This document shows, one piece after another, positions 1 through 64,000 of a stretch of 64,000 bases of DNA. The notes under the pieces were generated by a model, which ran no database searches, was not told where the DNA came from, and saw only the letters and a program-made list of their open reading frames with translations. The DNA lies in the NCBI RefSeq assembly GCF_030161595.1, contig NZ_BSUM01000001.1, positions 62,001-126,000 of the forward strand, read 5' to 3'. This DNA is from Litorihabitans aurantiacus (GTDB lineage Bacteria > Actinomycetota > Actinomycetes > Actinomycetales > Beutenbergiaceae). A program made the translations under genes and the position numbers. How positions within the stretch are numbered: position 1 is the stretch's first letter; the number at the start of each line of letters is the position of its first letter.

Positions 1-944
1 GCCGGTGCCCCGGGCGCCGGCGACCCGAGCGTGGGGGCCTGACCAACGTGAGCAGCGCCGTCGTCACCTTGGCCACCCGCCCGCCCGCACACGTCGATCC
101 GCCCCGCCGCGAGCGCGTCGGCCGCGACCGCCACGACGGCGTCGGCACGGAGCTGGTCCAGCGTCCGGGCGTCGCCAGCGGCACGTGCCGCTCGCGCGGC
201 CGCCTCGGCCATCGCGTGGACAGAGGCCACGTCCATCAACGGGGCCACGAGGCGGACGGACGCCTGCCCGTCGGGCAGCAGCCGCACGGACTCGAGACGC
301 CGACGAGCGGTCGCCCGCACGGCGCGCTCACGTGCAGCACCGGGATCGACCTGCACCACCACCGCCTGCACCCGCGCGCGCAGCTCCTGGTGCGCGAGCC
401 CGGGCGCGTCGGGCAGCACCTGCTCGCAGACCGCGAACGAGACCTCCGGCTCGGCGTCCACGAGCACCTCGGCGAAGACGCTCGCCTTCCCGGCGTCGAT
501 CCGCCCCTGCGCCAGGGCGGTGCCGACGGGGTGCAGGACGTCCTCGTACAACCGCCCCTCGCCGACCAGGCGCGCCGCCCGGTGCCGGGAGATGCCGAGC
601 CGCATCGCGATCGAGTCCGCGGCGCTCCCCCTCATCTCGACGCGACCCGACCGGCGGCGCTCCCGCTCCACGACCGGCTGCCGGGCCTCGAGGGCCGCCG
701 CGGCGTCGCGCTGGGCGGCGGCCGCCCACGCCTCGACGCCCGCGAGGGCGGCGATGGTCTCGACGAGCGCCGCGGAGTCGAGCGAACGCAGCCGCGCGTA
801 CTCGGTGAGCTGGGCGAGACGTTCGAGGAGCTCCTGCGGCGCGCCACCATCGTCAGGAGCACCGAGCCCGAGGTGCTCGCGCACGGCAGCGGGACTCTCG
901 GCCCTCCGGCCGAGATCCCACGCTGCGACGCCCCCATCGAACAT
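1..944 (-). CDS. DUF222 / HNH endonuclease family protein, 3' end cut by window edge
   Basis: Open reading frame starting at ATG 944 and running without a stop off the left edge (about 314 residues visible). The visible part matches the N-terminal DUF222 region that in actinobacteria precedes a C-terminal HNH nuclease domain: Glu/Ala-rich helices, then a 'SVFAEVLVDAEPEVSFAVCEQ' type segment and many R-x-x-A-R-R helices. The HNH motif itself would lie beyond the edge, so nuclease function is inferred from the family. An in-frame TAA lies just upstream of the ATG, which fixes this as the first possible ATG. Such genes occur in many copies per actinobacterial genome and are often treated as mobile-element related. 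Confidence 0.8.
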   Translation of the reverse strand, partial: MFDGGVAAWDLGRRAESPAAVREHLGLGAPDDGGAPQELLERLAQLTEYARLRSLDSAALVETIAALAGVEAWAAAAQRDAAAALEARQPVVERERRRSGRVEMRGSAADSIAMRLGISRHRAARLVGEGRLYEDVLHPVGTALAQGRIDAGKASVFAEVLVDAEPEVSFAVCEQVLPDAPGLAHQELRARVQAVVVQVDPGAARERAVRATARRRLESVRLLPDGQASVRLVAPLMDVASVHAMAEAAARAARAAGDARTLDQLRADAVVAVAADALAAGRIDVCGRAGGQGDDGAAHVGQAPTLGSPAPGAP

Positions 945-973
945 GCGTCCAGTTTACCGGCTACACATGCAAA

Positions 974-1004
974 AATATAGGGGGTCGGAAGAATCTGTGG
1001 ACAG
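974..1004 (-). promoter_or_regulatory. Possible promoter of the DUF222 gene
   Basis: A short AT-rich island in otherwise very GC-rich DNA. On the minus strand it reads TATATT about 30 nt before the ATG at 944, with TCCACA 16 nt further upstream. The -10-like hexamer is convincing for its context; the -35 is weak. Confidence 0.3.
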
Positions 1005-1033
1005 ACGTTCCGTCCGGCGGACCGCCGCCACCG

Positions 1034-1999
1034 TCACTCCTCCTCGACCTCCCCGTCCCGCCAGTGCTCGACCGTCTGCAGGATCCAGAACGCCGTGTAG
1101 AGCAGGAGCAGCACGACCTCGATCCAGAACACGAGCGGGAACGCGTCGTCGTCGCCCACCGCGAGCCACACCACGAGACCCGCCACCACAGACGCACCCA
1201 TCGCGACCCCTATCGCGAGGTACGAGCGGCGGTAACCGCGCTCGCCCATCCGCCGGGGCCGCGGCGGTGGCGACGCCCGCCGCGCGTTGATCCACACGAC
1301 CGCCACGAGCAGCGCGAAGAACGTGATCGCGCTCGCGTAGTGCGCGTACGCGAGGAACGACGCACGCCCGAGCAGGAACCACGCCGTCGTGATCGCCCAC
1401 AGGCCCACCGCGATCGCGACGGCACGTTCGGAGCCCGCCCGCCACGCGCGGCCCCGCGCTCGCGCGCGCACCGCTCGCACGCCCACGAGCACAAGGGTCG
1501 CGAGGCCCACCAGGAGGTAGGCGGAGACGTTGTTGGCGACGTCGGGCTCCACCTCGACCGGGACGCACGCCACCTCCACGTCCGGGCACGAGACGGGCAG
1601 CCACTCGCCGCCGGGGATCGAGGCGAGCACCACCGGCGTCGGCACGAGCCCGACCAGCGGGACGAGCATGCCGGCGACGTCGAGGAGCCCGTCCTCCCAT
1701 CCGGGCCGCCCCTTGATGGCGAGCAGCGCGAGCCCGACGGCGATCAGCGAGCCCACCAGCACGCCCCGGACGGGGGAGTAGAAGGTCGCGCTGATCGATC
1801 CCGGGATGACGCCGACGCGTGCGATCTCCACCCCGACCCCGGTCAGCAGCAGCAGGCCCGCGCCGACGAGGCCGACGCGCAGCGCCCGGTAGGTGTCGAG
1901 CGTCGGGGGCGCCGAGCTCGCCGTCGTGGAGGAGGCCGCGCGTCGGTCCGGCGAGTCCGCCGCCCCCGAACCAGCCCCCGACCGCGTCGCCCCGTTCAT
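1034..1999 (-). CDS. Polytopic membrane protein of unknown function
   Basis: 321 residues from ATG 1999. After a Ser/Ala-rich cytosolic N-terminus there are about eight hydrophobic segments separated by short basic loops, with a Cys-containing extracellular loop ('SCPDVEVACVPVEVEPD') near the middle; the tail is acidic ('EHWRDGEVEEE'). No catalytic motif is visible and I do not recognise the family. The start overlaps the stop of the upstream gene as ATGA (1996-1999), so the two are probably translated together and may work as a pair in the membrane. Confidence 0.75.
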   Translation of the reverse strand: MNGATRSGAGSGAADSPDRRAASSTTASSAPPTLDTYRALRVGLVGAGLLLLTGVGVEIARVGVIPGSISATFYSPVRGVLVGSLIAVGLALLAIKGRPGWEDGLLDVAGMLVPLVGLVPTPVVLASIPGGEWLPVSCPDVEVACVPVEVEPDVANNVSAYLLVGLATLVLVGVRAVRARARGRAWRAGSERAVAIAVGLWAITTAWFLLGRASFLAYAHYASAITFFALLVAVVWINARRASPPPRPRRMGERGYRRSYLAIGVAMGASVVAGLVVWLAVGDDDAFPLVFWIEVVLLLLYTAFWILQTVEHWRDGEVEEE

Positions 2000-2976
2000 C
2001 GTCCCCGGGTCCTTCCGCCCGGTCGCCCCGGTCGCACCCGCCGCCCCAGCGGCGCGAGCAGCGACGGCGAGAGCCCCGCGCCGCCGTCGTACGCCGCCCA
2101 GGCGAGCCACGCCATCGGCGACATCTCCGAGGCCTGCGTGTGCACGTCCTCGGGGAGGTAGCGGGTCATGCCGCGCAGCTCGTCCTCCCAGGCGCGAGCC
2201 GCGGCGCGCCGTCGCTCGCCGTCCTGGGGCAGTCGCTCGAGCGCCCGCGCCTCGCGCAGGGTGATCCGCTCGAGGTGGTGGGCGTTCGCGTTCTCGTGCC
2301 GGGTCCGCGCGTCCGGCCGGTGCCGCGACGGGCCCGGGGCGAGCAGGTCGAGCGCGAGGGCCGCCGCGAGCAGGGCGTCGACACCGCCCAGCACCCACCA
2401 CCACACCGGTGGTCCGGTGCCGAGGCCCCGCCCGGCGGTCAGTCCGGTCACGACGGCGAGCACCAGGCCGAGCGTCACCACCACCCCGGCAGCGGTGCGG
2501 CCCGGGCGATCGCGGTGCGCACCGGGCCCGCGCCGACGACGCTCCACCGCGAGCTCCGCGCCGGCGGCGAGGGCGAGCCCGAGCATCGAGCCCGTCAGGA
2601 CGAGTGTCCCGGCGGCGATGGTCCGGGTGTCGATGCGTTCGCCGAGCACGACGATCGCCGCAACGGCCGGCGCGAGCGCGAGCACCAGCACCAGGGCCCA
2701 CCACAGGGCACCGTGCAGCTGCCCCGGGCCCGCCGCGGCTCCCGAGAGCGCCGGGTCTCCGGTCGAGCCCGCCGAGCCCGCCGAGCCCGCTGAGCCCGCC
2801 GCCCCGGCCGAGCCCCGGCGCGACCGCCACCGGGCGAGCTGCCGTCGCCGACCCTCGAGCGTCACCAGCCGCGTCACGACGTCCCGCGGCAGCCCACCGC
2901 CCGCGGCCGAGGCGGTCACCGCGGCCCGCGCGGCGGCACGGATCTGCTCCTGGGTGCCGAGGACCTGCACACTCAC
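1996..2976 (-). CDS. Membrane protein of unknown function, coupled to the next gene
   Basis: 326 residues from GTG 2976, preceded by a GGAGG about 10 nt upstream. An N-terminal helical region is followed by a Gly-Ser-Ala tandem repeat (residues about 55-70, visible in DNA as repeated gcc-gag-ccc triplets near 2765-2800), then four hydrophobic segments and a basic C-terminal tail that contains an 'HENANAHHLERITLREARALERLPQ' helix. No known domain is recognised. Its stop overlaps the following start by four bases. The low-complexity repeat is probably a flexible linker. Confidence 0.7.
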   Translation of the reverse strand: MSVQVLGTQEQIRAAARAAVTASAAGGGLPRDVVTRLVTLEGRRRQLARWRSRRGSAGAAGSAGSAGSAGSTGDPALSGAAAGPGQLHGALWWALVLVLALAPAVAAIVVLGERIDTRTIAAGTLVLTGSMLGLALAAGAELAVERRRRGPGAHRDRPGRTAAGVVVTLGLVLAVVTGLTAGRGLGTGPPVWWWVLGGVDALLAAALALDLLAPGPSRHRPDARTRHENANAHHLERITLREARALERLPQDGERRRAAARAWEDELRGMTRYLPEDVHTQASEMSPMAWLAWAAYDGGAGLSPSLLAPLGRRVRPGRPGGRTRGR

Positions 2977-3018
2977 GACCCCGCCACCTCCGTCACCCTC
3001 GCCCCGACCCGCGCGGGC

Positions 3019-3438
3019 TCAGACCCGCAGGCTGCCGTAGGACGCGAACACGGTGTCGCTCGGCACGATCTGCCGCCCGAGCGGCGTGAGCGTGATGGGG
3101 ATGATCTTCAGCTCGGCGATCGCGAGCGGGATCCCGATGATCGTCACGGCCAGCGCGACGGCGCTCACGACGTGCCCGATCGCGAGCCAGATCCCCGCCA
3201 CCACGATCCAGATCACGTTGCCGACGGCGGAGGCCGTCCCCGCCGTCGGGCGCTGCACCGCGGTGCGTCCGAACGGCCACAGCACGTACCCGGCGATGCG
3301 GAACGAGGCGATGCCCCACGGGATCGTGATCACCAGGACGAAGCAGATCAGGCCGGCGACGGCGTAGGCGAGCGCCAGCGGGAGGCCGGCGAGCACCAGC
3401 CAGATCACGTTGAGGACGAACCGCAGGAGTGCGCGCAT
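3019..3438 (-). CDS. YccF domain-containing membrane protein
   Basis: 139 residues from ATG 3438. Sequence matches the YccF (DUF307) pattern: two near-repeats, each with a 'N-V-I-W-(I/L)-V-x-A-G-(L/I)-x-L-A' start and an 'I-P-x-x-I-A' end, giving two pairs of membrane segments. The family is a widely conserved inner-membrane protein of unknown role. It stands alone and is divergent from the long SLH gene. Confidence 0.88.
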   Translation of the reverse strand: MRALLRFVLNVIWLVLAGLPLALAYAVAGLICFVLVITIPWGIASFRIAGYVLWPFGRTAVQRPTAGTASAVGNVIWIVVAGIWLAIGHVVSAVALAVTIIGIPLAIAELKIIPITLTPLGRQIVPSDTVFASYGSLRV

Positions 3439-3544
3439 GCGTCCATCCTGCCCGGTGCGTCCGACACCGAGGGTGGGCGCCGCCGTCGCCCTCGTCGGCT
3501 GTGGACGTGCACGAACCGGAACAGAACTGGAAACCCGCCGTCAT

Positions 3545-3561
3545 CGCGCGGAAACCGCGCG
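3545..3561. promoter_or_regulatory. Palindrome upstream of the SLH hydrolase gene
   Basis: Perfect inverted repeat CGCGCGG-AAA-CCGCGCG, 68 nt before the GTG start at 3629. A related GGAAACC also occurs at about 3529. The layout resembles a repressor operator; the regulator is unknown. Confidence 0.35.
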
Positions 3562-3628
3562 TTCCTAGGTTGACGACGCGGCCACCCTGACCGGCCGCGC
3601 CTCGCCCCTTTCCTCCCTTGGAGCTGCC

Positions 3629-6600
3629 GTGAAGGCATCCGGTTCCGCACGCGCCCGTGCGCTCGCCGTCGTCCCCCTGCTCGCCGCCCTCGTCGTCCCG
3701 CTCGCGGCCCTGCCCGCGCAGGGCGCGCCACCCGACACGCCCCCGCCGCCCACGAGTGAGGAGGCGACGGCGCCGGCCCCGGGCGAGGTCGTCACCGCCG
3801 ACTACTCCACCCTCCCCGACCCCACGGAGCGCGGCCCCTTCACGCCGGCCACGATCCAGGAGACGAAGCTCGGCCTCGTCGACCTGCAGGAGCCGGCCTC
3901 GGCCGGAAACGCCCCCACGCCGCGGACCGCGCAGAGCCCCGAGCGCATGCAGATCCGCGGCGCGCTCTACCACCCGCAGGACCGTACGCAGCCGTCGCCC
4001 GTGATCGTGCTCGTGCACGGCAACCACGGCTCGTGCGACACGGGGACGAACAGCGCGGACCTCACCTGCGCCGAGTTCAAGCGCAACGAGGCCGGGTACG
4101 CCTACCTCGGCGAGAACCTCGCGACCTGGGGCTACACCGTCTTCTCGGTGTCGCAGGACCAGCTGATGATGCGCCAGGACAACCCCAAGGGGAAGGGCAT
4201 GCACCAGCGCCGCCTCCTCATCGCCGCGACGCTCGACGCCCTGACCGCGGCCAACGCCCCCGGCGGACTCCCGCTCGACGCGAACACCACGATCGGTGAC
4301 ACGCTCGCGGGCCGCCTCGACATGACGCGCATCGGCCTCATGGGCCACTCGCGCGGTGGCGACGCCGTCACCAGCTTCATCGACTACAACCGCATCCGCA
4401 CCGACGGCCCGCGCTACCCCCTGCGCGGCGTCATCTCGCTCGCGCCGGTCGACTACGAGCGCAAGGCCCCCTACGGGACGCCGTACATGTCGATCCTGCC
4501 GTGGTGCGACGGCGACGTCTCCAACCTCCAGGGCGCCCGCTTCTTCGAGCGCGGCCAGTACGTCAACGGCACCGACCCCTTCCCGCTGATCCAGTCCTCG
4601 CAGCTCGGTGCGAACCACAACTGGTACAACACCGTCTGGTTCGCCGACGGCCAGGACGGCGGGAACGTCGCCGACGCGGCGTGCGGCAACTCCGCCCCCA
4701 CGAACGGCAACAACGTCCAGCCGAACAACCTCCGCCTCTCGGGCGCCGCGAGCCTGGACCCCTGGTCCTACCTCATCGACAACTCCGACACCTTCAACCC
4801 GCTGGTCAACACGAAGATCTCTGGCGACCCCGCGCGGATGGGCGACCAGGAGAAGGTCGGCCTCGCCAGCATGGCCGCGTTCTTCCGACGCTACGTCGGT
4901 GGTGAGGGCGCGTTCGAGCCGTACATGACGGGTGAGCTGTCCACGACGGAGGACCACCTCCAGATCCCGGCCTCGGCCTGCCCCACGAGCGAGTCCGGTG
5001 CGCGGATCGACTGCGCCGAGCGCGTCTCGACGTCGTACTTCCCGGCGGGTGACGAGCGCGTCGACGTGATCCGGCCCGAGATCGAGAACCCGCTGACGCT
5101 CAACGCGCTGGGCGGCTCGCTCACCGGCACCGGATTCGCCTACCCCTACCTCGACAACGGCGGCGTCACGCTCCCGGCCGCCACCGCGCAGGGCTTCGAC
5201 TGGTGCAACCCCGAGCCCGACCACTTCGCGCCGAGCCAGCTCGGGCTCCGCACGCAGCCGACCGCAGCCAAGGCCTGCCCGCTGCCGGGCAAGGCCGAGC
5301 TCGGCGGCCAGAACGGGATGCGCGAGAACTCCCCGTCAACCACTCCTACGGCCGCCAGCTCGCGCTCGCGTGGGAGGAGGGGGCGCCCGCCACCCTCACG
5401 GCCGACGTCCCGGCCGCCTCGGCCGACGTCAGCGGCCTGAAGGCGCTGGCGCTCGCGGCCGACGTCAACTACTTCGACCCGCGCAACCCCGGCTCGGTCC
5501 GCTTCGACGACTCCGGCACGCCACTCCCGGTCACCTACGACCCCGCCGCCACGAGCCAGGACTTCGTCATCGCGCTGACCGACACCGCCGGCACCGAGGG
5601 CACCGTGCTGGCCGGTGACGAGCGCTGGGGCAACGCGCTGCACATGTCCACGGGCACCCAGACCTCGCGCATGCACATCGTGCTCGAGCAGGTGCGCGTG
5701 CCGCTGGCCGAGTTCGCCGCCCAGGGCGTCGACCTCACCGCCATCGACAGCGTCGAGCTCCGCTTCGGCGCCGAGGGCACGCCGGCCTCCGGCTCGATCC
5801 AGCTCGCGGACGTCCGCTTCCAGGAGGCCGCGACCTCCGAGCCGCTGGTGCTGTCCGACGGCGTCGCGCCCGACCAGGGCGCCGGGTACGGCCCGCCGGC
5901 CACCGGTCCGGACCCGGCCACGTTCCTGGAGGACTACGACAACACCCCCGGCAGCGTCACGCTGGTGGACACCGTCGGCCAGGAGGCCTCCAACGTCTCG
6001 TGGGTGGTGGACGACGACCGGGTGCAGTGCCCGAACGCGTCCTTCACCTCGATCCAGGCGGCCGTCGACCACGCCTCGCCCTGGGACACGATCGTGGTGT
6101 GCGACGGCACCTACGTGGAGCGCTCAGCGCCGGTGAACGGGGCGGGCAACCCCGTCGCCACCGGGGCGCTCAACGGTCTGACGATCACCAAGCCGCTGCG
6201 CATCAAGGGTGCGGGTGCCGAGAAGGTCACGATCATGCCGGACCAGTCGCTGACGACGCTGGCGGGCGAGACGCCCTACCTGCGCGACGGCGGCGGGAAC
6301 GTCGTGACGATCTCGCGCCAGTCGCTCGGGTCGACCGACACCAACGAGATGTTCGTCGACATCTCGGGCGTGACGGTGACCTCGGGCGACGTGTTCGCCG
6401 AGGCGGGCATCGCCTACCTGAACGCCGCCGGTCGGATCTCCGAGAGCGTCGTGGGTCCGCTGCGCACCGCCACCAGCCCCGAGGAGCTCGCCGCCCACCC
6501 GCACGGCTGGGGTGTCGTGCGCACCGGCAGCATCCAGGGCGCGGGCCCCGGCACGGTCGAGACCGAGCTGACCGTGACCGGCAGCCAGATCACGGGCTAC

Positions 6601-8013
6601 CAGAGCGGCGGCGTGCTGATCGACGGCGGCTGGGGCACGGACGACTCCGTCACGACCGCCCAGACCTCCGGCATCCGCATCCACGGCTACGTCTCCGACA
6701 CGGTCGTGACCGGCACCCGCAACGCCGCCTTCCCCCAGACCGGGGTCGCCTTCACGGGCGGCGCCGACGGCTTCGTCGAGGACAGCCGGGTCACCGGGCA
6801 CTACTACCAGGCCGATCCGGCCCGCTCCTTCGGCGTGCTGCTGCGCGACGCGGGCACCGGTGCGCTCGCCGTGCGCGGCAGCGTCCTGGAGGGCAACGGG
6901 TTCTCGGTCTTCAACGCGGCGGGCGACGGCGCGGCGGTGCGCGAGGGCGCACCGGTCACCGTCTCGAGCAGCTACCTCGGCCGCGGGGCACTCGTGGTCG
7001 GTGGGCCCGCCAACCCGTCCCAGGGTCGCGAGGCGATCTCGGGCAACGACGGCGCCGGTGCCGCCTCGGTTCGCGTGCAGCAGCGGGTCACCACCCCGCC
7101 GTCGGGCGTGCCGACCACGGTGGGCGCGACGCCGGACGCCGCCCCGCGCGGCAGCGTCGTCGACCCGCTCGACGGACTCGTGATCGAGGCCGGCGAGACG
7201 GTGACACCGGTGGTGCGCGCGGCGGACGACCTCGCCGTCGCGAGCGTGACGCTGCTCGCGAACGGCGTGGAGGTCGGTTCCTCGCAGGTCTCGCCGTACA
7301 CGTTCACCTGGACGGCGCAGGAGGCCGACAAGGGCACCGAGATCGTGCTCACGGCGAGGGTGACCGACTCGGCCGGGAACGTCACGACCACGGCGCCGGT
7401 CACCCTCGCGGTCGCCGACGACGCCCCGCCCGCGATCTCGTTCGTGGACGTGCCCGAGGGCACGATGTTCTACGACGAGATCTCGTGGCTGGCCCGGGCC
7501 GGGATCTCGACCGGTTGGGAGCTGCCCGACGGCACGCGGGAGTTCCGCCCCGTCACGCCGATCGCGCGTGACGCGATGGCCGCCTTCCTGTTCCGGATGC
7601 GCGCCCCGGCCGGCTACGTCGCCCCCGACGTCTCGCCGTTCGTCGACGTGCCCACGACGAGCCAGTTCTACCGCGAGATCGCCTGGCTGTCGGAGGCGGG
7701 CATCTCCACGGGCTGGGAGCGGGCCGACGGCACGCGGGAGTTCCGGCCGCTGGAGAACATCGCGCGCGACGCGATGGCGGCGTTCCTCTACCGGCTGGCC
7801 GACTCGCCGGAGGTCGACGTGCCGAGCGCGTCGCCGTTCGCCGACGTCGCGGTGGGCAACCAGTTCTTCACCGAGATCGCGTGGGTCGCGCAGAGCGGCG
7901 TGGCGACCGGGTGGCGGGGCAACGACGGGTCGGCGCCCGAGTACCGCCCGCTCAACCCGGTCAACCGCGACGCGATGGCGGCGTTCCTGTCACGGTTCGA
8001 CCAGCTGCCGTGA
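3629..8013 (+). pseudogene. Secreted alpha/beta-hydrolase, beta-helix, Ig-like and triple SLH protein (one frameshift)
   Basis: With one base restored this encodes about 1,461 residues. Order: signal peptide (1-32); alpha/beta-hydrolase with 'VLVHGNHGSCD' and nucleophile motif GHSRGG near residue 240; a beta-sandwich-like segment (about 570-740); a parallel beta-helix region of the pectin-lyase type (about 795-1150) opening with 'SFTSIQAAVDHASPWDTIVVCDGTY'; an Ig-like domain (about 1185-1265); three SLH repeats to the end, each carrying 'ARDAMAAFL'. SLH repeats bind pyruvylated wall polymers, so the enzyme should sit on the cell surface. The frame breaks at the C4 run 5331-5334: frame one reads into 5440, the downstream frame is open from about 5203. 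One extra C joins 'MRENSP' to 'VNHSYGRQLALAWEEG'. Start is GTG 3629. Substrate is unknown; polysaccharide or wall glycan is a guess. Confidence 0.8.
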
Positions 8014-8050
8014 CCGGTGGGTGACGCACGCGTGAGTCACGTGTGATCGG

Positions 8051-8082
8051 CGGCGGGGTCGGGCGCGAGCCCGGCCCCGCCG
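8051..8082. terminator. Hairpin after the SLH hydrolase gene
   Basis: 14-bp G/C-rich stem (one T-G pair) with loop GCGA, 38 nt after the stop at 8013. No T-tract follows, as is common in actinobacteria. Confidence 0.6.
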
Positions 8083-8124
8083 TCGTCGCGTGGGGGTGGA
8101 GTCACCCGGCGCGAGAATGGCGGG

Positions 8125-8508
8125 GTGTCCGCGCCTCGCCCGACCCCCGCACCCACCACCAGCAGCCCCGCCACCCGCAGCACCCCCACCACCGCCCTGA
8201 CCACCGGCGCGATCGCCGGCGGCTCGCTCCTGCTCGGCTTCGCCGCCGCCCAGGTGACGGGCCTGCGGTGGGCGGGCGCCGCCGTCGTGCTCGCGGGGGC
8301 GGTGTGGTGCGTGCTGCGCGAGCGCCGCCGGACCGCCGCGTGGCGGATCGGCGCGGTGCTGGCGATCGGGGTGGCCTGCTTCGTCGCGGCGCACCTGCTG
8401 AGCGACCCGCTCGGGCCGTGGGTCGCCGTCGCCCTCGTCAGCCTCGTGCTCGCGGGGACGACGACGGCGCTCGTCCGGGTCCCGAGGAACCGGACGAGCG
8501 CCGCGTAG
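8125..8508 (+). CDS. Small membrane protein of unknown function
   Basis: 127 residues from GTG 8125. A Thr/Ser/Pro-rich N-terminus is followed by four hydrophobic segments ('GAIAGGSLLLGFAAAQVTG', 'WAGAAVVLAGAVWCVL', 'IGAVLAIGVACFVAAHLL', 'VAVALVSLVLAGTTTALV') and a basic tail. No family recognised. It is convergent with the PNPOx-like gene, with only 23 nt between the two stops. Confidence 0.65.
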   Translation: MSAPRPTPAPTTSSPATRSTPTTALTTGAIAGGSLLLGFAAAQVTGLRWAGAAVVLAGAVWCVLRERRRTAAWRIGAVLAIGVACFVAAHLLSDPLGPWVAVALVSLVLAGTTTALVRVPRNRTSAA

Positions 8509-8531
8509 GAGCTGCTGGGAGCCGCGCCGGG

Positions 8532-9020
8532 CTACAGCTCGACGGTCTCGTTGTCACCCGGGTCGGGCTGCTGGCCCCGCAGACGCTTGGTGGCCAGCTC
8601 GATCAGCGTGGCGACCTTGCCGGGGGAGTCCCAGTACTCGGCGCTCTCGCCCTCGATCACGACGGCGACCAGGCCGGGCGTGTCGATGCCCTGCGGGAAC
8701 CACGCCTCGGCGGACGGGGTCCAGACCCGCTCGAGGTCGGCGCGGTCGCGCGAGGTGCGGGCGCTCCCGGTGACCGAGAGCCAGGATCCCTTGCCGGCGA
8801 ACGAGGCGTTCACGCCGGGGTGGGCCTCGATCTCGGCGACGATGTCGGCGTCGCCGGCGGCGACGTACCAGAAGGCGCCGTCCTCGGTCGCCTCCTGCAG
8901 GGACAGGGGGCGGGAGCGCAGCGACCCGTCGGGGGCGTGCGTGGTGACCATCGTGATGTCGACGTCCTGGGCGATCTCCCGGACGGTGCGGCGGGCGTCA
9001 GCGTTCTCGTGAGTGCTCAT
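8532..9020 (-). CDS. Pyridoxamine 5'-phosphate oxidase-fold (general stress protein 26-like) protein
   Basis: 162 residues from ATG 9020. The split-barrel pattern is clear: 'ITMVTTHAPDGSLRSRPLSLQ' (strand pair around the flavin/F420 site), 'GAFWYVAAGDADIVAEIEAHPGVNASFA' and 'SWLSVTGSARTSRDRADLERVWTPSAEAWFPQG'. This is the COG3871 type, which binds FMN or F420 and is often stress-linked. The exact reaction is not predictable. Single gene, convergent with the small membrane protein to its right-hand strand. Confidence 0.85.
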   Translation of the reverse strand: MSTHENADARRTVREIAQDVDITMVTTHAPDGSLRSRPLSLQEATEDGAFWYVAAGDADIVAEIEAHPGVNASFAGKGSWLSVTGSARTSRDRADLERVWTPSAEAWFPQGIDTPGLVAVVIEGESAEYWDSPGKVATLIELATKRLRGQQPDPGDNETVEL

Positions 9021-9091
9021 GCTCCATTGAAGGCACTCCGGGCGGCGCTTGGCCAGGATCTCGTCGTCGGGATCAGCCCTCGGACCGGGGC

Positions 9092-9727
9092 TCAGACCAC
9101 GCCGTAGAGGCGGTCGCCGGCGTCGCCGAGGCCCGGGACGATGTACCCCTTCTCGTTCAGCTTCTCGTCGATCGAGGCGGTGACGATGGTGACGTCGGCG
9201 CGGTCGCCGATCGCGTCCTCGACGGCCTTGAGGCCCTCGGGAGCGCACAGCAGCGTGATGCACGTGACGTGGCGCGCCCCGCGCTCGAACAGGTACTCGA
9301 TGGCGGCGACGAGAGTGCCGCCCGTCGCGAGCATCGGGTCGAGCACGTAGCACTGGCGGCCGGCGAGGTCGTCGGGCAGGCGGTTGGCGTACGTGACCGC
9401 CTCGAAGGTCTCCTCGTTGCGCTGCAGACCGAGGAAGCCGACCTCCGCCGTCGGCAGCAGACGGGTCATGCCCTCGAGCATGCCGAGACCTGCGCGCAGG
9501 ATCGGCACCACGATCGCGTTCGGGCTCGCCAGGTGGGTGCCGACGGCGGTCGCCACCGGCGTGGTGATCTCCACCTCCTCGACGGCGATCTCCCGCGTGG
9601 CCTCGTAGGCGAGCAGCGTCACCAGCTCCTCGGTGAGCTGACGGAAGGTCGGCGACGGCGTCCCCGTCTCCCGCAGCACGGTGAGCTTGTGGGCGACGAG
9701 CGGGTGGTTGGCCACGTGGACGCGCAT
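9092..9727 (-). CDS. upp: Uracil phosphoribosyltransferase
   Basis: 211 residues, the usual length. It converts uracil plus PRPP to UMP in pyrimidine salvage. The PRPP loop DPMLATGGT is at residues 130-138, the flexible loop region holds 'PILRAGLGM' (75-83), and the C-terminal uracil-binding segment '[12 protein letters not shown]' is present. Only 9 nt separate it from the P-loop kinase upstream, so the two may be cotranscribed. Complements the de novo gene pyrE at 50 kb. Confidence 0.97.
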
Positions 9728-9736
9728 ACTGCCAGG

Positions 9737-10213
9737 TTAGTGGGTCGGCTCCTCCTGCCGGACGATGCGCAGGGGGCCCTCGTCCGCCGTCGGCGGCTCG
9801 AAGGTGTCGAGGTGCTCGCGGATCTGCTCCGGCGTGAGGGCGACGTCGTCCGCACCGGCGCCGCCGCGCCGCGCGAGGCGGCGCTCCAGCTCCGGCCGCG
9901 GGACCTCGAGGTAGACCGTCACGGGCTCGACGCCGGTGGTCCGGATCAGCGCGCGCCACTCCGCGCGCATCGCGCGCGTGCTGAACGTGAGGTCGAGCAC
10001 GACGTCGCGTCCCCCTGCCACGAGGTCGGCGAGCCGTGTGCGCAGGTCGGCGTCGACCTCCGCCATGACGTCCGGGGGAGTGGTGAGGGGCGTGAGGCCA
10101 CGCTCGTGGAGGGCCACGTCGAAGGAGAGTCGGACCGCGCCGTCGCGCTCGAGGGTGCGGGCGAAGGTCGACTTGCCGGAGCCGGAGGGGCCGCACATCA
10201 TCACCACGCTCAC
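9737..10213 (-). CDS. P-loop ATPase/kinase (zeta-toxin/AAA_33-like)
   Basis: About 158 residues if it starts at GTG 10213 ('VSVVMMCGPSGSGKS'); the frame is open to ATG 10324 but those residues look non-conserved. Walker A GPSGSGKST comes almost at the N-terminus, then 'LSFD' after strand two, 'DVVLDLTFSTRAMRAEWRALI' (Walker B-like) and 'YLEVPRPELERRLARR' (lid arginines). This layout fits small-molecule or nucleotide kinases of the AAA_33/zeta group. No antitoxin partner is next to it, so a toxin role is unlikely. Substrate unknown. Confidence 0.75.
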   Translation of the reverse strand: MSVVMMCGPSGSGKSTFARTLERDGAVRLSFDVALHERGLTPLTTPPDVMAEVDADLRTRLADLVAGGRDVVLDLTFSTRAMRAEWRALIRTTGVEPVTVYLEVPRPELERRLARRGGAGADDVALTPEQIREHLDTFEPPTADEGPLRIVRQEEPTH

Positions 10214-10535
10214 CCGGCCATCATGGACGGGGAGGGGTCGGATCGCGAGGTGGCGGTCACGCCACGGCCCAGCGGGGGCGAGCGCCGGGGGCCGGCTCGC
10301 CCGCACAGGGCGTCCCGGCGTCACCGAGCCGGGTGCTCTCGCAGCCGACCCCGACGGTCACCCCCGCGGAACCGGGCGACCTAACAATCACGGAGCCTAC
10401 GTTTGGGTCAACACAGGGTCAATGATGGGTTCGCTCAAGGCCATCCTGGACGGGGGGCCGATGCCGTCGGGCGCGCGCCGTAGGATCGGGCGCGTCCACG
10501 GCTCGACCGCAGCGACCGACCGCAGGGAGCACCCG
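10214..10535. other. Divergent intergenic region with an 11-bp direct repeat
   Basis: 322 bp between the kinase (minus) and the ThyX-like gene (plus). It contains two copies of GGGTCAA at 10405-10411 and 10416-10422, exactly 11 bp apart, one helical turn. Two further in-frame ATGs (10422, 10425) could extend the downstream protein by 38 residues, but the SD-like AGGGAG sits before 10536. Nothing else is evident. Confidence 0.3.
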
Positions 10536-11474
10536 ATGGCCACCGCGCCCACCTCGTCCGCCACCACCGACGACGCCGGCGCCGCCGACGCCCCGGCCAC
10601 CGCGGGGCCCTCCGCCATCACCGCCGAGCTCGTGGCCGACTCGGTATCCCCGGCGGGCGTGCGGCTCAGCACGATGGTCGTGACGGTGCCGCGCTCGGCG
10701 CTCGCGGAGCTCAACACGCACCGCGTCTTCTCGCGCAACTCTTCATCCTCCCGCGCCGTCCCGATCCAGCGGATGATCGACTACGTCGCCACCACGCCGT
10801 ACGTGCCGCGCGCGTTCTCGCTGCACAAGCCGGGCATGAACGCGCACGAGTTCGTCGAGCCGGGCTCGGAGCGCTGGGACGAGGTGCTGCGCTGGTGGCT
10901 CGACAGCGCCGACCAGGCGCTCGAGCGGGCCCGCGAGGGCATCGCCCTCGGCCTGCACAAGCAGGACGTCAACCGCATCCTCGAGCCCTACCTGATGCAC
11001 ACGGTGGTCGTCTCCAGCACCGACTGGGACAACTTCTTCGAGCAGCGCCTCGCCACGGACGAGCAGGGTCAGCCGCTCGCCTACCTCCCCATCTACGACG
11101 CCGCGCTCGCCATGCGCGAGGCCCTCGCCGCCTCCACGCCGCGCGAGACGCCCGACGGCGCCTGGCACACCCCGTTCGTCACCGACGACGAGGCCGCCAC
11201 GCTGGGGCCCGACGGCGCCCGCGCCGTCGCCGCCGCCCGCTGCGCCCGCGTCTCCTACTTCACCCCCACGGGCGACCGCGTGGTCGGCGCCGGCCCGTCG
11301 CTCGAGGCCGACCTGGCGCTCAGCGAGCGGCTCATCGAGCCCAGCCCCGGCACCGCGCCGCACATGTCGCCGTTCGAGCACGTCGCGACGCCGCAGGAGC
11401 CCGGCACCGGGAACTTCCGCGGGTGGCGGCAGTGGCGCGCGGAGATCGAGCAGCGGTGGCAGGTCCGGGCCTGA
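10536..11474 (+). CDS. ThyX-like FAD-dependent thymidylate synthase family protein (permuted motif order)
   Basis: 312 residues from ATG 10536, preceded by AGGGAG. ThyX enzymes methylate dUMP using CH2-THF and flavin. Signature elements are present but reordered: an 'ELNTHRVFSRNSSSSRA' element, resembling the ThyX RHRxxSxxxxSxR motif, comes near residue 55, whereas 'AARCARVSY' and 'HMSPFEH', which are N-terminal in classical ThyX, lie at about 235-285. This is the arrangement I associate with phage-type ThyX-like proteins. Whether it makes dTMP is uncertain. Its last 19 bp overlap the GTG start of tadA. Confidence 0.75.
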   Translation: MATAPTSSATTDDAGAADAPATAGPSAITAELVADSVSPAGVRLSTMVVTVPRSALAELNTHRVFSRNSSSSRAVPIQRMIDYVATTPYVPRAFSLHKPGMNAHEFVEPGSERWDEVLRWWLDSADQALERAREGIALGLHKQDVNRILEPYLMHTVVVSSTDWDNFFEQRLATDEQGQPLAYLPIYDAALAMREALAASTPRETPDGAWHTPFVTDDEAATLGPDGARAVAAARCARVSYFTPTGDRVVGAGPSLEADLALSERLIEPSPGTAPHMSPFEHVATPQEPGTGNFRGWRQWRAEIEQRWQVRA

Positions 11475-12043
11475 GCGGCGAGCGCGCGGCGTCCGACGCG
11501 CAGACGCCCGACGCGGTTGCGCGCGACGAGGCGGCGCCCGACGCGCCGACGCGCGAGCACGACGAGGCGATGGGCCTCGCCCTGGCCGAGGCCCGCGCCG
11601 CACTGGCGACGCAGGACGTGCCGGTCGGCGCCGTCGTGCTCGACGCGAGCGGCGCCGTCGTGGGCCGAGGCCGCAACCGCCGCGAGGCCGACGGCGACCC
11701 GGTGGCCCACGCCGAGATCCTCGCGATCCGCGAGGCGGCCGCTGCACTGGGGCAGTGGCGGCTCGAGGGTTGCACCCTCGTGGTGACGCTGGAGCCCTGC
11801 ACGATGTGCGCGGGCGCGATGGTCCTGGCGCGCCTGCCGCACCTGGTGTTCGGCGCGTACGACCCGAAGGCGGGTGCGGCTGGCTCGGTCACCGACGTCG
11901 TGCGCGACCCGCGCCTCAACCACGCGGTCGACGTCGTCGGCGGCGTGCGAGCCCAGGAGTGCGGCGAGGAGCTGCGTGCGTTCTTCCGTGCCCGACGGCG
12001 CGCGCGTCCGCCTGCCGCCGCCCCGGTCACCCCAGCGAGCTGA
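11456..12043 (+). CDS. tadA: tRNA adenosine(34) deaminase
   Basis: 195 residues from GTG 11456. TadA converts A34 to inosine in tRNA-Arg(ACG). Zinc and catalytic motifs are HAE (residues 85-87) and PCTMC (114-118); 'VPVGAVV' and 'DPVAHAEILAIREAA' are typical. The internal ATG at 11570 falls inside the first helix, so the start must be upstream; the GTG overlapping the preceding gene is the only suitable codon seen, leaving a roughly 30-residue non-conserved N-terminal extension. Its 3' end overlaps the convergent crcB stop by 17 bp. Confidence 0.9.
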   Translation: MAGPGLSGERAASDAQTPDAVARDEAAPDAPTREHDEAMGLALAEARAALATQDVPVGAVVLDASGAVVGRGRNRREADGDPVAHAEILAIREAAAALGQWRLEGCTLVVTLEPCTMCAGAMVLARLPHLVFGAYDPKAGAAGSVTDVVRDPRLNHAVDVVGGVRAQECGEELRAFFRARRRARPPAAAPVTPAS

Positions 12044-12386
12044 GCACGAGCCCGGCCGCGCAGGCGAGGCACGCCAGCACCGGGACGGCGAACGCCCGGC
12101 GGAGCGCCACGACCCGCCCGTGCCGCTCGCTCTCCTCGACGACGTCGAGGCTCGCCGCCGAGAACGTCGTGAAGCCGCCCAGCACGCCCGTCGCCAGCAC
12201 CGTGCGCACCTCGGGCGCCACCACGCCGCGCAGCGCGAGGCCGGCGATGACGCCGATGAGGAGGGACCCGAGCACGTTGATGCACGCGAGCGCGATCCCC
12301 GGGCGCAGGCGCGGCCCGACGGTGCGGTCCAGGGCGTAGCGCAGCATCGCCCCGACCCCGCCGGCGAGCGCCACCAGGGCGATCAC
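12027..12386 (-). CDS. crcB: Fluoride channel FluC/CrcB, second of a tandem pair
   Basis: 119 residues from GTG 12386, the normal size for a Fluc subunit. It exports fluoride as a dual-topology dimer. Typical motifs: 'GGVGAMLRYALDR' at the N-terminus, 'NVLGSLLIG' and 'ATGVLGGFTTFSAASLD' (polar track with the Phe box). The start overlaps the stop of the other crcB as GTGA (12383-12386). Tandem pairs usually form heterodimers in which the two subunits have fixed opposite orientations. Confidence 0.92.
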   Translation of the reverse strand: MIALVALAGGVGAMLRYALDRTVGPRLRPGIALACINVLGSLLIGVIAGLALRGVVAPEVRTVLATGVLGGFTTFSAASLDVVEESERHGRVVALRRAFAVPVLACLACAAGLVLSSLG

Positions 12387-13023
12387 ACCGGCCCCGGTTC
12401 CGTGTCGAGAGCGGGGCGTGCGGAGTCGCGGTCGGCGACCGTGCGGTGTCCGGTCGCGCCGGCGACCTCGGACGTCTCGTGGGTGCCGTTCCCGGCGCGC
12501 GCGGGGATCTCGCCAGTCGAAGCGCCGGTGTCGGCGTCGTCGTCGCGCTCGTCGGGGTCGCTGCCGCGCCCGTCGCCGAGCCGCAGCCCCACCCGGGCCA
12601 GCGTGACACCACCCACCACGCTCAGGACGAGGTAGGCAGCAGCGAGGGCGACGTCCGCACCCGACCCCGTCCGCGCCGTCGTGACGGTGTCGAGCGCGTA
12701 GGCGGAGTAGGTGGTGAAGCCGCCGAGCACGCCGGTGCCGAGCAGGAGCCGCAGGCGTGCGGCGCGCGCGGGGAGGTGCGACCGGTGCGTGTGACCGCGC
12801 CGAGGCGGCCGACGAGCGCACCGAGGAGGAACGAGCCCAGGAGGTTGATGGCGAACGTGACGAGCAGCGCAGGCGCGGCCGGGGCGCCGGTGGCCGACGC
12901 CGGAGGGGCCAGCAGGCCCGCCGCGTACCGCACCGCGGTGCCGAGCACGCCGCCGAGCCCGACCAGGACGAATGCTGCCGCGGCCGGGGGCGCTCCGGCG
13001 TTCGACCTCGGCGCGGCCGTCAC
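12383..13023 (-). pseudogene. crcB: Fluoride channel FluC/CrcB with acidic C-terminal tail (one frameshift)
   Basis: GTG 13023 opens a frame with 'LVGLGGVLGTAVRYAAGLLAPP' and 'FAINLLGSFLLGALVGRL', but it goes out of frame near 12770. The rest ('TGVLGGFTTYSAYALDTV') is in another frame that ends at 12383. Adding one base to the four-G run 12770-12773 gives a continuous protein of about 213 residues. It is longer than usual because of a roughly 65-residue tail rich in Asp, Glu and Thr. It overlaps the sirtuin stop by four bases upstream and crcB by four downstream, so the three genes form one operon. Confidence 0.8.
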
Positions 13024-13931
13024 GACAGCCGGGCGAGCAGGTGCTCGAGGGCCTCGGTGGAGCCGGCGTTGAGCCGGAGGTCGGCGAGCTCGTCGCCCCG
13101 CGTCACACCCCGGTTGACGATGACGACGGGCTTGCCGTCGCGGGCCGCGCGCTTGACCAGGCGCAGTCCCGACTGCACGGCCAGCGAGGTGCCGACGGCG
13201 AGGAGCGCGTCCGCGTCGTCGACCATCGCGTAGGCGCGGGCCACACGATCCTTGGGGACGTTCTCGCCGAAGTAGACGATGTTCGGCTTGAGGATGCCGC
13301 CGCACCGCTCGCACGGTGCCGTGCGGAAGTGCGCGGTCCGCTCGATGACGGCGTCGGCGTCGGGCGCGATCTCGACGTCGCCGACCTCGGCGATCTCCTC
13401 GAGGAAGCCGGGATTGAGGTCGAGGAGGCGACGGTCCAGCTCCGCGCGCGAGATGACGGTCCCGCACGAGAGGCAGACGACCTCGTTGTAGTGGCCGTGC
13501 AGGTCGATGACCGCATGCGATCCCGCGACGGTGTGGAGCCGGTCGACGTTCTGGGTGATCACGCCGCTGACCACCCCGGCGCGCTCGAGCGCGGCGAGCG
13601 CGCGGTGGCCGTCGTTGGGGGAGGTGGCGACCATGTGGTGCCAGCCGACGTGGTTGCGGGCCCAGTAGTGGCGGCGGAACCCGGGGTCGCCGACGAACTG
13701 CTGGTAGGTCATGGGTGAGCGGGGGACGGCGTTCGGCCCGCGGTAGTCCGGGATGCCCGAGTCGGTCGAGATGCCCGCGCCCGTCAGGGTCACGACGCGG
13801 TGTCCGCGCAGGAGGTCGACGGCGGCGTCGAGCTCCGCCGTCGTGGCCGGCGGGCGCACGTCGGCGTACCCGGGCGCCCAGGTCGAGTGGAGCGGGCGCG
13901 GGGCCGAGGTGGGGATCGAGGGAGTGGTCAT
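13020..13931 (-). CDS. Sir2-family NAD-dependent protein deacylase
   Basis: 303 residues from ATG 13931. It removes acyl groups from lysines using NAD. Visible motifs: GAGIS (51-55) and 'GIPDYRG' for NAD, TQNVD (126-130), catalytic His in 'DLHGHYNEVVC' (145), zinc pairs CLSC (153-156) and CERC (207-210), and 'VGTSLAVQSG' near the end. The coupling to two fluoride-channel genes by GTGA overlaps is probably incidental operon organisation; I see no functional link. Confidence 0.93.
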   Translation of the reverse strand: MTTPSIPTSAPRPLHSTWAPGYADVRPPATTAELDAAVDLLRGHRVVTLTGAGISTDSGIPDYRGPNAVPRSPMTYQQFVGDPGFRRHYWARNHVGWHHMVATSPNDGHRALAALERAGVVSGVITQNVDRLHTVAGSHAVIDLHGHYNEVVCLSCGTVISRAELDRRLLDLNPGFLEEIAEVGDVEIAPDADAVIERTAHFRTAPCERCGGILKPNIVYFGENVPKDRVARAYAMVDDADALLAVGTSLAVQSGLRLVKRAARDGKPVVIVNRGVTRGDELADLRLNAGSTEALEHLLARLS

Positions 13932-14038
13932 CGCACCTGGGGGAACGCTCGGGTCCGGGTCGGCATTCCGCGCCGGCGGCCGCGGGAGGGGCGTCGGTTT
14001 GGGCGCACGGCACGCTCATGGGTAGAGTGGCGCGGCCA

Positions 14039-14125
14039 GGTAGCGTGTCCGAGCGGCCTAAGGAGCACGCCTCGAAAGCGTGTGTGGGTGAAAGTCCACC
14101 GTGGGTTCAAATCCCACCGCTACCG
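14039..14125 (+). tRNA. tRNA-Ser (anticodon CGA)
   Basis: 87 nt. Acceptor arms GGTAGCG (14039-14045) and CGCTACC (14118-14124) pair fully, with G as discriminator. The anticodon loop CTCGAAA gives CGA, reading UCG. A long variable arm (GTGTGGGTGAAAGTCCACC) and T-arm GGTTCAAATCC mark it as a class II serine tRNA. CCA is not encoded. Confidence 0.96.
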
Positions 14126-14152
14126 CGCTGTGATGTCTCAGGACATCGGAGA

Positions 14153-14186
14153 ACGTCGGGCCCCGCCGAGAGGCGGGGCCCGACGT
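14153..14186. terminator. Strong hairpin after tRNA-Ser
   Basis: Perfect 15-bp stem with loop GAGA, then GTTT. It lies 28 nt after the tRNA and 14 nt before the stop of the convergent glutaminase gene, so it can serve both strands. Confidence 0.85.
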
Positions 14187-14199
14187 GTTTCCGCCGCCC

Positions 14200-15162
14200 T
14201 CAGCCCCGCGCCCGCCCGAACAGGTGCAGCCCCAGCTCGTCGCTGAGGACCTCGCTCGCCACGCGTCCGCGCACGCTCGTGCCCTGCGCGTCCAGCGGCG
14301 GACTGATGACGGCGGCGCCCAGCTCGCCCGGCGCCGCGAGCACGAGTCCGCCCGAGACGCTCGACTTCGCTGGGACGCCCACGCGCCGCATCCAGCGCCC
14401 GGACCCGTCGTAGACGCCGCACGTGGCCATCACGGCGACCACGTCACGCGCCACGATCGGAGGCACCACGCGCTCACCGGTCACGGGGTTCACGCCGCCG
14501 CACGCGAGGGTCGCGCCCATCACCGCCAGCGCCCGGGCGTCCACGAGCACGGCGCAGGCGCGGGCGTAGGCGGCGACGGCGTCGTCCGCCCCGACGTCCA
14601 GCGTCCCCTCGGCGCGCATCAGGTGGGCGAGGGCGTGGTTGCGGTCGCCGAGCAGGTGCTCGCTGGCGGCGACGTCGTCGTCGACCTCCAGCTCCCGCCC
14701 GGCGAACGCCGAGAGCCCGGCGAGGATCCGCGCGGACCGGGCGTCGGCGTCGTCGCCGTCCACGAGCGCCGCCGTCAGGAGCGCGCCGGCGTTGACCATG
14801 GGGTTGGGCGGCCGGCCGGTGCCGCTCTCGAGCTTGATCGCGTCGAACGCCTCACCGGTCGGCTCGATCCCGATGAGGTCCATCGCCTCGCCGTCCGTGT
14901 CCAGGAGCGCGATCGCGAACAGGAACGGCTTGACCGCCGACTGGATGCTGACGGCGACGTCGGCCTGCGCGCTCCCGCGCACCGTGCCGCCGGGCAGGGC
15001 GAGCGCGAGGGCCGTGAGGTCGGGATCGGCTTCCGCGAGCTGCGGGATGCTGGTGCTCACCTCGCCGTCGCGCGAGCTCAGGACGCGCTCGCGGAGGGCA
15101 TCGAGGTCGAACGAGCGGGCGGCGTCGGAGGCGGCGTCGGCGTCGGCGTCGGGGGAGTGCAC
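14200..15162 (-). CDS. glsA: Glutaminase A
   Basis: 320 residues from GTG 15162. It hydrolyses glutamine to glutamate and ammonia using the serine-beta-lactamase-like fold. Motifs: 'IPQLAEADPDLTALAL' near the N-terminus, catalytic S-x-x-K in 'SIQSAVKPFLFAIAL', 'GRPPNPMVNAGAL', 'LACGGVNPVTGERV' and 'VPAKSSVSGGLVLAAPG'. The frame is open to 15246 upstream, but that stretch is low-complexity and unlike the family, hence the GTG choice. Single gene; the tRNA-Ser terminator lies at its 3' end. Confidence 0.92.
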   Translation of the reverse strand: MHSPDADADAASDAARSFDLDALRERVLSSRDGEVSTSIPQLAEADPDLTALALALPGGTVRGSAQADVAVSIQSAVKPFLFAIALLDTDGEAMDLIGIEPTGEAFDAIKLESGTGRPPNPMVNAGALLTAALVDGDDADARSARILAGLSAFAGRELEVDDDVAASEHLLGDRNHALAHLMRAEGTLDVGADDAVAAYARACAVLVDARALAVMGATLACGGVNPVTGERVVPPIVARDVVAVMATCGVYDGSGRWMRRVGVPAKSSVSGGLVLAAPGELGAAVISPPLDAQGTSVRGRVASEVLSDELGLHLFGRARG

Positions 15163-15220
15163 CCACCCACTGTGCCAGGACCCACCGGGCGTCCGGCGCC
15201 CGGGGACGACGAACGCCCGC

Positions 15221-15244
15221 GGGGCGGCCCGAGCAGGCCGCCCC
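15221..15244. terminator. Hairpin after the lipoprotein gene
   Basis: 9-bp stem GGGGCGGCC/GGCCGCCCC with a 6-nt loop, 22 nt beyond the lipoprotein stop (minus strand). Confidence 0.5.
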
Positions 15245-15265
15245 ACAGGCGTCGAGGAGGTGGTG

Positions 15266-16108
15266 TCAGCCGACGTTGCCCATCCCGGGCATCTCGGTGA
15301 TCTGGTCGGCCGGCGGGGCCTCGATCGTGACGTCGTCGCCGAAGTTGCTCAGCACGATCTCGGTGCTCGTGGCCTGACCACCGACCTCCATCTCCATGAG
15401 GGTCTTGACCGGGCGGCCCTCGCCGTCGAGCCAGATGTCGTAGGTGATCGCGTCCGGCAGGCCGGCGGTGCCCATGTCGGTGCCCATGCCCGAGGCCATC
15501 GCGGTCGTGTCGACGGTCACGGAGTAGCGGTCGGCGGGGGCGCCGTTGACGTCCTCCTCGCCCACCAGGTCGGCGCCGGTGATGGCGTCGGCGAGCAGAC
15601 GCATCTGGGCGACGGGGTCGCTGGACTGGGCACCAGCGGCGCCGGCCATCGCCGGGTCCATCTCGGCCCACATGTTCTGGGTCATCTCGCCCATGTTCAT
15701 GTACGTGACGCCGTCGACCATCCGCATCTGCAGCGACTGGCCCATCATGTCCATCGTCATCTCGGTGGACGGCGGCGTCGTGGTGTAGTCGAGGACGCCG
15801 TTGCTGGTGGTCTGCTGACCCATCAGGTCCATCGTCATCGAGAACGACGCCGTCGTGAGGTCCTCGAGACCCTGCGCGTAGGCGTCCAGGAAGTCGGAGG
15901 GGTCACCGGTCGCCTCGGAGCCGGCGTCCTGCGAGACGTCGTCGGAGGCGGTGTCGTCGGACGAGGCGCTCTCCGACGGCGAGCTCGAGGCCTCGGAGGA
16001 GGTCGTCTCGGGGGCCGCGGCCTCGTCCGAGTCGGACCCGCACGCGGCGAGACCGAGGCTCAGGGCAGATGCGGCGGCGATCGTCAACAGGGTGCGTGAA
16101 GTTCTCAT
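15266..16108 (-). CDS. Secreted lipoprotein of LppX/LprG-like type, methionine-rich
   Basis: 280 residues from ATG 16108. The signal peptide ends in the lipobox LAAC (cleavage at about residue 23), followed by a Ser/Asp/Glu linker of about 45 residues. The mature domain ('FSMTMDLMGQQ...', 'VDGVTYMNMGEM', 'YDIWLDGEGRPVK', 'NFGDDVTIEAPPADQI') has the alternating strand pattern of LolA/LppX-type lipid carriers. It is unusually rich in Met (clusters MTMDMMGQSLQMRM and MNMGEMTQNMWAEM). Ligand unknown; it probably handles a hydrophobic molecule at the outer membrane face. Confidence 0.8.
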   Translation of the reverse strand: MRTSRTLLTIAAASALSLGLAACGSDSDEAAAPETTSSEASSSPSESASSDDTASDDVSQDAGSEATGDPSDFLDAYAQGLEDLTTASFSMTMDLMGQQTTSNGVLDYTTTPPSTEMTMDMMGQSLQMRMVDGVTYMNMGEMTQNMWAEMDPAMAGAAGAQSSDPVAQMRLLADAITGADLVGEEDVNGAPADRYSVTVDTTAMASGMGTDMGTAGLPDAITYDIWLDGEGRPVKTLMEMEVGGQATSTEIVLSNFGDDVTIEAPPADQITEMPGMGNVG

Positions 16109-16164
16109 ACCCCGAACGTAACCGAGCGCGCGCGGCGCCGGGGAAACGATTCACGCAGCGGTCG

Positions 16165-16623
16165 TCAGTACTGCCAGAACGCCGCGAGGAACGTGAGGAG
16201 GAAGACGAAGTACGCGACGATGACCGCCACGAGGACGTACCCGATCCACAGCGCCGCGACGGCGAAGCCGCGGCCGGTCTGCTGCGGGTTGCTCCGGAGC
16301 TGCCCCAGGGCGATGTGCCCGCACACGATCCCGGCGACGGCCGAGAGCCCCGTCACGAGGCCCGCCAACGAGCAGATGAACGCGATGAGCGCGAGCTGGT
16401 TCTGCACCGGGTAGGGCTGGGTCGCGTACGGCGAGGGGCCGTAGGGCGAGGCCTGGAAGGGCGACGCCTGGTACGGCGAGGCCGAGGGGGCGTGCGGCGG
16501 CCCCGACGGCGAGCCGTACGCGGGTGCGTCCTGGACGGACGGCGGGGCGTCGTGCGACGAGCCGCCCCGGTAGGAGCCGTCCTGGTACGAGCCGTCCTGG
16601 TCCGGGCGGTAGGGGTTGCTCAC
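16165..16623 (-). CDS. DUF4190 domain-containing membrane protein
   Basis: 152 residues from GTG 16623. A disordered Pro/Ser/Tyr/Gln-rich N-terminus with repeated 'ASPYQASPFQASPYGPSPYA' units (about residues 45-70) precedes the DUF4190 pattern 'LALIAFICSLAGLVTGLSAVAGIVCGHIALGQLRSNPQQTGRGFAVAALWIGYV' with two membrane helices. The family is common in actinobacteria and has no assigned reaction. It lies 12 nt downstream of the LytR_C gene. Confidence 0.87.
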   Translation of the reverse strand: MSNPYRPDQDGSYQDGSYRGGSSHDAPPSVQDAPAYGSPSGPPHAPSASPYQASPFQASPYGPSPYATQPYPVQNQLALIAFICSLAGLVTGLSAVAGIVCGHIALGQLRSNPQQTGRGFAVAALWIGYVLVAVIVAYFVFLLTFLAAFWQY

Positions 16624-16635
16624 GGGGAACCTCGC

Positions 16636-17267
16636 TCAGGCGGCGTCGGGGGCGTCGTTCTCGGTCGGGAGTCGGCATCCTTCCAGACCCACGAGGGGAG
16701 TGGCGGGATCGAGAGTGGAGGTCGCCGGGTCGTTCATGGCCTCGTAGCCGTCGCCCAGCACGAGGTCGATCACCGCGTCGGTGCGGGCGGGGTCGAACAG
16801 GATCTCGGTGTTCGGGAAGAGTGCGGCGAGCGTGTACGCCTGCGAGACCCCGCCGTTCCCGGTGACGATGAGTGTCGACCCGGGGTAGGTGCCGCCCGCG
16901 TAGTTCGCCGTCGTGCCGATCAGCACGCCCACGCCCGAGATGGACTGTGTGACGGCGCCGGCCAGGCCGCGCGCGCCGTGCCGTTGTACACGTTGGCGGT
17001 GATCTGGTCGTAGGTGACCGGGAGGGCGCCCTCGGCCGGGCAGGGGGTGAACTGGGCCGCCTCCTCCTGCGCCTCGAGGTCCGTGAACTCCGAGGTCACG
17101 GGCGAGGGCAGGATCCCGAGGTGGACGCCGAGCCCGGCCAGTCCGGCGCCGACCAGGAGTACGGACAGGGTGCCGAAGACGATGGTCTGGCGCTGGAGCA
17201 GGTGCCGTCGCCGTAGCGCCCGGCCGGTGCGCGCCGGAGCCTGGTCCTGGGTGGGCGTGGTGGTCAC
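16636..17267 (-). pseudogene. LytR C-terminal domain protein (one frameshift)
   Basis: ATG 17267 starts a frame with a basic cytosolic N-terminus, one membrane helix ('IVFGTLSVLLVGAGLAGLGVHLGIL') and the start of a LytR_C domain ('ITANVYNGTARA'). The frame is lost near 16967; the rest ('VGVLIGTTANYAGGTYPGSTLIVTGNGGVSQAYTLAALFPNTEILFD') continues in another frame to 16636. Adding one G at 16967-16968 gives a continuous 210-residue protein with 'NGTARAGLAGAV' across the join. LytR_C domains accompany wall-polymer ligases or occur alone, as here; role in envelope assembly is inferred. Confidence 0.8.
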
Positions 17268-17322
17268 GACGTCACCGTAGTCGAGGTGGTGGTGCGGGCC
17301 GCGCCGCCGTCCGTCGCGGTCA

Positions 17323-17619
17323 TCAGCCGAGCTCCAGGACGCGTGCGTGGATGCTGGTGCGCTGCTGCAGCGCCGACCGCAGGGCTCGCTGCAGGCCGTC
17401 CTCGAGGTAGAGCTCGCCGCGCCAGCCGACCACGTGCGCGAACAGGTCGCCGTAGAAGGTCGAGTCCTCCGCGAGCAGGACGCGCAGGTCGAGCTGGGTC
17501 CGCACGGTCGTGAGCTGGTCCAGGCGCAGCTGCCGGGGCGGCAGGTGGGACCAGTCGCGGGTGCTGACGAGGCCGTGGTCGGGATACGGCTTGCTCTCGC
17601 CGACGGCCTTGAAGATCAC
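17323..17619 (-). CDS. Conserved small actinobacterial protein of unknown function
   Basis: 98 residues from ATG 17619. The pattern 'MIFKAVGESKPYPDHGL', 'PPRQLRLDQL', 'LLAEDSTFYGDLFAHVV' and 'GELYLEDGLQRALRSALQQRTSIHARVLEL' matches a protein widely conserved next to LytR_C genes in actinobacteria. Automatic pipelines often call it a VapB-type antitoxin, but there is no toxin gene beside it and no ribbon-helix-helix motif that I can see. I treat the function as unknown. Confidence 0.8.
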   Translation of the reverse strand: MIFKAVGESKPYPDHGLVSTRDWSHLPPRQLRLDQLTTVRTQLDLRVLLAEDSTFYGDLFAHVVGWRGELYLEDGLQRALRSALQQRTSIHARVLELG

Positions 17620-17628
17620 CCCGGCAGC

Positions 17629-19107
17629 CTACCGAGCCTCGTCGGGCGAGGACGGGCCGTGGGCCTGCGGGGACGTGGAGGTTTCGCGAAGGTGGTGCTC
17701 ACGTCCGGCGGCGTCGTCGGCGACGGCGTCGGACCCGTCCTCCCCGTCGGCGTCGCGGGTCGGGTCCCACCCGGGCACGCGCACGAAGCGCGAGACCAGC
17801 GTGCCGATCATCAGCAGGGCCGCGGGGTAGATCGACAGGTAGACGCGGAAGGTGGTGGCCGGGTCCTCGCCCGGGTCGGCGCCGCTGCGGTAGCCGAAGA
17901 CCACCGTGAGGGAGGCGAGGGCGCCCGCGACGATGAGCCCGTTGAGCCGCCCGAGCACCCCGAAGGCCGACAGGAAGATGCCCTCGCGGTGCACGCCGTG
18001 GCGGCGCGCGTCGTCGTCGAGCACGCGCGCCATGATGAGGTCGTTCGTCGCCAGCACGCCGGAGTAGCCGACGGCGATGCACAGGCCCGCGAGCACGGCC
18101 GTCAGCAGCGAGTCGGCCAGGTAGATGGGCAGGAAGGCGACGGCGGCGATCGGCAGCGCCGTCTTCCACACCCGCTCGGCGCCGAACCGGCGCACGGCCC
18201 TGGCCCACAGGGCCAGCATCCCGATCGCGCCCACGACGACGGCGACCTGGAGGATCGTGGCGTCCACGCCGTCGCCCCCGAGGGTGTAGCGCACGTACAG
18301 CTGGAGGCCGTTGAGGACGATCGCGATCGCCGAGCCGTAGCAGGCGTTCACGACGCCGATCGTCCAGAAGTAGCGGTTCGTCACGATCTGCTTGATCGAG
18401 GTGAGGAACGCGGGCCGCTCCTCGCCGGAGATGCGCGGGTTCTCGCGCACCCCGAACGCCATGTAGAGGATGACGCCGACGCCGAGGATCGCGAAGATGA
18501 CCGCCAGGCGGGAGTAGCCGATCGTGGGGTCGTCGCAGGTGGCGGAGTCGACGGGGCAGCCCAGCACGTTCTGCGCCAGGATCGGCGTGAGGCCGAGCGC
18601 GAGGATCATCGCCACGAGCTGCGCGCCCTGGCGGATCCCGTTCGCGTTCGCGCGGACACGCTCGGCCGGGAAGAGCTCGGGCAGCAGGGCGCCGTAGTTG
18701 GCGTTGATCACCGAGTCGGCCATCTCGCTCAGGATCGCGAAGGTCGCGAACCAGATGACGAGCGCGGTGGCGGACGCGGCGACCGGACCGGGCACGGAGA
18801 ACAGGGCGATCGTTCCGCCCAGCAGCACCAGCGAGCCGACGACGAGGTACGGCTTGCGGCGGCCCCAGCGCGAGCGGGTGCGGTCGGAGAGGTAGCCGAA
18901 GACCGGGTTGTCGATCGCGTCGAGGATCCCGTAGACGGCGTAGACCGCCGCGTAGATCGCGGCGTCCATCCCGAGGAGGTCGACGTAGAAGTACAGCATC
19001 GAGCCCTTGATCAGGTTGATCGGGATCGAGGTGCCGAACATGCCGACGCCGTAGCGCAGCGGGGTGGTGCGGCGGGGTGGCGTGGAGGGGGTGGTGCTCG
19101 TGGTCAG
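17629..19107 (-). CDS. MFS sugar transporter (GPH family), possible CTG start
   Basis: About 492 residues. Twelve hydrophobic segments and the family hallmarks 'RYGVGMFGTSIPINLIKGSMLYFYVDLLGM', 'DAIDNPVFGYLSDRTRSRWGRRKPYL' and 'NANYGALLPELFPAERVRANANG' place it in the glycoside-pentoside-hexuronide cation symporter family. No ATG, GTG or TTG lies at the expected position. A CTG at 19107 sits 6 nt after a perfect GGAGG (19114-19118) and gives 'MTTSTTPSTPP', so I propose a CTG start or a base error there. It ends 9 nt before the start of the small conserved gene. Confidence 0.82.
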   Translation of the reverse strand: MTTSTTPSTPPRRTTPLRYGVGMFGTSIPINLIKGSMLYFYVDLLGMDAAIYAAVYAVYGILDAIDNPVFGYLSDRTRSRWGRRKPYLVVGSLVLLGGTIALFSVPGPVAASATALVIWFATFAILSEMADSVINANYGALLPELFPAERVRANANGIRQGAQLVAMILALGLTPILAQNVLGCPVDSATCDDPTIGYSRLAVIFAILGVGVILYMAFGVRENPRISGEERPAFLTSIKQIVTNRYFWTIGVVNACYGSAIAIVLNGLQLYVRYTLGGDGVDATILQVAVVVGAIGMLALWARAVRRFGAERVWKTALPIAAVAFLPIYLADSLLTAVLAGLCIAVGYSGVLATNDLIMARVLDDDARRHGVHREGIFLSAFGVLGRLNGLIVAGALASLTVVFGYRSGADPGEDPATTFRVYLSIYPAALLMIGTLVSRFVRVPGWDPTRDADGEDGSDAVADDAAGREHHLRETSTSPQAHGPSSPDEAR

Positions 19108-19168
19108 GAGAGTCCTCCGGGTGAGGGCGCGCTGGGGGTGGTGCGGCGGGCCGCGGGGGCCTCTGCGA

Positions 19169-20820
19169 TCAGCCGCTGGGCGTGTAGGTGATGCCGGTGT
19201 CGCGCTTCGCCGAACCCGACCAGAAATCGCTCGTGATCTCGAGGCGGAAGCGGTGGATGGTGTTCCGGTCGGCCGGCACCGGTGCCCTGTCGGTGGCGAT
19301 CCGGAACCTGCCGTCCGAGCCCGCCACGAGGTCACGGACACCGCCGTTCGTGACGAGAAGCGACTCGCCCAGTGCGTCGCAGTAACCCGCCGGGTTGACC
19401 TCGACATCGCTGCTGGCCCCGCTGATGCACTCGGCGCGGAACGTCACGGTCGTCGCGTCGGTTCCGGACAACCCGAAGGTCAGGACGCCGTCGATGAGCG
19501 CGACGTCGCGGAACCCAGGAACCACCTCGATCGTCCGCGTCTCGGGGAGGCGGTTCGCTGCGGTGGAGGTGACCGTGTAGGTGCCGGCGGTCGTGACGAG
19601 GTTCGCGGGCAGGGTGAGGGTGACGCCCTCGCCGAGCGGGACCGCTGCCGCACCGCACGCCCCGGGCAGGCTCGGGAACTCGCACCGGCCGTCCTCGGCC
19701 GGGCGGATCTCGGTGGTCACCTCCTGTCCCGGCCCCGCGATCGTCACGACGAGGTCGTCGAGCTGGCTGTCCTGGGCAGTCACCGAGAGCTCCAGGGCGT
19801 CCCCGGCACGGCCCTCCGCGGGCACGACGATCTCGTCGGCGCCGAACGAGGGGATGGGCGCCGGGATGACGGTGATCGTGCGCGTCGTCGGCAGCCGATT
19901 CGCCGCCGTCAGGCTCATCTCGTACACACCTGGCGCGAGGTCGGTCAATCTGATGGTGCCGGCGGTGCCGACCGGGATCAGTGCGACCTTGCAGTCGCGG
20001 AGCGTCGCCCCGAGGAGGCACTCGAGGCGAGGATCGACCGCGTCGTCGGGCAGCGGCAGGGTCGACGCGGGCGCCGTCGGGCCGTCGGCGGCCGCTGTCC
20101 TCGCCGTTGCGCGGTTGCTCGCGGCAGCGGCACCGTTTTCCGCCGGACCGGTGAGGGCGATGTCGAGGTCCTCGATGTCGGTACCCGTCGGCACCACCCT
20201 GACGGACTGCGGCTGTCCGGCGACGAACGTCTCGGGCAGCTCGATCTCCGAGTCCGCGAAGGGCGGCGGCTCGACGGGGGCGGTTTCGCCGTCGTCCGTG
20301 TCGTCCCCGCCGGGGTCCGCCGGAGGAGTGGTGGGTGCCTCCTCGGCACCCTGGTCGTCCTCCCTCGACGGAGCCGACGGCTCCTGCGTCGGTGCAGGCG
20401 GTGCAGGCGGTGCAGGCTCGGGCTCCGGCTCGACCGGCGGCTCGACCGTCGGGGGCGTCGCCGTCGGCAGGTCCGACGGCGTCAGCGGCGCGCTCGGCAC
20501 CGGGAGCGGCGCCCGCGCCGCCGCACGCCCACCCGGGTCGACGACGGCCGGTCCGGCCCGCCCCGCGGGGCCGCCCGGATCGGCGGGATCCGCCGTGGGG
20601 AGGTCGGTCGGCGCCGGTGTCGGCGCGGCCGGCGGCACAGGTGCGCCGCCGTCGTCGTCCACCGTGCTCTGGCCCGCCGACGCCGCACCCGCCTGCGCGT
20701 CGCCGTCGCCCGGGTCGCTCAGGGTGAACGCGGCGGTGATGGCCACGACCGCGACGGTCGCCACCGCGGCCGAACCCGCGACGAGCCCACCCTTCGCCGC
20801 GCCGTCGCCACCACGCCCCC
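19169..20820 (-). CDS. C-terminal, membrane and extracellular part of a membrane-tethered ECF sigma factor
   Basis: This frame has no start codon of its own near its upstream end and follows directly from the sigma factor gene when one base is added to the C5 run 20816-20820 (G on the coding strand). It then encodes: a membrane helix ('GGLVAGSAAVATVAVVAITAAFTLS'), a Pro/Asp/Glu-rich linker of about 180 residues, and about 300 residues of beta-rich repeats. Two repeats are obvious from 'YEMSLTAANRLPTTRTITVIP' and 'YTVTSTAANRLPETRTIEVVP', and paired Cys residues suggest extracellular disulphides. It is most simply read as the sensory half of the sigma protein. It could be a separate gene if the break is real, but that would leave it without a start. 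Confidence 0.65.
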
Positions 20821-21576
20821 GATCCCGAGGAACGCGAGGAAGCCGCCGGCGGTCAGTGCCGCGAGGGCGCCGGGCGCGAGCGCCGAGGCCGCCGCGCTCC
20901 GTGCGGTGAGCAGGAACGCGTACTGCGACTCGCAGTCCTCGCACGAGCGGCGGTGGTTGCGCACCACCACCTCGTGCTCCGACGACGTCGAGAGCGCCGT
21001 GTCGACCATGAGGGCGCGCACCGCGGCGCAGCGCTCGTCGTCCGTCGGGAGCACGTGCGAGCGGACGTAGCGGTCGCGGAACGCGCGCCGCGCGCGGTAG
21101 AGCATCGCCGAGCACGCGTTCGAGCTGATCCCGAGCTCGCCCGAGATCTCCGACAGCGACCGGCCCTCGATGTGGCTCTTGACCAGGATGCTCCGGGCGG
21201 ACGCGGGCATCGCGGCCAGCACCTGGCGCACGAGGATGCGCTGCTCGTGCCGCTCCGAGCGCGACTGCCCGGGCATCTCGTCCGGCTCGGGCAGCTCGGT
21301 CTCGCGCCCACGCTTGCGCAGCAGGTCGATGCACAGGTGGCGCACGGTCGAGTCGAAGTAGGACTCGTACCGCCGCGGCGCACCATCGCCGTCGGTCGGC
21401 ACCCGCAGCATGCGCACCAGCGCGTCCTGCACCACGTCCTCGACGTCCGCCTCCGCCAGCCGGAACGACCGCGCGATCGCGGTGCCACGACGGCGCAGCG
21501 TGCGGTACCGGTCCAGGTCGACCGCGGGTGCGGGCGCGCCGGAGGGCGGGCTCGACGGCGCGGGCGGCGTGGACAT
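20719..21576 (-). CDS. ECF sigma factor with zinc-binding C-terminal extension (frame lost at 20816)
   Basis: From ATG 21576. Sigma-2 region at about residues 25-60 ('ARSFRLAEADVEDVVQDALVRMLRVP') and sigma-4 helix-turn-helix at 127-170 ('ARSILVKSHIEGRSLSEISGELGISSNACSAMLYRARRAF'). After these comes an anti-sigma-like HxxxCxxC motif (His208, Cys212, Cys215) and a hydrophobic stretch (228-254). The last 30 residues of the annotated frame are out-of-frame; restoring one base continues into the membrane and extracellular region at 19169-20820, for a total of about 802 residues. It would therefore be held at the membrane and presumably released or activated by an external signal. Actinobacterial ECF groups with such C-terminal extensions are known (ECF52/ECF53 type). 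Confidence 0.82.
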   Translation of the reverse strand: MSTPPAPSSPPSGAPAPAVDLDRYRTLRRRGTAIARSFRLAEADVEDVVQDALVRMLRVPTDGDGAPRRYESYFDSTVRHLCIDLLRKRGRETELPEPDEMPGQSRSERHEQRILVRQVLAAMPASARSILVKSHIEGRSLSEISGELGISSNACSAMLYRARRAFRDRYVRSHVLPTDDERCAAVRALMVDTALSTSSEHEVVVRNHRRSCEDCESQYAFLLTARSAAASALAPGALAALTAGGFLAFLGIGGVVATARRRVGSSRVRPRWRPSRSWPSPPRSP

Positions 21577-21620
21577 GGGCTGCGGACTTCCTGGGCGGGA
21601 CCTGTGCGGTTGCGCGCAGT

Positions 21621-23816
21621 CTACGACGCGGTCGGCCCCCCGTCAGGGGCCTGGGCGGTCGCGGTGGACCCGCCGCTCAACCGCGTCCACAGGAACGTGT
21701 AGGCCAGCGCCTGCATGTGGGCGGCCTGCGCGTTCGTCGCCGCGCCACCGTGACCGCCCTCGATGTTCTCGTAGGAGGTCACGTCCTTGCCCGCGGCGAT
21801 CATCCGCGCGGCGAGCTTGCGCGCGTGGCCGGGGTGGACGCGGTCGTCCTTCGTCGAGGTCGTGAACAGCACCGGCGGGTAGGTGCGTCCGGCGTCGAAC
21901 AGGTGGTACGGCGAGAACGTCCGCAGCGCCGCGAGCTCCTCCGGGACCTCCGGATCGCCGTACTCCGCGACCCAGGACGCCCCCGCGAGCAGCAGGTGGT
22001 AGCGCTCCATGTCCAGGAGGGGGACCTGGACCACGACGGCGCCGAACAGCTCCGGGTACTGCGTCAGCATGTTGCCCGTCAGCAGACCGCCGTTCGACCC
22101 GCCCTGCACGCCGAGGCGCTCGTGGGAGGTGATGCCGCGGGCCACGAGGTCGCGCGCGACGGCGGCGAGGTCCTCGTACGCGCGGTGGCGCTCACCCTTC
22201 AGCGCCGCCTGGTGCCAGGCCGGTCCGTACTCGCCGCCGCCGCGGATGTTCGCGACGACGTAGACCCCGCCCCGGGCGAGCCACGCCCGGCCGAGGCCGC
22301 CCGAGTAGCCCGGCGTCAGCGAGATCTCGAAGCCGCCGTAGGCGTACAGGAGGGTCGGCGCGGTCCCGTCGAGGGCGAGGTCCGCGCGGCGGACCAGGAA
22401 GTACGGCACTCGCGTGCCGTCCTGCGACGTCGCGAAGTGCTGCTCGGCCACGAGGCCCTCGCTGTCGAAGAACGCCGGCGCCGCCTTGAGCGCCTCGGCC
22501 GAGACCTCGGCACCCTCGGCGTCGAGCTGCACGAGCGACAGGGTGGTCGGCGTGAGGTAGCCGGTCGCCGTCATCCACAGGGCGTCGCCCAGCTCGCCCT
22601 CGTCGTCGCCGTCGACGGCGGCCACGCCCACCGTGCCGATCGCGGGGGCGGCGGTGAAGGGGCGACGGCGCCACGCGGCACCCGGGACGGTCGCGTCCGC
22701 CGGGGGCGTGAGCACCTCGAGGCGGTTCTTCACGTCGTCGAGCACGTTGAGGACCAGGTGGTGGCGCGTCCAGGACAGTCCAGCCAGCGACGTCGACGGC
22801 GTGGGGGCCACCAGCGTCGTGAACTCGCGCGCCCCCGCGCGGAAGGCCTCGAAGTCGATCGCGAGCAGGGAACCCGCGGCGTGCACCGCGCCGCCGACCT
22901 CCCAGTCGTCGCGGAGCTCGACCATCAGCCACTCGCGGTGGACCCCCGCCTCGGCCGAGGCGGGGACGTCGACGAGCTCGAGCTCGCCGTCGGGCCGCAC
23001 GAGGTGCAGCTCGTCGGTGTAGAAGGTCGTGGCCCGCGAGACCCAGTCGCGCTCGAAACCGGGCGTGCGGTCGTGGTGCGCAGAGATGTAGAGGTCCGTG
23101 ACCTCGCCCTCGTAGACCAGCTCGGCCTGCTCCAGGCTCTGCCCGCGGCGCAGGCGGCGCGCGCGGCGCGGATACCCGGAGGAGGTCGGCTCGCCGTCGG
23201 CCGCGGACTGGGCGAACACGGTGTCGGCGTCGATCCAGCCGAGGCTGCCCTTGGACTCGGCGCGGAAGAACCCGCCGTCCTGCGGCGCGATGAACTGCTT
23301 GCTGGTGAGGTCGAACTCGCGCGTGACGTCGGCGTCGCTGCCGCCGTGCGAGAGGTCGACGAGCGCGCGGGTGAACGCGAGCGGACCGGTGCGCAGCACG
23401 CGCGCGCCGTGCCAGACCCAGTCCTCGCCCTCGGCCTCGTTGAGCGCGTCGACGTCGAGCAGCAGCTCCCACTCCGGGGTCTCGGTGCGGTAGCTCTCGA
23501 GCGTGGTGCGGCGCCAGAGGCCGCGCTCGTGCTCGGCGTCGACCCACACGTTGTAGAGGTGGTCGCCCGCGCGTCCGACGCCCGGGATCTTGTCGGTGGA
23601 GTCGAGGACCTCGAGGATCGCCGCCTTCGTCTGCGTGAACCGGCGGGTGCCCGTCAGCGCCCCCTCGGCGTGCGCGTTGCGCTCGCGGACCCACGCCAGC
23701 GCCTCCTCGCCCTCGACGTCCTCGAGCCAGAGGAACTCGTCGGGGGTGGGGGTGGGGTGCTCGGTGGTGGCGTGCTCGGTCGGCTGCGCGGCGGTGCCGG
23801 TGGCGTCACTCGTCAT
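21621..23816 (-). CDS. S9 family serine peptidase (prolyl oligopeptidase type)
   Basis: 731 residues from ATG 23816. N-terminal beta-propeller opens with 'FLWLEDVEGEEALAWVRERN'; the catalytic alpha/beta-hydrolase domain has the nucleophile in GGSNGG (about residue 573), Asp in 'TKDDRVHPGHA' and His in 'EGGHGG'. 'YGGFEISLTPGYSG' and 'ANIRGGGEYG' are typical of the S9A group. No signal peptide, so it is cytosolic and cleaves short peptides. Upstream lies the hairpin repeat at 23919. Confidence 0.94.
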   Translation of the reverse strand: MTSDATGTAAQPTEHATTEHPTPTPDEFLWLEDVEGEEALAWVRERNAHAEGALTGTRRFTQTKAAILEVLDSTDKIPGVGRAGDHLYNVWVDAEHERGLWRRTTLESYRTETPEWELLLDVDALNEAEGEDWVWHGARVLRTGPLAFTRALVDLSHGGSDADVTREFDLTSKQFIAPQDGGFFRAESKGSLGWIDADTVFAQSAADGEPTSSGYPRRARRLRRGQSLEQAELVYEGEVTDLYISAHHDRTPGFERDWVSRATTFYTDELHLVRPDGELELVDVPASAEAGVHREWLMVELRDDWEVGGAVHAAGSLLAIDFEAFRAGAREFTTLVAPTPSTSLAGLSWTRHHLVLNVLDDVKNRLEVLTPPADATVPGAAWRRRPFTAAPAIGTVGVAAVDGDDEGELGDALWMTATGYLTPTTLSLVQLDAEGAEVSAEALKAAPAFFDSEGLVAEQHFATSQDGTRVPYFLVRRADLALDGTAPTLLYAYGGFEISLTPGYSGGLGRAWLARGGVYVVANIRGGGEYGPAWHQAALKGERHRAYEDLAAVARDLVARGITSHERLGVQGGSNGGLLTGNMLTQYPELFGAVVVQVPLLDMERYHLLLAGASWVAEYGDPEVPEELAALRTFSPYHLFDAGRTYPPVLFTTSTKDDRVHPGHARKLAARMIAAGKDVTSYENIEGGHGGAATNAQAAHMQALAYTFLWTRLSGGSTATAQAPDGGPTAS

Positions 23817-23918
23817 GCCCCCGACCCTACGACCCGACCCGAGCGGCCTCGGAACAGCCGCTGGCGCCACCCGGCCCAGGAGCCACGCGCTCGCGCCGCC
23901 CTCGGGCATGGCGCCCGA

Positions 23919-23979
23919 CGCCGAGAACGCTCTCTGCTGCTCCTCGCAGCATCACGAGCAGCACAGAGCGTTCTCGGCG
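23919..23979. repeat. Dispersed hairpin element, copy 1
   Basis: Near-perfect inverted repeat: 15 bp (CGCCGAGAACGCTCT with its complement), one mismatch, then 8 bp, loop of 13 nt. Located between the GH65 stop and the S9 peptidase start, both on the minus strand. The same GAGAACGC...GCTGCTC...GAGCAGC...GCGTTCTC pattern recurs twice at 49.84-49.97 kb. Confidence 0.85.
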
Positions 23980-23993
23980 AGGCGCGGTGGTGG

Positions 23994-24013
23994 TGAGAAC
24001 GGCCGGTGCTGCG
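23994..24013. repeat. Half copy of the hairpin element
   Basis: Twenty bases starting GTGAGAACGG and ending GTGCTGC match the left arm of the copy at 49915-49934 with one difference. The right arm is missing. It lies 15 nt after hairpin copy 1. Confidence 0.6.
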
Positions 24014-24066
24014 GGGCAGGCGGCCTGGCCGCCGGGGCCGGCGCGGCCGGGTCGGCCCCGGCCCGG

Positions 24067-26564
24067 TCAGTCGCCGTTCGGGTGCGAGGGGACCGTCGCG
24101 GTGAGCAGCGAGCCGTCCTCGCGGAGCGAGCCCTCGATGTCGCGCACGCTGGGGCGTCCGGTGCGCTGCTCGATGCGCGTCACCGGCACTCGCGTCACAC
24201 CTCCGCGCCCGACGGCGACCTCCGCGCCCTGCACCACGAGCGTCAGCTCCGGCGCGTCGCCCGTCTCCAGCTCGAAGAGCATCTCCTCGGGCAGCACGGT
24301 GACCTTCACACGGCTCCCCCGAGCGTGAGCCGGTACGTCAGCGACTCCCAGTCCGCCGGGAGGCGGGGGTCGAACGTCCACGACCCGCGGTAGTCGCGCA
24401 TCCCGCCGAAACCGCTGACCAGCGCGTTCCACACCCCGCCGAGCGAGGCCACGTGGACCCCGGCGTCGGCGTTGCGGTGCAGGTCTGCGAGGTCCACGTA
24501 GACGGCGGAGGTGAAGTACCCCTCCGCGAGCTCGCCGTAGCCGACCTCGGCCGCGATGATCGACTGCACCACGGCCGAGAGCGTCGAGTCGCCGGTCGTC
24601 AGCGGGTCGTAGTACTCGAAGTTCGCGAGCTTCTCCTCCAGCGTGAACTCGTCGCCCTGCAGGAACAGCGCCAGCACGACGTCGGCCTGCTTCAGCACCT
24701 GGTGGCGGTAGATCACCAGCGGGTGGTAGTTCAGCAGCAGCGGCCGCTTGTCCGGCGGGGTGTTCGCGAGGTCCCAGATCTCCTTGGACAGGAAGTCGTC
24801 GTCCTGCGGGTGGATCCCGAGGTTGTCGTCGAACGGCACGTGCATGCCCTCGGCCACGCGCGACAGCTCGTCGATCTCCGCCTCGTCCAGCTCGAGGCGT
24901 GTCAGTACGCGGGCGTACGCCTCGCCGTCGCGCTCCTGCAGCGCCCGCAGGTGCCGGACGGCGGAGCGCAGGTTCGCGCGCGCCATCACGTTCGTGAACA
25001 GGTTGTCGTTCACGACGGCGGTGTACTCGTCCGGCCCCGTCACCCCGTGGATGTGGAACACCTCGCCGGCACCGGCCGTCTCGCGCCAGAACCCGAGGTC
25101 GGCCCAGAGCCGCGCCGTCTCGACCAGGATGTCGATCGCCTCGCGCCCGAGGAACGCGGTGTCGCCCGTGGCCGTGACGTACTGCGTCAGGGCGTGGGAG
25201 ATGTCGGCGTCGATGTGGTACTGCGCCGTGCCGGCCGCGTAGTAGGCCGAGGCCTCCTCGCCGTTGATGGTGCGCCACGGGTAGAGCGCCCCGTGCTGGT
25301 TCAGCTCCTTCGCGCGGGCGCGCGCGTGGTCGAGCATCGTGTGGCGGAACCGCAGCGCGTTGCGGGCGAAGGACGGTGAGGTGTACGTGAGGAACGGCAG
25401 CACGTAGATCTCGGTGTCCCAGAAGTAGTGCCCGTCGTAGCCCGAGCCCGTCACACCCTTCGCCGGGATGCCCGCACCCTCCGCGCGCGCCGACGCCTGG
25501 ATGAGCTGGAACAGGTTCCAGCGCACGGCCTGCTGCAGCGCCGCGTTGGCCTCGCCGCCGATCTCGACGTCGCTGCGCGCCCAGAAGTCGTCGAGCCACG
25601 CGCGCTGCTCCTGCAGGACCGGCTCGATGCCGGTGTCGCGCACGCGGTCCAGCGTGCGGCGGCAGCGGTCCACGAGCTCGACCGCGGGAACGCCGCGCGA
25701 GGTGTGGTAGCTGACGACCTTGGTGATGCGCGTCGTCGTGCCCCGCGTCCCGGAGATGCGGAAGACGTGCTTGGCGAGGTCGTCCTCGACCGAGGTGAGC
25801 TCCTCGTGGGCGTCCGTGGTCTCGATCGAGTGGTCGGCGGCGACGGCGAGCGTCATGCCCGACGTCGCGACGCGGTACCCGAGGACGGTGCGGCCGTCGC
25901 CCTCCCACGCCACCGAGGGCTGCAGCACGCGACCCGAGAGGTTCGCGGCCCGGCGCGGGTCGAACCCGGACCCCATGGCGGCGTCCTTGACGTGGTACTC
26001 GTCCTGCCCGTCCTGGCGGTTGAGGAGCTGGCAGGAGACGGCGATCGGGGCGTCGGCGTCGAGCAGCGTGATCTCGTAGTCCATGACCGCGAGGTGGCGC
26101 TCGGCGAGGCTCACCATGCGGCGGCTGCGCAGGTGCACGCGCTTGCCCGACGGCGTGCGCCAGACCAGCTCGCGCGTCAGCACCCCGCTGCGGAAGTCGA
26201 GCGAGCGCTCGTACTCCTCGAGGTCGGCGACGCTCAGCAGCAGCGGCTCGTCGTCGACGTACAGGCGCATGATCTTCGCGTCCGGCGCGTTGACGATGGT
26301 CTGGCCGACCTTCGCGAACCCGAACGCCTCCTCGGCGTGCCGGATCGGCCAGGTCTCGTGGAAGCCGTTGATGAAGGTGCCGTGCGCGTAGGAGTCGCGG
26401 CCCTCCTCGACGTTCCCGCGCAGTCCGAGGTAGCCGTTGCCCACCGAGAACAGCGTCTCCGTGGTGCCGAGGTCGGCGGCCTCGTAGCGCCGCTCGCGCA
26501 GCGCCCAGGGATCGACCGGGAACCGCGAGCGGTCGAGCGGGTCGCCCGTGACCGGACCCCTCAC
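24067..26564 (-). pseudogene. Glycoside hydrolase family 65 disaccharide phosphorylase (one frameshift near the C-terminus)
   Basis: GTG 26564. About 832 residues when one base is restored. Domains in family order: N-terminal beta-sandwich ('TLFSVGNGYLGLRGNVEEG'), (alpha/alpha)6 catalytic barrel with 'KGVTGSGYDGHYFWDTEIYVLPF' and the general acid Glu in 'TGPDEYTAVVNDN' (about residue 511), and the C-terminal GH65C sandwich. The long frame ends early at 24306 ('LTLGGAV'); adding one base to the C5 run 24316-24320 reads 'LTLGGSRVKVTVLPEEMLFELE' and continues to 24067, exactly the GH65C domain. The family phosphorolyses trehalose, kojibiose, maltose or nigerose to beta-glucose-1-phosphate. The GTGA overlap with a beta-phosphoglucomutase gene supports this. 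Confidence 0.88.
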
Positions 26565-27301
26565 GCGAGGGAGCCGCTCTGGACGAGGTCGCCGAGGTCG
26601 TCCACGACGGCGTCGGCACCATTCGCGATGAGGTCGTCCCGCCCCGCGCCGCGGTCGACGCCGAGCACGAGGCCGAAGTCGCCGGCACGGCCTGCGGCGA
26701 CGCCGGAGGTCGCGTCCTCCACGACGACCGCGCGGTCCGCGCTCACCCCGAGCTGCGCCGCGGCGTCGAGATAGGTGTCGGGCGCGGGCTTCCCGGCGAT
26801 GCCGCGCTCGGCCGCCACCTGTCCGTCGACGACCACCGCGAACCGGTCGATCAGCCCCGCGGCGGTCAGCACCGCGCGGGCGTTGCGGGAGGAGGACACG
26901 ACGGCGACGGCGACGGCATCGTCCCCCGTGCGCGCCGCGAGCGCGTCCAGGAAGGCGACGGAGCCGGGGTAGGGGGCCACGCCGTCGTCGTCGAGGACCG
27001 AGGTGAAGACGGCGTTCTTGCGGTTGCCGAGACCGCACACGGACTCGGTCTCGGGCGCGTCGGTCGGGTCACCCTCGGGCAGGACGATGCCGCGCGAGGC
27101 GAGGAGCGATCGGACGCCGTCGTAGCGCGGCTTCCCGTCGATGTGGTCGAAGTAGTCCTGGTCGGTGTACGGGGCGGCGCCCCGCTGGGCGAGGTAGGCC
27201 TCGAAGAGGCGGGCCCAGGCGAGCTGGTGGACCTCGGCGGTCGGCGTCAGCACGCCGTCGAGGTCGAACAGGACGGCGTCAAGCGGATCGAAACGGCTCA
27301 C
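26561..27301 (-). CDS. Beta-phosphoglucomutase family HAD hydrolase
   Basis: 246 residues from GTG 27301, with AAGGA just upstream. HAD motif I is DLDGV with the nucleophile Asp ('AVLFDLDGVLTPTAEVH'), motif II 'VSSSRNARAVL', motif III Lys in 'GIAGKPAPDTYLDAAAQLG', motif IV 'VVEDATSGVAAGRAG'. It should turn beta-glucose-1-phosphate, the product of the coupled GH65 phosphorylase, into glucose-6-phosphate. The frame is open to 27367, but the extra residues do not look conserved. Confidence 0.92.
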   Translation of the reverse strand: MSRFDPLDAVLFDLDGVLTPTAEVHQLAWARLFEAYLAQRGAAPYTDQDYFDHIDGKPRYDGVRSLLASRGIVLPEGDPTDAPETESVCGLGNRKNAVFTSVLDDDGVAPYPGSVAFLDALAARTGDDAVAVAVVSSSRNARAVLTAAGLIDRFAVVVDGQVAAERGIAGKPAPDTYLDAAAQLGVSADRAVVVEDATSGVAAGRAGDFGLVLGVDRGAGRDDLIANGADAVVDDLGDLVQSGSLA

Positions 27302-27419
27302 GGTTTCCTTCGAGGGCGTCGGATCGGGGCGTATCGAGCCTATCGGCGCGGCGGCCCGCCCGACCACGGGCGTGCCCCCTGTGCCAGAGTGGACGTGACG
27401 CGCTAGCGAAGGGAGCGTC

Positions 27420-28379
27420 GTGACCCAGCAGCCCCGGGCCGCCCTCGTCTACAACCCCGTGAAGATCGACCTCCCGCGCGTCCGCCGCGCGCTCGAGACG
27501 CTCGAGGCGGAGCTCGGGTACGGCGAGACCCTCCTGCTCGAGACCTCGGTGGAGGACCCCGGCCAGGGCCCGGCGCGCGAGGCGCTGGAGGCGGGGGTCG
27601 ACGTCGTGATCGCCGCCGGGGGTGACGGCACCGTGCGCGCCGTGGCCGAGGCGCTGCGCGGGTCCGGAACGTCGCTGGGTCTCCTGCCCTCCGGCACCGG
27701 CAACCTGCTCGCGCGCAACCTCGGGCTCGGGCTCGCCGACGTCACGCGCGCCCTGCGCATCGCGCTCACCGGCACCGACCGCGCGATCGACGCAGCCGTG
27801 ATGGAGCTGCGCGCGGCCGACGGCGGGTCGAGCGAGCACACGTTCGTCGTCATGGCCGGCATGGGTCTGGACGCCCGCATGCTCTCGGAGACCGACGACG
27901 ACCTCAAGAAGCGCGCCGGCTGGCTCGCCTACGTCCAGGCCATCGTGCGCGTGGTCAAGGACCCCAACGTGCTGCGGTTCTCCTTCCGGCTCGACGACAA
28001 CGAGCCGCGCCGAGTCAAGGCCCACACGATCATCGTCGGCAACTGCGGCACCCTGCCCGCCAACATCCTGCTGCTCCCCGACGCGGCGGTGGACGACGGC
28101 GTGCTCGACATCGTGGTGCTGCGCCCCGAGACGGCGCTGGGCTGGGTGCAGGCGCTGACGAAGATCATCTGGGAGAACGGCATCGTGCGGCGGCTGCCCC
28201 GGGGCGATCGCGCGCCGCGGGCGAAGGTCGACGCGCTCGTCTACTCCACCGGCACCGACCTCGACCTGCGCCTGACCGAGCCGGCCGACGTCGAGCTCGA
28301 CGGCGACCCCTTCGGTCGGGCGGTCGGGTTCCGGGTGCGGGTCGACCCCGGGTCCCTGCTGGTGCGCGTGCCCGAGTGA
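27420..28379 (+). CDS. Diacylglycerol kinase-family lipid kinase
   Basis: 319 residues from GTG 27420 (SD GAAGGGAG). Nucleotide motif GGDGT in 'VVIAAGGDGTVRAVAEAL' and 'LGLLPSGTGNLLARNLGL' define the DAGK catalytic domain; 'GMGLDARML' and 'NCGTLPANILLLPDAAVDDGVLDIVVL' define the C-terminal beta-sandwich. The acceptor is a lipid or a sphingosine-like alcohol; it cannot be told from sequence. It stands divergent from beta-PGM and convergent with topoisomerase IB. Confidence 0.92.
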   Translation: MTQQPRAALVYNPVKIDLPRVRRALETLEAELGYGETLLLETSVEDPGQGPAREALEAGVDVVIAAGGDGTVRAVAEALRGSGTSLGLLPSGTGNLLARNLGLGLADVTRALRIALTGTDRAIDAAVMELRAADGGSSEHTFVVMAGMGLDARMLSETDDDLKKRAGWLAYVQAIVRVVKDPNVLRFSFRLDDNEPRRVKAHTIIVGNCGTLPANILLLPDAAVDDGVLDIVVLRPETALGWVQALTKIIWENGIVRRLPRGDRAPRAKVDALVYSTGTDLDLRLTEPADVELDGDPFGRAVGFRVRVDPGSLLVRVPE

Positions 28380-28417
28380 GCCGGCCCCGGCGGGGCGCTC
28401 TCGGGCGCGCCGCTCAC
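28376..28417. terminator. Possible bidirectional hairpin between convergent genes
   Basis: GTGAG(C)CGGC near the stop of the lipid kinase pairs with GCCGCTCAC at the stop of topoisomerase IB, with further G/C-rich pairing inside. Confidence 0.35.
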
Positions 28418-29385
28418 GCCAGCAGCGCCCGCAGCTCGCTCTCGACCGAGTCCGCGCGCCGCGGATCCATCGTGACGCCGTCGGCGTACAGGTCGACCAG
28501 CCGCGGGTCGACGTAGCTCGCGCGCGCGATGCTCGGCGTGTTGCCGAGCTCGGCGGCCGCGGCCTCCATCGCGCGGGCGACGGCGCGGCGGCGCGCCACC
28601 TGCGTCGGCTGCACACCCTGGCGCGCGAGCTCGACGGCGGCCGCCGCCGTCCCGTGCAGCGTGCGGAAGTCCTTGGCGGTGAAGTCGCCGCCGGTGCGGT
28701 CCCGCACGTCCGCGTTGATCTCCTCCGCGGCGAGCGGGTGCCAGTCCCCGCCGTCGTCGTGCCACGCGATCAGCCGCGCGCGCGGGCCGCGGCGCTTGAG
28801 GCGCGAGACGAGGGCCGCGAGGTCGGGGTCGCGGGTCTCGCTCGACCACTCCTGCCCGCTCTTCGCGGGGAACTCCAGCAGCACCGTGTCACCGCCGGTG
28901 ACGCTCGCGTGCGCGCCCAGCAGCGTCGTCAGGCCGAAGGAGCCGTGCTTCTTCACGTACCGCTCGGAGCCCACCCGCAGGTTGGCGCTGTCGAGGATGC
29001 GGAACGCGCCGGCGAGCACGCGCTCGCGCCCGAGGCCGTCGCGCCGCAGGTCGAGCGTGACGCTGCGCCGGGCGGCCGGCAGCGTGGCGGCCAGCTCGAG
29101 CGCGCGCTCGTACTTCACGCGGTCGCGGCGCTCGCGCCAGGCGGAGTGGTAGAGGTACTGGCGGCGGCCGGCGTCGTCGATCCCCGTGGCCTGGACGTGG
29201 CCGTTCGGGTAGGGGCAGATCCACACGTCGCGCCACGCGGGCGGGATCGCGAGCGTGCGGATGCGCTCGCGCGTCTCGGTGTCGCCCACGACGGCGCCGC
29301 TCGCGTCGCGGAAGCTCCAGCCGCGCCCGGAGCGCACGCGCGTGAGACCGCGGCCGTTCGTGACGCTGCGCCGCAACCTGACCAT
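28414..29385 (-). CDS. DNA topoisomerase IB (poxvirus-like)
   Basis: 323 residues from ATG 29385. Bacterial type IB enzymes relax supercoils through a 3'-phosphotyrosine link. N-terminal part: 'IRTLAIPPAWRDVWICPYPNGHVQATGIDDAGRRQYLYHSAWRERRDRVKY'. Catalytic region: 'NLRVGSERYVKKHGSFGLTTLL' (active-site Arg), 'FPAKSGQEW', 'FTAKDFRTLHGT' (His/Lys), and the nucleophile Tyr291 in 'ARASYVDPRLVDLY'. Single gene, no partner seen. Confidence 0.95.
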   Translation of the reverse strand: MVRLRRSVTNGRGLTRVRSGRGWSFRDASGAVVGDTETRERIRTLAIPPAWRDVWICPYPNGHVQATGIDDAGRRQYLYHSAWRERRDRVKYERALELAATLPAARRSVTLDLRRDGLGRERVLAGAFRILDSANLRVGSERYVKKHGSFGLTTLLGAHASVTGGDTVLLEFPAKSGQEWSSETRDPDLAALVSRLKRRGPRARLIAWHDDGGDWHPLAAEEINADVRDRTGGDFTAKDFRTLHGTAAAAVELARQGVQPTQVARRRAVARAMEAAAAELGNTPSIARASYVDPRLVDLYADGVTMDPRRADSVESELRALLA

Positions 29386-29541
29386 CTGTCGAGCGTAGGA
29401 CGGGGTGGGCGGTGGCGGTGCAACCGCGTGCGAGGGACGGTGGGGTCGGCCCCGGGTGGCCCGTGGTGTCGGCCCCGTGTGTTCGCCGCGGCGTCGCCCG
29501 CCGGACGCCGGGGCGTCACACGGCGCGCCTAGCCTCGCGCC

Positions 29542-31941
29542 GTGATGACTCCGCAGCGTCGTTCGCCCGCCCCCGCACCCGCCCCGCTCGCCACCCCGCG
29601 GGTCCGCCGCGCCGGCGCGGCCGCCCTCGCCTGCGCCGGCCTCGCCGGTGCGTTCCTCACCGCGCCCGCAGCCGTCGGTGCACCCGAGTCGGCGCCCGCG
29701 GCCGCCGTCGAGCCGATCGTGCTCTCGGCACCCGGGGCCGCGCTCGGCCTCACCCCGGTCGCCACGCACCTCGACGGCGCGTTCGAGGAGAGCGCCGCCG
29801 AGATCGTCGCCTTCCACGCCCCCACGCAGCAGGCGTTCGTCGTGAACGCGCGCGCCGGCGTCGTCGACGTCCTGTCGACGGCCACGCCGGGCGACCTGAC
29901 GCGCGTGGCCAGCCTCGACGCGACGTCCGCGCCCGGGGTGCCCGACGGCGCCGTCGCCAACTCCCTCGCGGTGCGGGCGGACGGACTCGTCGTGGTCGCC
30001 GTGGAGAACCCCGTGAAGACCGAGCCCGGCTGGCTCGTGTTCTTCGACGCGGCGACGGCGGCCGTCGACGGCGACGGAGGTACCGCCCTCGGATCCGTCC
30101 CGGTCGGCGCGCTGCCCGACATGGTGACGCTGACGCCGGACGGGCGCACCGCCGTCGTGGCCAACGAGGGCGAGCCCGCGGAGGACTACTCGGTCGATCC
30201 CGAGGGCTCGATCGGCGTCGTGGCGCTGCCCGCGGGCGTGGCGGCCCCGACCGCGGCCGACGTGCGCACCGCGACCTTCCACGCGTGGGAGGCCGACGGG
30301 AGCCGCGAGCTCCCCGACGGCGTGCGCGTCTTCGGCGAGCAGCCGCACGGCGCGGACCGGCCGGTCTCGCGCAACCTCGAGCCGGAGTACATCACCGTGG
30401 CCGGCGACGGCCGCACCGCCTGGGCCTCGCTCCAGGAGGCGAACGCTCTGGCCGTGATCGACCTCGACTCCGCCGAGATCACCGACCTGCTCCCGCTCGG
30501 GACCGTCGACCACTCCGTCGCGGGCTCGGGCATCGACCCGAGCGACCGCGACGGCCGCGTCGACATCCGCACCGTCCCCGTGCACGGCCTGCCGATGCCC
30601 GACGCCATCGAGTCCTACGAGGTCGACGGCGAGACCTTCATCGTGACCGCGAACGAGGGTGACGCTCGCGAGTGGGGCGACTACGTCGAGGCTGTGCGGG
30701 CCAAGGCGCTCGGCCGGAACGGTGTGGCGCCGGTCTGTGCCGACAGCCCCGCCGCCTCGCAGCTGGGTGACGCCGACCTGGGTCGCCTCGAGGTCACCAT
30801 CGCCTCCGGCCTGAACGCGGAGGGGACCTGCTACGAGCAGCTGCACTCCTTCGGCACGCGCTCCTTCTCGATCTACGGCGCCGACGGCGAGCGCGTCTTC
30901 GACTCCGGGCAGCAGCTCGAGGAGATCGTCGCCGAGGCGATCCCGGAGTTCTTCAACAGCAATCACGCCTCGAGCGACCTGGAGTCGCGCAGCGACGCGA
31001 AGGGTCCGGAGCCGGAGGGTGTGGCGCTCGGCGTCGTGGACGGCCGCACCTATGCCTTCGTCGGGCTGGAGCGCGTGGGCGGCATCGCCGTCTTCGACGT
31101 CACCGTGCCCGCCGACGCGACCTTCGTGACGTACATCAACAATCGCGACTTCTCGGTCTCGGCGGAGAACGCGATCGCCGACCGGGGCGACCCCGCCCAG
31201 GTGCTGACCGCCGCGGGCGACCTCGGACCCGAGGGCCTCGCCTTCATCCCGGCCGAGGGCTCGCCCACGGGAGGCCCGGCGCTCCTGGTGGGCAACGAGG
31301 TCTCCGGCACCACCACCCTGTTCGCGATCGACGCGCCGATCCGATTCTCCGACGTCGAGGGCAGCCAGTTCGCCACGGAGATCGCCTGGCTGGCGCAGCA
31401 GCGCATCTCGACCGGCTGGGTCGGCGCCGACGGCACGCGCGAGTTCCGGCCGCTCGCCCCGATCGCGCGCGACGCGATGGCCGCGTTCCTGTACCGCTGG
31501 GCCGGCTCGCCCGCCGTCGTGCTGCCGGAGACCTCGCCGTTCGCGGACGTGACGCCGACGAACCAGTTCTACCGGGAGATCGTCTGGATGCAGCAGCAGG
31601 GCTACGCGACGGGGTGGACCGAGGCCGACGGCACCGCGACGTTCCGGCCGCTCGAGCCGATCGCCCGCGACGCTATGGCGGCCTTCCTGTTCCGGGCGGC
31701 CGGATCGCCGTCGGACGAGGTGCCCGCGGGCTCGCCGTTCACCGACGTCGCCCCCGGGGACGCGTTCGCCGACGAGATCGCGTGGCTGCAGGCCACCGGG
31801 ATCGCGACCGGCTGGATCGGCAACGACGGGCGGGACGTCTACCAGCCGCTCAACCCCGTGGCGCGCGACGCCATGGCCGCGTTCCTGTTCCGGTTCGACG
31901 AGCGGCTCGGGGCGCCCGGGCAGGCTGACGGCTCGAGCTGA
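29542..31941 (+). CDS. Secreted choice-of-anchor I protein with three SLH repeats
   Basis: 799 residues; GTG 29542 and ATG 29545 are both possible starts. A signal peptide (1-47) leads to a beta-propeller-like region with 'DMVTLTPDGRTAVVANEGEPAEDY', 'ANEGDAREWGDY', 'EPEGVALGVVDGRTYAFVGLERVGG' and 'DLGPEGLAFIP', the hallmarks of choice-of-anchor I proteins (alkaline-phosphatase-associated propellers). From residue about 598 there are three SLH repeats, each with 'ARDAMAAFL(Y/F)R', closely similar to those of the protein at 3629-8013. It should be held on the wall surface. Enzyme activity is not proven. Confidence 0.92.
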   Translation: MMTPQRRSPAPAPAPLATPRVRRAGAAALACAGLAGAFLTAPAAVGAPESAPAAAVEPIVLSAPGAALGLTPVATHLDGAFEESAAEIVAFHAPTQQAFVVNARAGVVDVLSTATPGDLTRVASLDATSAPGVPDGAVANSLAVRADGLVVVAVENPVKTEPGWLVFFDAATAAVDGDGGTALGSVPVGALPDMVTLTPDGRTAVVANEGEPAEDYSVDPEGSIGVVALPAGVAAPTAADVRTATFHAWEADGSRELPDGVRVFGEQPHGADRPVSRNLEPEYITVAGDGRTAWASLQEANALAVIDLDSAEITDLLPLGTVDHSVAGSGIDPSDRDGRVDIRTVPVHGLPMPDAIESYEVDGETFIVTANEGDAREWGDYVEAVRAKALGRNGVAPVCADSPAASQLGDADLGRLEVTIASGLNAEGTCYEQLHSFGTRSFSIYGADGERVFDSGQQLEEIVAEAIPEFFNSNHASSDLESRSDAKGPEPEGVALGVVDGRTYAFVGLERVGGIAVFDVTVPADATFVTYINNRDFSVSAENAIADRGDPAQVLTAAGDLGPEGLAFIPAEGSPTGGPALLVGNEVSGTTTLFAIDAPIRFSDVEGSQFATEIAWLAQQRISTGWVGADGTREFRPLAPIARDAMAAFLYRWAGSPAVVLPETSPFADVTPTNQFYREIVWMQQQGYATGWTEADGTATFRPLEPIARDAMAAFLFRAAGSPSDEVPAGSPFTDVAPGDAFADEIAWLQATGIATGWIGNDGRDVYQPLNPVARDAMAAFLFRFDERLGAPGQADGSS

Positions 31942-31983
31942 CGGGTTGGGCTGACGGCAAGGGCTGACGCCTAGGGTCGGAGC

Positions 31984-33440
31984 ATGGAGACCGCGCTCGA
32001 GATCGCCGCCGCCGTCCGTCGCCGTGAGGTGAGCGCGGTCGAGGTGACGACGGCGGCGCTCGAGCGAGCGGAGCGGGTCGGGCCGGTGGTCGGGGCGTTC
32101 GCGGAGGTGACGCCGGAGCTGGCACTCGGGCAGGCGCGGGCGGTGGACGAGGCGGTCGCGGGTGGCGGCGGTGGTGTCGATGCCGCGAACCTTCCGCTCG
32201 CGGGTGTCCCGCTCCCGGTCAAGGACCTCAACCAGGTCGCGGGCGTCCCGCTGCGCGCGGGTTCGCGCGTGCTCGCGGCGCAGCCGCTCGTCCCCGAGGT
32301 CGACGACGGCACGGTGACCCGGCTGCGCGAGGCCGGCACGAGCATGATCGGTAAGACGGCGACGCCGGAGTTCGGCTTCCCGCCCTACACGGAGCCGCGC
32401 ACGGGCCCGGGCGGGGAGATCGTGGCGGCGCGGACGCCGTGGGACCTGCGGCGGGGCGCCGGCGGGTCCAGCGGTGGAGCGGCGGCGGCCGTCGCGGCCG
32501 GGATCGTGTCGGTGGCGCACGCGTCCGACGGCGGGGGTCCATCCGGATCCCGGCCGCGAGCTGCGGGATCGTCGGGTTCAAGCCGTCGCGCGGTCTCGTC
32601 AGCCCCGGGCCGTGGGGCGTGGAGGGCAACGGGCTCGCGACGCAGGGCGTGGTCTCGCGCACGGTGCTCGACACGGCGCTCGCGCTCGGGGTGCTGGCCC
32701 ACGGGTGGCCGGGGGACTCGCCGCGGGCCGAACCGGGGGATCTTCTCGCGGCGGCCCGTGCAGGCGAGGCGGGCGACGTCGCGCGCGGCCTGCGCGTGGG
32801 AGTGCTGACGACGCCGGTGGTGGCGGGCGACGCGGTCGTGCACCCCGAGGCGGTGCGCGCCGCCGAGCGGGCGGCGGGGACGCTCGAGGCGGCGGGCGCC
32901 GTCGTCGAGGACGCGCCGGTGCCGTTCGCGCCGGAGGACTGGCTCGCGTTCATGCCGCTGTGGTCGGTCGGCGCGCTGACGCTGCCCGTGCCGGACGAGG
33001 CCGAGGAGCTGCTCGAGCCGCTGACGCGCTGGCTGCGCGAGGTGGGGCGCTCGGTGGACGGGGCCGCGTACGCACGGGCCGTGGCGGATGCGCAGCGGGT
33101 CGCGCGCCGGGTGGCGACGGCGTGGGGCGGCTTCGACGTGGTGGTGACGCCGTCGCTGGCGGGGCCGCCCGCGCCGGTGGGATCGATCCGGGACGACGCC
33201 GACCCCGCGCGCGACTTCGAGGACCAGAAGCGGTTCACGCCGTGGACGTCGATCGCGAACATCGCGGGCCTGCCGTCGGTGTCGCTGCCGGTGCACCGGG
33301 CGGAGGTCGACGGCGCCCGGCTGCCGTTCGGCGCGATGCTCACCGGCCGCGCGGGCCGCGACGGCGCGCTGCTGGGCGTGGCGCGCCTGCTGGAGCTGGC
33401 CGACCCGTGGCCGGCCCCGCCGTCGCCCTCGCCCCTCTGA
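31984..33440 (+). pseudogene. Amidase signature enzyme (frameshift at the catalytic serine)
   Basis: ATG 31984. The first frame carries the catalytic Lys in 'LPVKDLNQVAG' (about residue 79) and the cis-Ser motif '[16 protein letters not shown]' (about 160), then is lost in the G5 run 32533-32537. The second frame starts with '[19 protein letters not shown]', i.e. the nucleophile Ser and its flank, and runs to 33440. One extra G gives '[17 protein letters not shown]', a perfect amidase signature, and a 485-residue protein. Amidases of this family hydrolyse amide bonds of varied substrates; the substrate is unknown. If the break were real the enzyme would lose its nucleophile. Confidence 0.87.
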
Positions 33441-33444
33441 CCTC

Positions 33445-33549
33445 CGCGAGGTACTTGTGGGAGCCCGCGAGGGGTCTGTGGGGCTCCGCGAGGGACTTCT
33501 GGGCGATCGCGAGAGACTTCGGGGCGTTCGCGAGAGACTTCTGGGGCAC
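33445..33549 (+). repeat. Tandem array of five 21-bp units
   Basis: Units start at 33445, 33466, 33487, 33508 and 33529, each exactly 21 bp, beginning CGCGAG(A/G)G followed by a CTT/TCT and a G-run (for example CGCGAGAGACTTCTGGGG). Units diverge in sequence but not in length. The array begins five bases after the amidase stop and ends 21 bp before the next start codon. Confidence 0.85.
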
Positions 33550-33570
33550 CCCGCGGGGGAGGATGGCGGC

Positions 33571-34053
33571 ATGGAGATCCCCGCCACCGACCGGCTGCTG
33601 CACGCCCACGGATTCGCGACCGACACACCCGCCCATCTGCGCGCTCTCACGGGTGACGACGCCGCGGCGCGTGAGGCCGCCGTCGACCACCTCGCGACCT
33701 CGGTCATCCACGAGGGGACGCCGTGGCCGGCGACGGGACCGGTGGCCGCCTACGTGGCGCACCTCGTCGAGACGCGCGCGACCGACGAGGACGTGCACGA
33801 GGCGCTCCTCGACTTCCTCGCCGAGGTCGCCGACGCCGTCGAGATCGCCGAGGAGGACGGCGGTGAGACCCAGCAGCGCGCCGACCTGGCCGAGCTCGGG
33901 CGCGATCTCGACGCCGAGCTCGCGCTCGTGCACAGCGCGAAGGACCTCGAGCTGCAGTTCGTGGACGAGGAGTTCGCCGACCTCGTGCTGACGCACGCGT
34001 ACCTCGGGGTCCTCTCGGCCGCGCCGTCCGTCCGACGCGCCCTCGGCAACTAG
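33571..34053 (+). CDS. Helical-repeat hypothetical protein
   Basis: 160 residues from ATG 33571, with GGGAGG 9 nt upstream. Very acidic and helical. The segment '[36 protein letters not shown]' resembles HEAT-type repeats found in many actinobacterial hypothetical proteins. No catalytic residues are apparent. It sits immediately inside the left repeat array and may belong with the two genes that follow, although an operator-like palindrome separates them. Confidence 0.75.
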
Positions 34054-34069
34054 TCCGCTCCAAGCAACC

Positions 34070-34087
34070 ACTTGCACATCTGCAAGT
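34070..34087. promoter_or_regulatory. Operator-like palindrome before the membrane protein/regulator operon
   Basis: ACTTGC-N6-GCAAGT, 19 nt upstream of ATG 34107. A second overlapping dyad CAAG-N6-CTTG lies at 34061-34074. It is AT-rich for this genome and is well placed for autoregulation by the winged-helix protein at 34514-34882. Confidence 0.6.
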
Positions 34088-34106
34088 AGCGACCTACCGT
34101 GGTCGC

Positions 34107-34517
34107 ATGGACAACGCACACGTGCCGGAAGAGAAGGTCGCCATCACCGCTGACGTCCCTGCCGCGCCCGCGTGGCGCTGGTCGGGCAACGATCTCGTGC
34201 TCGTCGCCGGGGTGCCGCTGACGCTGTACGTCGGGGGGCTAGGAGCGGGCGCGGGGAGCGTCTGGGGATTCGTCATCGCATGCTTCGGCGCGCTGGCCAT
34301 GGTCACGCTCGTGGCCCAGCGTCGGGGGCGCCGCAACCAGCCCCGTGTCGCGACGTGGGTGCCTCTCGCCTCGGTCGGAGCCGCCGCCGTCGTCGTCGTT
34401 CTCGCCTGGGGGCTGTGGCGGGGTGAAGCGCTCGAGGGGGCCGCCCTCGTCCTGGCGCCGCTCGTGCTCGTGGCGGTGGCGCTGGGGACGGTCGCCGCCC
34501 TGCGGTGGGCGCGGTGA
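34107..34517 (+). CDS. Four-helix membrane protein, coupled to a winged-helix regulator
   Basis: 136 residues from ATG 34107. About four membrane segments ('LVLVAGVPLTLYVGGLGAGAG', 'GFVIACFGALAMVTLVAQ', 'ASVGAAAVVVVLAWGLW', 'GAALVLAPLVLVAVALGTVAAL') joined by a basic loop 'RRGRRNQPR'. Family not recognised. Its stop overlaps the regulator start as GTGA (34514-34517), a pairing often seen when a small membrane protein is controlled by its own regulator. Confidence 0.75.
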   Translation: MDNAHVPEEKVAITADVPAAPAWRWSGNDLVLVAGVPLTLYVGGLGAGAGSVWGFVIACFGALAMVTLVAQRRGRRNQPRVATWVPLASVGAAAVVVVLAWGLWRGEALEGAALVLAPLVLVAVALGTVAALRWAR

Positions 34518-34882
34518 GCGCCGCGGCTCCCGGGGGTGGGGCGTCGCCGGTCGACGGCGCGGTCGGCGGCGGAGCGACGGGTGAGGTCCCGGCGACTCGG
34601 GGTGCGGTGGACCGCGAGCGAGAGCTCCTCGTGCTCCCGCGGTTCAAGGTGCTGGGCTTCCTCGCCCAGGTCGAGGAGTCCGACTACGCCTCGATCGCCG
34701 ACTTCACGGGCCTGAGCGTGCCCGACATCTCGCGCGCCGTCGGGTTCCTCGACGACCGCGCCCTCGTGGACGTCCGCAAGGACCGCAACGGGCGGTACGC
34801 CCGCACCCAGGTCAGGGCGACGGACGACGGCGTGCGCGAGTTCCGCGCCCTGCTCGCCACGCTGCGGCGCTACGGGCTCTGA
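34514..34882 (+). CDS. Winged-helix (MarR/HTH_34-like) transcriptional regulator
   Basis: 122 residues from GTG 34514. After a roughly 40-residue flexible N-terminus comes 'LPRFKVLGFLAQVEESDYASIADFTGLSVPDISRAVGFLDDRALVDVRKDRNGRYARTQVRATDDGVREFRALLATL', a textbook winged helix-turn-helix: three helices, then a wing with Arg residues. This matches the HTH_34 group of transcription factors. The palindrome at 34070-34087 is the likely operator. Ligand unknown. Confidence 0.88.
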   Translation: MSAAAPGGGASPVDGAVGGGATGEVPATRGAVDRERELLVLPRFKVLGFLAQVEESDYASIADFTGLSVPDISRAVGFLDDRALVDVRKDRNGRYARTQVRATDDGVREFRALLATLRRYGL

Positions 34883-34884
34883 GG

Positions 34885-34971
34885 GGCGCCCGGAAAGTCT
34901 CTCGCGGGTGCCCCACAAGTACCTCGCGAGTGCCCCAGAAGTACCTCGCGGCGTCCCGGAAACCCCTCGCG
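34885..34971 (-). repeat. Tandem array of four 21-22-bp units, mirror of the array at 33445
   Basis: Units end in CTCGCG at 34906, 34928, 34950 and 34971 (spacing 22, 22, 21). Read on the minus strand they start CGCGAG and match the units at 33445-33549, for example CGCGAGGTACTTGTGGGG. The array fills the gap between the stops of the regulator (plus) and the next gene (minus). Confidence 0.85.
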
Positions 34972-34975
34972 GAGG

Positions 34976-35434
34976 TCAGAGGCGGAGGAGGGCCAGGTCG
35001 ACGCGTTCGGCGACGTACGGGGCCAGCGGCACCGGCGCCGCGCCCGGGCTCCACGTGAAGAGCACCTCGCCGTCACGCCGCACCAGCGGGTGCTCGCCGA
35101 CGACGGCGGGGCGCCAGCCCAGGTGCACCACGCACCCGGGCGGGATGCCCCCGCGGCGCGCCTCGATGCGCAGATCCGCGCGGTGGCGCGCCGAGTCGGC
35201 CGTGTAACCGCGTGTGGTCTCGGCCTCGGTCCGCACGACCTCGCCCGGGAGGGCGAGCTCGCCGTCGGGCAGGAGCAGCAGCGCACCGATGCGCCAGGCC
35301 TCGCCGACGGCGATGATCCGGGGCGCCCGCCCGACGCCGGCCACCCGGCGCGGCACGCGCCGCAGCCCGAGCACCTCCGACGGGACGCCGCCCGCCCGGA
35401 GGCGGGCGACGGCGTCCGTCACGAGGTCACTCAC
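34976..35434 (-). CDS. Conserved hypothetical protein
   Basis: 152 residues from GTG 35434. Begins 'LVTDAVARLRAGGVPSEVLGLRRVPRRV' and contains 'GEAWRIGALLLLPDGELALPGEVVRTEAETTRGYTADSARHRADLRIEARRGGIPPGCVVHLGW', a mostly beta-strand protein with no signal peptide. I do not recognise a named family. Its last codons lie in the 18-bp inverted repeat. Confidence 0.7.
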   Translation of the reverse strand: MSDLVTDAVARLRAGGVPSEVLGLRRVPRRVAGVGRAPRIIAVGEAWRIGALLLLPDGELALPGEVVRTEAETTRGYTADSARHRADLRIEARRGGIPPGCVVHLGWRPAVVGEHPLVRRDGEVLFTWSPGAAPVPLAPYVAERVDLALLRL

Positions 35435-35492
35435 CCCCGCATCGTGTCACGCGGGCCAGGCCGACGACCGTCAGGCCGCGCGCCGGCCACCG

Positions 35493-36248
35493 TCAGCCGG
35501 TGATCGCGCGAGCGAACACCACCCGGTTCTGGTCGTGCCGCTGCGAGCGGGTGTCGAACTCGCCGGTGCAGGTGACGAGGCGGAGCTCGTCGGTCGCGAG
35601 GGCACCGAAGACCTCCCGGGTGGGGTAGTCGTCCTTCAGGAAGTTCTCCACCCGGTAGACCTCGTAGGCGTGGGTCGTGCCGTCGGCGTCGTCCACCTCG
35701 ACGCGGTCGCCGACCTCCAGCTCGGTCAGGCGGAAGAACACCGCCGGTCCCGTGGGGGAGTCGACGTGGCCCGCGATCACCGTCGGTCCGCGGCCGCCGG
35801 GCCTGCCGCCGCCCGTGAACCAGCCGACGCGGTCCCAGTCGTCGGGCACCTCCATCTTGCCGTCGTCGGCGATCCCGAGCTCCATCATCTGCTCGTCGAC
35901 CTCGATGTCCGCGATCCGCAGCGCGACCGGGTCGACACCGACGCCGAGGCTCGCGACGGGCTCCGGCTCCGGCTCCGGGGCAGGAGCGGGCGCCTCCTCC
36001 GACGGCGGGGCCTCGGGCTCGGGCACGCTCGACACCGGCGCCTTCGTGTGCGCCGGATCGGTCGGTGCCGCCGAGGCGTCCGACAGCGTCGCGGCGTCCG
36101 CGGGAGCGTCGTCGCCCCCGGAGCACCCCGCGAGCAGGAGGACGGCGGCGAGCGCGGCGCCCGCCGTCGTCCGCACCCCGCGCACGGGGAGCGGGACGCG
36201 AACCCGCCGCGCCTCCGCACCCCGGGCGGCGCGGCGGGTCGCTCTCAT
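35493..36248 (-). CDS. Class F sortase
   Basis: 251 residues from ATG 36248. N-terminal export signal with 'LAAVLLLAGCSGG', which also fits a lipobox, then a Pro/Glu/Ala-rich linker (about 60-110) and the catalytic domain: His in 'VIAGHVDSPTGPAVFFRL', Cys in 'RLVTCTGEF' and Arg in 'QRHDQNRVVFARAI'. This is the small class F form of actinobacteria. The start overlaps the CHRD gene stop as ATGA, so the CHRD protein may be its substrate. Confidence 0.93.
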   Translation of the reverse strand: MRATRRAARGAEARRVRVPLPVRGVRTTAGAALAAVLLLAGCSGGDDAPADAATLSDASAAPTDPAHTKAPVSSVPEPEAPPSEEAPAPAPEPEPEPVASLGVGVDPVALRIADIEVDEQMMELGIADDGKMEVPDDWDRVGWFTGGGRPGGRGPTVIAGHVDSPTGPAVFFRLTELEVGDRVEVDDADGTTHAYEVYRVENFLKDDYPTREVFGALATDELRLVTCTGEFDTRSQRHDQNRVVFARAITG

Positions 36249-36976
36249 GCCCGGCTGCGCCGGGTGCGGAAGGCGATGAGCCCCGCTGCACCCACCGCCG
36301 CGATGGCCCCGACCCCCGCGAGCGGGGCCATCGACGTACCGGAGTCGGCGGTGCCGCCGCCGCCGGTCTCCAGGCCGCCGAGCGGCACCTGGGAGAGCTG
36401 ACCGCGCACCACGCCGGCGGCGTAGTCGACGGTGTGGGAGTCGCCGACGAAGCCGGCGGGGTTGGCCTCGATCTGCGCGAGCGTGAAGCCCTCGCCGGTG
36501 TCGGCGCCCGCATCGTTCGTGATGCCTGTGGTGAAGGGTCCCTGCAGGCAGCCGGAGCTCGTGCGCGGGCCGTCGCCGACCGGCTCGGGGTTGGGGAACG
36601 CGATGCGCGGCGGTCCGGCCTGGCCGACGGCGGCCTCGTGGATGTGCGTGGCCGTCTTCGCGGGGCTCTGGTAGTCGCCCGTGACGCCCTCGAGGGTGAT
36701 GTCGTAGCAGATGATCTCGAGGTCGGAGTTGATCCGGAACGTGAACTCGCCCATCGCGCCGGGCTCGCCCGGAGTGGCGACGCCGTCGTTGTTGATGACC
36801 GCGTCGGGCGTGGCCCACACGGTGTAGGCGCTGGTGAAGCTGTCGGGCTCGGCGACCTCGGTGTCGGCGTTCGCGGGCGCGGCGGCCATCATGAGGCCGA
36901 CGGCGCCGGCGCTCGCGATGCCGATGAGCGCGGCGCGGCGGGGTGCGCGGCGGGGGGTGGGGGTCTGCGTCGTCAT
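36245..36976 (-). CDS. Secreted CHRD-domain protein with C-terminal membrane anchor
   Basis: 243 residues from ATG 36976. Signal peptide to about residue 37; a CHRD domain with 'GEFTFRINSDLEIICYDITLEGV' and 'ATHIHEAAVGQAGPPRIAFPNP'; then a Gly/Thr linker, one membrane helix ('MAPLAGVGAIAAVGAAGLIAF') and the basic tail RTRRSRA. This looks like a sorting signal, but a clear LPXTG is lacking; 'GLETGG' is the nearest match. Function of CHRD domains is unknown. It is the first gene of the operon with sortase F. Confidence 0.85.
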   Translation of the reverse strand: MTTQTPTPRRAPRRAALIGIASAGAVGLMMAAAPANADTEVAEPDSFTSAYTVWATPDAVINNDGVATPGEPGAMGEFTFRINSDLEIICYDITLEGVTGDYQSPAKTATHIHEAAVGQAGPPRIAFPNPEPVGDGPRTSSGCLQGPFTTGITNDAGADTGEGFTLAQIEANPAGFVGDSHTVDYAAGVVRGQLSQVPLGGLETGGGGTADSGTSMAPLAGVGAIAAVGAAGLIAFRTRRSRA

Positions 36977-37017
36977 GCTCGTACCTCTCGTGGCGGGGAG
37001 GGCGACGGTGCGCCTGG

Positions 37018-37030
37018 AACACCAGGTGTT
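37018..37030. promoter_or_regulatory. Palindrome in the divergent region before CHRD/sortase and ECF genes
   Basis: AACACC-A-GGTGTT, 42 nt before the CHRD ATG (minus). Next to it, 37063-37086, lies the most A-rich tract of the region. Could be a shared control site for the divergent operons. Confidence 0.4.
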
Positions 37031-37185
37031 ACGCAGGTCACGCCCGCCGTGTTCATCCCGTTCAGAAAAAAGTGCGAGAAAAATTTCCGACGGCGATCCG
37101 GGCCGGGCGATGAACGGGTCGCGGCCGCGCTCCGTAGACCCTGGTGGACGCCGAGGGGCGGCGTCGGTGAGCGGGGAGGTGGAGC

Positions 37186-37803
37186 ATGCTTACGATGACG
37201 CGACCGGTGCCGGTGCCAGCGACCAGGAGCGTGATCCCCCTGAGCGACCCACGTGAGGCCGCCCTGCCCGACGGCGTGGCACCCGGCCACTTCGACGTCG
37301 CCGACGCGTACGACCGGCACGGGGCCGAGCTGTTCGGGTTCACGCTGAACGCGGTGCGCGACCGCGGCACCGCCGAGGAGTGCGTGCAGGAGACGTTCCT
37401 GCGCGCGTGGCGCGCCCGGGACTCCTTCGACGCCGGCCGGGGCAGCCTGCGGACCTGGTTGTTCGCGATCGCGCGCAACGTCATCACCGACAGCTACCGC
37501 CGTGGCGCGCGTGTGCCCGTCCCGGTGGCGGACGAGGCGGTACCGGAGGTCGTCGCCCCCGGGCCGCACGACCCGGTCGAGCAGCTCGCGATGCTCCAGG
37601 CACTGGCGACGCTGACGCCGGAGCACCGCCGCGTCGTCGTCGCCATCCACGTGGTGGGCACGAGCTACGGCGACCTGTCGCAGGAGCTCGGCGTGCCCGT
37701 GGCGACACTGCGGACCCGGGCGTTCTACGGGCTCCGGGCGCTGCGGAAGCACCTCGAGGAGCAGGAGCGGTACGAGCAGCAGGAGCGGGAGGATGAGCGA
37801 TGA
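37186..37803 (+). CDS. ECF sigma factor (SigK-like)
   Basis: 205 residues from ATG 37186 (GGGGAGG upstream). Sigma-2: 'FGFTLNAVRDRGTAEECVQETFLRAWRARDSFDAGRGSLRTWLFAIARNVITDSYRRG'; sigma-4: 'LATLTPEHRRVVVAIHVVGTSYGDLSQELGVPVATLRTRAFYGLRALRKHL'. These are typical of RskA-controlled sigma factors. Its stop overlaps the anti-sigma start as ATGA. The divergent position next to the CHRD/sortase operon suggests, but does not show, that it controls surface-protein genes. Confidence 0.93.
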   Translation: MLTMTRPVPVPATRSVIPLSDPREAALPDGVAPGHFDVADAYDRHGAELFGFTLNAVRDRGTAEECVQETFLRAWRARDSFDAGRGSLRTWLFAIARNVITDSYRRGARVPVPVADEAVPEVVAPGPHDPVEQLAMLQALATLTPEHRRVVVAIHVVGTSYGDLSQELGVPVATLRTRAFYGLRALRKHLEEQERYEQQEREDER

Positions 37804-38561
37804 GCCAGGACCGGGAGATCGACGCGCGGACCGCCGCGCTGATCGCCGGTGCCCTCGCCGGCGACCTGGACGAGTCCGAGCGGGAGGCCCTGGCGGCACT
37901 CGCGGCGGCCGACCCCGCGGTCGGTGCCGAGCTCGAGGCGCTCGGGGGTGTCGCGGACGCGCTCGGGCGCGACGTGCCCGCCTGGCGCGAGCAGGCGCCG
38001 TCGGGCGACCTTCGTGAGCGGGTGGTGGGTGTCGGTGCGGTACCTGCCGAGGGGGCGACGGCGGTCGCGGCACGACCGGTGGCCGGGCGGGCGCGGCGCC
38101 GCACCGGCCCGTGGGCGCTCGCGGCCTGCGTCGCGGCGGGTGCCGCGCTCGCCGTCGGCGGCCTGCTGGGCGCCGGTTTCCGCGCCCCCGCCCCGGAGGC
38201 CTCACCGCCGCAGGGCCCGCCCGGGACGCTCGGCGCGGTCGAGGACGTCGATCTCGACGGCGGTCCCGCCGCCGTCGACGGCGCCAGCATCGACGCCGTG
38301 CTCGTGGCGCACACGTGGGGCACCGAGACGGTGCTCGAGGTCGAGGGGCTGCCGCCGGGGGAGGGCTACGACGTCGTCCTCATCGGGGACGACGGGCGCG
38401 AGTACGACTCCGGCTCGTTCCTCGGATCCGCCGTCGCGATCGACTGCCGGATGAACGCCGCCGTGATGCGGGCCGAGGTGGACCGGCTCGAGATCCGCCA
38501 GGCCGACGGCGGCGTGGTGACCGCGGCGGCGCTGCCCGAGGCGGTCGACGACCGCGGGTGA
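37800..38561 (+). CDS. RskA-type membrane anti-sigma factor
   Basis: 253 residues from ATG 37800. N-terminal helical sigma-binding part ('TAALIAGALAGDLDESEREALAALAAADPAVGAELEALGGVADALGRDVP'), one membrane helix ('WALAACVAAGAALAVGGLLGAGF', about residues 103-126), and an extracellular beta domain ('AHTWGTETVLEVEGLPPGEGYDVVLIGDDGREYDSGSFLGS') typical of RskA C-terminal domains. No zinc motif. It should hold the upstream sigma factor inactive until cleaved at the membrane. Confidence 0.88.
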   Translation: MSQDREIDARTAALIAGALAGDLDESEREALAALAAADPAVGAELEALGGVADALGRDVPAWREQAPSGDLRERVVGVGAVPAEGATAVAARPVAGRARRRTGPWALAACVAAGAALAVGGLLGAGFRAPAPEASPPQGPPGTLGAVEDVDLDGGPAAVDGASIDAVLVAHTWGTETVLEVEGLPPGEGYDVVLIGDDGREYDSGSFLGSAVAIDCRMNAAVMRAEVDRLEIRQADGGVVTAAALPEAVDDRG

Positions 38562-38597
38562 GTCGCGGCGTCCGGCCGGCTGTGTCGGCCGAGGGGA

Positions 38598-39107
38598 TCA
38601 GCCCAGGTAGATCGGTCCGCTGAAGCCGCCACTGCCGTCGCGCTCGTCCGCGCCCCCGGACGGGGTGCGGGGCGGCTCAGGCGCCTCCTCGGGGTCGGCC
38701 GTGCCGGACCAGTCCTGCAGCCGCTGGACGATCTCGGCCATGGTCGGCTCGTCGAACCGGGGCAGCTCGATCGTGCCGTCGGTCGTGTCGATGAGTACCT
38801 GGCTGGACCAGGTGGGGCGACCGGGGACGTCGGTGCGGACGGCGAGGATCGCGGTGCGGTCGATCGTGCGCGGGCGGAGGCGACGTCGCAGGACCATCGC
38901 GTCGGGGGTGACGACGAGGGCCGTGGTGGTGCGGGCGTGGACGAGCCACGTGCCGGAGGCCATGACCACGGCGGCGACCGCCGCCGCCCAGTACCAGGGG
39001 AGGTCGAAGAAGGCACCGACCCATCGCGCGAGGATCGCGGTGTAGAGGAACAGCATCACGTACAGCCACCGGGGCTGTGGCTGCTGCCGCGCGATCACCT
39101 CGCTCAT
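38598..39107 (-). CDS. Membrane protein with PH-like cytosolic domain
   Basis: 169 residues from ATG 39107. Two membrane segments near the N-terminus ('WLYVMLFLYTAILARWVGAFF' and 'WYWAAAVAAVVMASGTWLVH') are followed by a PH-like beta region 'TTALVVTPDAMVLRRRLRPRTIDRTAILAVRTDVPGRPTWSSQVLIDTTDGTIELPRFDEPTMAEIVQRLQDW' and a disordered tail. The layout is common in actinobacterial membrane proteins of unknown role. Confidence 0.75.
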   Translation of the reverse strand: MSEVIARQQPQPRWLYVMLFLYTAILARWVGAFFDLPWYWAAAVAAVVMASGTWLVHARTTTALVVTPDAMVLRRRLRPRTIDRTAILAVRTDVPGRPTWSSQVLIDTTDGTIELPRFDEPTMAEIVQRLQDWSGTADPEEAPEPPRTPSGGADERDGSGGFSGPIYLG

Positions 39108-39183
39108 CCGCCCACGCTAGGGGGCTCCGGCCGGGCGCGCGAGACGTGGGACGCACCGCGCCGGACTCTGGTTCACTCGACGG

Positions 39184-40146
39184 ATGCGACGGGTCCTGGT
39201 GCTGGGTGGAACGGCATGGCTCGGTCGGGCGATCGTCCGCCAGCTGGTGGCCGGGGGTGACGACGTGGTCTGCCTGGCCCGGGGTGAGTCGGGCGAGGTG
39301 CCGGACGGTGCCCGGCTCGTGGCGGCCGACCGGCGATCACCGGGCGCCTACGACGACGTGCGCGGCGACTGGGACGAGGTCGTCGAGCTGGCCTACGAGC
39401 CCGATCTCGTGGGTCCGGCGGTCGAGGCGCTCGCCGAGCGGGCCGCGCACTGGACCCTCGTCTCCTCGGTCTCGGTCTACCGGGGTCACGGCACGGTCGG
39501 CGCCGACGAGTCGGCGGACGTCGTCGAACCCGCCGACCTGGCGGCCTACCCCGACGCCAAGGTCGCCGCCGAGCGCGTCACCGCGCGCCACCTCGACGGG
39601 CGCCTCCTCGTCGCGCGTCCCGGCCTGATCGTCGGCCCCGGCGATCCGAGCGACCGGTTCGGGTACTGGTCGGCGCGCCTGGCCCGCGGCGGCGACGTCC
39701 TCGTCCCGCGGATGTCGGGGCGTCACGTCCAGGTGATCGACGTCTCCGACCTCGCCGCCTGGCTCGCCGACGCCGGGCGCACAGGCCTGGCGGGGGTGGT
39801 CGACGCCGTCGGGCACGCCGACCCGATGGCCGACCTCCTGCGCGTGGTGAGTGAGGCGACCGGGCACCGCGGGGCGCTGGTCGAGGCGGACGACGAGGCG
39901 CTGCTCGCGCACGACGTGCGGTACTGGGCCGGTCCGCGCTCGCTCCCGCTGTGGCTGCCGCTCGCGGACGCCGGCTTCGCCCGGCGGTCCGGCGCGAGGT
40001 TCCGCGCCTCCGGCGGGAGGCTGCGGCCGCTGGGCGAGACCGTGCGGCGCACCCTCGCGGACGAGGTCGCCCGCGGGATCGATCGCGACCGACGCTCCGG
40101 GCTGACTCCGGCGCAGGAGGCGGAGGTCCTCAGCGCCCTGGGGTGA
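39184..40146 (+). CDS. NAD-dependent epimerase/dehydratase family protein
   Basis: 320 residues from ATG 39184. Rossmann motif in 'RVLVLGGTAWLGRAIVRQLVAGGDDV' (GGxxxLG), 'SSVSVY' with catalytic Ser/Tyr region and 'YPDAKVAAERV' where the Lys of an extended-SDR active site is expected, then 'ARPGLIVGPGDPSDRFGYW'. This is a reductase of the extended SDR group; the substrate cannot be named. Its 3' end overlaps the convergent NUDIX gene by 17 bp. Confidence 0.87.
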   Translation: MRRVLVLGGTAWLGRAIVRQLVAGGDDVVCLARGESGEVPDGARLVAADRRSPGAYDDVRGDWDEVVELAYEPDLVGPAVEALAERAAHWTLVSSVSVYRGHGTVGADESADVVEPADLAAYPDAKVAAERVTARHLDGRLLVARPGLIVGPGDPSDRFGYWSARLARGGDVLVPRMSGRHVQVIDVSDLAAWLADAGRTGLAGVVDAVGHADPMADLLRVVSEATGHRGALVEADDEALLAHDVRYWAGPRSLPLWLPLADAGFARRSGARFRASGGRLRPLGETVRRTLADEVARGIDRDRRSGLTPAQEAEVLSALG

Positions 40147-40558
40147 GGGGCACCAGCGCGAGCAGGTGCAGCGCCGTCAGCGGCGCGAGCGGCAGCTCGT
40201 GGGCCTGCGCGGGCGTGACCCACACGGCGTCGTCGATCTCGGCGGCCGGGGCGACGGCGTCGACCTCCTGCGGCGTCAGGCGGACCGCCCACGCGTGGGC
40301 GAGCACACCGTGCCCGGGCTCGTTCGCGGCGTCGGCCGTGAACGAGCCGAGCGGCGCCAACCGGTCGACGTCGACCGTCAGCCCCAGCTCCTCCGCGACC
40401 TCCCGCACGAGCGCGCGGTCCGGGCGCTCGCCGTCGTCCGGCTTGCCTCCCGGCTGCATGTAGGCGGTGGTGCCGCGCTTACGCACGAGCAGGACGCGGC
40501 CGGCGCCGTCGTGCAGCACGCCGGCGGCCACGACGATCGTGCGCGCCGGGGTGCTCAC
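40130..40558 (-). CDS. NUDIX hydrolase
   Basis: 142 residues from GTG 40558. The Nudix box is complete: 'GGKPDDGERPDRALVREVAEELGL' (G-x5-E-x7-REVxEExGx). 'MQPGG' before the box is typical of bacterial MutT-like proteins that remove nucleoside diphosphate derivatives. The start overlaps the lipoprotein stop by four bases (GTGA). Confidence 0.92.
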   Translation of the reverse strand: MSTPARTIVVAAGVLHDGAGRVLLVRKRGTTAYMQPGGKPDDGERPDRALVREVAEELGLTVDVDRLAPLGSFTADAANEPGHGVLAHAWAVRLTPQEVDAVAPAAEIDDAVWVTPAQAHELPLAPLTALHLLALVPLTPGR

Positions 40559-41274
40559 CCGTCGTGACGGCTGCGGATCCCGACCGTGATCAGGCCGGCG
40601 ACGGCGAGCGCCACGAGGATCCCGGCGCCCCACGCCAGGCCGGTCCAGATCCAGTCGGGGAACGCCGAGGAGGTCGCCGAGGCGGTCGCGTCCAACGTCA
40701 GCGGGGTGTCGTAGGTGGTGGTCCAGGTGACGGTCGTGCCGTCGACCTCGGCGAGCTCGGCGCTCCCGCGCACCTCCTCGATCACGCCGGGGAACGTCAG
40801 GGAGACGCGCACGGTGGACTCGGGAGCGCCGGGTCGCGGCTCGCCCTCGGCGGCGGGGGCCGGGACGTCGGACTGCGTGCTCACGTCGATCACGCCGGAG
40901 ACGACGAAGTCGTCGCCGTCGCGCGTGATGAGCGGGGTGCCGCCGAGCGCGAGGTCGGTGATCGGGACGGCGTCGAGCTCGAGCGACGTGCCGTACCAGC
41001 CGGGCTCGGGGCTGACCGCTGCGGCGGTGACGCCGGTGCGGTCGCGCAGGCCGGGGAGCGCCCGCGTCTCGATGGCCGTGACCTGCCCGACCACGGCCTG
41101 CTGGGCGGCCTCGCTCTCGTCGGCGAGCTGACCGAGGATCAGGATGTCGCCGGTCACGGTGTTGGCGCGCGAGACGGTCAGATCGGCGTCCGTGCGGACG
41201 CATCCGGTCAGCGCGACGAGGGCGACGACGGCGGCCAGGGCGGCGGTGATCCCACGGATCCGAGGCCTGTGCAT
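40555..41274 (-). CDS. LppM-like lipoprotein with C-terminal membrane helix
   Basis: 239 residues from ATG 41274. Lipobox in 'VALVALTGC' (Cys about residue 24). The mature part 'DADLTVSRANTVTGDILILGQLADE' and 'STVRVSLTFPGVIEEVRGSAELAEVDGTTVTWTTTY' matches the LppM domain of actinobacteria. A membrane helix ('WTGLAWGAGILVALAVAGLITVGI') lies at the C-terminus, so both ends are membrane-linked. LppM is a surface lipoprotein in mycobacteria; function here is inferred only by family. Confidence 0.85.
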   Translation of the reverse strand: MHRPRIRGITAALAAVVALVALTGCVRTDADLTVSRANTVTGDILILGQLADESEAAQQAVVGQVTAIETRALPGLRDRTGVTAAAVSPEPGWYGTSLELDAVPITDLALGGTPLITRDGDDFVVSGVIDVSTQSDVPAPAAEGEPRPGAPESTVRVSLTFPGVIEEVRGSAELAEVDGTTVTWTTTYDTPLTLDATASATSSAFPDWIWTGLAWGAGILVALAVAGLITVGIRSRHDG

Positions 41275-41353
41275 GACCGAATCGTGACACAACGGTGGGA
41301 CGCCGGGCACGTCCACACGCGGGCTGGGACGCCTGCCGTCGGGGTCGAGCAGG

Positions 41354-41374
41354 GTTGAGCGGAATAGACTCAAC
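41354..41374. promoter_or_regulatory. HAIR-like HspR operator before clpB
   Basis: GTTGAGC-N7-ACTCAAC, matching the HAIR consensus CTTGAGT-N7-ACTCAAG in arm length, spacing and 11 of 14 arm bases. It lies 50 nt before the GTG start of clpB, a known HspR target in actinobacteria. Confidence 0.8.
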
Positions 41375-41423
41375 TTCGACCCGGTTGACCTGAGCACCAG
41401 ACGATCCGTGCCGGGAGGACACC

Positions 41424-44030
41424 GTGAACGACAAGCTGACGACCAGGTCGCAGGAGGCGGTGGCCGCCGCGCTCGGCCGTGCCACGCGGGCGGGCAACCC
41501 CCATCTCGAACCCGTCCACCTGCTGTCCGCGCTGCTGGAGCAGGCCGACGGGATCGCCGTCGCGCTCCTGACCGCGCAGGGGACCGATCTGGGGGAGGTC
41601 GCCCGCCGGGCCGACGGCGTCGCGGCGACCCTGCCCGGGGCGCGCGGCGCCACGACGGCGCAGCCGCAGCCCTCGCGCGCTCTCCTCGCCGTCGTCTCCC
41701 AGGCGGGCGAGGAGGCCCGTGCGCTCGGCGACGACTACGTCTCGACCGAGCACCTGCTGCTCGCGCTGGCCGCCGACACCGGCAGCGCGGGCGAGATCCT
41801 GCGCTCGGCCGGGACGTCGCGCGACGCGCTCGTCGCCGCGCTGCCGTCGGTGCGTCAGGGGCGCGTCACGTCACCCGACCCCGAGGGGACGTTCCAGGCG
41901 CTCGACAAGTACGGCCAGGACCTCACCGCCCGCGCCCGCGAGGGGCGCATCGACCCCGTGATCGGGCGCGACTCCGAGATCCGGCGCGTGGTGCAGGTGC
42001 TCTCGCGCCGCACCAAGAACAACCCGGTGCTCATCGGTGAGCCGGGCGTCGGCAAGACGGCGGTCGTCGAGGGGCTGGCGCAGCGGATCGTCGACGGCGA
42101 CGTGCCCGAGTCCCTGCGCGGCAAGCGCCTGATCTCGCTCGACCTCGGCTCGATGATCGCCGGCGCGAAGTACCGCGGCGAGTTCGAGGAGCGGCTCAAG
42201 GCCGTGCTCGAGGAGATCCGGGGGAGCGACGGCGAGGTCGTCACGTTCATCGACGAGCTGCACACGGTCGTGGGCGCCGGCGCGAGCGAGGGCGCGATGG
42301 ACGCCTCCAACATGCTCAAGCCGATGCTCGCGCGCGGTGAGCTGCGCATGATCGGTGCCACGACTCTCGACGAGTTCCGCGAGAACATCGAGAAGGACCC
42401 CGCGCTCGAGCGGCGCTTCCAGCAGGTGTTCGTGGGGGAGCCCTCGGTCGAGGACACGGTGGCGATCCTGCGCGGGATCGCGCCGCGCTACGAGGCGCAC
42501 CACAAGGTCACGATCTCCGACGGCGCGCTCGTGGCCGCCGCGACGCTGTCCGACCGCTACATCACCGGCCGGCAGCTGCCCGACAAGGCGATCGACCTCG
42601 TGGACGAGGCCGCCTCGCGCCTGCGGATGGAGCTCGACTCCTCGCCGGTGGAGATCGACGTGCTGCGCCGCGCCGTCGACCGCCTGCGGATGGAGGAGGC
42701 CTACCTGTCCGAGGGTGGCGACAGCGACTCCCGGGACGAGGCGACCCTCGAGCGACTGGAGAAGCTGCGCCGCGACATCGCGGACCGTTCGGAGGAGCTC
42801 GCGGGCCTGACCGCGCGCTGGGAGGCGGAGAAGGCCGGGACGAACCGGGTCGGGGACCTGCGCGTGCGGCTCGACGAGCTGCGCACGGCCTACGACCGGG
42901 CGGTGCGCGAGGGCGACTACGACGCGGCGGGGCGACTCGCGAACGGGGAGATCCCCGCCGTCGAGCGGGAGATCGCCGACGCGGAGCTCGAGGAGGGGGC
43001 GGAGGTGCCCTCCGCCGTCGCGCCGATGATCGCGGACAAGGTCGGCACGGACGAGATCGCCGAGGTCGTGGCGATGTGGACCGGCATCCCGGCCGGCCGG
43101 CTGCTCGAGGGCGAGACCGCGAAGCTCCTGCGGATGGAGGACGTGCTCGGCGAGCGGCTGATCGGCCAGCGCGCCGCCGTCGCCGCCGTGTCCGACGCCG
43201 TGCGGCGCTCGCGGGCGGGCATCGCCGATCCCGACCGGCCGACCGGGTCGTTCCTGTTCCTCGGGCCGACGGGTGTCGGCAAGACCGAGCTCGCGAAGTC
43301 GCTCGCGGACTTCCTGTTCGACGACGAGCGCGCGATGGTGCGGATCGACATGTCGGAGTACGGCGAGAAGCACTCGGTGGCGCGGCTGGTCGGGGCGCCT
43401 CCGGGGTACGTGGGGTACGAGGAGGGCGGGCAGCTCACCGAGGCCGTGCGGCGCCGGCCGTACTCGGTCGTGCTGCTGGACGAGGTCGAGAAGGCGCACC
43501 CGGAGGTCTTCGACGTGCTGCTGCAGGTGCTCGACGACGGGCGGCTCACCGACGGGCAGGGGCGCACGGTCGACTTCCGCAACGTGATCCTCGTGCTGAC
43601 GTCCAACCTCGGGTCGCACGCCCTCGTGGACCCGACGCTGGAGGAGGAGGCGAGGCGCGCCGTCGTGATGGACGCGGTGCGACTCGCGTTCCGGCCGGAG
43701 TTCCTCAACCGGCTGGACGACGTCGTGATCTTCGACGCACTCTCGCTGGAGGAGCTCGGCTCGATCGTGGACCTGCAGCTGGACCGGCTCGGGGCGCGGC
43801 TGGCGGACCGCCGGCTGCGCCTGGAGGTCACGCCCGCGGCGCGCGAGTGGCTGGCGCTCGAGGGCTACGACCCGGCGTACGGGGCGCGGCCGCTGCGCCG
43901 GCTGGTGCAGCGCTCGATCGGCGACCCGCTGGCCCGGATGCTGCTGGGCGGGCAGGTGCTCGACGGTGGCGCGGTGCGCGTGGACCGTGCGCCCGACGAC
44001 GCCGAGGGCCTCACCCTGACGCCCGCCTGA
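41424..44030 (+). CDS. clpB: ATP-dependent disaggregase ClpB
   Basis: 868 residues from GTG 41424 (GGGAGGA upstream). Repeat N-domain (1-150), first AAA+ module with Walker A GEPGVGKT (about 203-211) and Walker B '[10 protein letters not shown]', a middle coiled-coil (about 410-520), second AAA+ with GPTGVGKT (about 613-620) and '[38 protein letters not shown]', then the C-terminal small domain. It works with DnaK to rescue aggregated proteins after heat stress. Control by HspR is likely from the HAIR-like site upstream. Confidence 0.97.
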
Positions 44031-44060
44031 GCGGCGCCCCCGCGAGGACCCACCCCTTCG

Positions 44061-44214
44061 CGAGAGCTTTGCTGACGTACCGCGAGAGGATTGCCGACCC
44101 TCCCCGAGAGGACTGGTGACGTACCGCGAGAGGATTGCCGACCCTTCCCGAGAGGACTGCTGACGTACCCCGAGAGCATTGGCGACCTACCGCGAGAGGT
44201 CTGGCGACGTCCGC
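44061..44214 (+). repeat. Tandem array of seven 22-bp units (array A)
   Basis: Units start at 44061, 44083, 44105, 44127, 44149, 44171 and 44193, each exactly 22 bp, with core CGAGAGGATTGCCGAC and an end that alternates between GTACCG-like and CCTCCC-like, giving a 44-bp super-period. The last unit is degenerate. It begins 31 nt after the clpB stop. 22 is not a multiple of three and no coding frame is kept. Confidence 0.9.
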
Positions 44215-44459
44215 GGCGGCCCTCGCTGACAGCGGCTGCGTCTCGCTGTGAGCGGCCAGCGGCGCACAGGCGGCTTCGCGTCAGGTATAGCCGCAGGTCA
44301 GGGGGTCGGACATATCGGACCAGGTGCCGCCAGCCGCTGTGGGCGAGGGCCAGCCGCTCCGAGCGAGATCGAGGGCGCGGTGTGCGCCCGGCCGGACCGC
44401 CTCGTCGCCCCTCCCCGGGTGCGTCCTCGAGGGACTGGGGCAGCTCGGCGGCTACCTCG
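44215..44459. other. Non-coding spacer between mirrored arrays
   Basis: 245 bp with no credible gene. It contains a 10-bp inverted repeat (ACAGCGGCTG at 44229-44238 with CAGCCGCTGT at 44331-44340), and its right junction with array B forms the palindrome TACCTCGAGGTA (44453-44464). A transcript through both arrays would bring this segment into a large loop. Confidence 0.5.
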
Positions 44460-44635
44460 AGGTATGTCGGTAATCCGCTCGCGGAGGGGCAGTAGAGCTC
44501 TCGCGGTAGGTCGGCGATCCTCTCGCGATACGTCAGCGATCCACTCGGGGTACGTCGGCAATCTTCTCGGGGAGGGTCGGCAATCCTCTCGGGGTACGTC
44601 GACAATCCTCTCGGGGAGGGTCCGCAAAGCTCTCG
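44460..44635 (-). repeat. Tandem array of eight 22-bp units (array B), mirror image of array A
   Basis: Units end in CTCG at 44481, 44503, 44525, 44547, 44569, 44591, 44613 and 44635, an unbroken 22-bp period. On the minus strand they read with the array A core; the unit at 44570-44591 is the exact complement of the one at 44083-44104. Half of a ninth unit (CGGTAGGTTCG) continues to within 4 nt of the start codon at 44651. Confidence 0.9.
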
Positions 44636-44650
44636 CGGTAGGTTCGCTGG

Positions 44651-45544
44651 ATGCGTCTGAGCACCGTCATCCTGCCCGTGCACGCCCGCGCCGAGGCCGT
44701 CGCCCGCTGGCGCCGGGCCGAGGACCTCGGGTTCGCGACGGCCTACACCTACGACCACCTCTCCTGGCGCACCTTCCGCGACGGACCCTGGTACGACGCG
44801 CTCCTCACCCTGGCGCAGGCGGCCGCCGTGACCGAGCGGATGCGCCTCGGCACCCTCGTCACGACGCCGAACTTCCGCCACCCCGTCACCCTCGCCAAGG
44901 ACGTCATGACGCTCGACGACGTCTCGGGCGGACGCGTCACGCTCGGCCTCGGCGCGGGCACGGACGGGTTCGACGCCGCCGCGCTCGGCCTGCCGGCCCT
45001 CACCCCGCGACAGCGCGCCGACCGGTTCGCCGAGCTGGTCGACCACCTCGACCGCCTGCTGACCACGCCGGACGTCACGGTCGACGGCGAGTACTTCTCG
45101 GCGCACGAAGCGCGCACGATCCCGGGGTGCGTGCAGCGCCCGCGGGTGCCGTTCGCCGTCGCCGCGACCGGGCCGCGCGGCCTGAAGCTCGCCGCCCGGT
45201 ACGGCCAGGCGTGGGTCACGACCGGCGACCCGGCCACCTTCGAGGACGGCACCGCCGCGCAGTCGCGTGCGGCGATCGCGCGGCAGATGGAACGGCTGGA
45301 GGCGGCCTGCGCCGCCGAGAACCGCGATCCCGCGAGCATCGAACGGGTGCTGCTCACGGGATTCCTGCCCGAGGACGCGTTCGCCTCGGTCGACGCCTTC
45401 GAGGACTTCGCGCACGCGCACGCCGCGCTCGGCATCACCGAGATCGTGGTCCACGACCCGATCCCCGACACGCAGTTCGCCCTCGACGAGACGATCTACG
45501 CAGGGATCGCGGAGCTCGCCCCGACGCTCGCCGCGCTCGACTGA
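44651..45544 (+). CDS. LLM-class (F420-dependent type) oxidoreductase
   Basis: 297 residues from ATG 44651. Luciferase-like barrel motifs: 'RLSTVILPVHARAEAVARWRRAEDLGFATAYTYDHLSW', 'TERMRLGTLVTTPNFRHPVTLAKDVMTLDDVSGGRVTLGLGAG' and 'PFAVAATGPRGLKLAARYGQAWVTTG'. Family members in actinobacteria mostly use F420; the cofactor is inferred and the substrate unknown. No classical Shine-Dalgarno is seen: the only purine-rich stretch, GGTAGG, is part of a half repeat unit from array B. Confidence 0.9.
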   Translation: MRLSTVILPVHARAEAVARWRRAEDLGFATAYTYDHLSWRTFRDGPWYDALLTLAQAAAVTERMRLGTLVTTPNFRHPVTLAKDVMTLDDVSGGRVTLGLGAGTDGFDAAALGLPALTPRQRADRFAELVDHLDRLLTTPDVTVDGEYFSAHEARTIPGCVQRPRVPFAVAATGPRGLKLAARYGQAWVTTGDPATFEDGTAAQSRAAIARQMERLEAACAAENRDPASIERVLLTGFLPEDAFASVDAFEDFAHAHAALGITEIVVHDPIPDTQFALDETIYAGIAELAPTLAALD

Positions 45545-45580
45545 GGTCGACCTCTCGCCGGCCGACGTCGGCCCGGTACG

Positions 45581-45612
45581 GGTCTGGGTCGGTCACGTGC
45601 CGACCCCGGACC
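45581..45612. terminator. Hairpin between convergent genes
   Basis: GGGTCGG/CCGACCC stem extended by GGTC/GACC after a bulge, loop TCACGTG, between the stops at 45544 (plus) and 45646 (minus). A perfect palindrome GGCCGACGTCGGCC lies just upstream at 45559-45572. Confidence 0.5.
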
Positions 45613-45645
45613 GTGCCCGCCCGAGGACACGGATCCCAGGTGTGC

Positions 45646-46695
45646 TCAGCCGACCGTGAGGTCCCCCGCGATCGCGCTCCCGGTGAGCTCGACGTCCTCC
45701 CCGTACAGGACGCAGGAGACCTGCCGGTCGCCGTCGTCCCAGTCGGAGATGTCGGGGAACCAGCCACCGAAGCTCAGGTCGTCGGTGATGGTCCCCGCGG
45801 GGATCTCGGAGACGACCGCCTCGTAGCAGACGTCGTTCGCCTCGGTGATGATCGCGTCCTCACCGGGGTAGGCGCCGCCGTCGGGCACGTAGGTGTGGAC
45901 GACCTCGGCCGCGTGGGGCTCCGAGCACGGCACCTGCGTGTACTCGCTCGCCAGGTCGTCGAACGCCTCCAGGCAGTTGCCCGGGGCGAGGTCGGCGGCC
46001 TCGACGCTGCGCTCCGAGTCGACGTCGCCCGGGTTGTCGCTCAGCACCGGCGGTCCGAAGACGCCGCTGAACAGGCGCAGCAGGACGAACGCGACGATCG
46101 CCAGGATCGACACCGAACCGACCACGACGGCGACCGTTCCCGGCACGCGCGAGGCGCGGGCCCGCTTGGCGCGGGTCAGGGAGATGACTCCGAGGACGAT
46201 GCCGAGCGGTCCGAGCACGACCCCGAGACCGGCGCCCAGCCACCCCATCCCCGCACCGGTGCTCGGCGTCGGTCGCGGCGGCTGCTGCGGCGGCGGGCCC
46301 TGCGGCGGCGCGCCCTGCGGCGAGTAGCCCGGCTGCGCGTAGCCCTGCTGGGCGGCGGGCTGCTGGTACGCGTAGCCCTGCGCGGCCGCACCCGGCTGCG
46401 GCTGGGACGGCTGGCCGTACGGCTGTGCCGGGGGCTGCTGGGGGTACCCCTGCGCGGGCGCCCCCTGCTGCGGGTGGGACGGCTGGCCGTACGGCTGTGC
46501 TCGGGGCTGCTGGGGCTGCTGGGGCTGCTGGGGCTGCTGGGGCTGCTGGGGGTAGCTCTGCGCGGGAGCGCCCTGCTGCGGATACCCCGGACCGGACCCG
46601 CCCGGCTGCCCGTACCCGGGGTGCGGCTCACCGCCCGGCTGCGCCGCGGACGGCCCCGGACGCGACGGGTCGGGCGGGCCCCAGGGGTCGGTCAT
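45646..46695 (-). CDS. DUF4190/septum-formation family membrane protein
   Basis: 349 residues from ATG 46695. The first 150 residues are disordered and rich in Pro, Gln, Gly and Tyr, with a tandem QQP repeat (about residues 50-65). Then come two membrane helices of DUF4190 type ('[30 protein letters not shown]' and '[22 protein letters not shown]') and an extracellular 'septum formation' domain with conserved Cys: 'GNCLEAF', '[15 protein letters not shown]', 'VCYEAV', 'DRQVSCVLY'. Likely a cell-envelope or division-linked protein. Confidence 0.87.
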
Positions 46696-46733
46696 GCCCC
46701 GAAACTACACGGATCGCGACGGCGAGCGCCGGG

Positions 46734-47738
46734 TCAGCCCAGCAGGTCCTCCGTGAGCGGGGCGCCGGCCGAGCGGACGAGGCAGCTCGCGGTGCGCTGA
46801 CCCTCGTCCCAGCCGCCCGGTGCCGGCACGAGGGGCCAGGCGAGGTGGGCGGCGTCGTCGAGGCCGCGGTCGGCGAGCTCGCCGTCGCAGCGCTCGGTCG
46901 CATCGGCCAGGATCGCCTCCGGGCCGGGGTAGGTCGCGTCCTCGACCTCCCAGGTCGTGAGCACCTGCGCGGCGTGCGGGGTCGCGCACGGCACGAGCGT
47001 GAGCTCGCCGACCTCCTGCTGCACGGGCAGCGCCTCGACGCAGTTGCCCGCCGCCGTGAGCGACGGGTGCACGACCCGAGGCTCGGCGACGTCGCCCGGC
47101 TCCGCCACACCCCCGGACGCGCCGAACCCACCGAGGGCAGCCACGATCGCGACCACCACCCACGCGATGCTGCCGACCGCGCCGAGCACGATTCCGGTCA
47201 CGGCGATCCGCGGGCTCCGCAGCCACGACCGCGTGGTCCGTCGGAGCCCGACGAGTCCCAGCACGAGCGCCACCGGGCCCGTGGCGAGCACACCGGTCAC
47301 GACGGCGGCCACGGAGACCGCGTCGAGCGGCGCCTGCGTGAGCTGCGGCATCGCGAACGACGGGCCCGCCCCGGCCGACTGCCCCGCCATCTCCGACGGT
47401 GGCGACGAGAACGCCCCGGCCGGCTGCCCCGGTGACGACGGCGGCGCACCCGCCCCGGTCGGACCGCTCCCGTACGGCGACGGCGCCGGCCACGCAGGCT
47501 GCTGCGGCCCGGCCGGCGGCACGGCACCCGGCGCCGAGGGCGGGGCCGCGCCCGGCGCCGAGGGCGGGGGCGCCGCGGCGTACGGGCTGCGCGAGGACCC
47601 CGGGTCCCACGCCGTGGGGGCGGGGCCACCGCCCGCACCGGGCCCGGCCTGGGGGATGGTCGGGACGGCGGGCACCTCCGGCGTGCCGGACGCGCCCGGG
47701 TCGCCCGAGGAGCCGTGTCCGCCCGGTGGCCGCGCCAT
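46734..47738 (-). CDS. Septum-formation family membrane protein, paralogue of its neighbour
   Basis: 334 residues from ATG 47738. Same design as the adjacent gene: a Pro/Gly/Ala/Ser-rich disordered N-terminus, two membrane helices ('SVAAVVTGVLATGPVALVLGLVGLRRTTRSW' and 'IAVTGIVLGAVGSIAWVVVAIVAALGGF'), then an extracellular Cys-containing domain ('GNCVEALPVQQEVGELTLVPCATPHAAQVL', 'RCDGEL', 'RTASCLV'). The two genes probably arose by duplication. Its start overlaps the xthA stop by one base. Confidence 0.85.
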   Translation of the reverse strand: MARPPGGHGSSGDPGASGTPEVPAVPTIPQAGPGAGGGPAPTAWDPGSSRSPYAAAPPPSAPGAAPPSAPGAVPPAGPQQPAWPAPSPYGSGPTGAGAPPSSPGQPAGAFSSPPSEMAGQSAGAGPSFAMPQLTQAPLDAVSVAAVVTGVLATGPVALVLGLVGLRRTTRSWLRSPRIAVTGIVLGAVGSIAWVVVAIVAALGGFGASGGVAEPGDVAEPRVVHPSLTAAGNCVEALPVQQEVGELTLVPCATPHAAQVLTTWEVEDATYPGPEAILADATERCDGELADRGLDDAAHLAWPLVPAPGGWDEGQRTASCLVRSAGAPLTEDLLG

Positions 47739-48517
47739 CAGTCGGCCAGCTCCACGATCACGGGGGCGTGGTCGCTCGCGCCCTTGCCCTTGCGCTCCTC
47801 GCGGTCGATGCGCGCACCGGCGAGCCGCGCCGTCGCGCTCTCGTTGCCGAGGGCGAGGTCGATGCGCATGCCCTGGCGCTTCGGGAACCGCAGCTGCGTG
47901 TAGTCCCAGTACGTGTACTCGCCGGGCGTGAACTGCCGCGTCAGCTCGGTGAAACCGGTGTCCTCGATCGCGGTCAGCGCGTCGCGCTCCGGCTCCGTCA
48001 CGTGCGTGGAGCCCTCGAAGAACGCGCGGTCCCACACGTCCTCGTCGCGCGGGGCGATGTTCCAGTCACCGGTGAGCAGGGTGGGGGTCGACGACGTCGC
48101 CCACTCCTGCGCACTGTCGCGGAGCGCGCCGAGCCAGTCGAGCTTGTAGGTGTAGTGCGGGTCCTCGATCGTGCGGCCGTTCGGGACGTACAGGCTCCAG
48201 ACCCGCACCCCGCCGCAGGTCGCCCCGATCGCGCGCGCCTCGGCCGCGAGCGGCTCGCCCCAGCCGGGCTGCTGCGGGAAGGAGGCCGCCACGTCCTCGA
48301 GCCCCACGCGGGAGGCGATCGCGACGCCGTTCCACTGGCTGAGACCGTGGTGCGCGACCTCGTACCCGATCGCCTCGAACGGCATCACGGGGAACTGCTC
48401 GTCCTTGCACTTGGTCTCCTGCATCGCCAGCACGTCCACGCCGCTGCGCTCCAGGAACGCCGTCACGCGATCGACGCGGGCGCGGACGGAGTTGACGTTC
48501 CAGGTGGCGATCAGCAT
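47738..48517 (-). CDS. xthA: Exodeoxyribonuclease III
   Basis: 259 residues from ATG 48517. AP endonuclease/3' exonuclease of the EEP fold: 'IATWNVNSVRARVDRV', 'LAMQETKCKDEQFP' (metal Glu), 'VWSLYVPNGRTIEDPHYTYKLDWL', 'LTGDWNIAPRDEDVWD' (Asp/Asn) and 'RIDLALGNESA...GASDHAPVIVEL' (His). It repairs abasic sites in base-excision repair. Confidence 0.95.
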   Translation of the reverse strand: MLIATWNVNSVRARVDRVTAFLERSGVDVLAMQETKCKDEQFPVMPFEAIGYEVAHHGLSQWNGVAIASRVGLEDVAASFPQQPGWGEPLAAEARAIGATCGGVRVWSLYVPNGRTIEDPHYTYKLDWLGALRDSAQEWATSSTPTLLTGDWNIAPRDEDVWDRAFFEGSTHVTEPERDALTAIEDTGFTELTRQFTPGEYTYWDYTQLRFPKRQGMRIDLALGNESATARLAGARIDREERKGKGASDHAPVIVELAD

Positions 48518-48610
48518 GGCTCCAACGTACCGGCGTGCACCGACTTGACGGCGGGCGCGACGGCGGACCCGCCCCGCCCGCCACCTCGTGCGCCGCGCGA
48601 TGATGGGGCG

Positions 48611-49390
48611 ATGGGAACCGCTCTGATCACCGGTGCCAGCGCCGGGCTGGGCCGCGAGCTCGCGTGGCAGCTCGCGGAGGACGGCGAGGACCTCGTGCTC
48701 GTCGCGCGCGACGAGGCGCGGCTCGAGACGCTCGCGGCGCAGCTGCGGGCGAGCGCGGGGGTCGAGGTCGAGGTGCTGCCGGCCGACCTCTCGGTGGACG
48801 ACGACGTCGCGCGCGTGGCCGCCCGCCTGCGCGAGGGCGGCGAGGGCAGCGAGGGCAGCGAGGACAGGGCCGTCGACCTCCTCGTGAACAACGCGGGCTT
48901 CGGCGTCGCGCGCCCGTTCGTGCGCAGCGACCTCGACTCGGAGATCGCGGCGCTCGACGTCATGGTCCGCGCGGTGCTCGTGCTGACGCGGGCCGCCGTC
49001 GACTCGATGGTCCCGCGCGGTCACGGCGCGATCCTCAACGTCGGATCGGTCGCGGCGCTCACGCTGTCCGGCACCTACGCCGCGCACAAGGCGTGGCTGA
49101 ACACCTTCACGCAGGGGCTCGCGCACCAGCTGCGCAGCACCGGCGTGACGGCGACCGTCGTGAACCCCGGGTTCACCCGGACCGAGTTCCACGCCCGGCT
49201 CGGGATGGCGAAGCGCCCGTACCCGGCCGCGGCCTGGCTCGAGGCGGACAGCGTGGTCGCGGACGCCCTCGAGGCGGTGCGTCGGGGTCGCGTGGAGGTC
49301 ACGCCGTCGCTGCGCTACCGCGCGATCTCGGCGCTCCTGCGGGCCCTGCCCACCGCCGTCGTGCGCGGGCTGGGGAGCCACCGGCGATGA
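48611..49390 (+). CDS. Short-chain dehydrogenase/reductase
   Basis: 259 residues from ATG 48611. NADP-binding TGxxxGxG in 'ALITGASAGLGRELAWQLAEDG', 'NNAGFG', catalytic Ser in 'LNVGSVAAL', and Tyr/Lys in 'GTYAAHKAWLNTFTQGLA'. The 'ADLS' and C-terminal 'RYRAISALLRALPTAVVRGL' fit the DltE/YqjQ-like SDRs of actinobacteria. A Gly/Ser/Glu repeat (EGGEGSEGSED) interrupts the loop around residue 78. It overlaps the YchJ gene as ATGA. Confidence 0.92.
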   Translation: MGTALITGASAGLGRELAWQLAEDGEDLVLVARDEARLETLAAQLRASAGVEVEVLPADLSVDDDVARVAARLREGGEGSEGSEDRAVDLLVNNAGFGVARPFVRSDLDSEIAALDVMVRAVLVLTRAAVDSMVPRGHGAILNVGSVAALTLSGTYAAHKAWLNTFTQGLAHQLRSTGVTATVVNPGFTRTEFHARLGMAKRPYPAAAWLEADSVVADALEAVRRGRVEVTPSLRYRAISALLRALPTAVVRGLGSHRR

Positions 49391-49797
49391 CGGGTCCGAG
49401 CGAGGATCGCGACGGCGAGCGCTGCCCCTGCCGCAGCCGTCGCTCGTTCGCGGTGTGCTGCGCTCCGTACCTGGCGGGGGAGGCGACGCCGTCGACCGCC
49501 GAGGCGCTCATGCGCTCGCGCTTCGCCGCGTACGCGCGCCGCGACGTCGCGCACCTGACGCGCACCTGGCACCCGAGCACGCGGCCGGCCGAGCTCGACC
49601 TGGACGACGACGTCGCGTGGGTCGGGCTGCAGGTCGTCGACACCGCCGGGGGCGGGCCGGACGACGTGACGGGCACCGTGCACTTCCGGGCGAGCTGGCG
49701 CGGTCGCGCCGAGCGCGGGGTGCTGGAGGAGGTCAGCACCTTCGTGCGGCCGGGCGGGACGTGGCTGTACGTCGACGGCGACGTCCGCCGCCGCTGA
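49387..49797 (+). CDS. YchJ family protein with SEC-C motif
   Basis: 136 residues from ATG 49387. N-terminal SEC-C-like Cys motif 'RCPCRSRRSFAVCCAPYLAGEATPSTAEALMRSRFAAYARRD', then an NTF2-like domain with 'TWHPSTRP', 'GLQVVDTAGG', 'GTVHFRASW' and 'GTWLYVDGD'. The family is conserved but its activity is unknown. Coupled to the SDR. Confidence 0.93.
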   Translation: MTGPSEDRDGERCPCRSRRSFAVCCAPYLAGEATPSTAEALMRSRFAAYARRDVAHLTRTWHPSTRPAELDLDDDVAWVGLQVVDTAGGGPDDVTGTVHFRASWRGRAERGVLEEVSTFVRPGGTWLYVDGDVRRR

Positions 49798-49843
49798 CCG
49801 CACGCGTCGCCCCGCGCCCGCCACGATCCTCGGCAGGCCCCGC

Positions 49844-49898
49844 CGAGAACGCCGGGTGCTGCTCGGACGCGTCTGGCGAGCAGCAGGGAGCGTTCTCG
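49844..49898. repeat. Dispersed hairpin element, copy 2
   Basis: CGAGAACGC (49844-49852) pairs with GCGTTCTCG (49890-49898); after a 4-nt internal loop TGCTGCTCG-type arms add nine more pairs; loop about 11 nt. Lies between YchJ and pyrE, both plus strand. Confidence 0.85.
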
Positions 49899-49916
49899 AC
49901 GGACCGGCCGCCTCGT

Positions 49917-49969
49917 GAGAACGCCCGGTGCTGCTTCGGAAGCGTCTCCGAGCAGCGCCGAGCGTTCTC
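49917..49969. repeat. Dispersed hairpin element, copy 3
   Basis: GAGAACGC (49917-49924) pairs with GCGTTCTC (49962-49969), followed by inner pairing between CGGTGCTGC and GCAGCGCCG. It starts 19 nt after copy 2. The left arm matches the half copy at 23994-24013. Confidence 0.85.
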
Positions 49970-50060
49970 GACCAGGGGGAGGGTGCGCAACGTGGCGCGG
50001 GGAGCAGAACGGGCGGGCTGGGGAGGGGTGGGTCGCGGCGGGCCGATACGCTCGGGTTCC

Positions 50061-50642
50061 GTGAGCGCCACTGCCGACACCCCCAAGTCCCGACTCGCCG
50101 CCCTCGTGGCCGACCTCGCCGTCGTGCACGGCCGGGTCACCCTCGCCTCCGGGCGCGAGGCCGACTACTACGTCGACATGCGTCGCGCCACGCTGCACCA
50201 CGAGGCGGCGCCGCTCATCGGCCACCTGCTGCTGGACCGTCTCGAGGAGGAGGGCTTCGGGCCCCAGGAGATCGACGCCGTCGGCGGCCTCACGATGGGC
50301 GCCGACCCCGTCGCCGCCGCGATGCTGCACGCCGCCGCCTCGCGCGGGCTCGAGCTCGACGCGTTCGTGGTCCGCAAGTCCGCCAAGACGCACGGCATGG
50401 GCCGCCAGGTCGAGGGCCCCGACGTCGCGGGGAAGAAGGTCGTCGCGCTCGACGACACCTCGACCACCGGCGGCAGCGTGCTCCAGGCCGTGGAGGCGCT
50501 GCGGGCCGCGGGCGCCGAGGTCGTGGCGTGCGCCGTCGTCGTCGACCGCGACACGGGGGCGCGCGAGGCCGTGGCGCAGACCGGCCTGCCCTACCTGTGG
50601 ATCCTCGACACCGCCGACCTCGGGCTGCCCGCCACGCGCTGA
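50061..50642 (+). CDS. pyrE: Orotate phosphoribosyltransferase
   Basis: 193 residues from GTG 50061. It joins orotate to PRPP in de novo UMP synthesis. Signature parts: 'GRVTLASGREADYYVDMR', 'VGGLTMGADPVAAAML', 'FVVRKSAKTHGMGRQVEG' (catalytic Lys loop) and the PRPP motif 'VVALDDTSTTGGSVLQAVEAL'. It is preceded by the two hairpin elements. Confidence 0.96.
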   Translation: MSATADTPKSRLAALVADLAVVHGRVTLASGREADYYVDMRRATLHHEAAPLIGHLLLDRLEEEGFGPQEIDAVGGLTMGADPVAAAMLHAAASRGLELDAFVVRKSAKTHGMGRQVEGPDVAGKKVVALDDTSTTGGSVLQAVEALRAAGAEVVACAVVVDRDTGAREAVAQTGLPYLWILDTADLGLPATR

Positions 50643-50729
50643 CGAGCCCGACCACCGCACGACGACACCGCGCCGCACCACCCGCCCGAGCGCACCGCAC
50701 CACCCGCCCGACCCCGACCGAAGGCCCTC

Positions 50730-51758
50730 GTGACCTCCTCCTCGATCGACCGCTCCACCGACGCCGACCCCACCACGGCCAGCACGTCGCCCACACCCCC
50801 GCACGGGACCGCGACGGAGGCGGTCGACGAGGCCCCCGCCGTCGCCCGCGCCCGCTGGCGCGACGCGCCCGGCCTGGCCCTGCGGGGCGGCTTCGTCGGA
50901 GCCGCCGAGGGCGTGCCCGGCATCTCGGGCGGCACGGTCGCCCTCGTCGTGGGGCTCTTCGACCGGCTGATCGACGCGGCCGGGGCGCTCGTGCACGTGG
51001 CGCGCATCGCCGTCGGCGTCGTGCTGCGCCGGCGCAGCGGGGCCGACCTGCGCTCTGCGCTGGGCGAGATCGACTGGCGCTTCCTCGCCCCGGTCCTGGG
51101 CGGGATGGCGGTCGTGCTGCTGGCGACGCTCAGCGTCGTCGCGCCCCTTCTCGAGGCGCACCCGGTGCAGGTCAGCGCCGTCTTCTTCGGGATGATCGCC
51201 GTGTCGGTCCTCGTGCCGCTGGGCCTCGCGCCGCACCGGTTCCGCGTGCGTGACTACGCGCTGGCCGCGGTTGGCGCCGTCGCGGCGTTCACGCTGACCG
51301 GCCTGCCCGCGCTCGAGCTCGAGAGCCCGCCGCTGTGGCTGGTGTTCGTGGGCGCCGCCGTCGCCATCAACGCGCTCGTGGTTCCCGGTGTCTCGGGCTC
51401 GTTCGTGCTCCTCGCGCTCGGCCTGTACGTCCCGATCCAGCAGGCGCTCGCCTCGCGGGACCTCGCCTTCATCGGGGTGTTCATGCTGGGGGCCGCCGTC
51501 GGGCTCGGCTCGTTCGTGAAGGTGCTGCGCTGGCTGCTGCACCACCGCCGTCAGGCCACCATGGCCGTGCTGACGGGTCTCATGGTGGGATCGCTGCGCG
51601 CGCTGTGGCCGTGGCAGGACGGCACCGCGGTCGTCGCGCCTCCGAGCGGTGGCGAGCTCGCCGTCGCGATCGCCCTCGCGGTCGGGGGCGGCGCCGTCGT
51701 CGCCCTCGCGCTGTGGTGGGAGCACCGCCACGACAGCCCCGTTGTCGTGACCCCCTGA
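50730..51758 (+). CDS. DUF368 membrane protein (polyprenyl-phosphate transporter family)
   Basis: 342 residues from GTG 50730. An approximately 45-residue disordered start precedes eight to ten membrane segments. Two internal repeats of the family signature are clear: 'EGVPGISGGTVALVVGLFDRLI' and 'LVVPGVSGSFVLLALGLYVPI'. DUF368 proteins have been linked to recycling of undecaprenyl phosphate (PopT) in other bacteria; that role is taken from the family. It may be cotranscribed with pyrE and the methyltransferase. Confidence 0.92.
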   Translation: MTSSSIDRSTDADPTTASTSPTPPHGTATEAVDEAPAVARARWRDAPGLALRGGFVGAAEGVPGISGGTVALVVGLFDRLIDAAGALVHVARIAVGVVLRRRSGADLRSALGEIDWRFLAPVLGGMAVVLLATLSVVAPLLEAHPVQVSAVFFGMIAVSVLVPLGLAPHRFRVRDYALAAVGAVAAFTLTGLPALELESPPLWLVFVGAAVAINALVVPGVSGSFVLLALGLYVPIQQALASRDLAFIGVFMLGAAVGLGSFVKVLRWLLHHRRQATMAVLTGLMVGSLRALWPWQDGTAVVAPPSGGELAVAIALAVGGGAVVALALWWEHRHDSPVVVTP

Positions 51759-51769
51759 CCGGGCTCGCA

Positions 51770-52426
51770 GTGGACGGCGACATCGACGGCGAGCACGACG
51801 GCGGGCCCACGCCCGAGCGCGAGGTCGGGGTCGGCCCGTGGCCGGGCGGGCGCGAGGCCTGGCCCGAGGACGAGCGCTACGACCCCGAGCTGCTCGAGCA
51901 CGGCGACCGGCGCAACGTCGTCGACGGCTACCGCTACTGGCGGCTCGAGGCGATCGTCGCCGACCTCGACACCCGACGTGCACCCCTGCACGTCGCTATC
52001 GAGAACCTCGAGCACGATGCGAACATCGGCTCGATCGTGCGCACCGCCAACGCCTACAACGTCGCGGGCGTGCACGTCGTCGGGCGACGGCGGTGGAACC
52101 GGCGCGGCGCGATGGTCACCGACCGCTACCTCCACGTCCACCACCACCCCGACGTCGCGGCCTTCGCCGCCTGGGCCGAGAGTGAGGGCGTGGTTGTCGT
52201 CGGCATCGACAACGTGCCGGGATCCACCCCCATCGAGACGTTTCGTCTTCCCATGCGGACAGTTCTCGTGTTCGGGTCGGAGGGCCCCGGGCTGAGCGAG
52301 GAGATGCAGCGGGCGTGCGCCGAGATCCGCCACATCACGCAGCACGGCTCGACCCGGTCGATCAATGCCGGAGCCGCCGCGGCCGTCGCGATGTTCGCCT
52401 GGGCCACCCAGCATCTCGCTCGCTGA
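51770..52426 (+). CDS. TrmH-family (SPOUT) RNA methyltransferase
   Basis: 218 residues from GTG 51770. Three SpoU motifs: 'IENLEHDANIGSIVRTANAYNV', 'RTVLVFGSEGPGLSEEM' and 'HGSTRSINAGAAAAVAMFAW', which form the knotted SAM site. The acidic N-terminus (first 50 residues) is not conserved. It should 2'-O-methylate a ribose in tRNA or rRNA; the target is unknown. Confidence 0.93.
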   Translation: MDGDIDGEHDGGPTPEREVGVGPWPGGREAWPEDERYDPELLEHGDRRNVVDGYRYWRLEAIVADLDTRRAPLHVAIENLEHDANIGSIVRTANAYNVAGVHVVGRRRWNRRGAMVTDRYLHVHHHPDVAAFAAWAESEGVVVVGIDNVPGSTPIETFRLPMRTVLVFGSEGPGLSEEMQRACAEIRHITQHGSTRSINAGAAAAVAMFAWATQHLAR

Positions 52427-52570
52427 GACGCCGGGGGTGGAGGTTCGGACGGCGACCTCGCTACGGTCGACGGGCACGAACACCTCCGATCCACACGTGG
52501 GCGGGGATCGAAGGGGAAGCCGGGTGACCGGCCGCAGGATGACCGTGCCGCCTGCACGAGGAGAGGTCCC

Positions 52571-53485
52571 ATGACGAACCGTCGACCGAACCACGTCCGG
52601 AACATCACGACCACCACCGGCGCCGCCGCCGTCGCGGCCGCCGCCGCGCTCGTGCTGAGCGCCTGCACCGCGTCCGAGGCCGACGCCGGGACCGAGGCGT
52701 CCGACGCGAGCCCGACCGTGACCGAGACCGTGTCGGTCGAGCCGGCCGAGACGGCCACCTCGGCCCCGGCCGACGACGCCGGCACCGCTGACCCCGCTGC
52801 GAGCGAGGCTCCTGCGGCCGACGGGGCTGACACCACCTCGGCGTTCATCCGGGCCGACGACGGCAGCGCGACCGGCGCCGTCGGCGGGACCGCAGCGCTC
52901 GCCGACGACGCCCTGCCGGCCCCGGTGGGTCAGCCGGTTTTCGGCGGTGAGGGAACGCTGCTCGACGTCGTGGGGGTCGACCACGGCCAGGTGCTCGTCG
53001 TGCGCGGCGAGCCGTCCACCGAGTCCGCCGAGGTCGCCGCCCTCGACCCGCTCAACGACGTGGCGCTGACCGGGCGCGAGGTCGTCGCGGGCGACACGGC
53101 CTGGTGGGAGGTCACGCTGAGCGACGGCGTGGGTTGGGTCCCGAGCATGCACCTCGGCGCTCTGACCACCGAGCCGCGTGACGTCACCGACCAGGTGGGA
53201 GACATCGAGTCCTCGACGGCGCCGGAGACGCTGGCCGCGATCGGTAGCAGCTGGGCGACCGCCAACTCCCGCGACCCCGAGGCCTACGCGATCCCGTCCG
53301 AGTTCGACCCCAAGAGCAGCGACCTGACGTTCGTGATCGACGTCTGGGACTACGCGGACGACTCGGTGCGGGGTGAGCGGCTCGTGGTGGAGCTCATCCC
53401 GACCGATGCCGGGAACCCCGTCGAGCGGGTCGACAGCTACTCGATCTGCGCCCGCGGCGTGCCGGAGGGCGACCTCTGCCCGTGA
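52571..53485 (+). CDS. Secreted lipoprotein of unknown function
   Basis: 304 residues from ATG 52571 with GAGGAGAGG upstream. Lipobox in 'AAALVLSAC' (Cys about residue 34); a linker of about 65 residues rich in Ala, Thr, Asp and Glu; then an SH3-like beta region ('VVGVDHGQVLVVRGEPSTESAEVAALDPLNDVALTGREVVAGDTAWWEVTLSDGVGWVPSMHLGAL'). A second domain ends in a Cys pair ('SICARGVPEGDLC'). Probably wall-associated. Confidence 0.82.
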   Translation: MTNRRPNHVRNITTTTGAAAVAAAAALVLSACTASEADAGTEASDASPTVTETVSVEPAETATSAPADDAGTADPAASEAPAADGADTTSAFIRADDGSATGAVGGTAALADDALPAPVGQPVFGGEGTLLDVVGVDHGQVLVVRGEPSTESAEVAALDPLNDVALTGREVVAGDTAWWEVTLSDGVGWVPSMHLGALTTEPRDVTDQVGDIESSTAPETLAAIGSSWATANSRDPEAYAIPSEFDPKSSDLTFVIDVWDYADDSVRGERLVVELIPTDAGNPVERVDSYSICARGVPEGDLCP

Positions 53486-53520
53486 CCGGGTGACGCCCAC
53501 CCACACCCACCCACGCCCCG

Positions 53521-53560
53521 GCCCGCCCCGTCCGTGCGCCACGCACCGGACGGGGCGGGC
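53521..53560. terminator. Hairpin after the SH3-like lipoprotein gene
   Basis: 14-bp stem GCCCGCCCCGTCCG with its complement, plus an inner TGCG/CGCA pair, 36 nt after the stop. Confidence 0.75.
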
Positions 53561-53626
53561 GGCGTGTCGGCGGCATCTGACAGACTTGGGCGGTACCGGA
53601 GTCGACGAGAAATCCGAGGAGCACCC

Positions 53627-54649
53627 ATGCCTATCGCAACCCCCGAGTCCTACGCCGAGATGATCGACCGCGCCCGGGCCGGCTCGTTCGCCTACCCCGC
53701 GGTCAACATCACCTCCTCGCAGACCGTCACCGCCGCGATCCAGGGCTTCGCCGAGGCGGAGAGCGACGGCATCATCCAGGTCTCGGTCGGTGGCGCGGAG
53801 TACGCGTCCGGCTCGACGATCAAGGACCGCGTCTCCGGCTCGCTCGCCCTGGCCGCGTACGCGACCGAGGTCGCGAAGAACTACGGCGTCACCATCGCGC
53901 TGCACACCGACCACTGCGTCAAGAAGAACCTCGACTCCTGGGTCCGCCCGCTCCTGGCCCACGAGGCCGAGCAGGTCAAGCGCGGCGAGAACCCGCTGTT
54001 CCAGTCGCACATGTTCGACGGCAGCGACATCCCGCTGGACGAGAACCTCGTCATCGCCGCCGAGCTGCTCGAGCTGAGCCAGGCCGCGCGCACCATCCTC
54101 GAGATCGAGGTCGGCGTCGTGGGTGGCGAGGAGGACGGCCACGAGGCCGAGATCAACGACAAGCTGTACACCACGGTCGAGGACGGTCTCGCGACGGTCC
54201 GCGCGCTCGGCTCGGGCGAGAAGGGCCGCTACCTGACCGCCCTGACGTTCGGCAACGTGCACGGCGTCTACAAGCCGGGTGCGGTCAAGCTCCGCCCGGC
54301 GATCCTCAAGGAGATCCAGGACGCGGTCGGCGCCGAGCTCGGCAAGACCAACCCGTTCGACCTGGTCTTCCACGGCGGTTCGGGTTCGACGGCCCAGGAG
54401 ATCTCCGAGGCCGTCGACAACGGCGTCATCAAGATGAACATCGACACGGACACGCAGTACGCGTTCACGCGCCCCGTCGTCGGGCACATCTTCAGCAACT
54501 ACGACGGCGTGCTGAAGGTCGACGGCGAGGTCGGCAACAAGAAGGCCTACGACCCGCGCGCGTGGGGCAAGCTGGCCGAGGCCGGCATGGCCGCCCGCAT
54601 CGTCGAGGCCGCGCAGCAGCTGCGCAGCGCCGGGCACAAGATCTCCTGA
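53627..54649 (+). CDS. fbaA: Class II fructose-bisphosphate aldolase
   Basis: 340 residues from ATG 53627 (GAGGAG upstream). Central glycolytic/gluconeogenic step between FBP and DHAP plus G3P. Motifs: 'YAEMIDRARAGSFAYPAVNITSSQT', zinc His in 'ALHTDHCVKK', 'EIEVGVVGGEEDGHEAEIN', 'GNVHGVYKPG', 'LVFHGGSGS', 'VIKMNIDTDTQYAFT'. The order fba, DUF3151, purA is conserved in actinobacteria. Confidence 0.97.
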   Translation: MPIATPESYAEMIDRARAGSFAYPAVNITSSQTVTAAIQGFAEAESDGIIQVSVGGAEYASGSTIKDRVSGSLALAAYATEVAKNYGVTIALHTDHCVKKNLDSWVRPLLAHEAEQVKRGENPLFQSHMFDGSDIPLDENLVIAAELLELSQAARTILEIEVGVVGGEEDGHEAEINDKLYTTVEDGLATVRALGSGEKGRYLTALTFGNVHGVYKPGAVKLRPAILKEIQDAVGAELGKTNPFDLVFHGGSGSTAQEISEAVDNGVIKMNIDTDTQYAFTRPVVGHIFSNYDGVLKVDGEVGNKKAYDPRAWGKLAEAGMAARIVEAAQQLRSAGHKIS

Positions 54650-54667
54650 TCGCGCCCGTCGCGCGGT

Positions 54668-54707
54668 GCGGGCGGGTGGCCCCGAGGTCACAGGGCCACC
54701 CGCCCGC
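54668..54707. terminator. Hairpin after fbaA
   Basis: Perfect 15-bp stem GCGGGCGGGTGGCCC with its complement, 10-nt loop, 18 nt after the stop codon. Confidence 0.8.
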
Positions 54708-54733
54708 CCGCGCGCCCCGGAGAGGATGAACAC

Positions 54734-55276
54734 GTGAGCCACGAGAACCTGGGCCTCGGCGTCAGCGTCGGCCCGCCGTCGACCCGCCTGCCCGACAGCC
54801 ACCCCGACCTCGTCGTCATGGCCGAGCTCGGCGCGCGCGACGGCGTCGTGGACGGCAGCGACGTCGGCGCCCTGCGCGCCGCCGCGGCAGCCCACCCCGA
54901 CTCGAGCCTCGCGTGGGCGCTGCTGGCCCGGCTCGAGCTCGACGCGCTGGAGGCGCTCGACGCACCCGCGGCCGCGGACGACGTCGCGCACGCCGTCGCC
55001 GCCTACGCCTACGCGCGCGTCGGCTACCACCGCGGGCTCGACGCGCTGCGCCGCGCCGGGTGGCGCGGCCAGGGCCCCGTGCCCGTCGACCACCTCGCCA
55101 ACCGCGGCTTCCTCGCCGCGCTGCTCGCGCTCGGTGACGCCGCGCGCGCCATCGGCGAGGTCGAGGAGAGCGCGCGCATCACGGAGTTCGTGCACGGTTC
55201 GGACCCGACCGCCCCCGCCGTCCTGGCGCAGGGCGTCCCGGTGGGCGACCTGCCCGCCGCCACGGAACAGGAGTAG
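54734..55276 (+). CDS. DUF3151 domain-containing protein
   Basis: 180 residues from GTG 54734. Matches DUF3151: '[20 protein letters not shown]', '[24 protein letters not shown]', '[56 protein letters not shown]'. The second half resembles a TPR-like helical pair. It lies between aldolase and purA as in other actinobacteria; function unknown. Confidence 0.9.
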
Positions 55277-55281
55277 GTCGC

Positions 55282-56568
55282 ATGCCAGCAGTCGTCGTCG
55301 TCGGAGCCCAGTGGGGGGACGAGGGCAAGGGGAAGGCGACCGACCAGCTCGGGTCGCGCGTGGACTACGTCGTGAAGTTCAACGGCGGGAACAACGCGGG
55401 GCACACCGTGGTGATCGGTGACGAGAAGTACGCCCTCCACCTCCTGCCCTCCGGCATCCTCAGCCCCGGCGTCACGCCGGTCATCGGCAACGGTGTCGTG
55501 GTCGACATCGAGGTGCTGTTCTCGGAGATCGACCACCTCGACGCGCGCGGCGTCGACACCTCGCGGCTGCTGGTCAGCTCGAGCGCGCACGTCATCGCGC
55601 CGTACAACCGCACCCTGGACAAGGTGACCGAGCGCTTCCTCGGCAAGCGCCAGATCGGCACCACCGGGCGCGGCATCGGCCCGACGTACGCGGACAAGAT
55701 GAACCGCGTCGGCATCCGCGTGCAGGACCTGTACGACGAGAAGATCCTGCGCGAGAAGATCGAGGGCGCCCTCGAGCTCAAGAACCAGATCCTTCTCAAG
55801 GTCTACAACCGGCGCGCGGTGACGATCGACGAGACGGTCGACGCGCTGCTGGCGTGGTCCGACCGGCTGAAGCCGATGGTGGCCGACACCTCGCTCGTGC
55901 TGAACGAGGCGCTCGACCGCGGCGAGATCGTCCTGTTCGAGGCCGGCCAGGCCACGATGCTCGACGTCGACCACGGCACCTACCCGTTCGTCACCTCCTC
56001 CTCGGCCACGGCCGCGGGCGCGTGCACCGGTTCGGGCATCGGTCCGACGCGGATCGACCGGGTGGTCGGCGTCATCAAGGCGTACACCACGCGCGTGGGC
56101 GAGGGCCCGTTCCCGACCGAGCTGTTCGACGACATGGGCGAGTACCTGCGCAAGACCGGCGGCGAGTTCGGCGTCACCACGGGCCGCTCGCGCCGCTGCG
56201 GCTGGTACGACGCGGTGATCGCGCGCTACGCGTCGCGCGTCAACGGGCTGACCGACCTCGTGCTGACCAAGCTCGACGTGCTCACCGGCATCGAAAAGAT
56301 CCCGGTCTGCGTGGCCTACGACGTCGACGGCGTGCGGCACGAGGAGATGCCGGTCGACCAGACCGCGTTCCACCACGCCACGCCGATCTACGAGCACCTC
56401 GACGGCTGGTGGGAGGACATCTCGGGCGCCCGCACGTTCGAGGACCTGCCGCTCAACGCGCAGCGCTACGTCGAGCACCTCGAGCGCATCTCGGGCACGC
56501 GGATCTCGGCGATCGGCGTCGGCCCGCAGCGCGAGGCGACCATCGCCCGCCACGACCTGCTGGGCTGA
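55282..56568 (+). CDS. purA: Adenylosuccinate synthetase
   Basis: 428 residues from ATG 55282, 5 nt after the DUF3151 stop. Makes adenylosuccinate from IMP, GTP and aspartate. N-terminal '[17 protein letters not shown]' carries catalytic Asp13 and the P-loop; '[12 protein letters not shown]' (His), '[13 protein letters not shown]', '[23 protein letters not shown]', '[13 protein letters not shown]' and C-terminal '[10 protein letters not shown]' are all present. Confidence 0.98.
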
Positions 56569-56580
56569 GACCAGGCCACC

Positions 56581-56623
56581 ACGGGACCGTCCGACGGCGT
56601 CACTCGCCGTCGGGCGGTCCCGT
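56581..56623. terminator. Strong hairpin after purA
   Basis: 19-bp stem (one T-G pair) with loop TCACT, 13 nt after the stop. Confidence 0.85.
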
Positions 56624-56763
56624 CGTCTCCGGGAGCGCCGGGCGCTCGGGGCGAAGCGGTAGCGCGACGGCGGGACCGGGCGTCCTGAGCCCCTCAGCGC
56701 CCGGCCGGCTCGCGGGTCTCTGCATCTGGACGCCACGACGCCAGCCCTGGAAGGGTGGGCCTC

Positions 56764-57651
56764 ATGGACGGTGCGAGCACGCCTCGGGTCTGGACGAATC
56801 TCGATGTGGAGGTGCGTTCCGGGCGCATCGCCGCGCAGAGTCTGGGTGACCTCGCAGACCCGTCGCTGATCCTTCTCGGCGGGGCCACCTGGTCACGCGA
56901 CTGGTGGTCCGACGACTTCTGCGACCGGATAGCAGGCCTCGGGGTGCATGTGATGCGGTACGACCCGCGCGACACGGGTGAGTCGACCACGAGCCCGCCC
57001 GGCAAGCCGGACTATACGGCCGACGACCTCGCCGATGACGCGATCGCCGTGCTCGATGCGTTCGGCGTCCGCGCGACCACCGTCGCGGGCCTCTCGATGG
57101 GTGGCGGGCTGGCGCAGCGCGTCGCGGCACGGCACCCCGACCGCGTGGACGCGCTCGTGCTGCTCTCAACCAGCCCCGCGGGGGACATCGGGCGCGAGCT
57201 GCCGCCACCCACCCCCACCATCCTGGCCACGTTCGAGGAGACCGTCCCCGACCCCCAGTGGGGAGATCGGCGAAGCGTCGTCGACTGGCTCGTCGCCGGC
57301 GAGCGGCCCTATGCCGGCCCGGAAGGTTTCGACGAGGAGACTCTGCGCGACCTCGCCGGCCGCGTGTGGGACCGCAGCGCCTCGATGGCGTCGGCCTCGA
57401 ACCACTTCGTCGTCGCGGAGAGCGCGACGCCGCTCGACCTCTCGGCGCTGCGCGGGATCCCCACGCTCGTCGTCCACGGCTCGGCCGACCCCCTCTTCCC
57501 GCCGGCGCACGGCGAGGCCCTCGCTGAGGCGCTCGACGCACGTCTCGTCGTGCTGGACGGAGTCGGCCACCAAGCACCACCGCCCGCGACCTGGACCGAG
57601 CTCGTCCCGGCGATCGCCGATCACGCTCGCGGAGCGGCCGGCCGAGCCTGA
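56764..57651 (+). CDS. Alpha/beta hydrolase
   Basis: 295 residues from ATG 56764 with GAAGG upstream (an in-frame GTG at 56755 is possible). Nucleophile Ser in 'VAGLSMGGGLAQRVAARHPDRV', Asp in 'VVHGSADPLFP', His in 'GVGHQAPP'; 'RYDPRDTGEST' is typical of the esterase/hydrolase group. Substrate unknown. Standalone gene after the purA terminator. Confidence 0.92.
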   Translation: MDGASTPRVWTNLDVEVRSGRIAAQSLGDLADPSLILLGGATWSRDWWSDDFCDRIAGLGVHVMRYDPRDTGESTTSPPGKPDYTADDLADDAIAVLDAFGVRATTVAGLSMGGGLAQRVAARHPDRVDALVLLSTSPAGDIGRELPPPTPTILATFEETVPDPQWGDRRSVVDWLVAGERPYAGPEGFDEETLRDLAGRVWDRSASMASASNHFVVAESATPLDLSALRGIPTLVVHGSADPLFPPAHGEALAEALDARLVVLDGVGHQAPPPATWTELVPAIADHARGAAGRA

Positions 57652-57833
57652 GGCCGGCGCGGGCGCTGGCCGCGGGCTCAGCGAGCGGCGCCGGCGGTGC
57701 CGCTCGGGCGGCCCAGCTCTCGTCGCAGCGGTCCACGTGACGTGCGTGCCAGGTGACTTCGGCACGCGCCAGGTCATCTCCCGCTCCCCTCACGGGGACC
57801 TGACAGGAATCCGAGGTCGACTGCCGCCAATGC

Positions 57834-57859
57834 TACTGTACTAACACGTTTGTATAGTA
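57834..57859. promoter_or_regulatory. Operator/promoter before the MFS-TetR cassette
   Basis: 26-bp imperfect dyad: TACTGTACTAAC and its near-complement GTTTGTATAGTA; 10 of 13 symmetric pairs match. It overlaps a -10-like TATAGT (57853-57858) and is the most AT-rich stretch nearby, 27 nt before the MFS start. Likely bound by the TetR protein encoded two genes downstream. Confidence 0.65.
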
Positions 57860-57885
57860 TGAGAGCGGCAGGAGAGAGCTAGGAG

Positions 57886-59393
57886 ATGGAGAGCGTGACT
57901 GCGTCCGAGCGGCGCTGGTGGTTGTTGGTGACGGTGGGCGCGGGGCTGTTGCTGATCACGCTGGACAACTCGATCCTGTACACCGCACTGCCCACGCTGA
58001 CCGAGGAGCTGGGCGCCTCGGGGTCGGCGGCGTTGTGGATCATCAACGCCTACCCGGTGGTGATGGCGGGTCTGCTGCTGGGCGCCGGGACGTTGGGTGA
58101 CCGGATCGGTCATCGCCGGATGTTCGTGGTGGGCCTGGTGATCTTCGGTGCGGCGTCGGCGGCGGCAGCGTTCTCGGTGAGCCCGGGGATGCTGATCGCC
58201 TCCCGGGCCCTTCTGGCGGTGGGTGCCGCCTCGATGATGCCGGCGACGCTGGCGCTGATCCGGTTGACGTTCGATGACGCGAAGGAGCGCAACATAGCGA
58301 TCGCGATCTGGGGCAGCCTCTCGGTCATCGGGGCCGCCATGGGTCCGATCCTGGGCGGACTGCTGCTGGAGCGGTTCTGGTGGGGGTCGGTGTTCCTGAT
58401 CAACGTGCCCGTCGTGGTCGTCGCACTGATCGCAACCACGATCATCGCGCCTCGCAACGACGCCGACCCGACGAAGAAGTGGGACCTGCTGTCCTCGATC
58501 CAGGCGATGGTGGGCCTGGTGGGAACGGTGCTGTTCATCAAGGAGCTGGCTCACGTCCCGCAGAACTGGCCCCTGGTCGCGGCCGCTGCCGTGGCCGCCG
58601 TCGTCGGGTTCACCGCGTTCGTCCGGCGCCAGCGGCGGATGGCTGAGCCGCTGCTGGACTTCTCGATCTTCCGCAACCGGGCTTTCAGCGGTGGTGTGCT
58701 GGCGGCGGCGTTCGCGATGTTCACCATCGCCGGCGCGCAGCTCATCACGACCCAGCGCTTCCAGCTCGTGGAGGGGTTCAGTCCGTTGCAGGCAGGTCTC
58801 CTGGTGGCCGCGATCGCTCTCGGCGCGCTGCCCTCGGGCATGCTCGGCGCCGCGTTCCTGGACGTGCTCGGCCTCCGGCTCATCATCTCCGGTGGCCTGG
58901 GAGTAGGAGCGCTGGGCCTGGTGCTGTCGATCACCGCTGCCGCCACCGACACTTTCATGCTGCTCGTGGCCGGATTCATCGTGACCGGCATGGGTCTGGG
59001 CGGAGCGTTCTCGGTCGCCTCGGCCGCGATCATGGGCAACGCCCACCCCGCAAGGCCGGTATGGCTGCGTCCGTGGAAGAGGTCTCCTACGAGATGGGGT
59101 CACTCTCGGCGGTCGCCGTGCTGGGAAGCCTGCTGACGTTCGTCTACGCCTCCACCGTGCGCCTGCCCACCGGCTCGCCGGACGTGGCCAGCGAGAGCCT
59201 GGCCGATGCGCTGGCCGCCGCCGACGGGAACGCCGACGTGATCGCGGCCGCAACCACGGCGTTCGACACCGCCTACCTGGTCACGATGATCGTCCTGGGT
59301 GCGATGCTGGCGATCGGGGCCGTGGTCACCAACCGTCTCCTGCGCGCCTACGGCCGCCGCAGTCAGGCGATGGAGTTCGCCGAGAACCACTGA
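57886..59393 (+). pseudogene. DHA2-family MFS multidrug transporter (one frameshift)
   Basis: ATG 57886 with AGGAG upstream. Fourteen-helix DHA2 (EmrB/QacA-like) pattern: 'LDNSILYTALPTLTEELGASGSAALWIINAYPVVMAGLLLGAGTLGDRIGHRRMFVVGL' (motif A and motif D1) and 'GSLSVIGAAMGPILGGLLLERFWWGSVFLINVPVVV' (motif C). The frame is lost near 59050: 'GNAHPA' should join 'KAGMAASVEEVSYEMGSLSAVAVLGSLL', which is read in another frame to 59393. One missing C (CGCAAG for CGCCAAG) explains it and gives 502 residues. Drug or solute exported is unknown; the TetR and palindrome suggest inducible export. Confidence 0.87.
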
Positions 59394-59423
59394 CCAGACG
59401 TCCCCGCGAGAGAGGGAAGCTCC

Positions 59424-59963
59424 GTGCGAGAGAGCAAACGGACCGTGATCCTGGACGCCGCGGCCGGCGTGATCGAGTCCGAGGGGATCACCGCCGTCAC
59501 CTTCGACTCCGTCGCGGCCGCCGCCGGCATCACCCGCGGCGGGATCATCTACCACTTCCCCTCCCGTGAGGAGCTGATCGCGGCCATCCACGAGCACATG
59601 GCCCGCCGCTGGGAGGACCAGCTCGAAGCGGCCTGCGGCAAGCCCGCTGATCAGAGCACCGCGACCGAACGCCTCATCGCCTACATCAGCATGGCGGCCA
59701 CGCCAGCCACCCGCGCCGAGGTCCAGATGATCCTCGACAGCCACCACACCGAGAACCAGGACGTCTGGGACCAGGTGCTGCAACGCTGGGCACCCCGCCC
59801 GCAGCCGAGCGACGGTCCCTCCTACACGCTCGCGCTCCTGGCCGCCGACGGGCTCTGGGTCAACGACGTCATCGGCAGCACACGCATTCCTCCCGAGCAG
59901 CGCCACGACACCGCCGAACGCATCATCGACCTCATTCGCGACACCGACCGGAGCGCGCCGTGA
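59424..59963 (+). CDS. TetR-family transcriptional regulator
   Basis: 179 residues from GTG 59424. N-terminal helix-turn-helix 'VILDAAAGVIESEGITAVTFDSVAAAAGITRGGIIYHFPSREELIAAIHEHM' is canonical. The C-terminal part has the TetR_C helices that bind ligand. It follows the transporter by 30 nt and overlaps the next gene as GTGA, so the three genes are one operon that it probably represses through the palindrome at 57834. Confidence 0.94.
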   Translation: MRESKRTVILDAAAGVIESEGITAVTFDSVAAAAGITRGGIIYHFPSREELIAAIHEHMARRWEDQLEAACGKPADQSTATERLIAYISMAATPATRAEVQMILDSHHTENQDVWDQVLQRWAPRPQPSDGPSYTLALLAADGLWVNDVIGSTRIPPEQRHDTAERIIDLIRDTDRSAP

Positions 59964-60796
59964 ACGACACGATCCTGGTCACCGGTGCCACCGGCAAGAC
60001 CGGAGGACGCATCACCGACCTCCTGCGCTCCCAGGGCCAAGAGGTGCGCGCAGTCTCACGCTCCACCAGCCTGCCGTTCGACTGGCGGGACCCCGACACC
60101 TGGCCCGGCGCCCTGGACGGGGTGAAGGCCGTCTACGTCGTCCCCGCCTCGCTGCACGACCCCGACACCCTGGACCAGCTGCGCGACTTCGGGAAGCTCG
60201 CCATCCAGCACGGTGCAACTCGCGCCGTGCTGGCCTCGGTGCCCGATGACGGCAGCGAGGCGTTCCAGGCCGTCCGCGACGCGGAGCAGGCCCTGGCCAG
60301 CTCCGGTCTGGACCTGACGGTCCTGCGGTTCCGCTGGTTCATGCAGACCTTCTCGGAGGACTTCCTGGCCTCCTACGTCACCTCAGGAGAGCTGCGCCTG
60401 CCCGCGGGCGAGGGAGGCGAGGCGTTCATCGACGCCGACGACATCGCCGCCGTCGCAGCCACCGCACTCACCCAGGACGGCCACGCCGGCCGGGAGTACG
60501 AGCTCACCGGCCCCCGCGCCCTGACCTTCCAGGACGCCGCGCGCGAGCTGAGCGCGGCCACCGGCAGAACCATCACCTACACCGCCGTGTCCGCCGAGGA
60601 CTACGAGAAGGAGCAGGAGGAGCGGGGCGAGCCCAAGGAGGGCGTCGACCTGCTCGTCGACCTGTACGCCGCCATCGCCACCGGCGACCTCGGAAACACC
60701 ACCACCCACGTCCACGACGTCCTCGCCCGCGCCCCGCACGACTTCCACGACTTCGCGAACCGCGCCGCCCACGACGGTGCGTGGAACGGCAGGTAG
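59960..60796 (+). CDS. NmrA-like NAD(P)-binding protein
   Basis: 278 residues from GTG 59960. 'ILVTGATGKTGGRITDLLRSQGQEVRAVSRS' is the NmrA/atypical-SDR nucleotide loop (GxxGxxG). 'VRDAEQALASSGLDLTVLRFRWFMQTFSEDFL' and 'YELTGPRALTFQDAARELSAATGRTITYTAVSAEDY' are typical of NAD(P)H-binding redox sensors or quinone reductases. Coupling to the MFS and TetR genes suggests a role in handling the same compound. Confidence 0.92.
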   Translation: MNDTILVTGATGKTGGRITDLLRSQGQEVRAVSRSTSLPFDWRDPDTWPGALDGVKAVYVVPASLHDPDTLDQLRDFGKLAIQHGATRAVLASVPDDGSEAFQAVRDAEQALASSGLDLTVLRFRWFMQTFSEDFLASYVTSGELRLPAGEGGEAFIDADDIAAVAATALTQDGHAGREYELTGPRALTFQDAARELSAATGRTITYTAVSAEDYEKEQEERGEPKEGVDLLVDLYAAIATGDLGNTTTHVHDVLARAPHDFHDFANRAAHDGAWNGR

Positions 60797-60888
60797 ATCC
60801 CCGAGCAGAGCCGTTCGGATGGTCGACGACGTCTGTCGTGGCGCGCGGAGATAGAGCGTCGCCAGGCCGTCGACGAGCTCCGAGACTC

Positions 60889-60930
60889 GTGCGGGTGCGG
60901 GTGCGGGTGCGGGTGCGGGTGCGGGTGCGG
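60889..60930. repeat. (GTGCGG)7 hexanucleotide repeat
   Basis: Seven perfect copies of GTGCGG in the gap between the NmrA-like gene (plus) and MocA (minus). It lies outside coding sequence, so length change would not shift a frame. Confidence 0.9.
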
Positions 60931-60996
60931 TCAGATCGGAGACGGGTCGGGGGAGGCTGTTCGGGCCGACGACGCCGGCGTGCTCTGATCGACCGC

Positions 60997-61596
60997 TCAG
61001 GTGTCGACGTCCACCCCGTCCCACAGGTCGCCGCACTCCACCGCGAGCGTGTCGTGAGCGGTGAGGTAGCCGCGCGCGCCGGCGTCGCCGTCGGCTTCGA
61101 CCAGGACACCCGGGACGTGGTCGCGGCCGATCAGCACCGGGTGGCCCGGGGCGCCGTGGTAGGTCGCACGGGCGAGCGCGGCACGCGGCTCGGGGGCGGC
61201 GTCGATGCCGGAGCCCAGCACCCGGCGGACGGCGGACGGCGGCAGGCTCGGCGTGTCCACCGTGACGACCACGACGGCGTCGGCCCGCCCTCCGCCGTCG
61301 CCGTCGAGCGCGATCGGTAGCCCCGCCCGCAGGCTCGCGGACAGCCCGCGCGCGAAGTCGGGCACGACGACGACGCCCGCCCCCTCCGGCACCAACGCCC
61401 GCGCCGCATCGGCACCGGCACCCAGGGCGACGACGACGCCCGCGCATCCGCCCGATCGCAGCGCCGCGACCGCCAGGTGCAGCCAGGGGGTGCCGTCGGC
61501 GGTCGCGGCGAGGGCCTTGGGGCCGCCGAACCGGCGCCCCTGCCCGGCCGCCAGCACCAGGCCGGTCACGAGGGGAGCGCCGCCGTCATCGGCCAT
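60997..61596 (-). CDS. MocA-like nucleotidyltransferase (molybdenum cofactor)
   Basis: 199 residues from ATG 61596; GGAGG stands 7 nt upstream, fixing the start. Nucleotidyltransferase loop 'GLVLAAGQGRRFGGPKALA' (residues 12-29), 'VVVVTVDTPSLPPSAVRRVL' (metal Asp) and 'ATYHGAPGHPVLIGRDHVPGV'. It is the MocA type that transfers CMP to molybdopterin, fitting the XdhC gene divergent from it. Substrate specificity is inferred from this pairing. Confidence 0.88.
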   Translation of the reverse strand: MADDGGAPLVTGLVLAAGQGRRFGGPKALAATADGTPWLHLAVAALRSGGCAGVVVALGAGADAARALVPEGAGVVVVPDFARGLSASLRAGLPIALDGDGGGRADAVVVVTVDTPSLPPSAVRRVLGSGIDAAPEPRAALARATYHGAPGHPVLIGRDHVPGVLVEADGDAGARGYLTAHDTLAVECGDLWDGVDVDT

Positions 61597-61688
61597 CGGG
61601 GGACCTCCGGAACGGGGGCGGGCGCCGCGGGCGGAAAGCGACACGTGAGCGTAGCGCGGGCGTTACAGACGCTGCGTACCGTCGGCGC

Positions 61689-62708
61689 ATGTTCGCCCTC
61701 GCCCCCGATCTCGCGCCGCTGCTGCGGTCGGGGCACGACGTCGCGCTGGTGACCGTCGTCGCCGCTCGCGGGCGGGGGCCGCTTCGGGTGGGCGACGGGA
61801 TGGCCGTCACCGCCGGCGCCCGGGTGGTCGGTGCGCTGTCCGGCGGCTGCGTGGAGGCGGACGCCGTCCTGCTCGGGCTCGACGTGCTGGCCACGGGCGC
61901 CGCGCGGCGGGCGACGTTCGTCCTCGACTGCGGCGGGACGATCGACGTCCTCGTGCACCGGGTCCGTGGCTCAGGGGGCGCCGACGCCGTTGCGATCGAG
62001 GCGCTCGAGCGGGCCGCGCGTGGCGAGCGCGCCGAGCTCGCGCTGCTGCGGCGCGGACCGCGCGCGGGCGCCCTCGTCGAACCCCGCTGCGCCGCCGAGG
62101 ACGAGGACCCGCTCGTGCTGCAGCACCGCCGTCGCCCGCATCTCACGATCCTCGGCGCCGGGCGGTACGCCCCCGCGCTCTGCCGCCTCGCCGCCGCCGC
62201 GGGGCACACCGTGACCGTCGTCGACCCCTCCGCGCTCCTGGCGACCCCCGCCCGCTTCCCGGACGCGACCCGCGTCGTCGTTGCCGATCTCGCGGCGCAC
62301 CTCGCGACCCGCGACGGTGCCGACGAAGGCGCGGCCGACGCCGTCGTCGTCCTCGCCCACGACGACCGCGTCGCCGTCCCCGCCCTCGCCACCGCCCTGA
62401 CCACCGCGCTCGCGCGGGACGGCTACGTCGGTGCGACGGCGTCGCGCGCCACCGCCGCCCGCCGCCGCACCGCCCTGCGCGCCGCCGGTGTCCCCGGCGC
62501 CGCGATCGCCCGGCTGCGGTCCCCGATCGGGCTCGACCTCGGAGGCGAGGACGAGACCGCCACCGCGCTCGCGATCGTGGCGGAGCTCGCCGCGGTGCGG
62601 CACGCCGCCTCGGCGCGCCCCCTGCGCGAGGGCCGCGGTCCGGTGCGCGCGAGGAGCACTGGCGGGCACGCACGGATCGATCAGCAGCGAAGTGGAGCAG
62701 TCGCATGA
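61689..62708 (+). CDS. XdhC family protein
   Basis: 339 residues from ATG 61689. N-terminal XdhC/CoxI domain 'DVALVTVVAARGRGPLRVGDGMAVTAGARVVGALSGGCVEADAVL' and C-terminal Rossmann domain 'LTILGAGRYAPALCRLAAAAGHTVTVVDP' with 'YVGATASRATAARRRTALRAAGV'. XdhC inserts sulfurated molybdenum cofactor into xanthine dehydrogenase. The XDH genes are not in the window. ATGA overlap with the next gene. Confidence 0.92.
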   Translation: MFALAPDLAPLLRSGHDVALVTVVAARGRGPLRVGDGMAVTAGARVVGALSGGCVEADAVLLGLDVLATGAARRATFVLDCGGTIDVLVHRVRGSGGADAVAIEALERAARGERAELALLRRGPRAGALVEPRCAAEDEDPLVLQHRRRPHLTILGAGRYAPALCRLAAAAGHTVTVVDPSALLATPARFPDATRVVVADLAAHLATRDGADEGAADAVVVLAHDDRVAVPALATALTTALARDGYVGATASRATAARRRTALRAAGVPGAAIARLRSPIGLDLGGEDETATALAIVAELAAVRHAASARPLREGRGPVRARSTGGHARIDQQRSGAVA

Positions 62709-64000
62709 CCAGCACGACCAGCAGCACCAGCACGACCCGCACGACCCGCACGGTGATCGAGAACGGCTACGTCGCCACGGTCGACGCCTCGGGCAGCGAG
62801 CACGCGCGCGGCCACGTCGTGCTCGAGGCGGGGCGGATCCTCGCCGTCGGCGACGGCCCCGCCCCGGCGCACCTGCGCGAGGGCGCGCACGTCGTCGACG
62901 CCACCGGCTGCCTCGTCACGCCCGGGCTGATCAACACGCACCACCACCTGTACCAGTGGCTCACGCGTGGCTACGCGCAGGACGCGATCCTGTTCGACTG
63001 GCTCACGGCCCTGTACCCGCTGTGGTCCCGCATCGACGCGGACCTCACCGGCGCGGGCGCGGCCGGCGCGATGGCGGTGCTGGCCCGCTCGGGCTGCACC
63101 ACCGTGGGCGACCACCACTACATCTTCCCGGCCGGGTCGGGCGACATCATGGGCGCCCTCGTGCACGCCGCCGCGCGCGTCGGGGTCCGCCTGCACGCCA
63201 CGCGCGGGTCCATGGACCTGGGCGCCTCGCAGGGTGGACTGCCGCCGGACTTCGCCGTCGAGACCACCGCGGCGGCCCTCGCGGCCTCGCACGACGCCGT
63301 CGTCACGCATCACGACGACGCGCCCGACGCGATGGTCAAGATCGCGATCGCCCCGTGCTCGCCGTTCTCCGTGACCGCCGACCTGCTGCGCGAGGCCGCC
63401 GTCCTCGCGCGCGACCTCGAGGTGCGGCTGCACACGCACGCCTCCGAGACGATCGAGGAGGACGCCTACTGCGCCGAGCACTTCGGCCGCACCCCGACGC
63501 AGTACCTCGAGGACCTCGGCTGGCTCGGGCCGGACGTGTGGATGGCGCACTGCGTGCACCTCGACGCGCCCGCGATCGAGCGCTACGCGGCCACCGGGAC
63601 CGGCGTCGCGCACTGCCCGTCCTCCAACGGGCGCCTGGCCGCGGGGATCGCGCCGGTGCGCGACCTGCTGGCGGCGGGCGTCGCCGTCGGGCTCGGGGTC
63701 GACGGCGCGGCCTCCAACGAGTCGGGCCAGCTCGGCGTCGAGATCCGCGAGTCCGTGCTCATGAACCGCCTGCGCACCGGCGCCGACTCGCTCGGCGTGC
63801 GCGCCGCGCTGCGGATGGCGACGGCGGGCGGCGCCCGCGTGCTCGGCCGCGCCGACCACCTGGGCTCGCTCGAGGTCGGCAAGCTCGCCGACCTCGTGGT
63901 CTGGCGCGTGGACGGCGTGGAGCACGCCGGCATCCTCGACCCGGTCGCCGCGCTCGGGCTCGGGGCACTCCCGCCGATCGCGCTCAGCCTCGTGGGCGGT
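62705..64000 (+). CDS. 8-oxoguanine deaminase-like amidohydrolase, 3' end cut by window edge
   Basis: Starts at ATG 62705; 432 residues are visible before the window ends. Metal motif HxH in 'TPGLINTHHHLYQWLTRGYAQDAILFDWLTALYPLW' (residues 79 and 81), 'TTVGDHHYIFPAG', 'LHTHASETIEEDAYC', 'VWMAHCVHLDAPAIERYAATGTGVAHCPSSNGRL' and 'GLGVDGAASNESGQ' match the guanine/8-oxoguanine deaminases of the amidohydrolase superfamily. With XdhC and MocA it points to purine breakdown. The exact base used is inferred. Confidence 0.9.
   Translation, partial: MTSTTSSTSTTRTTRTVIENGYVATVDASGSEHARGHVVLEAGRILAVGDGPAPAHLREGAHVVDATGCLVTPGLINTHHHLYQWLTRGYAQDAILFDWLTALYPLWSRIDADLTGAGAAGAMAVLARSGCTTVGDHHYIFPAGSGDIMGALVHAAARVGVRLHATRGSMDLGASQGGLPPDFAVETTAAALAASHDAVVTHHDDAPDAMVKIAIAPCSPFSVTADLLREAAVLARDLEVRLHTHASETIEEDAYCAEHFGRTPTQYLEDLGWLGPDVWMAHCVHLDAPAIERYAATGTGVAHCPSSNGRLAAGIAPVRDLLAAGVAVGLGVDGAASNESGQLGVEIRESVLMNRLRTGADSLGVRAALRMATAGGARVLGRADHLGSLEVGKLADLVVWRVDGVEHAGILDPVAALGLGALPPIALSLVGG

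Follow-up and report, generated by a model that had tools for sequence, protein, structure and literature searches.

The window, that is the whole stretch of 64,000 nucleotides analysed here, carries two mirrored arrays of 22-bp repeats between a clpB-like gene and a gene for an LLM-class oxidoreductase-like protein. The features of this block and of two further arrays in the window are as follows.

41424-44030, plus strand: clpB-like gene upstream (name assigned by eye on the basis of the sequence); stop 30 nt before array A
44061-44214, plus strand: array A, seven 22-bp units with the tail facing inward; the head unit, CGAGAGCTTTGC, lies at 44061
44215-44459: gene-free spacer, the site at which complete copies have the nuclease gene
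44222-44261, plus strand: nested arm of two 20-bp units CTCGCTGNNAGCGGC from another repeat family
44329-44367, minus strand: inverted partner of the nested 20-bp arm (families D4, I15)
44460-44635, minus strand: array B, 8 units of 22 bp, inverted relative to A; head at 44635, tail inward
44061-44635: whole element, 575 bp, not present at the orthologous clpB-LLM junction of a congener (G001)
44651-45544, plus strand: downstream gene, LLM-class oxidoreductase-like (named by eye); start 15 nt past the head of array B
33442-33547, plus strand: array of 21-bp units (second family) that immediately follows a stop codon; this site is empty in G001 (7 bp versus 118 bp)
34883-34969, minus strand: array of 4 units of 21-22 bp, at the stop of the gene 34976-35434

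The original prediction of mirrored arrays of seven (plus) and eight (minus) units with an exact 22-bp period proved correct: all 13 unit intervals (6/6 in array A, 7/7 in array B) are 22 bp, although the inner units of array B are degenerate. Both arrays are detected by TRF, which scores a period of 44 bp higher than one of 22 bp in array A (209 versus 144), and periods of 44 and 66 bp higher than 22 bp in array B (181 and 187 versus 152). Since the longer periods outscore 22 bp, the predicted alternation of linker ends, with its 44-bp super-period, is real, though partial in B. As predicted, the units abut at 22 bp without unique spacers, which rules out a CRISPR. An Rfam search over 33000-52000 returned only six matches, far under the gathering scores and none on the arrays, and an identity with an Rfam RNA family was therefore rejected.

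The spacer is gene-free, as had been proposed, and no remnant of a nuclease gene was found in 44215-44459; it is not empty, however, as it encloses the nested inverted 20-bp pair. This pair belongs to a third repeat family, also seen at another locus (L021, 3154-3321) and partly at L214. In a BLAST comparison, the nested-pair sequence of the spacer matches L021 at 71% over 177 bp (6e-17) and is similar to L214 as well. Elsewhere in the window, two small genes (34107-34882) lie between the inward-facing arrays at 33442 and 34883, and this gene pair is missing at the orthologous place of G001 (869 bp versus 30 bp). Around 49830-49990, another repeated inverted element (GAGAACGC...GTGCTGC) occurs twice in one intergenic stretch; by eye it is unrelated to the arrays.

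A repeat family scattered at gene ends

The block is a member of a repeat family that occurs at gene ends throughout its own genome (hereafter G000) and in relatives, among them two congeners (G001 and G002). A search of G000 with array A gives 51 matches at E <= 0.001, counting itself and array B, the best match at another locus having an E-value of 1.3e-38. A two-unit pattern has 86 matches in the same genome and its reversed control none. These two results exclude a chance origin of the family. Further arrays, the absence of which had been named beforehand as grounds for giving up the original prediction, were thus found by profile and pattern scans both in the genome and in its relatives. 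One strand carries 27 of the 86 matches and the opposite strand 59, with neighbouring units not being independent; the arrays may be biased by strand or replichore.

Scanning G000 with a weight matrix derived from the units reveals 48 arrays, each with 2-9 units, which fall into 35 regions; a second family in the same genome has 21-bp units. The array-bearing intergenic regions examined in this genome number 48, with eight further places matching by pattern. The spacing within the weight-matrix arrays is nearly constant (22 bp in 134 of 142 unit intervals) and is kept despite 310 substitutions in the 94 interior units. Three positions (G2, A3 and G4) are invariant in 94/94 interior units and G14 is found in 93/94, whereas the linkers vary. 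Head units favour CTTT (C7 in 28/48, T8 in 31/48), and C at position 10 is present in 18/48 tail units versus 19/94 interior units. These different base preferences of head and tail units indicate that the arrays have ends. The last unit mostly keeps the core and not the linker. The unit CGAGAGGATTGCCGACCCTCCC is not a palindrome and has no GTAG/CGTC-tagged palindromic form.

Convergent gene ends are preferred by the arrays. The 80 array regions of the three congeners comprise 42 tandem, 34 convergent and 4 divergent ones, against 112, 22 and 57 among 191 array-free regions (Fisher p = 1.5e-10 for convergent/divergent, array versus other regions). Most arrays run in the same direction as their head-side gene, namely 34/46 in G000 (two of the 48 arrays lack such a gene) and 31/42 in a second set, giving a binomial p of 8.5e-6 over both sets; of the 43 arrays of G001 and G002, one inside a predicted gene was left out. 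For codirectional arrays, the median gap from stop codon to array is 21 nt in 31 arrays of G000 and 11 nt in 34 arrays of G001, G002 and the 21-bp family of G000. Genes were called by a custom finder, which misses some genes and starts. Many of the exceptions in orientation are second arms of inverted pairs, and some are single arrays (L023, L026, L033, L035 and L041). At three loci (L210, L279 and L292) the array appears by eye directly behind a strong GC hairpin resembling an intrinsic terminator. The preference for gene ends, and the link with a nuclease described below, had been missed by the original prediction.

A three-unit pattern finds arrays in 6 of 24 genomes of the family, and its reversed control in none; in the other 18 the arrays are absent by this pattern only, because arrays with other units escape it. 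A relaxed pattern gives 30 three-unit matches in G001 and 143 in G002, and a stricter GAGAG pattern misses the arrays of these two congeners. Matches to the class-wide pattern occur in 5 of 394 genomes, of which only G000 and G691 look alike by eye, and matches to the stricter, order-wide pattern in 3 of 396. Beyond the family, arrays of like build were recognized by eye in Aeromicrobium terrae, a Propionibacteriaceae MAG, an Actinomycetes MAG and G691. Many of the matches listed from a wider contig scan fall in unrelated phyla and were taken for chance or coding repeats; six of its loci were inspected (L092, L093, L117, L130, L166, L170), and those of Streptomyces, Plantibacter and Coriobacteriaceae were left out. 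In A. terrae, inverted arrays of 7 and 6 units surround a carbonic-anhydrase-like gene (L130, 766-1580, by eye); at L117 the array begins at the stop codon itself. No partner gene was found by tblastn at the array loci outside the family, in stretches of up to 8 kb.

Comparison of the congeners reveals both gain or loss and sharing of arrays. The clpB-LLM gap measures 49 bp in G001, compared with the 30 and 15 bp that flank the block in G000, and in G002 it holds another gene. There are further empty sites in G001 (11 bp versus 136 bp; 7 bp versus 118 bp) and one in G002 (3 bp versus 93 bp). At the site of the array 34883-34969, G001 has three units of a different sequence. For at least 11 of the 34 array-bearing regions in the congeners G001 and G002 (7/15 and 4/19), G000 has an array at the orthologous place, a lower bound since the array set of G000 is incomplete. 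The unit sequence at these shared sites differs between species. One locus chosen for its orthology (L287) was left out of this count. Region L208 was not used in the analysis. Neither a target-site duplication, nor an excision product, nor a recent move was seen.

The array-flanked gene and its predicted product

In each of the three congeners, genes are found between inverted arrays, and these genes are related to one another. Close homologues of their 303-aa product (E < 1e-40) occur in G000, G001, G002, G003, G006 and G023, which among the 24 family genomes are exactly the six that are array-positive by pattern. No close homologue was found in the other 18, the best match there being 6.8e-14. 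This co-occurrence is suggestive rather than overwhelming, as it amounts to 4/10 by genus once kinship is allowed for.

All ten close copies found are flanked on both sides by inward-facing arrays of 21-22 bp units, which in eight copies lie within 300 bp on both sides. In two copies, a second one of G000 that is split by a stop and the truncated one of G001, the left array is about 560 bp away from the gene, with another small ORF in between; in the G006 copy the right-hand array reaches the contig end. The same 300-bp rule, applied as a demanding control to the 298 genes of array-centred regions, finds eight with arrays on either side, and three of these eight are this gene. At the loci of distant homologues, TRF finds CGAGR arrays in 0/24; at two of these loci (L332 and L334) the homologue was not re-found by tblastn. 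Tandem repeats of other sequence, with 18-23-bp units, lie near the distant homologues at L317, L324, L328 and L329 (in G010, G000 and G003), as short tandems on both sides at the first two and on one side at the last two. These are possibly further gene-repeat pairs.

The unit type differs from copy to copy. In G000, one type is CGAGAGGATTGCCGACCCTCCC (22 bp) and the other has 21 bp; the three gene copies of G002 have three unit types, and the two copies of G003 have two. For 99 of 109 dispersed arrays, the closest unit family is one that flanks the gene in the same genome (G000 42/47, G001 18/18, G002 21/21, G003 11/11, G006 5/10, G023 2/2), a number reached in 2 of 20000 label shuffles; the consensus lines compared are rough, because the units were cut out with a loose expression. 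This test required at least three units in G000-G002 and two in the other genomes, and left out five gene-bearing loci (L018, L211, L290, L284, L223). The block 44061-44635 is not among the mismatches, and the array at 34883 is. No correlation between unit similarity and protein similarity was detected over eight copies (Mantel r = 0.16; 1077 of 5000 shuffles).

One gene locus is common to G000, G001, G002, G023 and G006, and at least two more are common to genome pairs (L304/L305, and L319/L320 among molybdenum-cofactor genes). The gene loci are thus old and common between genomes, and the gene appears to be mostly inherited rather than hopping. No AbiEii toxin was found among ten neighbouring proteins from six of the ten loci, a subset of the neighbours; a PemK/MazF-like toxin gene lies beside L307. 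The 22 stretches matching the pattern in IMG/VR include no relative of the nuclease, and no relative was found in the phages searched. Among plasmids a single match turned up, at 32% over 27% of the query, and belongs to a Nonomuraea record.

The eight full-length members of the protein family align almost gap-free. Invariant are G196-E197-S198-W199, D229, E240-Y-D-G-R244, H247, D252 and D256, a set of residues that we take to resemble those of DUF559/Vsr-like nucleases. An NCBIfam search gave no real match. Pfam matches are weak, with the MTES_1575 nuclease family in 5/8 members, AbiEi_1 in 4/8 and AbiEi_4 in 3/8 (best 2.7e-6), and the AbiEi models of PADLOC match 8/8 members (best 5.6e-15). 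No relative was found by a sequence profile against the PDB. The AlphaFold2 model (pLDDT 76.9, pTM 0.59) matches the AbiEi structure 6y8q with a Foldseek E-value of 7.2e-5 and a Z-score of 7.7, in the range that can reflect a common arrangement. Its residues 192-296 superpose on the catalytic domain of I-Bth0305I (3r3p) with a Z-score of 9.9 and an rmsd of 2.6 over 94 of 97 residues, whereas the Foldseek E-value of this match is only 0.25. The protein is accordingly a predicted fusion of an AbiEi-type DNA-binding part and a homing-endonuclease-like domain of the I-Bth0305I/Vsr fold.

The binding site of AbiEi consists of two 23-bp repeats separated by 3 bp, and that of Rv2827c of four such repeats arranged in inverted pairs (PMC7319586). 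On this basis, one 21-22-bp unit for each AbiEi-like monomer is a reasonable assumption. The phased protein-binding platform put forward in the original prediction is therefore plausible, with a cognate protein that is predicted to be of AbiEi type.

Origin and role of the arrays

As the nuclease gene is flanked by array pairs, and as dispersed arrays match the gene-flanking arrays of their own genome, the block resembles a gene-less copy of an array-nuclease gene-array element, the arrays of which would be placed, lengthened and rewritten by cutting and repair. We give this reading a probability of about 0.6. Binding, cutting and movement are parts of it that we infer. Most likely, each unit would be the site of one protein monomer, and an array would load several monomers in register through their AbiEi part. 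The bound nuclease would then nick or cut DNA of a gene end or of an array, and repair from another copy would place, lengthen or rewrite the arrays. Cutting followed by repair would account for the placement at gene ends, for presence or absence between species and for the genome-wide change of unit type. The shared array sites (11/34) count against an element to the extent that they fit a host function too. Further points against it are the age of the gene loci, the failure to see a target-site duplication, an excision product or a recent move, the small number of inverted pairs in G000, the spacer with no remnant of the gene, the extra ORF in the split and the truncated copy, the uncorrelated unit and protein similarities, the 5/10 own-genome matches of G006, the weak Pfam and Foldseek matches, and the short tandems beside the distant homologues at L317 and L324.

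A more specific proposal, which we hold only tentatively, is that the AbiEi-homing-nuclease fusion cuts those arrays or gene ends that are unlike the arrays flanking its own gene, and that repair plants and rewrites arrays chromosome-wide. With its own arrays as the repair template, many array positions would persist between species while the units of a genome change together. If true, this would be a chromosomal, within-genome form of homing, acting on the recognition arrays and not on the gene.

The main rival is a host function at gene ends, which may coexist with the first reading. An AbiEi-type protein or another factor would use the arrays as a platform to block or insulate transcription, the arrays around its own gene would serve autoregulation, and mobility would not be needed. 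Arrays that start right past a stop codon and mostly point with transcription, the strong convergent bias, the sites kept across species though the unit changes, and the conserved core and spacing are all as expected for such a platform, and AbiEi proteins are described as autoregulators that bind 23-bp repeats (PMC7319586). The empty sites in congeners speak against it, as do the 18 family genomes (of 24) in which the array pattern finds nothing; besides, some arrays sit past a strong hairpin (L210, L279, L292), and a roadblock has no need of a nuclease domain. We consider this explanation rather unlikely.

The original prediction also noted that a transcript of the inverted arrays would fold into a long stem, and such a stem at the 3' end might act as an RNA hairpin or terminator. 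The arms A and B are indeed 76-83% complementary over 134-155 nt. Of the 23 inverted pairs, 20 have their tails inward and 14 have 7-20 bp between the arms, and the arms match well at L036, L038, L039, L212 and L278. Raw same-locus means exceed other-locus means in G000 (0.76 versus 0.64) and G002 (0.66 versus 0.60), in sets that mix unit families. However, the match between the two arms in the window (0.80) is no closer than that with arms of other loci (means 0.79 and 0.81), and the same holds for G001 (0.696 versus 0.698, 6 pairs). Many arrays also have no partner. In G000, 11 inverted pairs were seen among 82 arms. For arrays of at least three units, sense-strand folding does not exceed that of mononucleotide shuffles (mean z +0.13; antisense -1.9), and tail-side hairpins are not enriched, being found at 10% of 48 arrays and 10% of 136 other stops. 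Hairpin formation as the purpose of the arrays is thus not supported, given the equal match of unrelated arms in the window and in G001, and we regard it as improbable. By eye, the 21-bp units contain more G than C, and a Rho-type reading was dropped for this reason.

Open frames run through the arrays, but an origin as neutral tandem repeats or as decayed coding sequence of a repeat protein is scarcely credible and, for coding decay and a neutral microsatellite, ruled out by spacing and spread: the 22-bp period is not divisible by three, 48 intergenic arrays keep their exact spacing and their core although the linkers vary, and the same core recurs in other genera.

Comparison with known repeat systems

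Short dispersed repeats are common in bacteria, and their well-described gene-plus-repeat partnership is that with the RAYT transposases. The arrays resemble the REPIN/RAYT systems (REPtron, TIRtron) in being dispersed intergenic repeats, some of them in inverted doublets, with genome-specific matching, and in the enzyme gene being flanked by its own repeat family (on both sides in all ten close copies), with a different enzyme. This same layout, of intergenic repeats, inverted doublets and a gene flanked by its own repeats, is described in two REP/RAYT studies (PMC3116915, PMC3733652). That a RAYT (Y1 tyrosine) transposase moves the present arrays as REP/REPIN repeats is nonetheless hardly conceivable. 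The Y1_Tnp domain (PF01797) was found in only 1 of 24 family genomes (G005, which has no arrays by pattern) and in none of the six array genomes. The present enzyme is unrelated, with a predicted AbiEi-like and homing-endonuclease-like fold, and the units are tandem, non-palindromic and 21-22 bp long, number 2-9 per arm and have a gene-end polarity. With no such transposase found and a repeat that is no palindrome, the array-gene system is an analogue of REPIN/RAYT and not a member.

Likeness to the EDxHD homing endonuclease I-Bth0305I lies in the C-terminal domain, with its Vsr-like catalytic fold (in the predicted model only), and in the predicted tethering of a DNA-binding part to a nuclease part. 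We know of no EDxHD homing endonuclease that is flanked by its own dispersed arrays. Those described come mainly from phages (PMC3943268). The N-terminal part is similar to proteins of the AbiE type IV toxin-antitoxin systems (AbiEi, Rv2827c), relatives of which recognize 23-bp sites arranged as inverted pairs (PMC7319586); the present protein differs in its fused nuclease-like domain and the present system in its tens of arrays per genome.

BOX elements and MIRUs are modular intergenic repeats of variable copy number, some of them after stop codons, with units of about 45 and 51-101 bp, respectively. To our knowledge, neither has a repeat-flanked nuclease gene. No comparable system was found in the literature searched (open-licence PMC only). 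The gene-flanking array pairs point to a hitherto undescribed partnership of repeat and nuclease. A different class of enzyme appears to be tied to tandem recognition arrays at gene ends, the unit types being matched within each genome. If true, this would represent a new way for repeats to spread or to stay uniform and would assign a function to an AbiEi-nuclease fusion that has so far been poorly described; a single protein and a single 22-bp DNA would then be enough to test how dispersed repeats change in concert.
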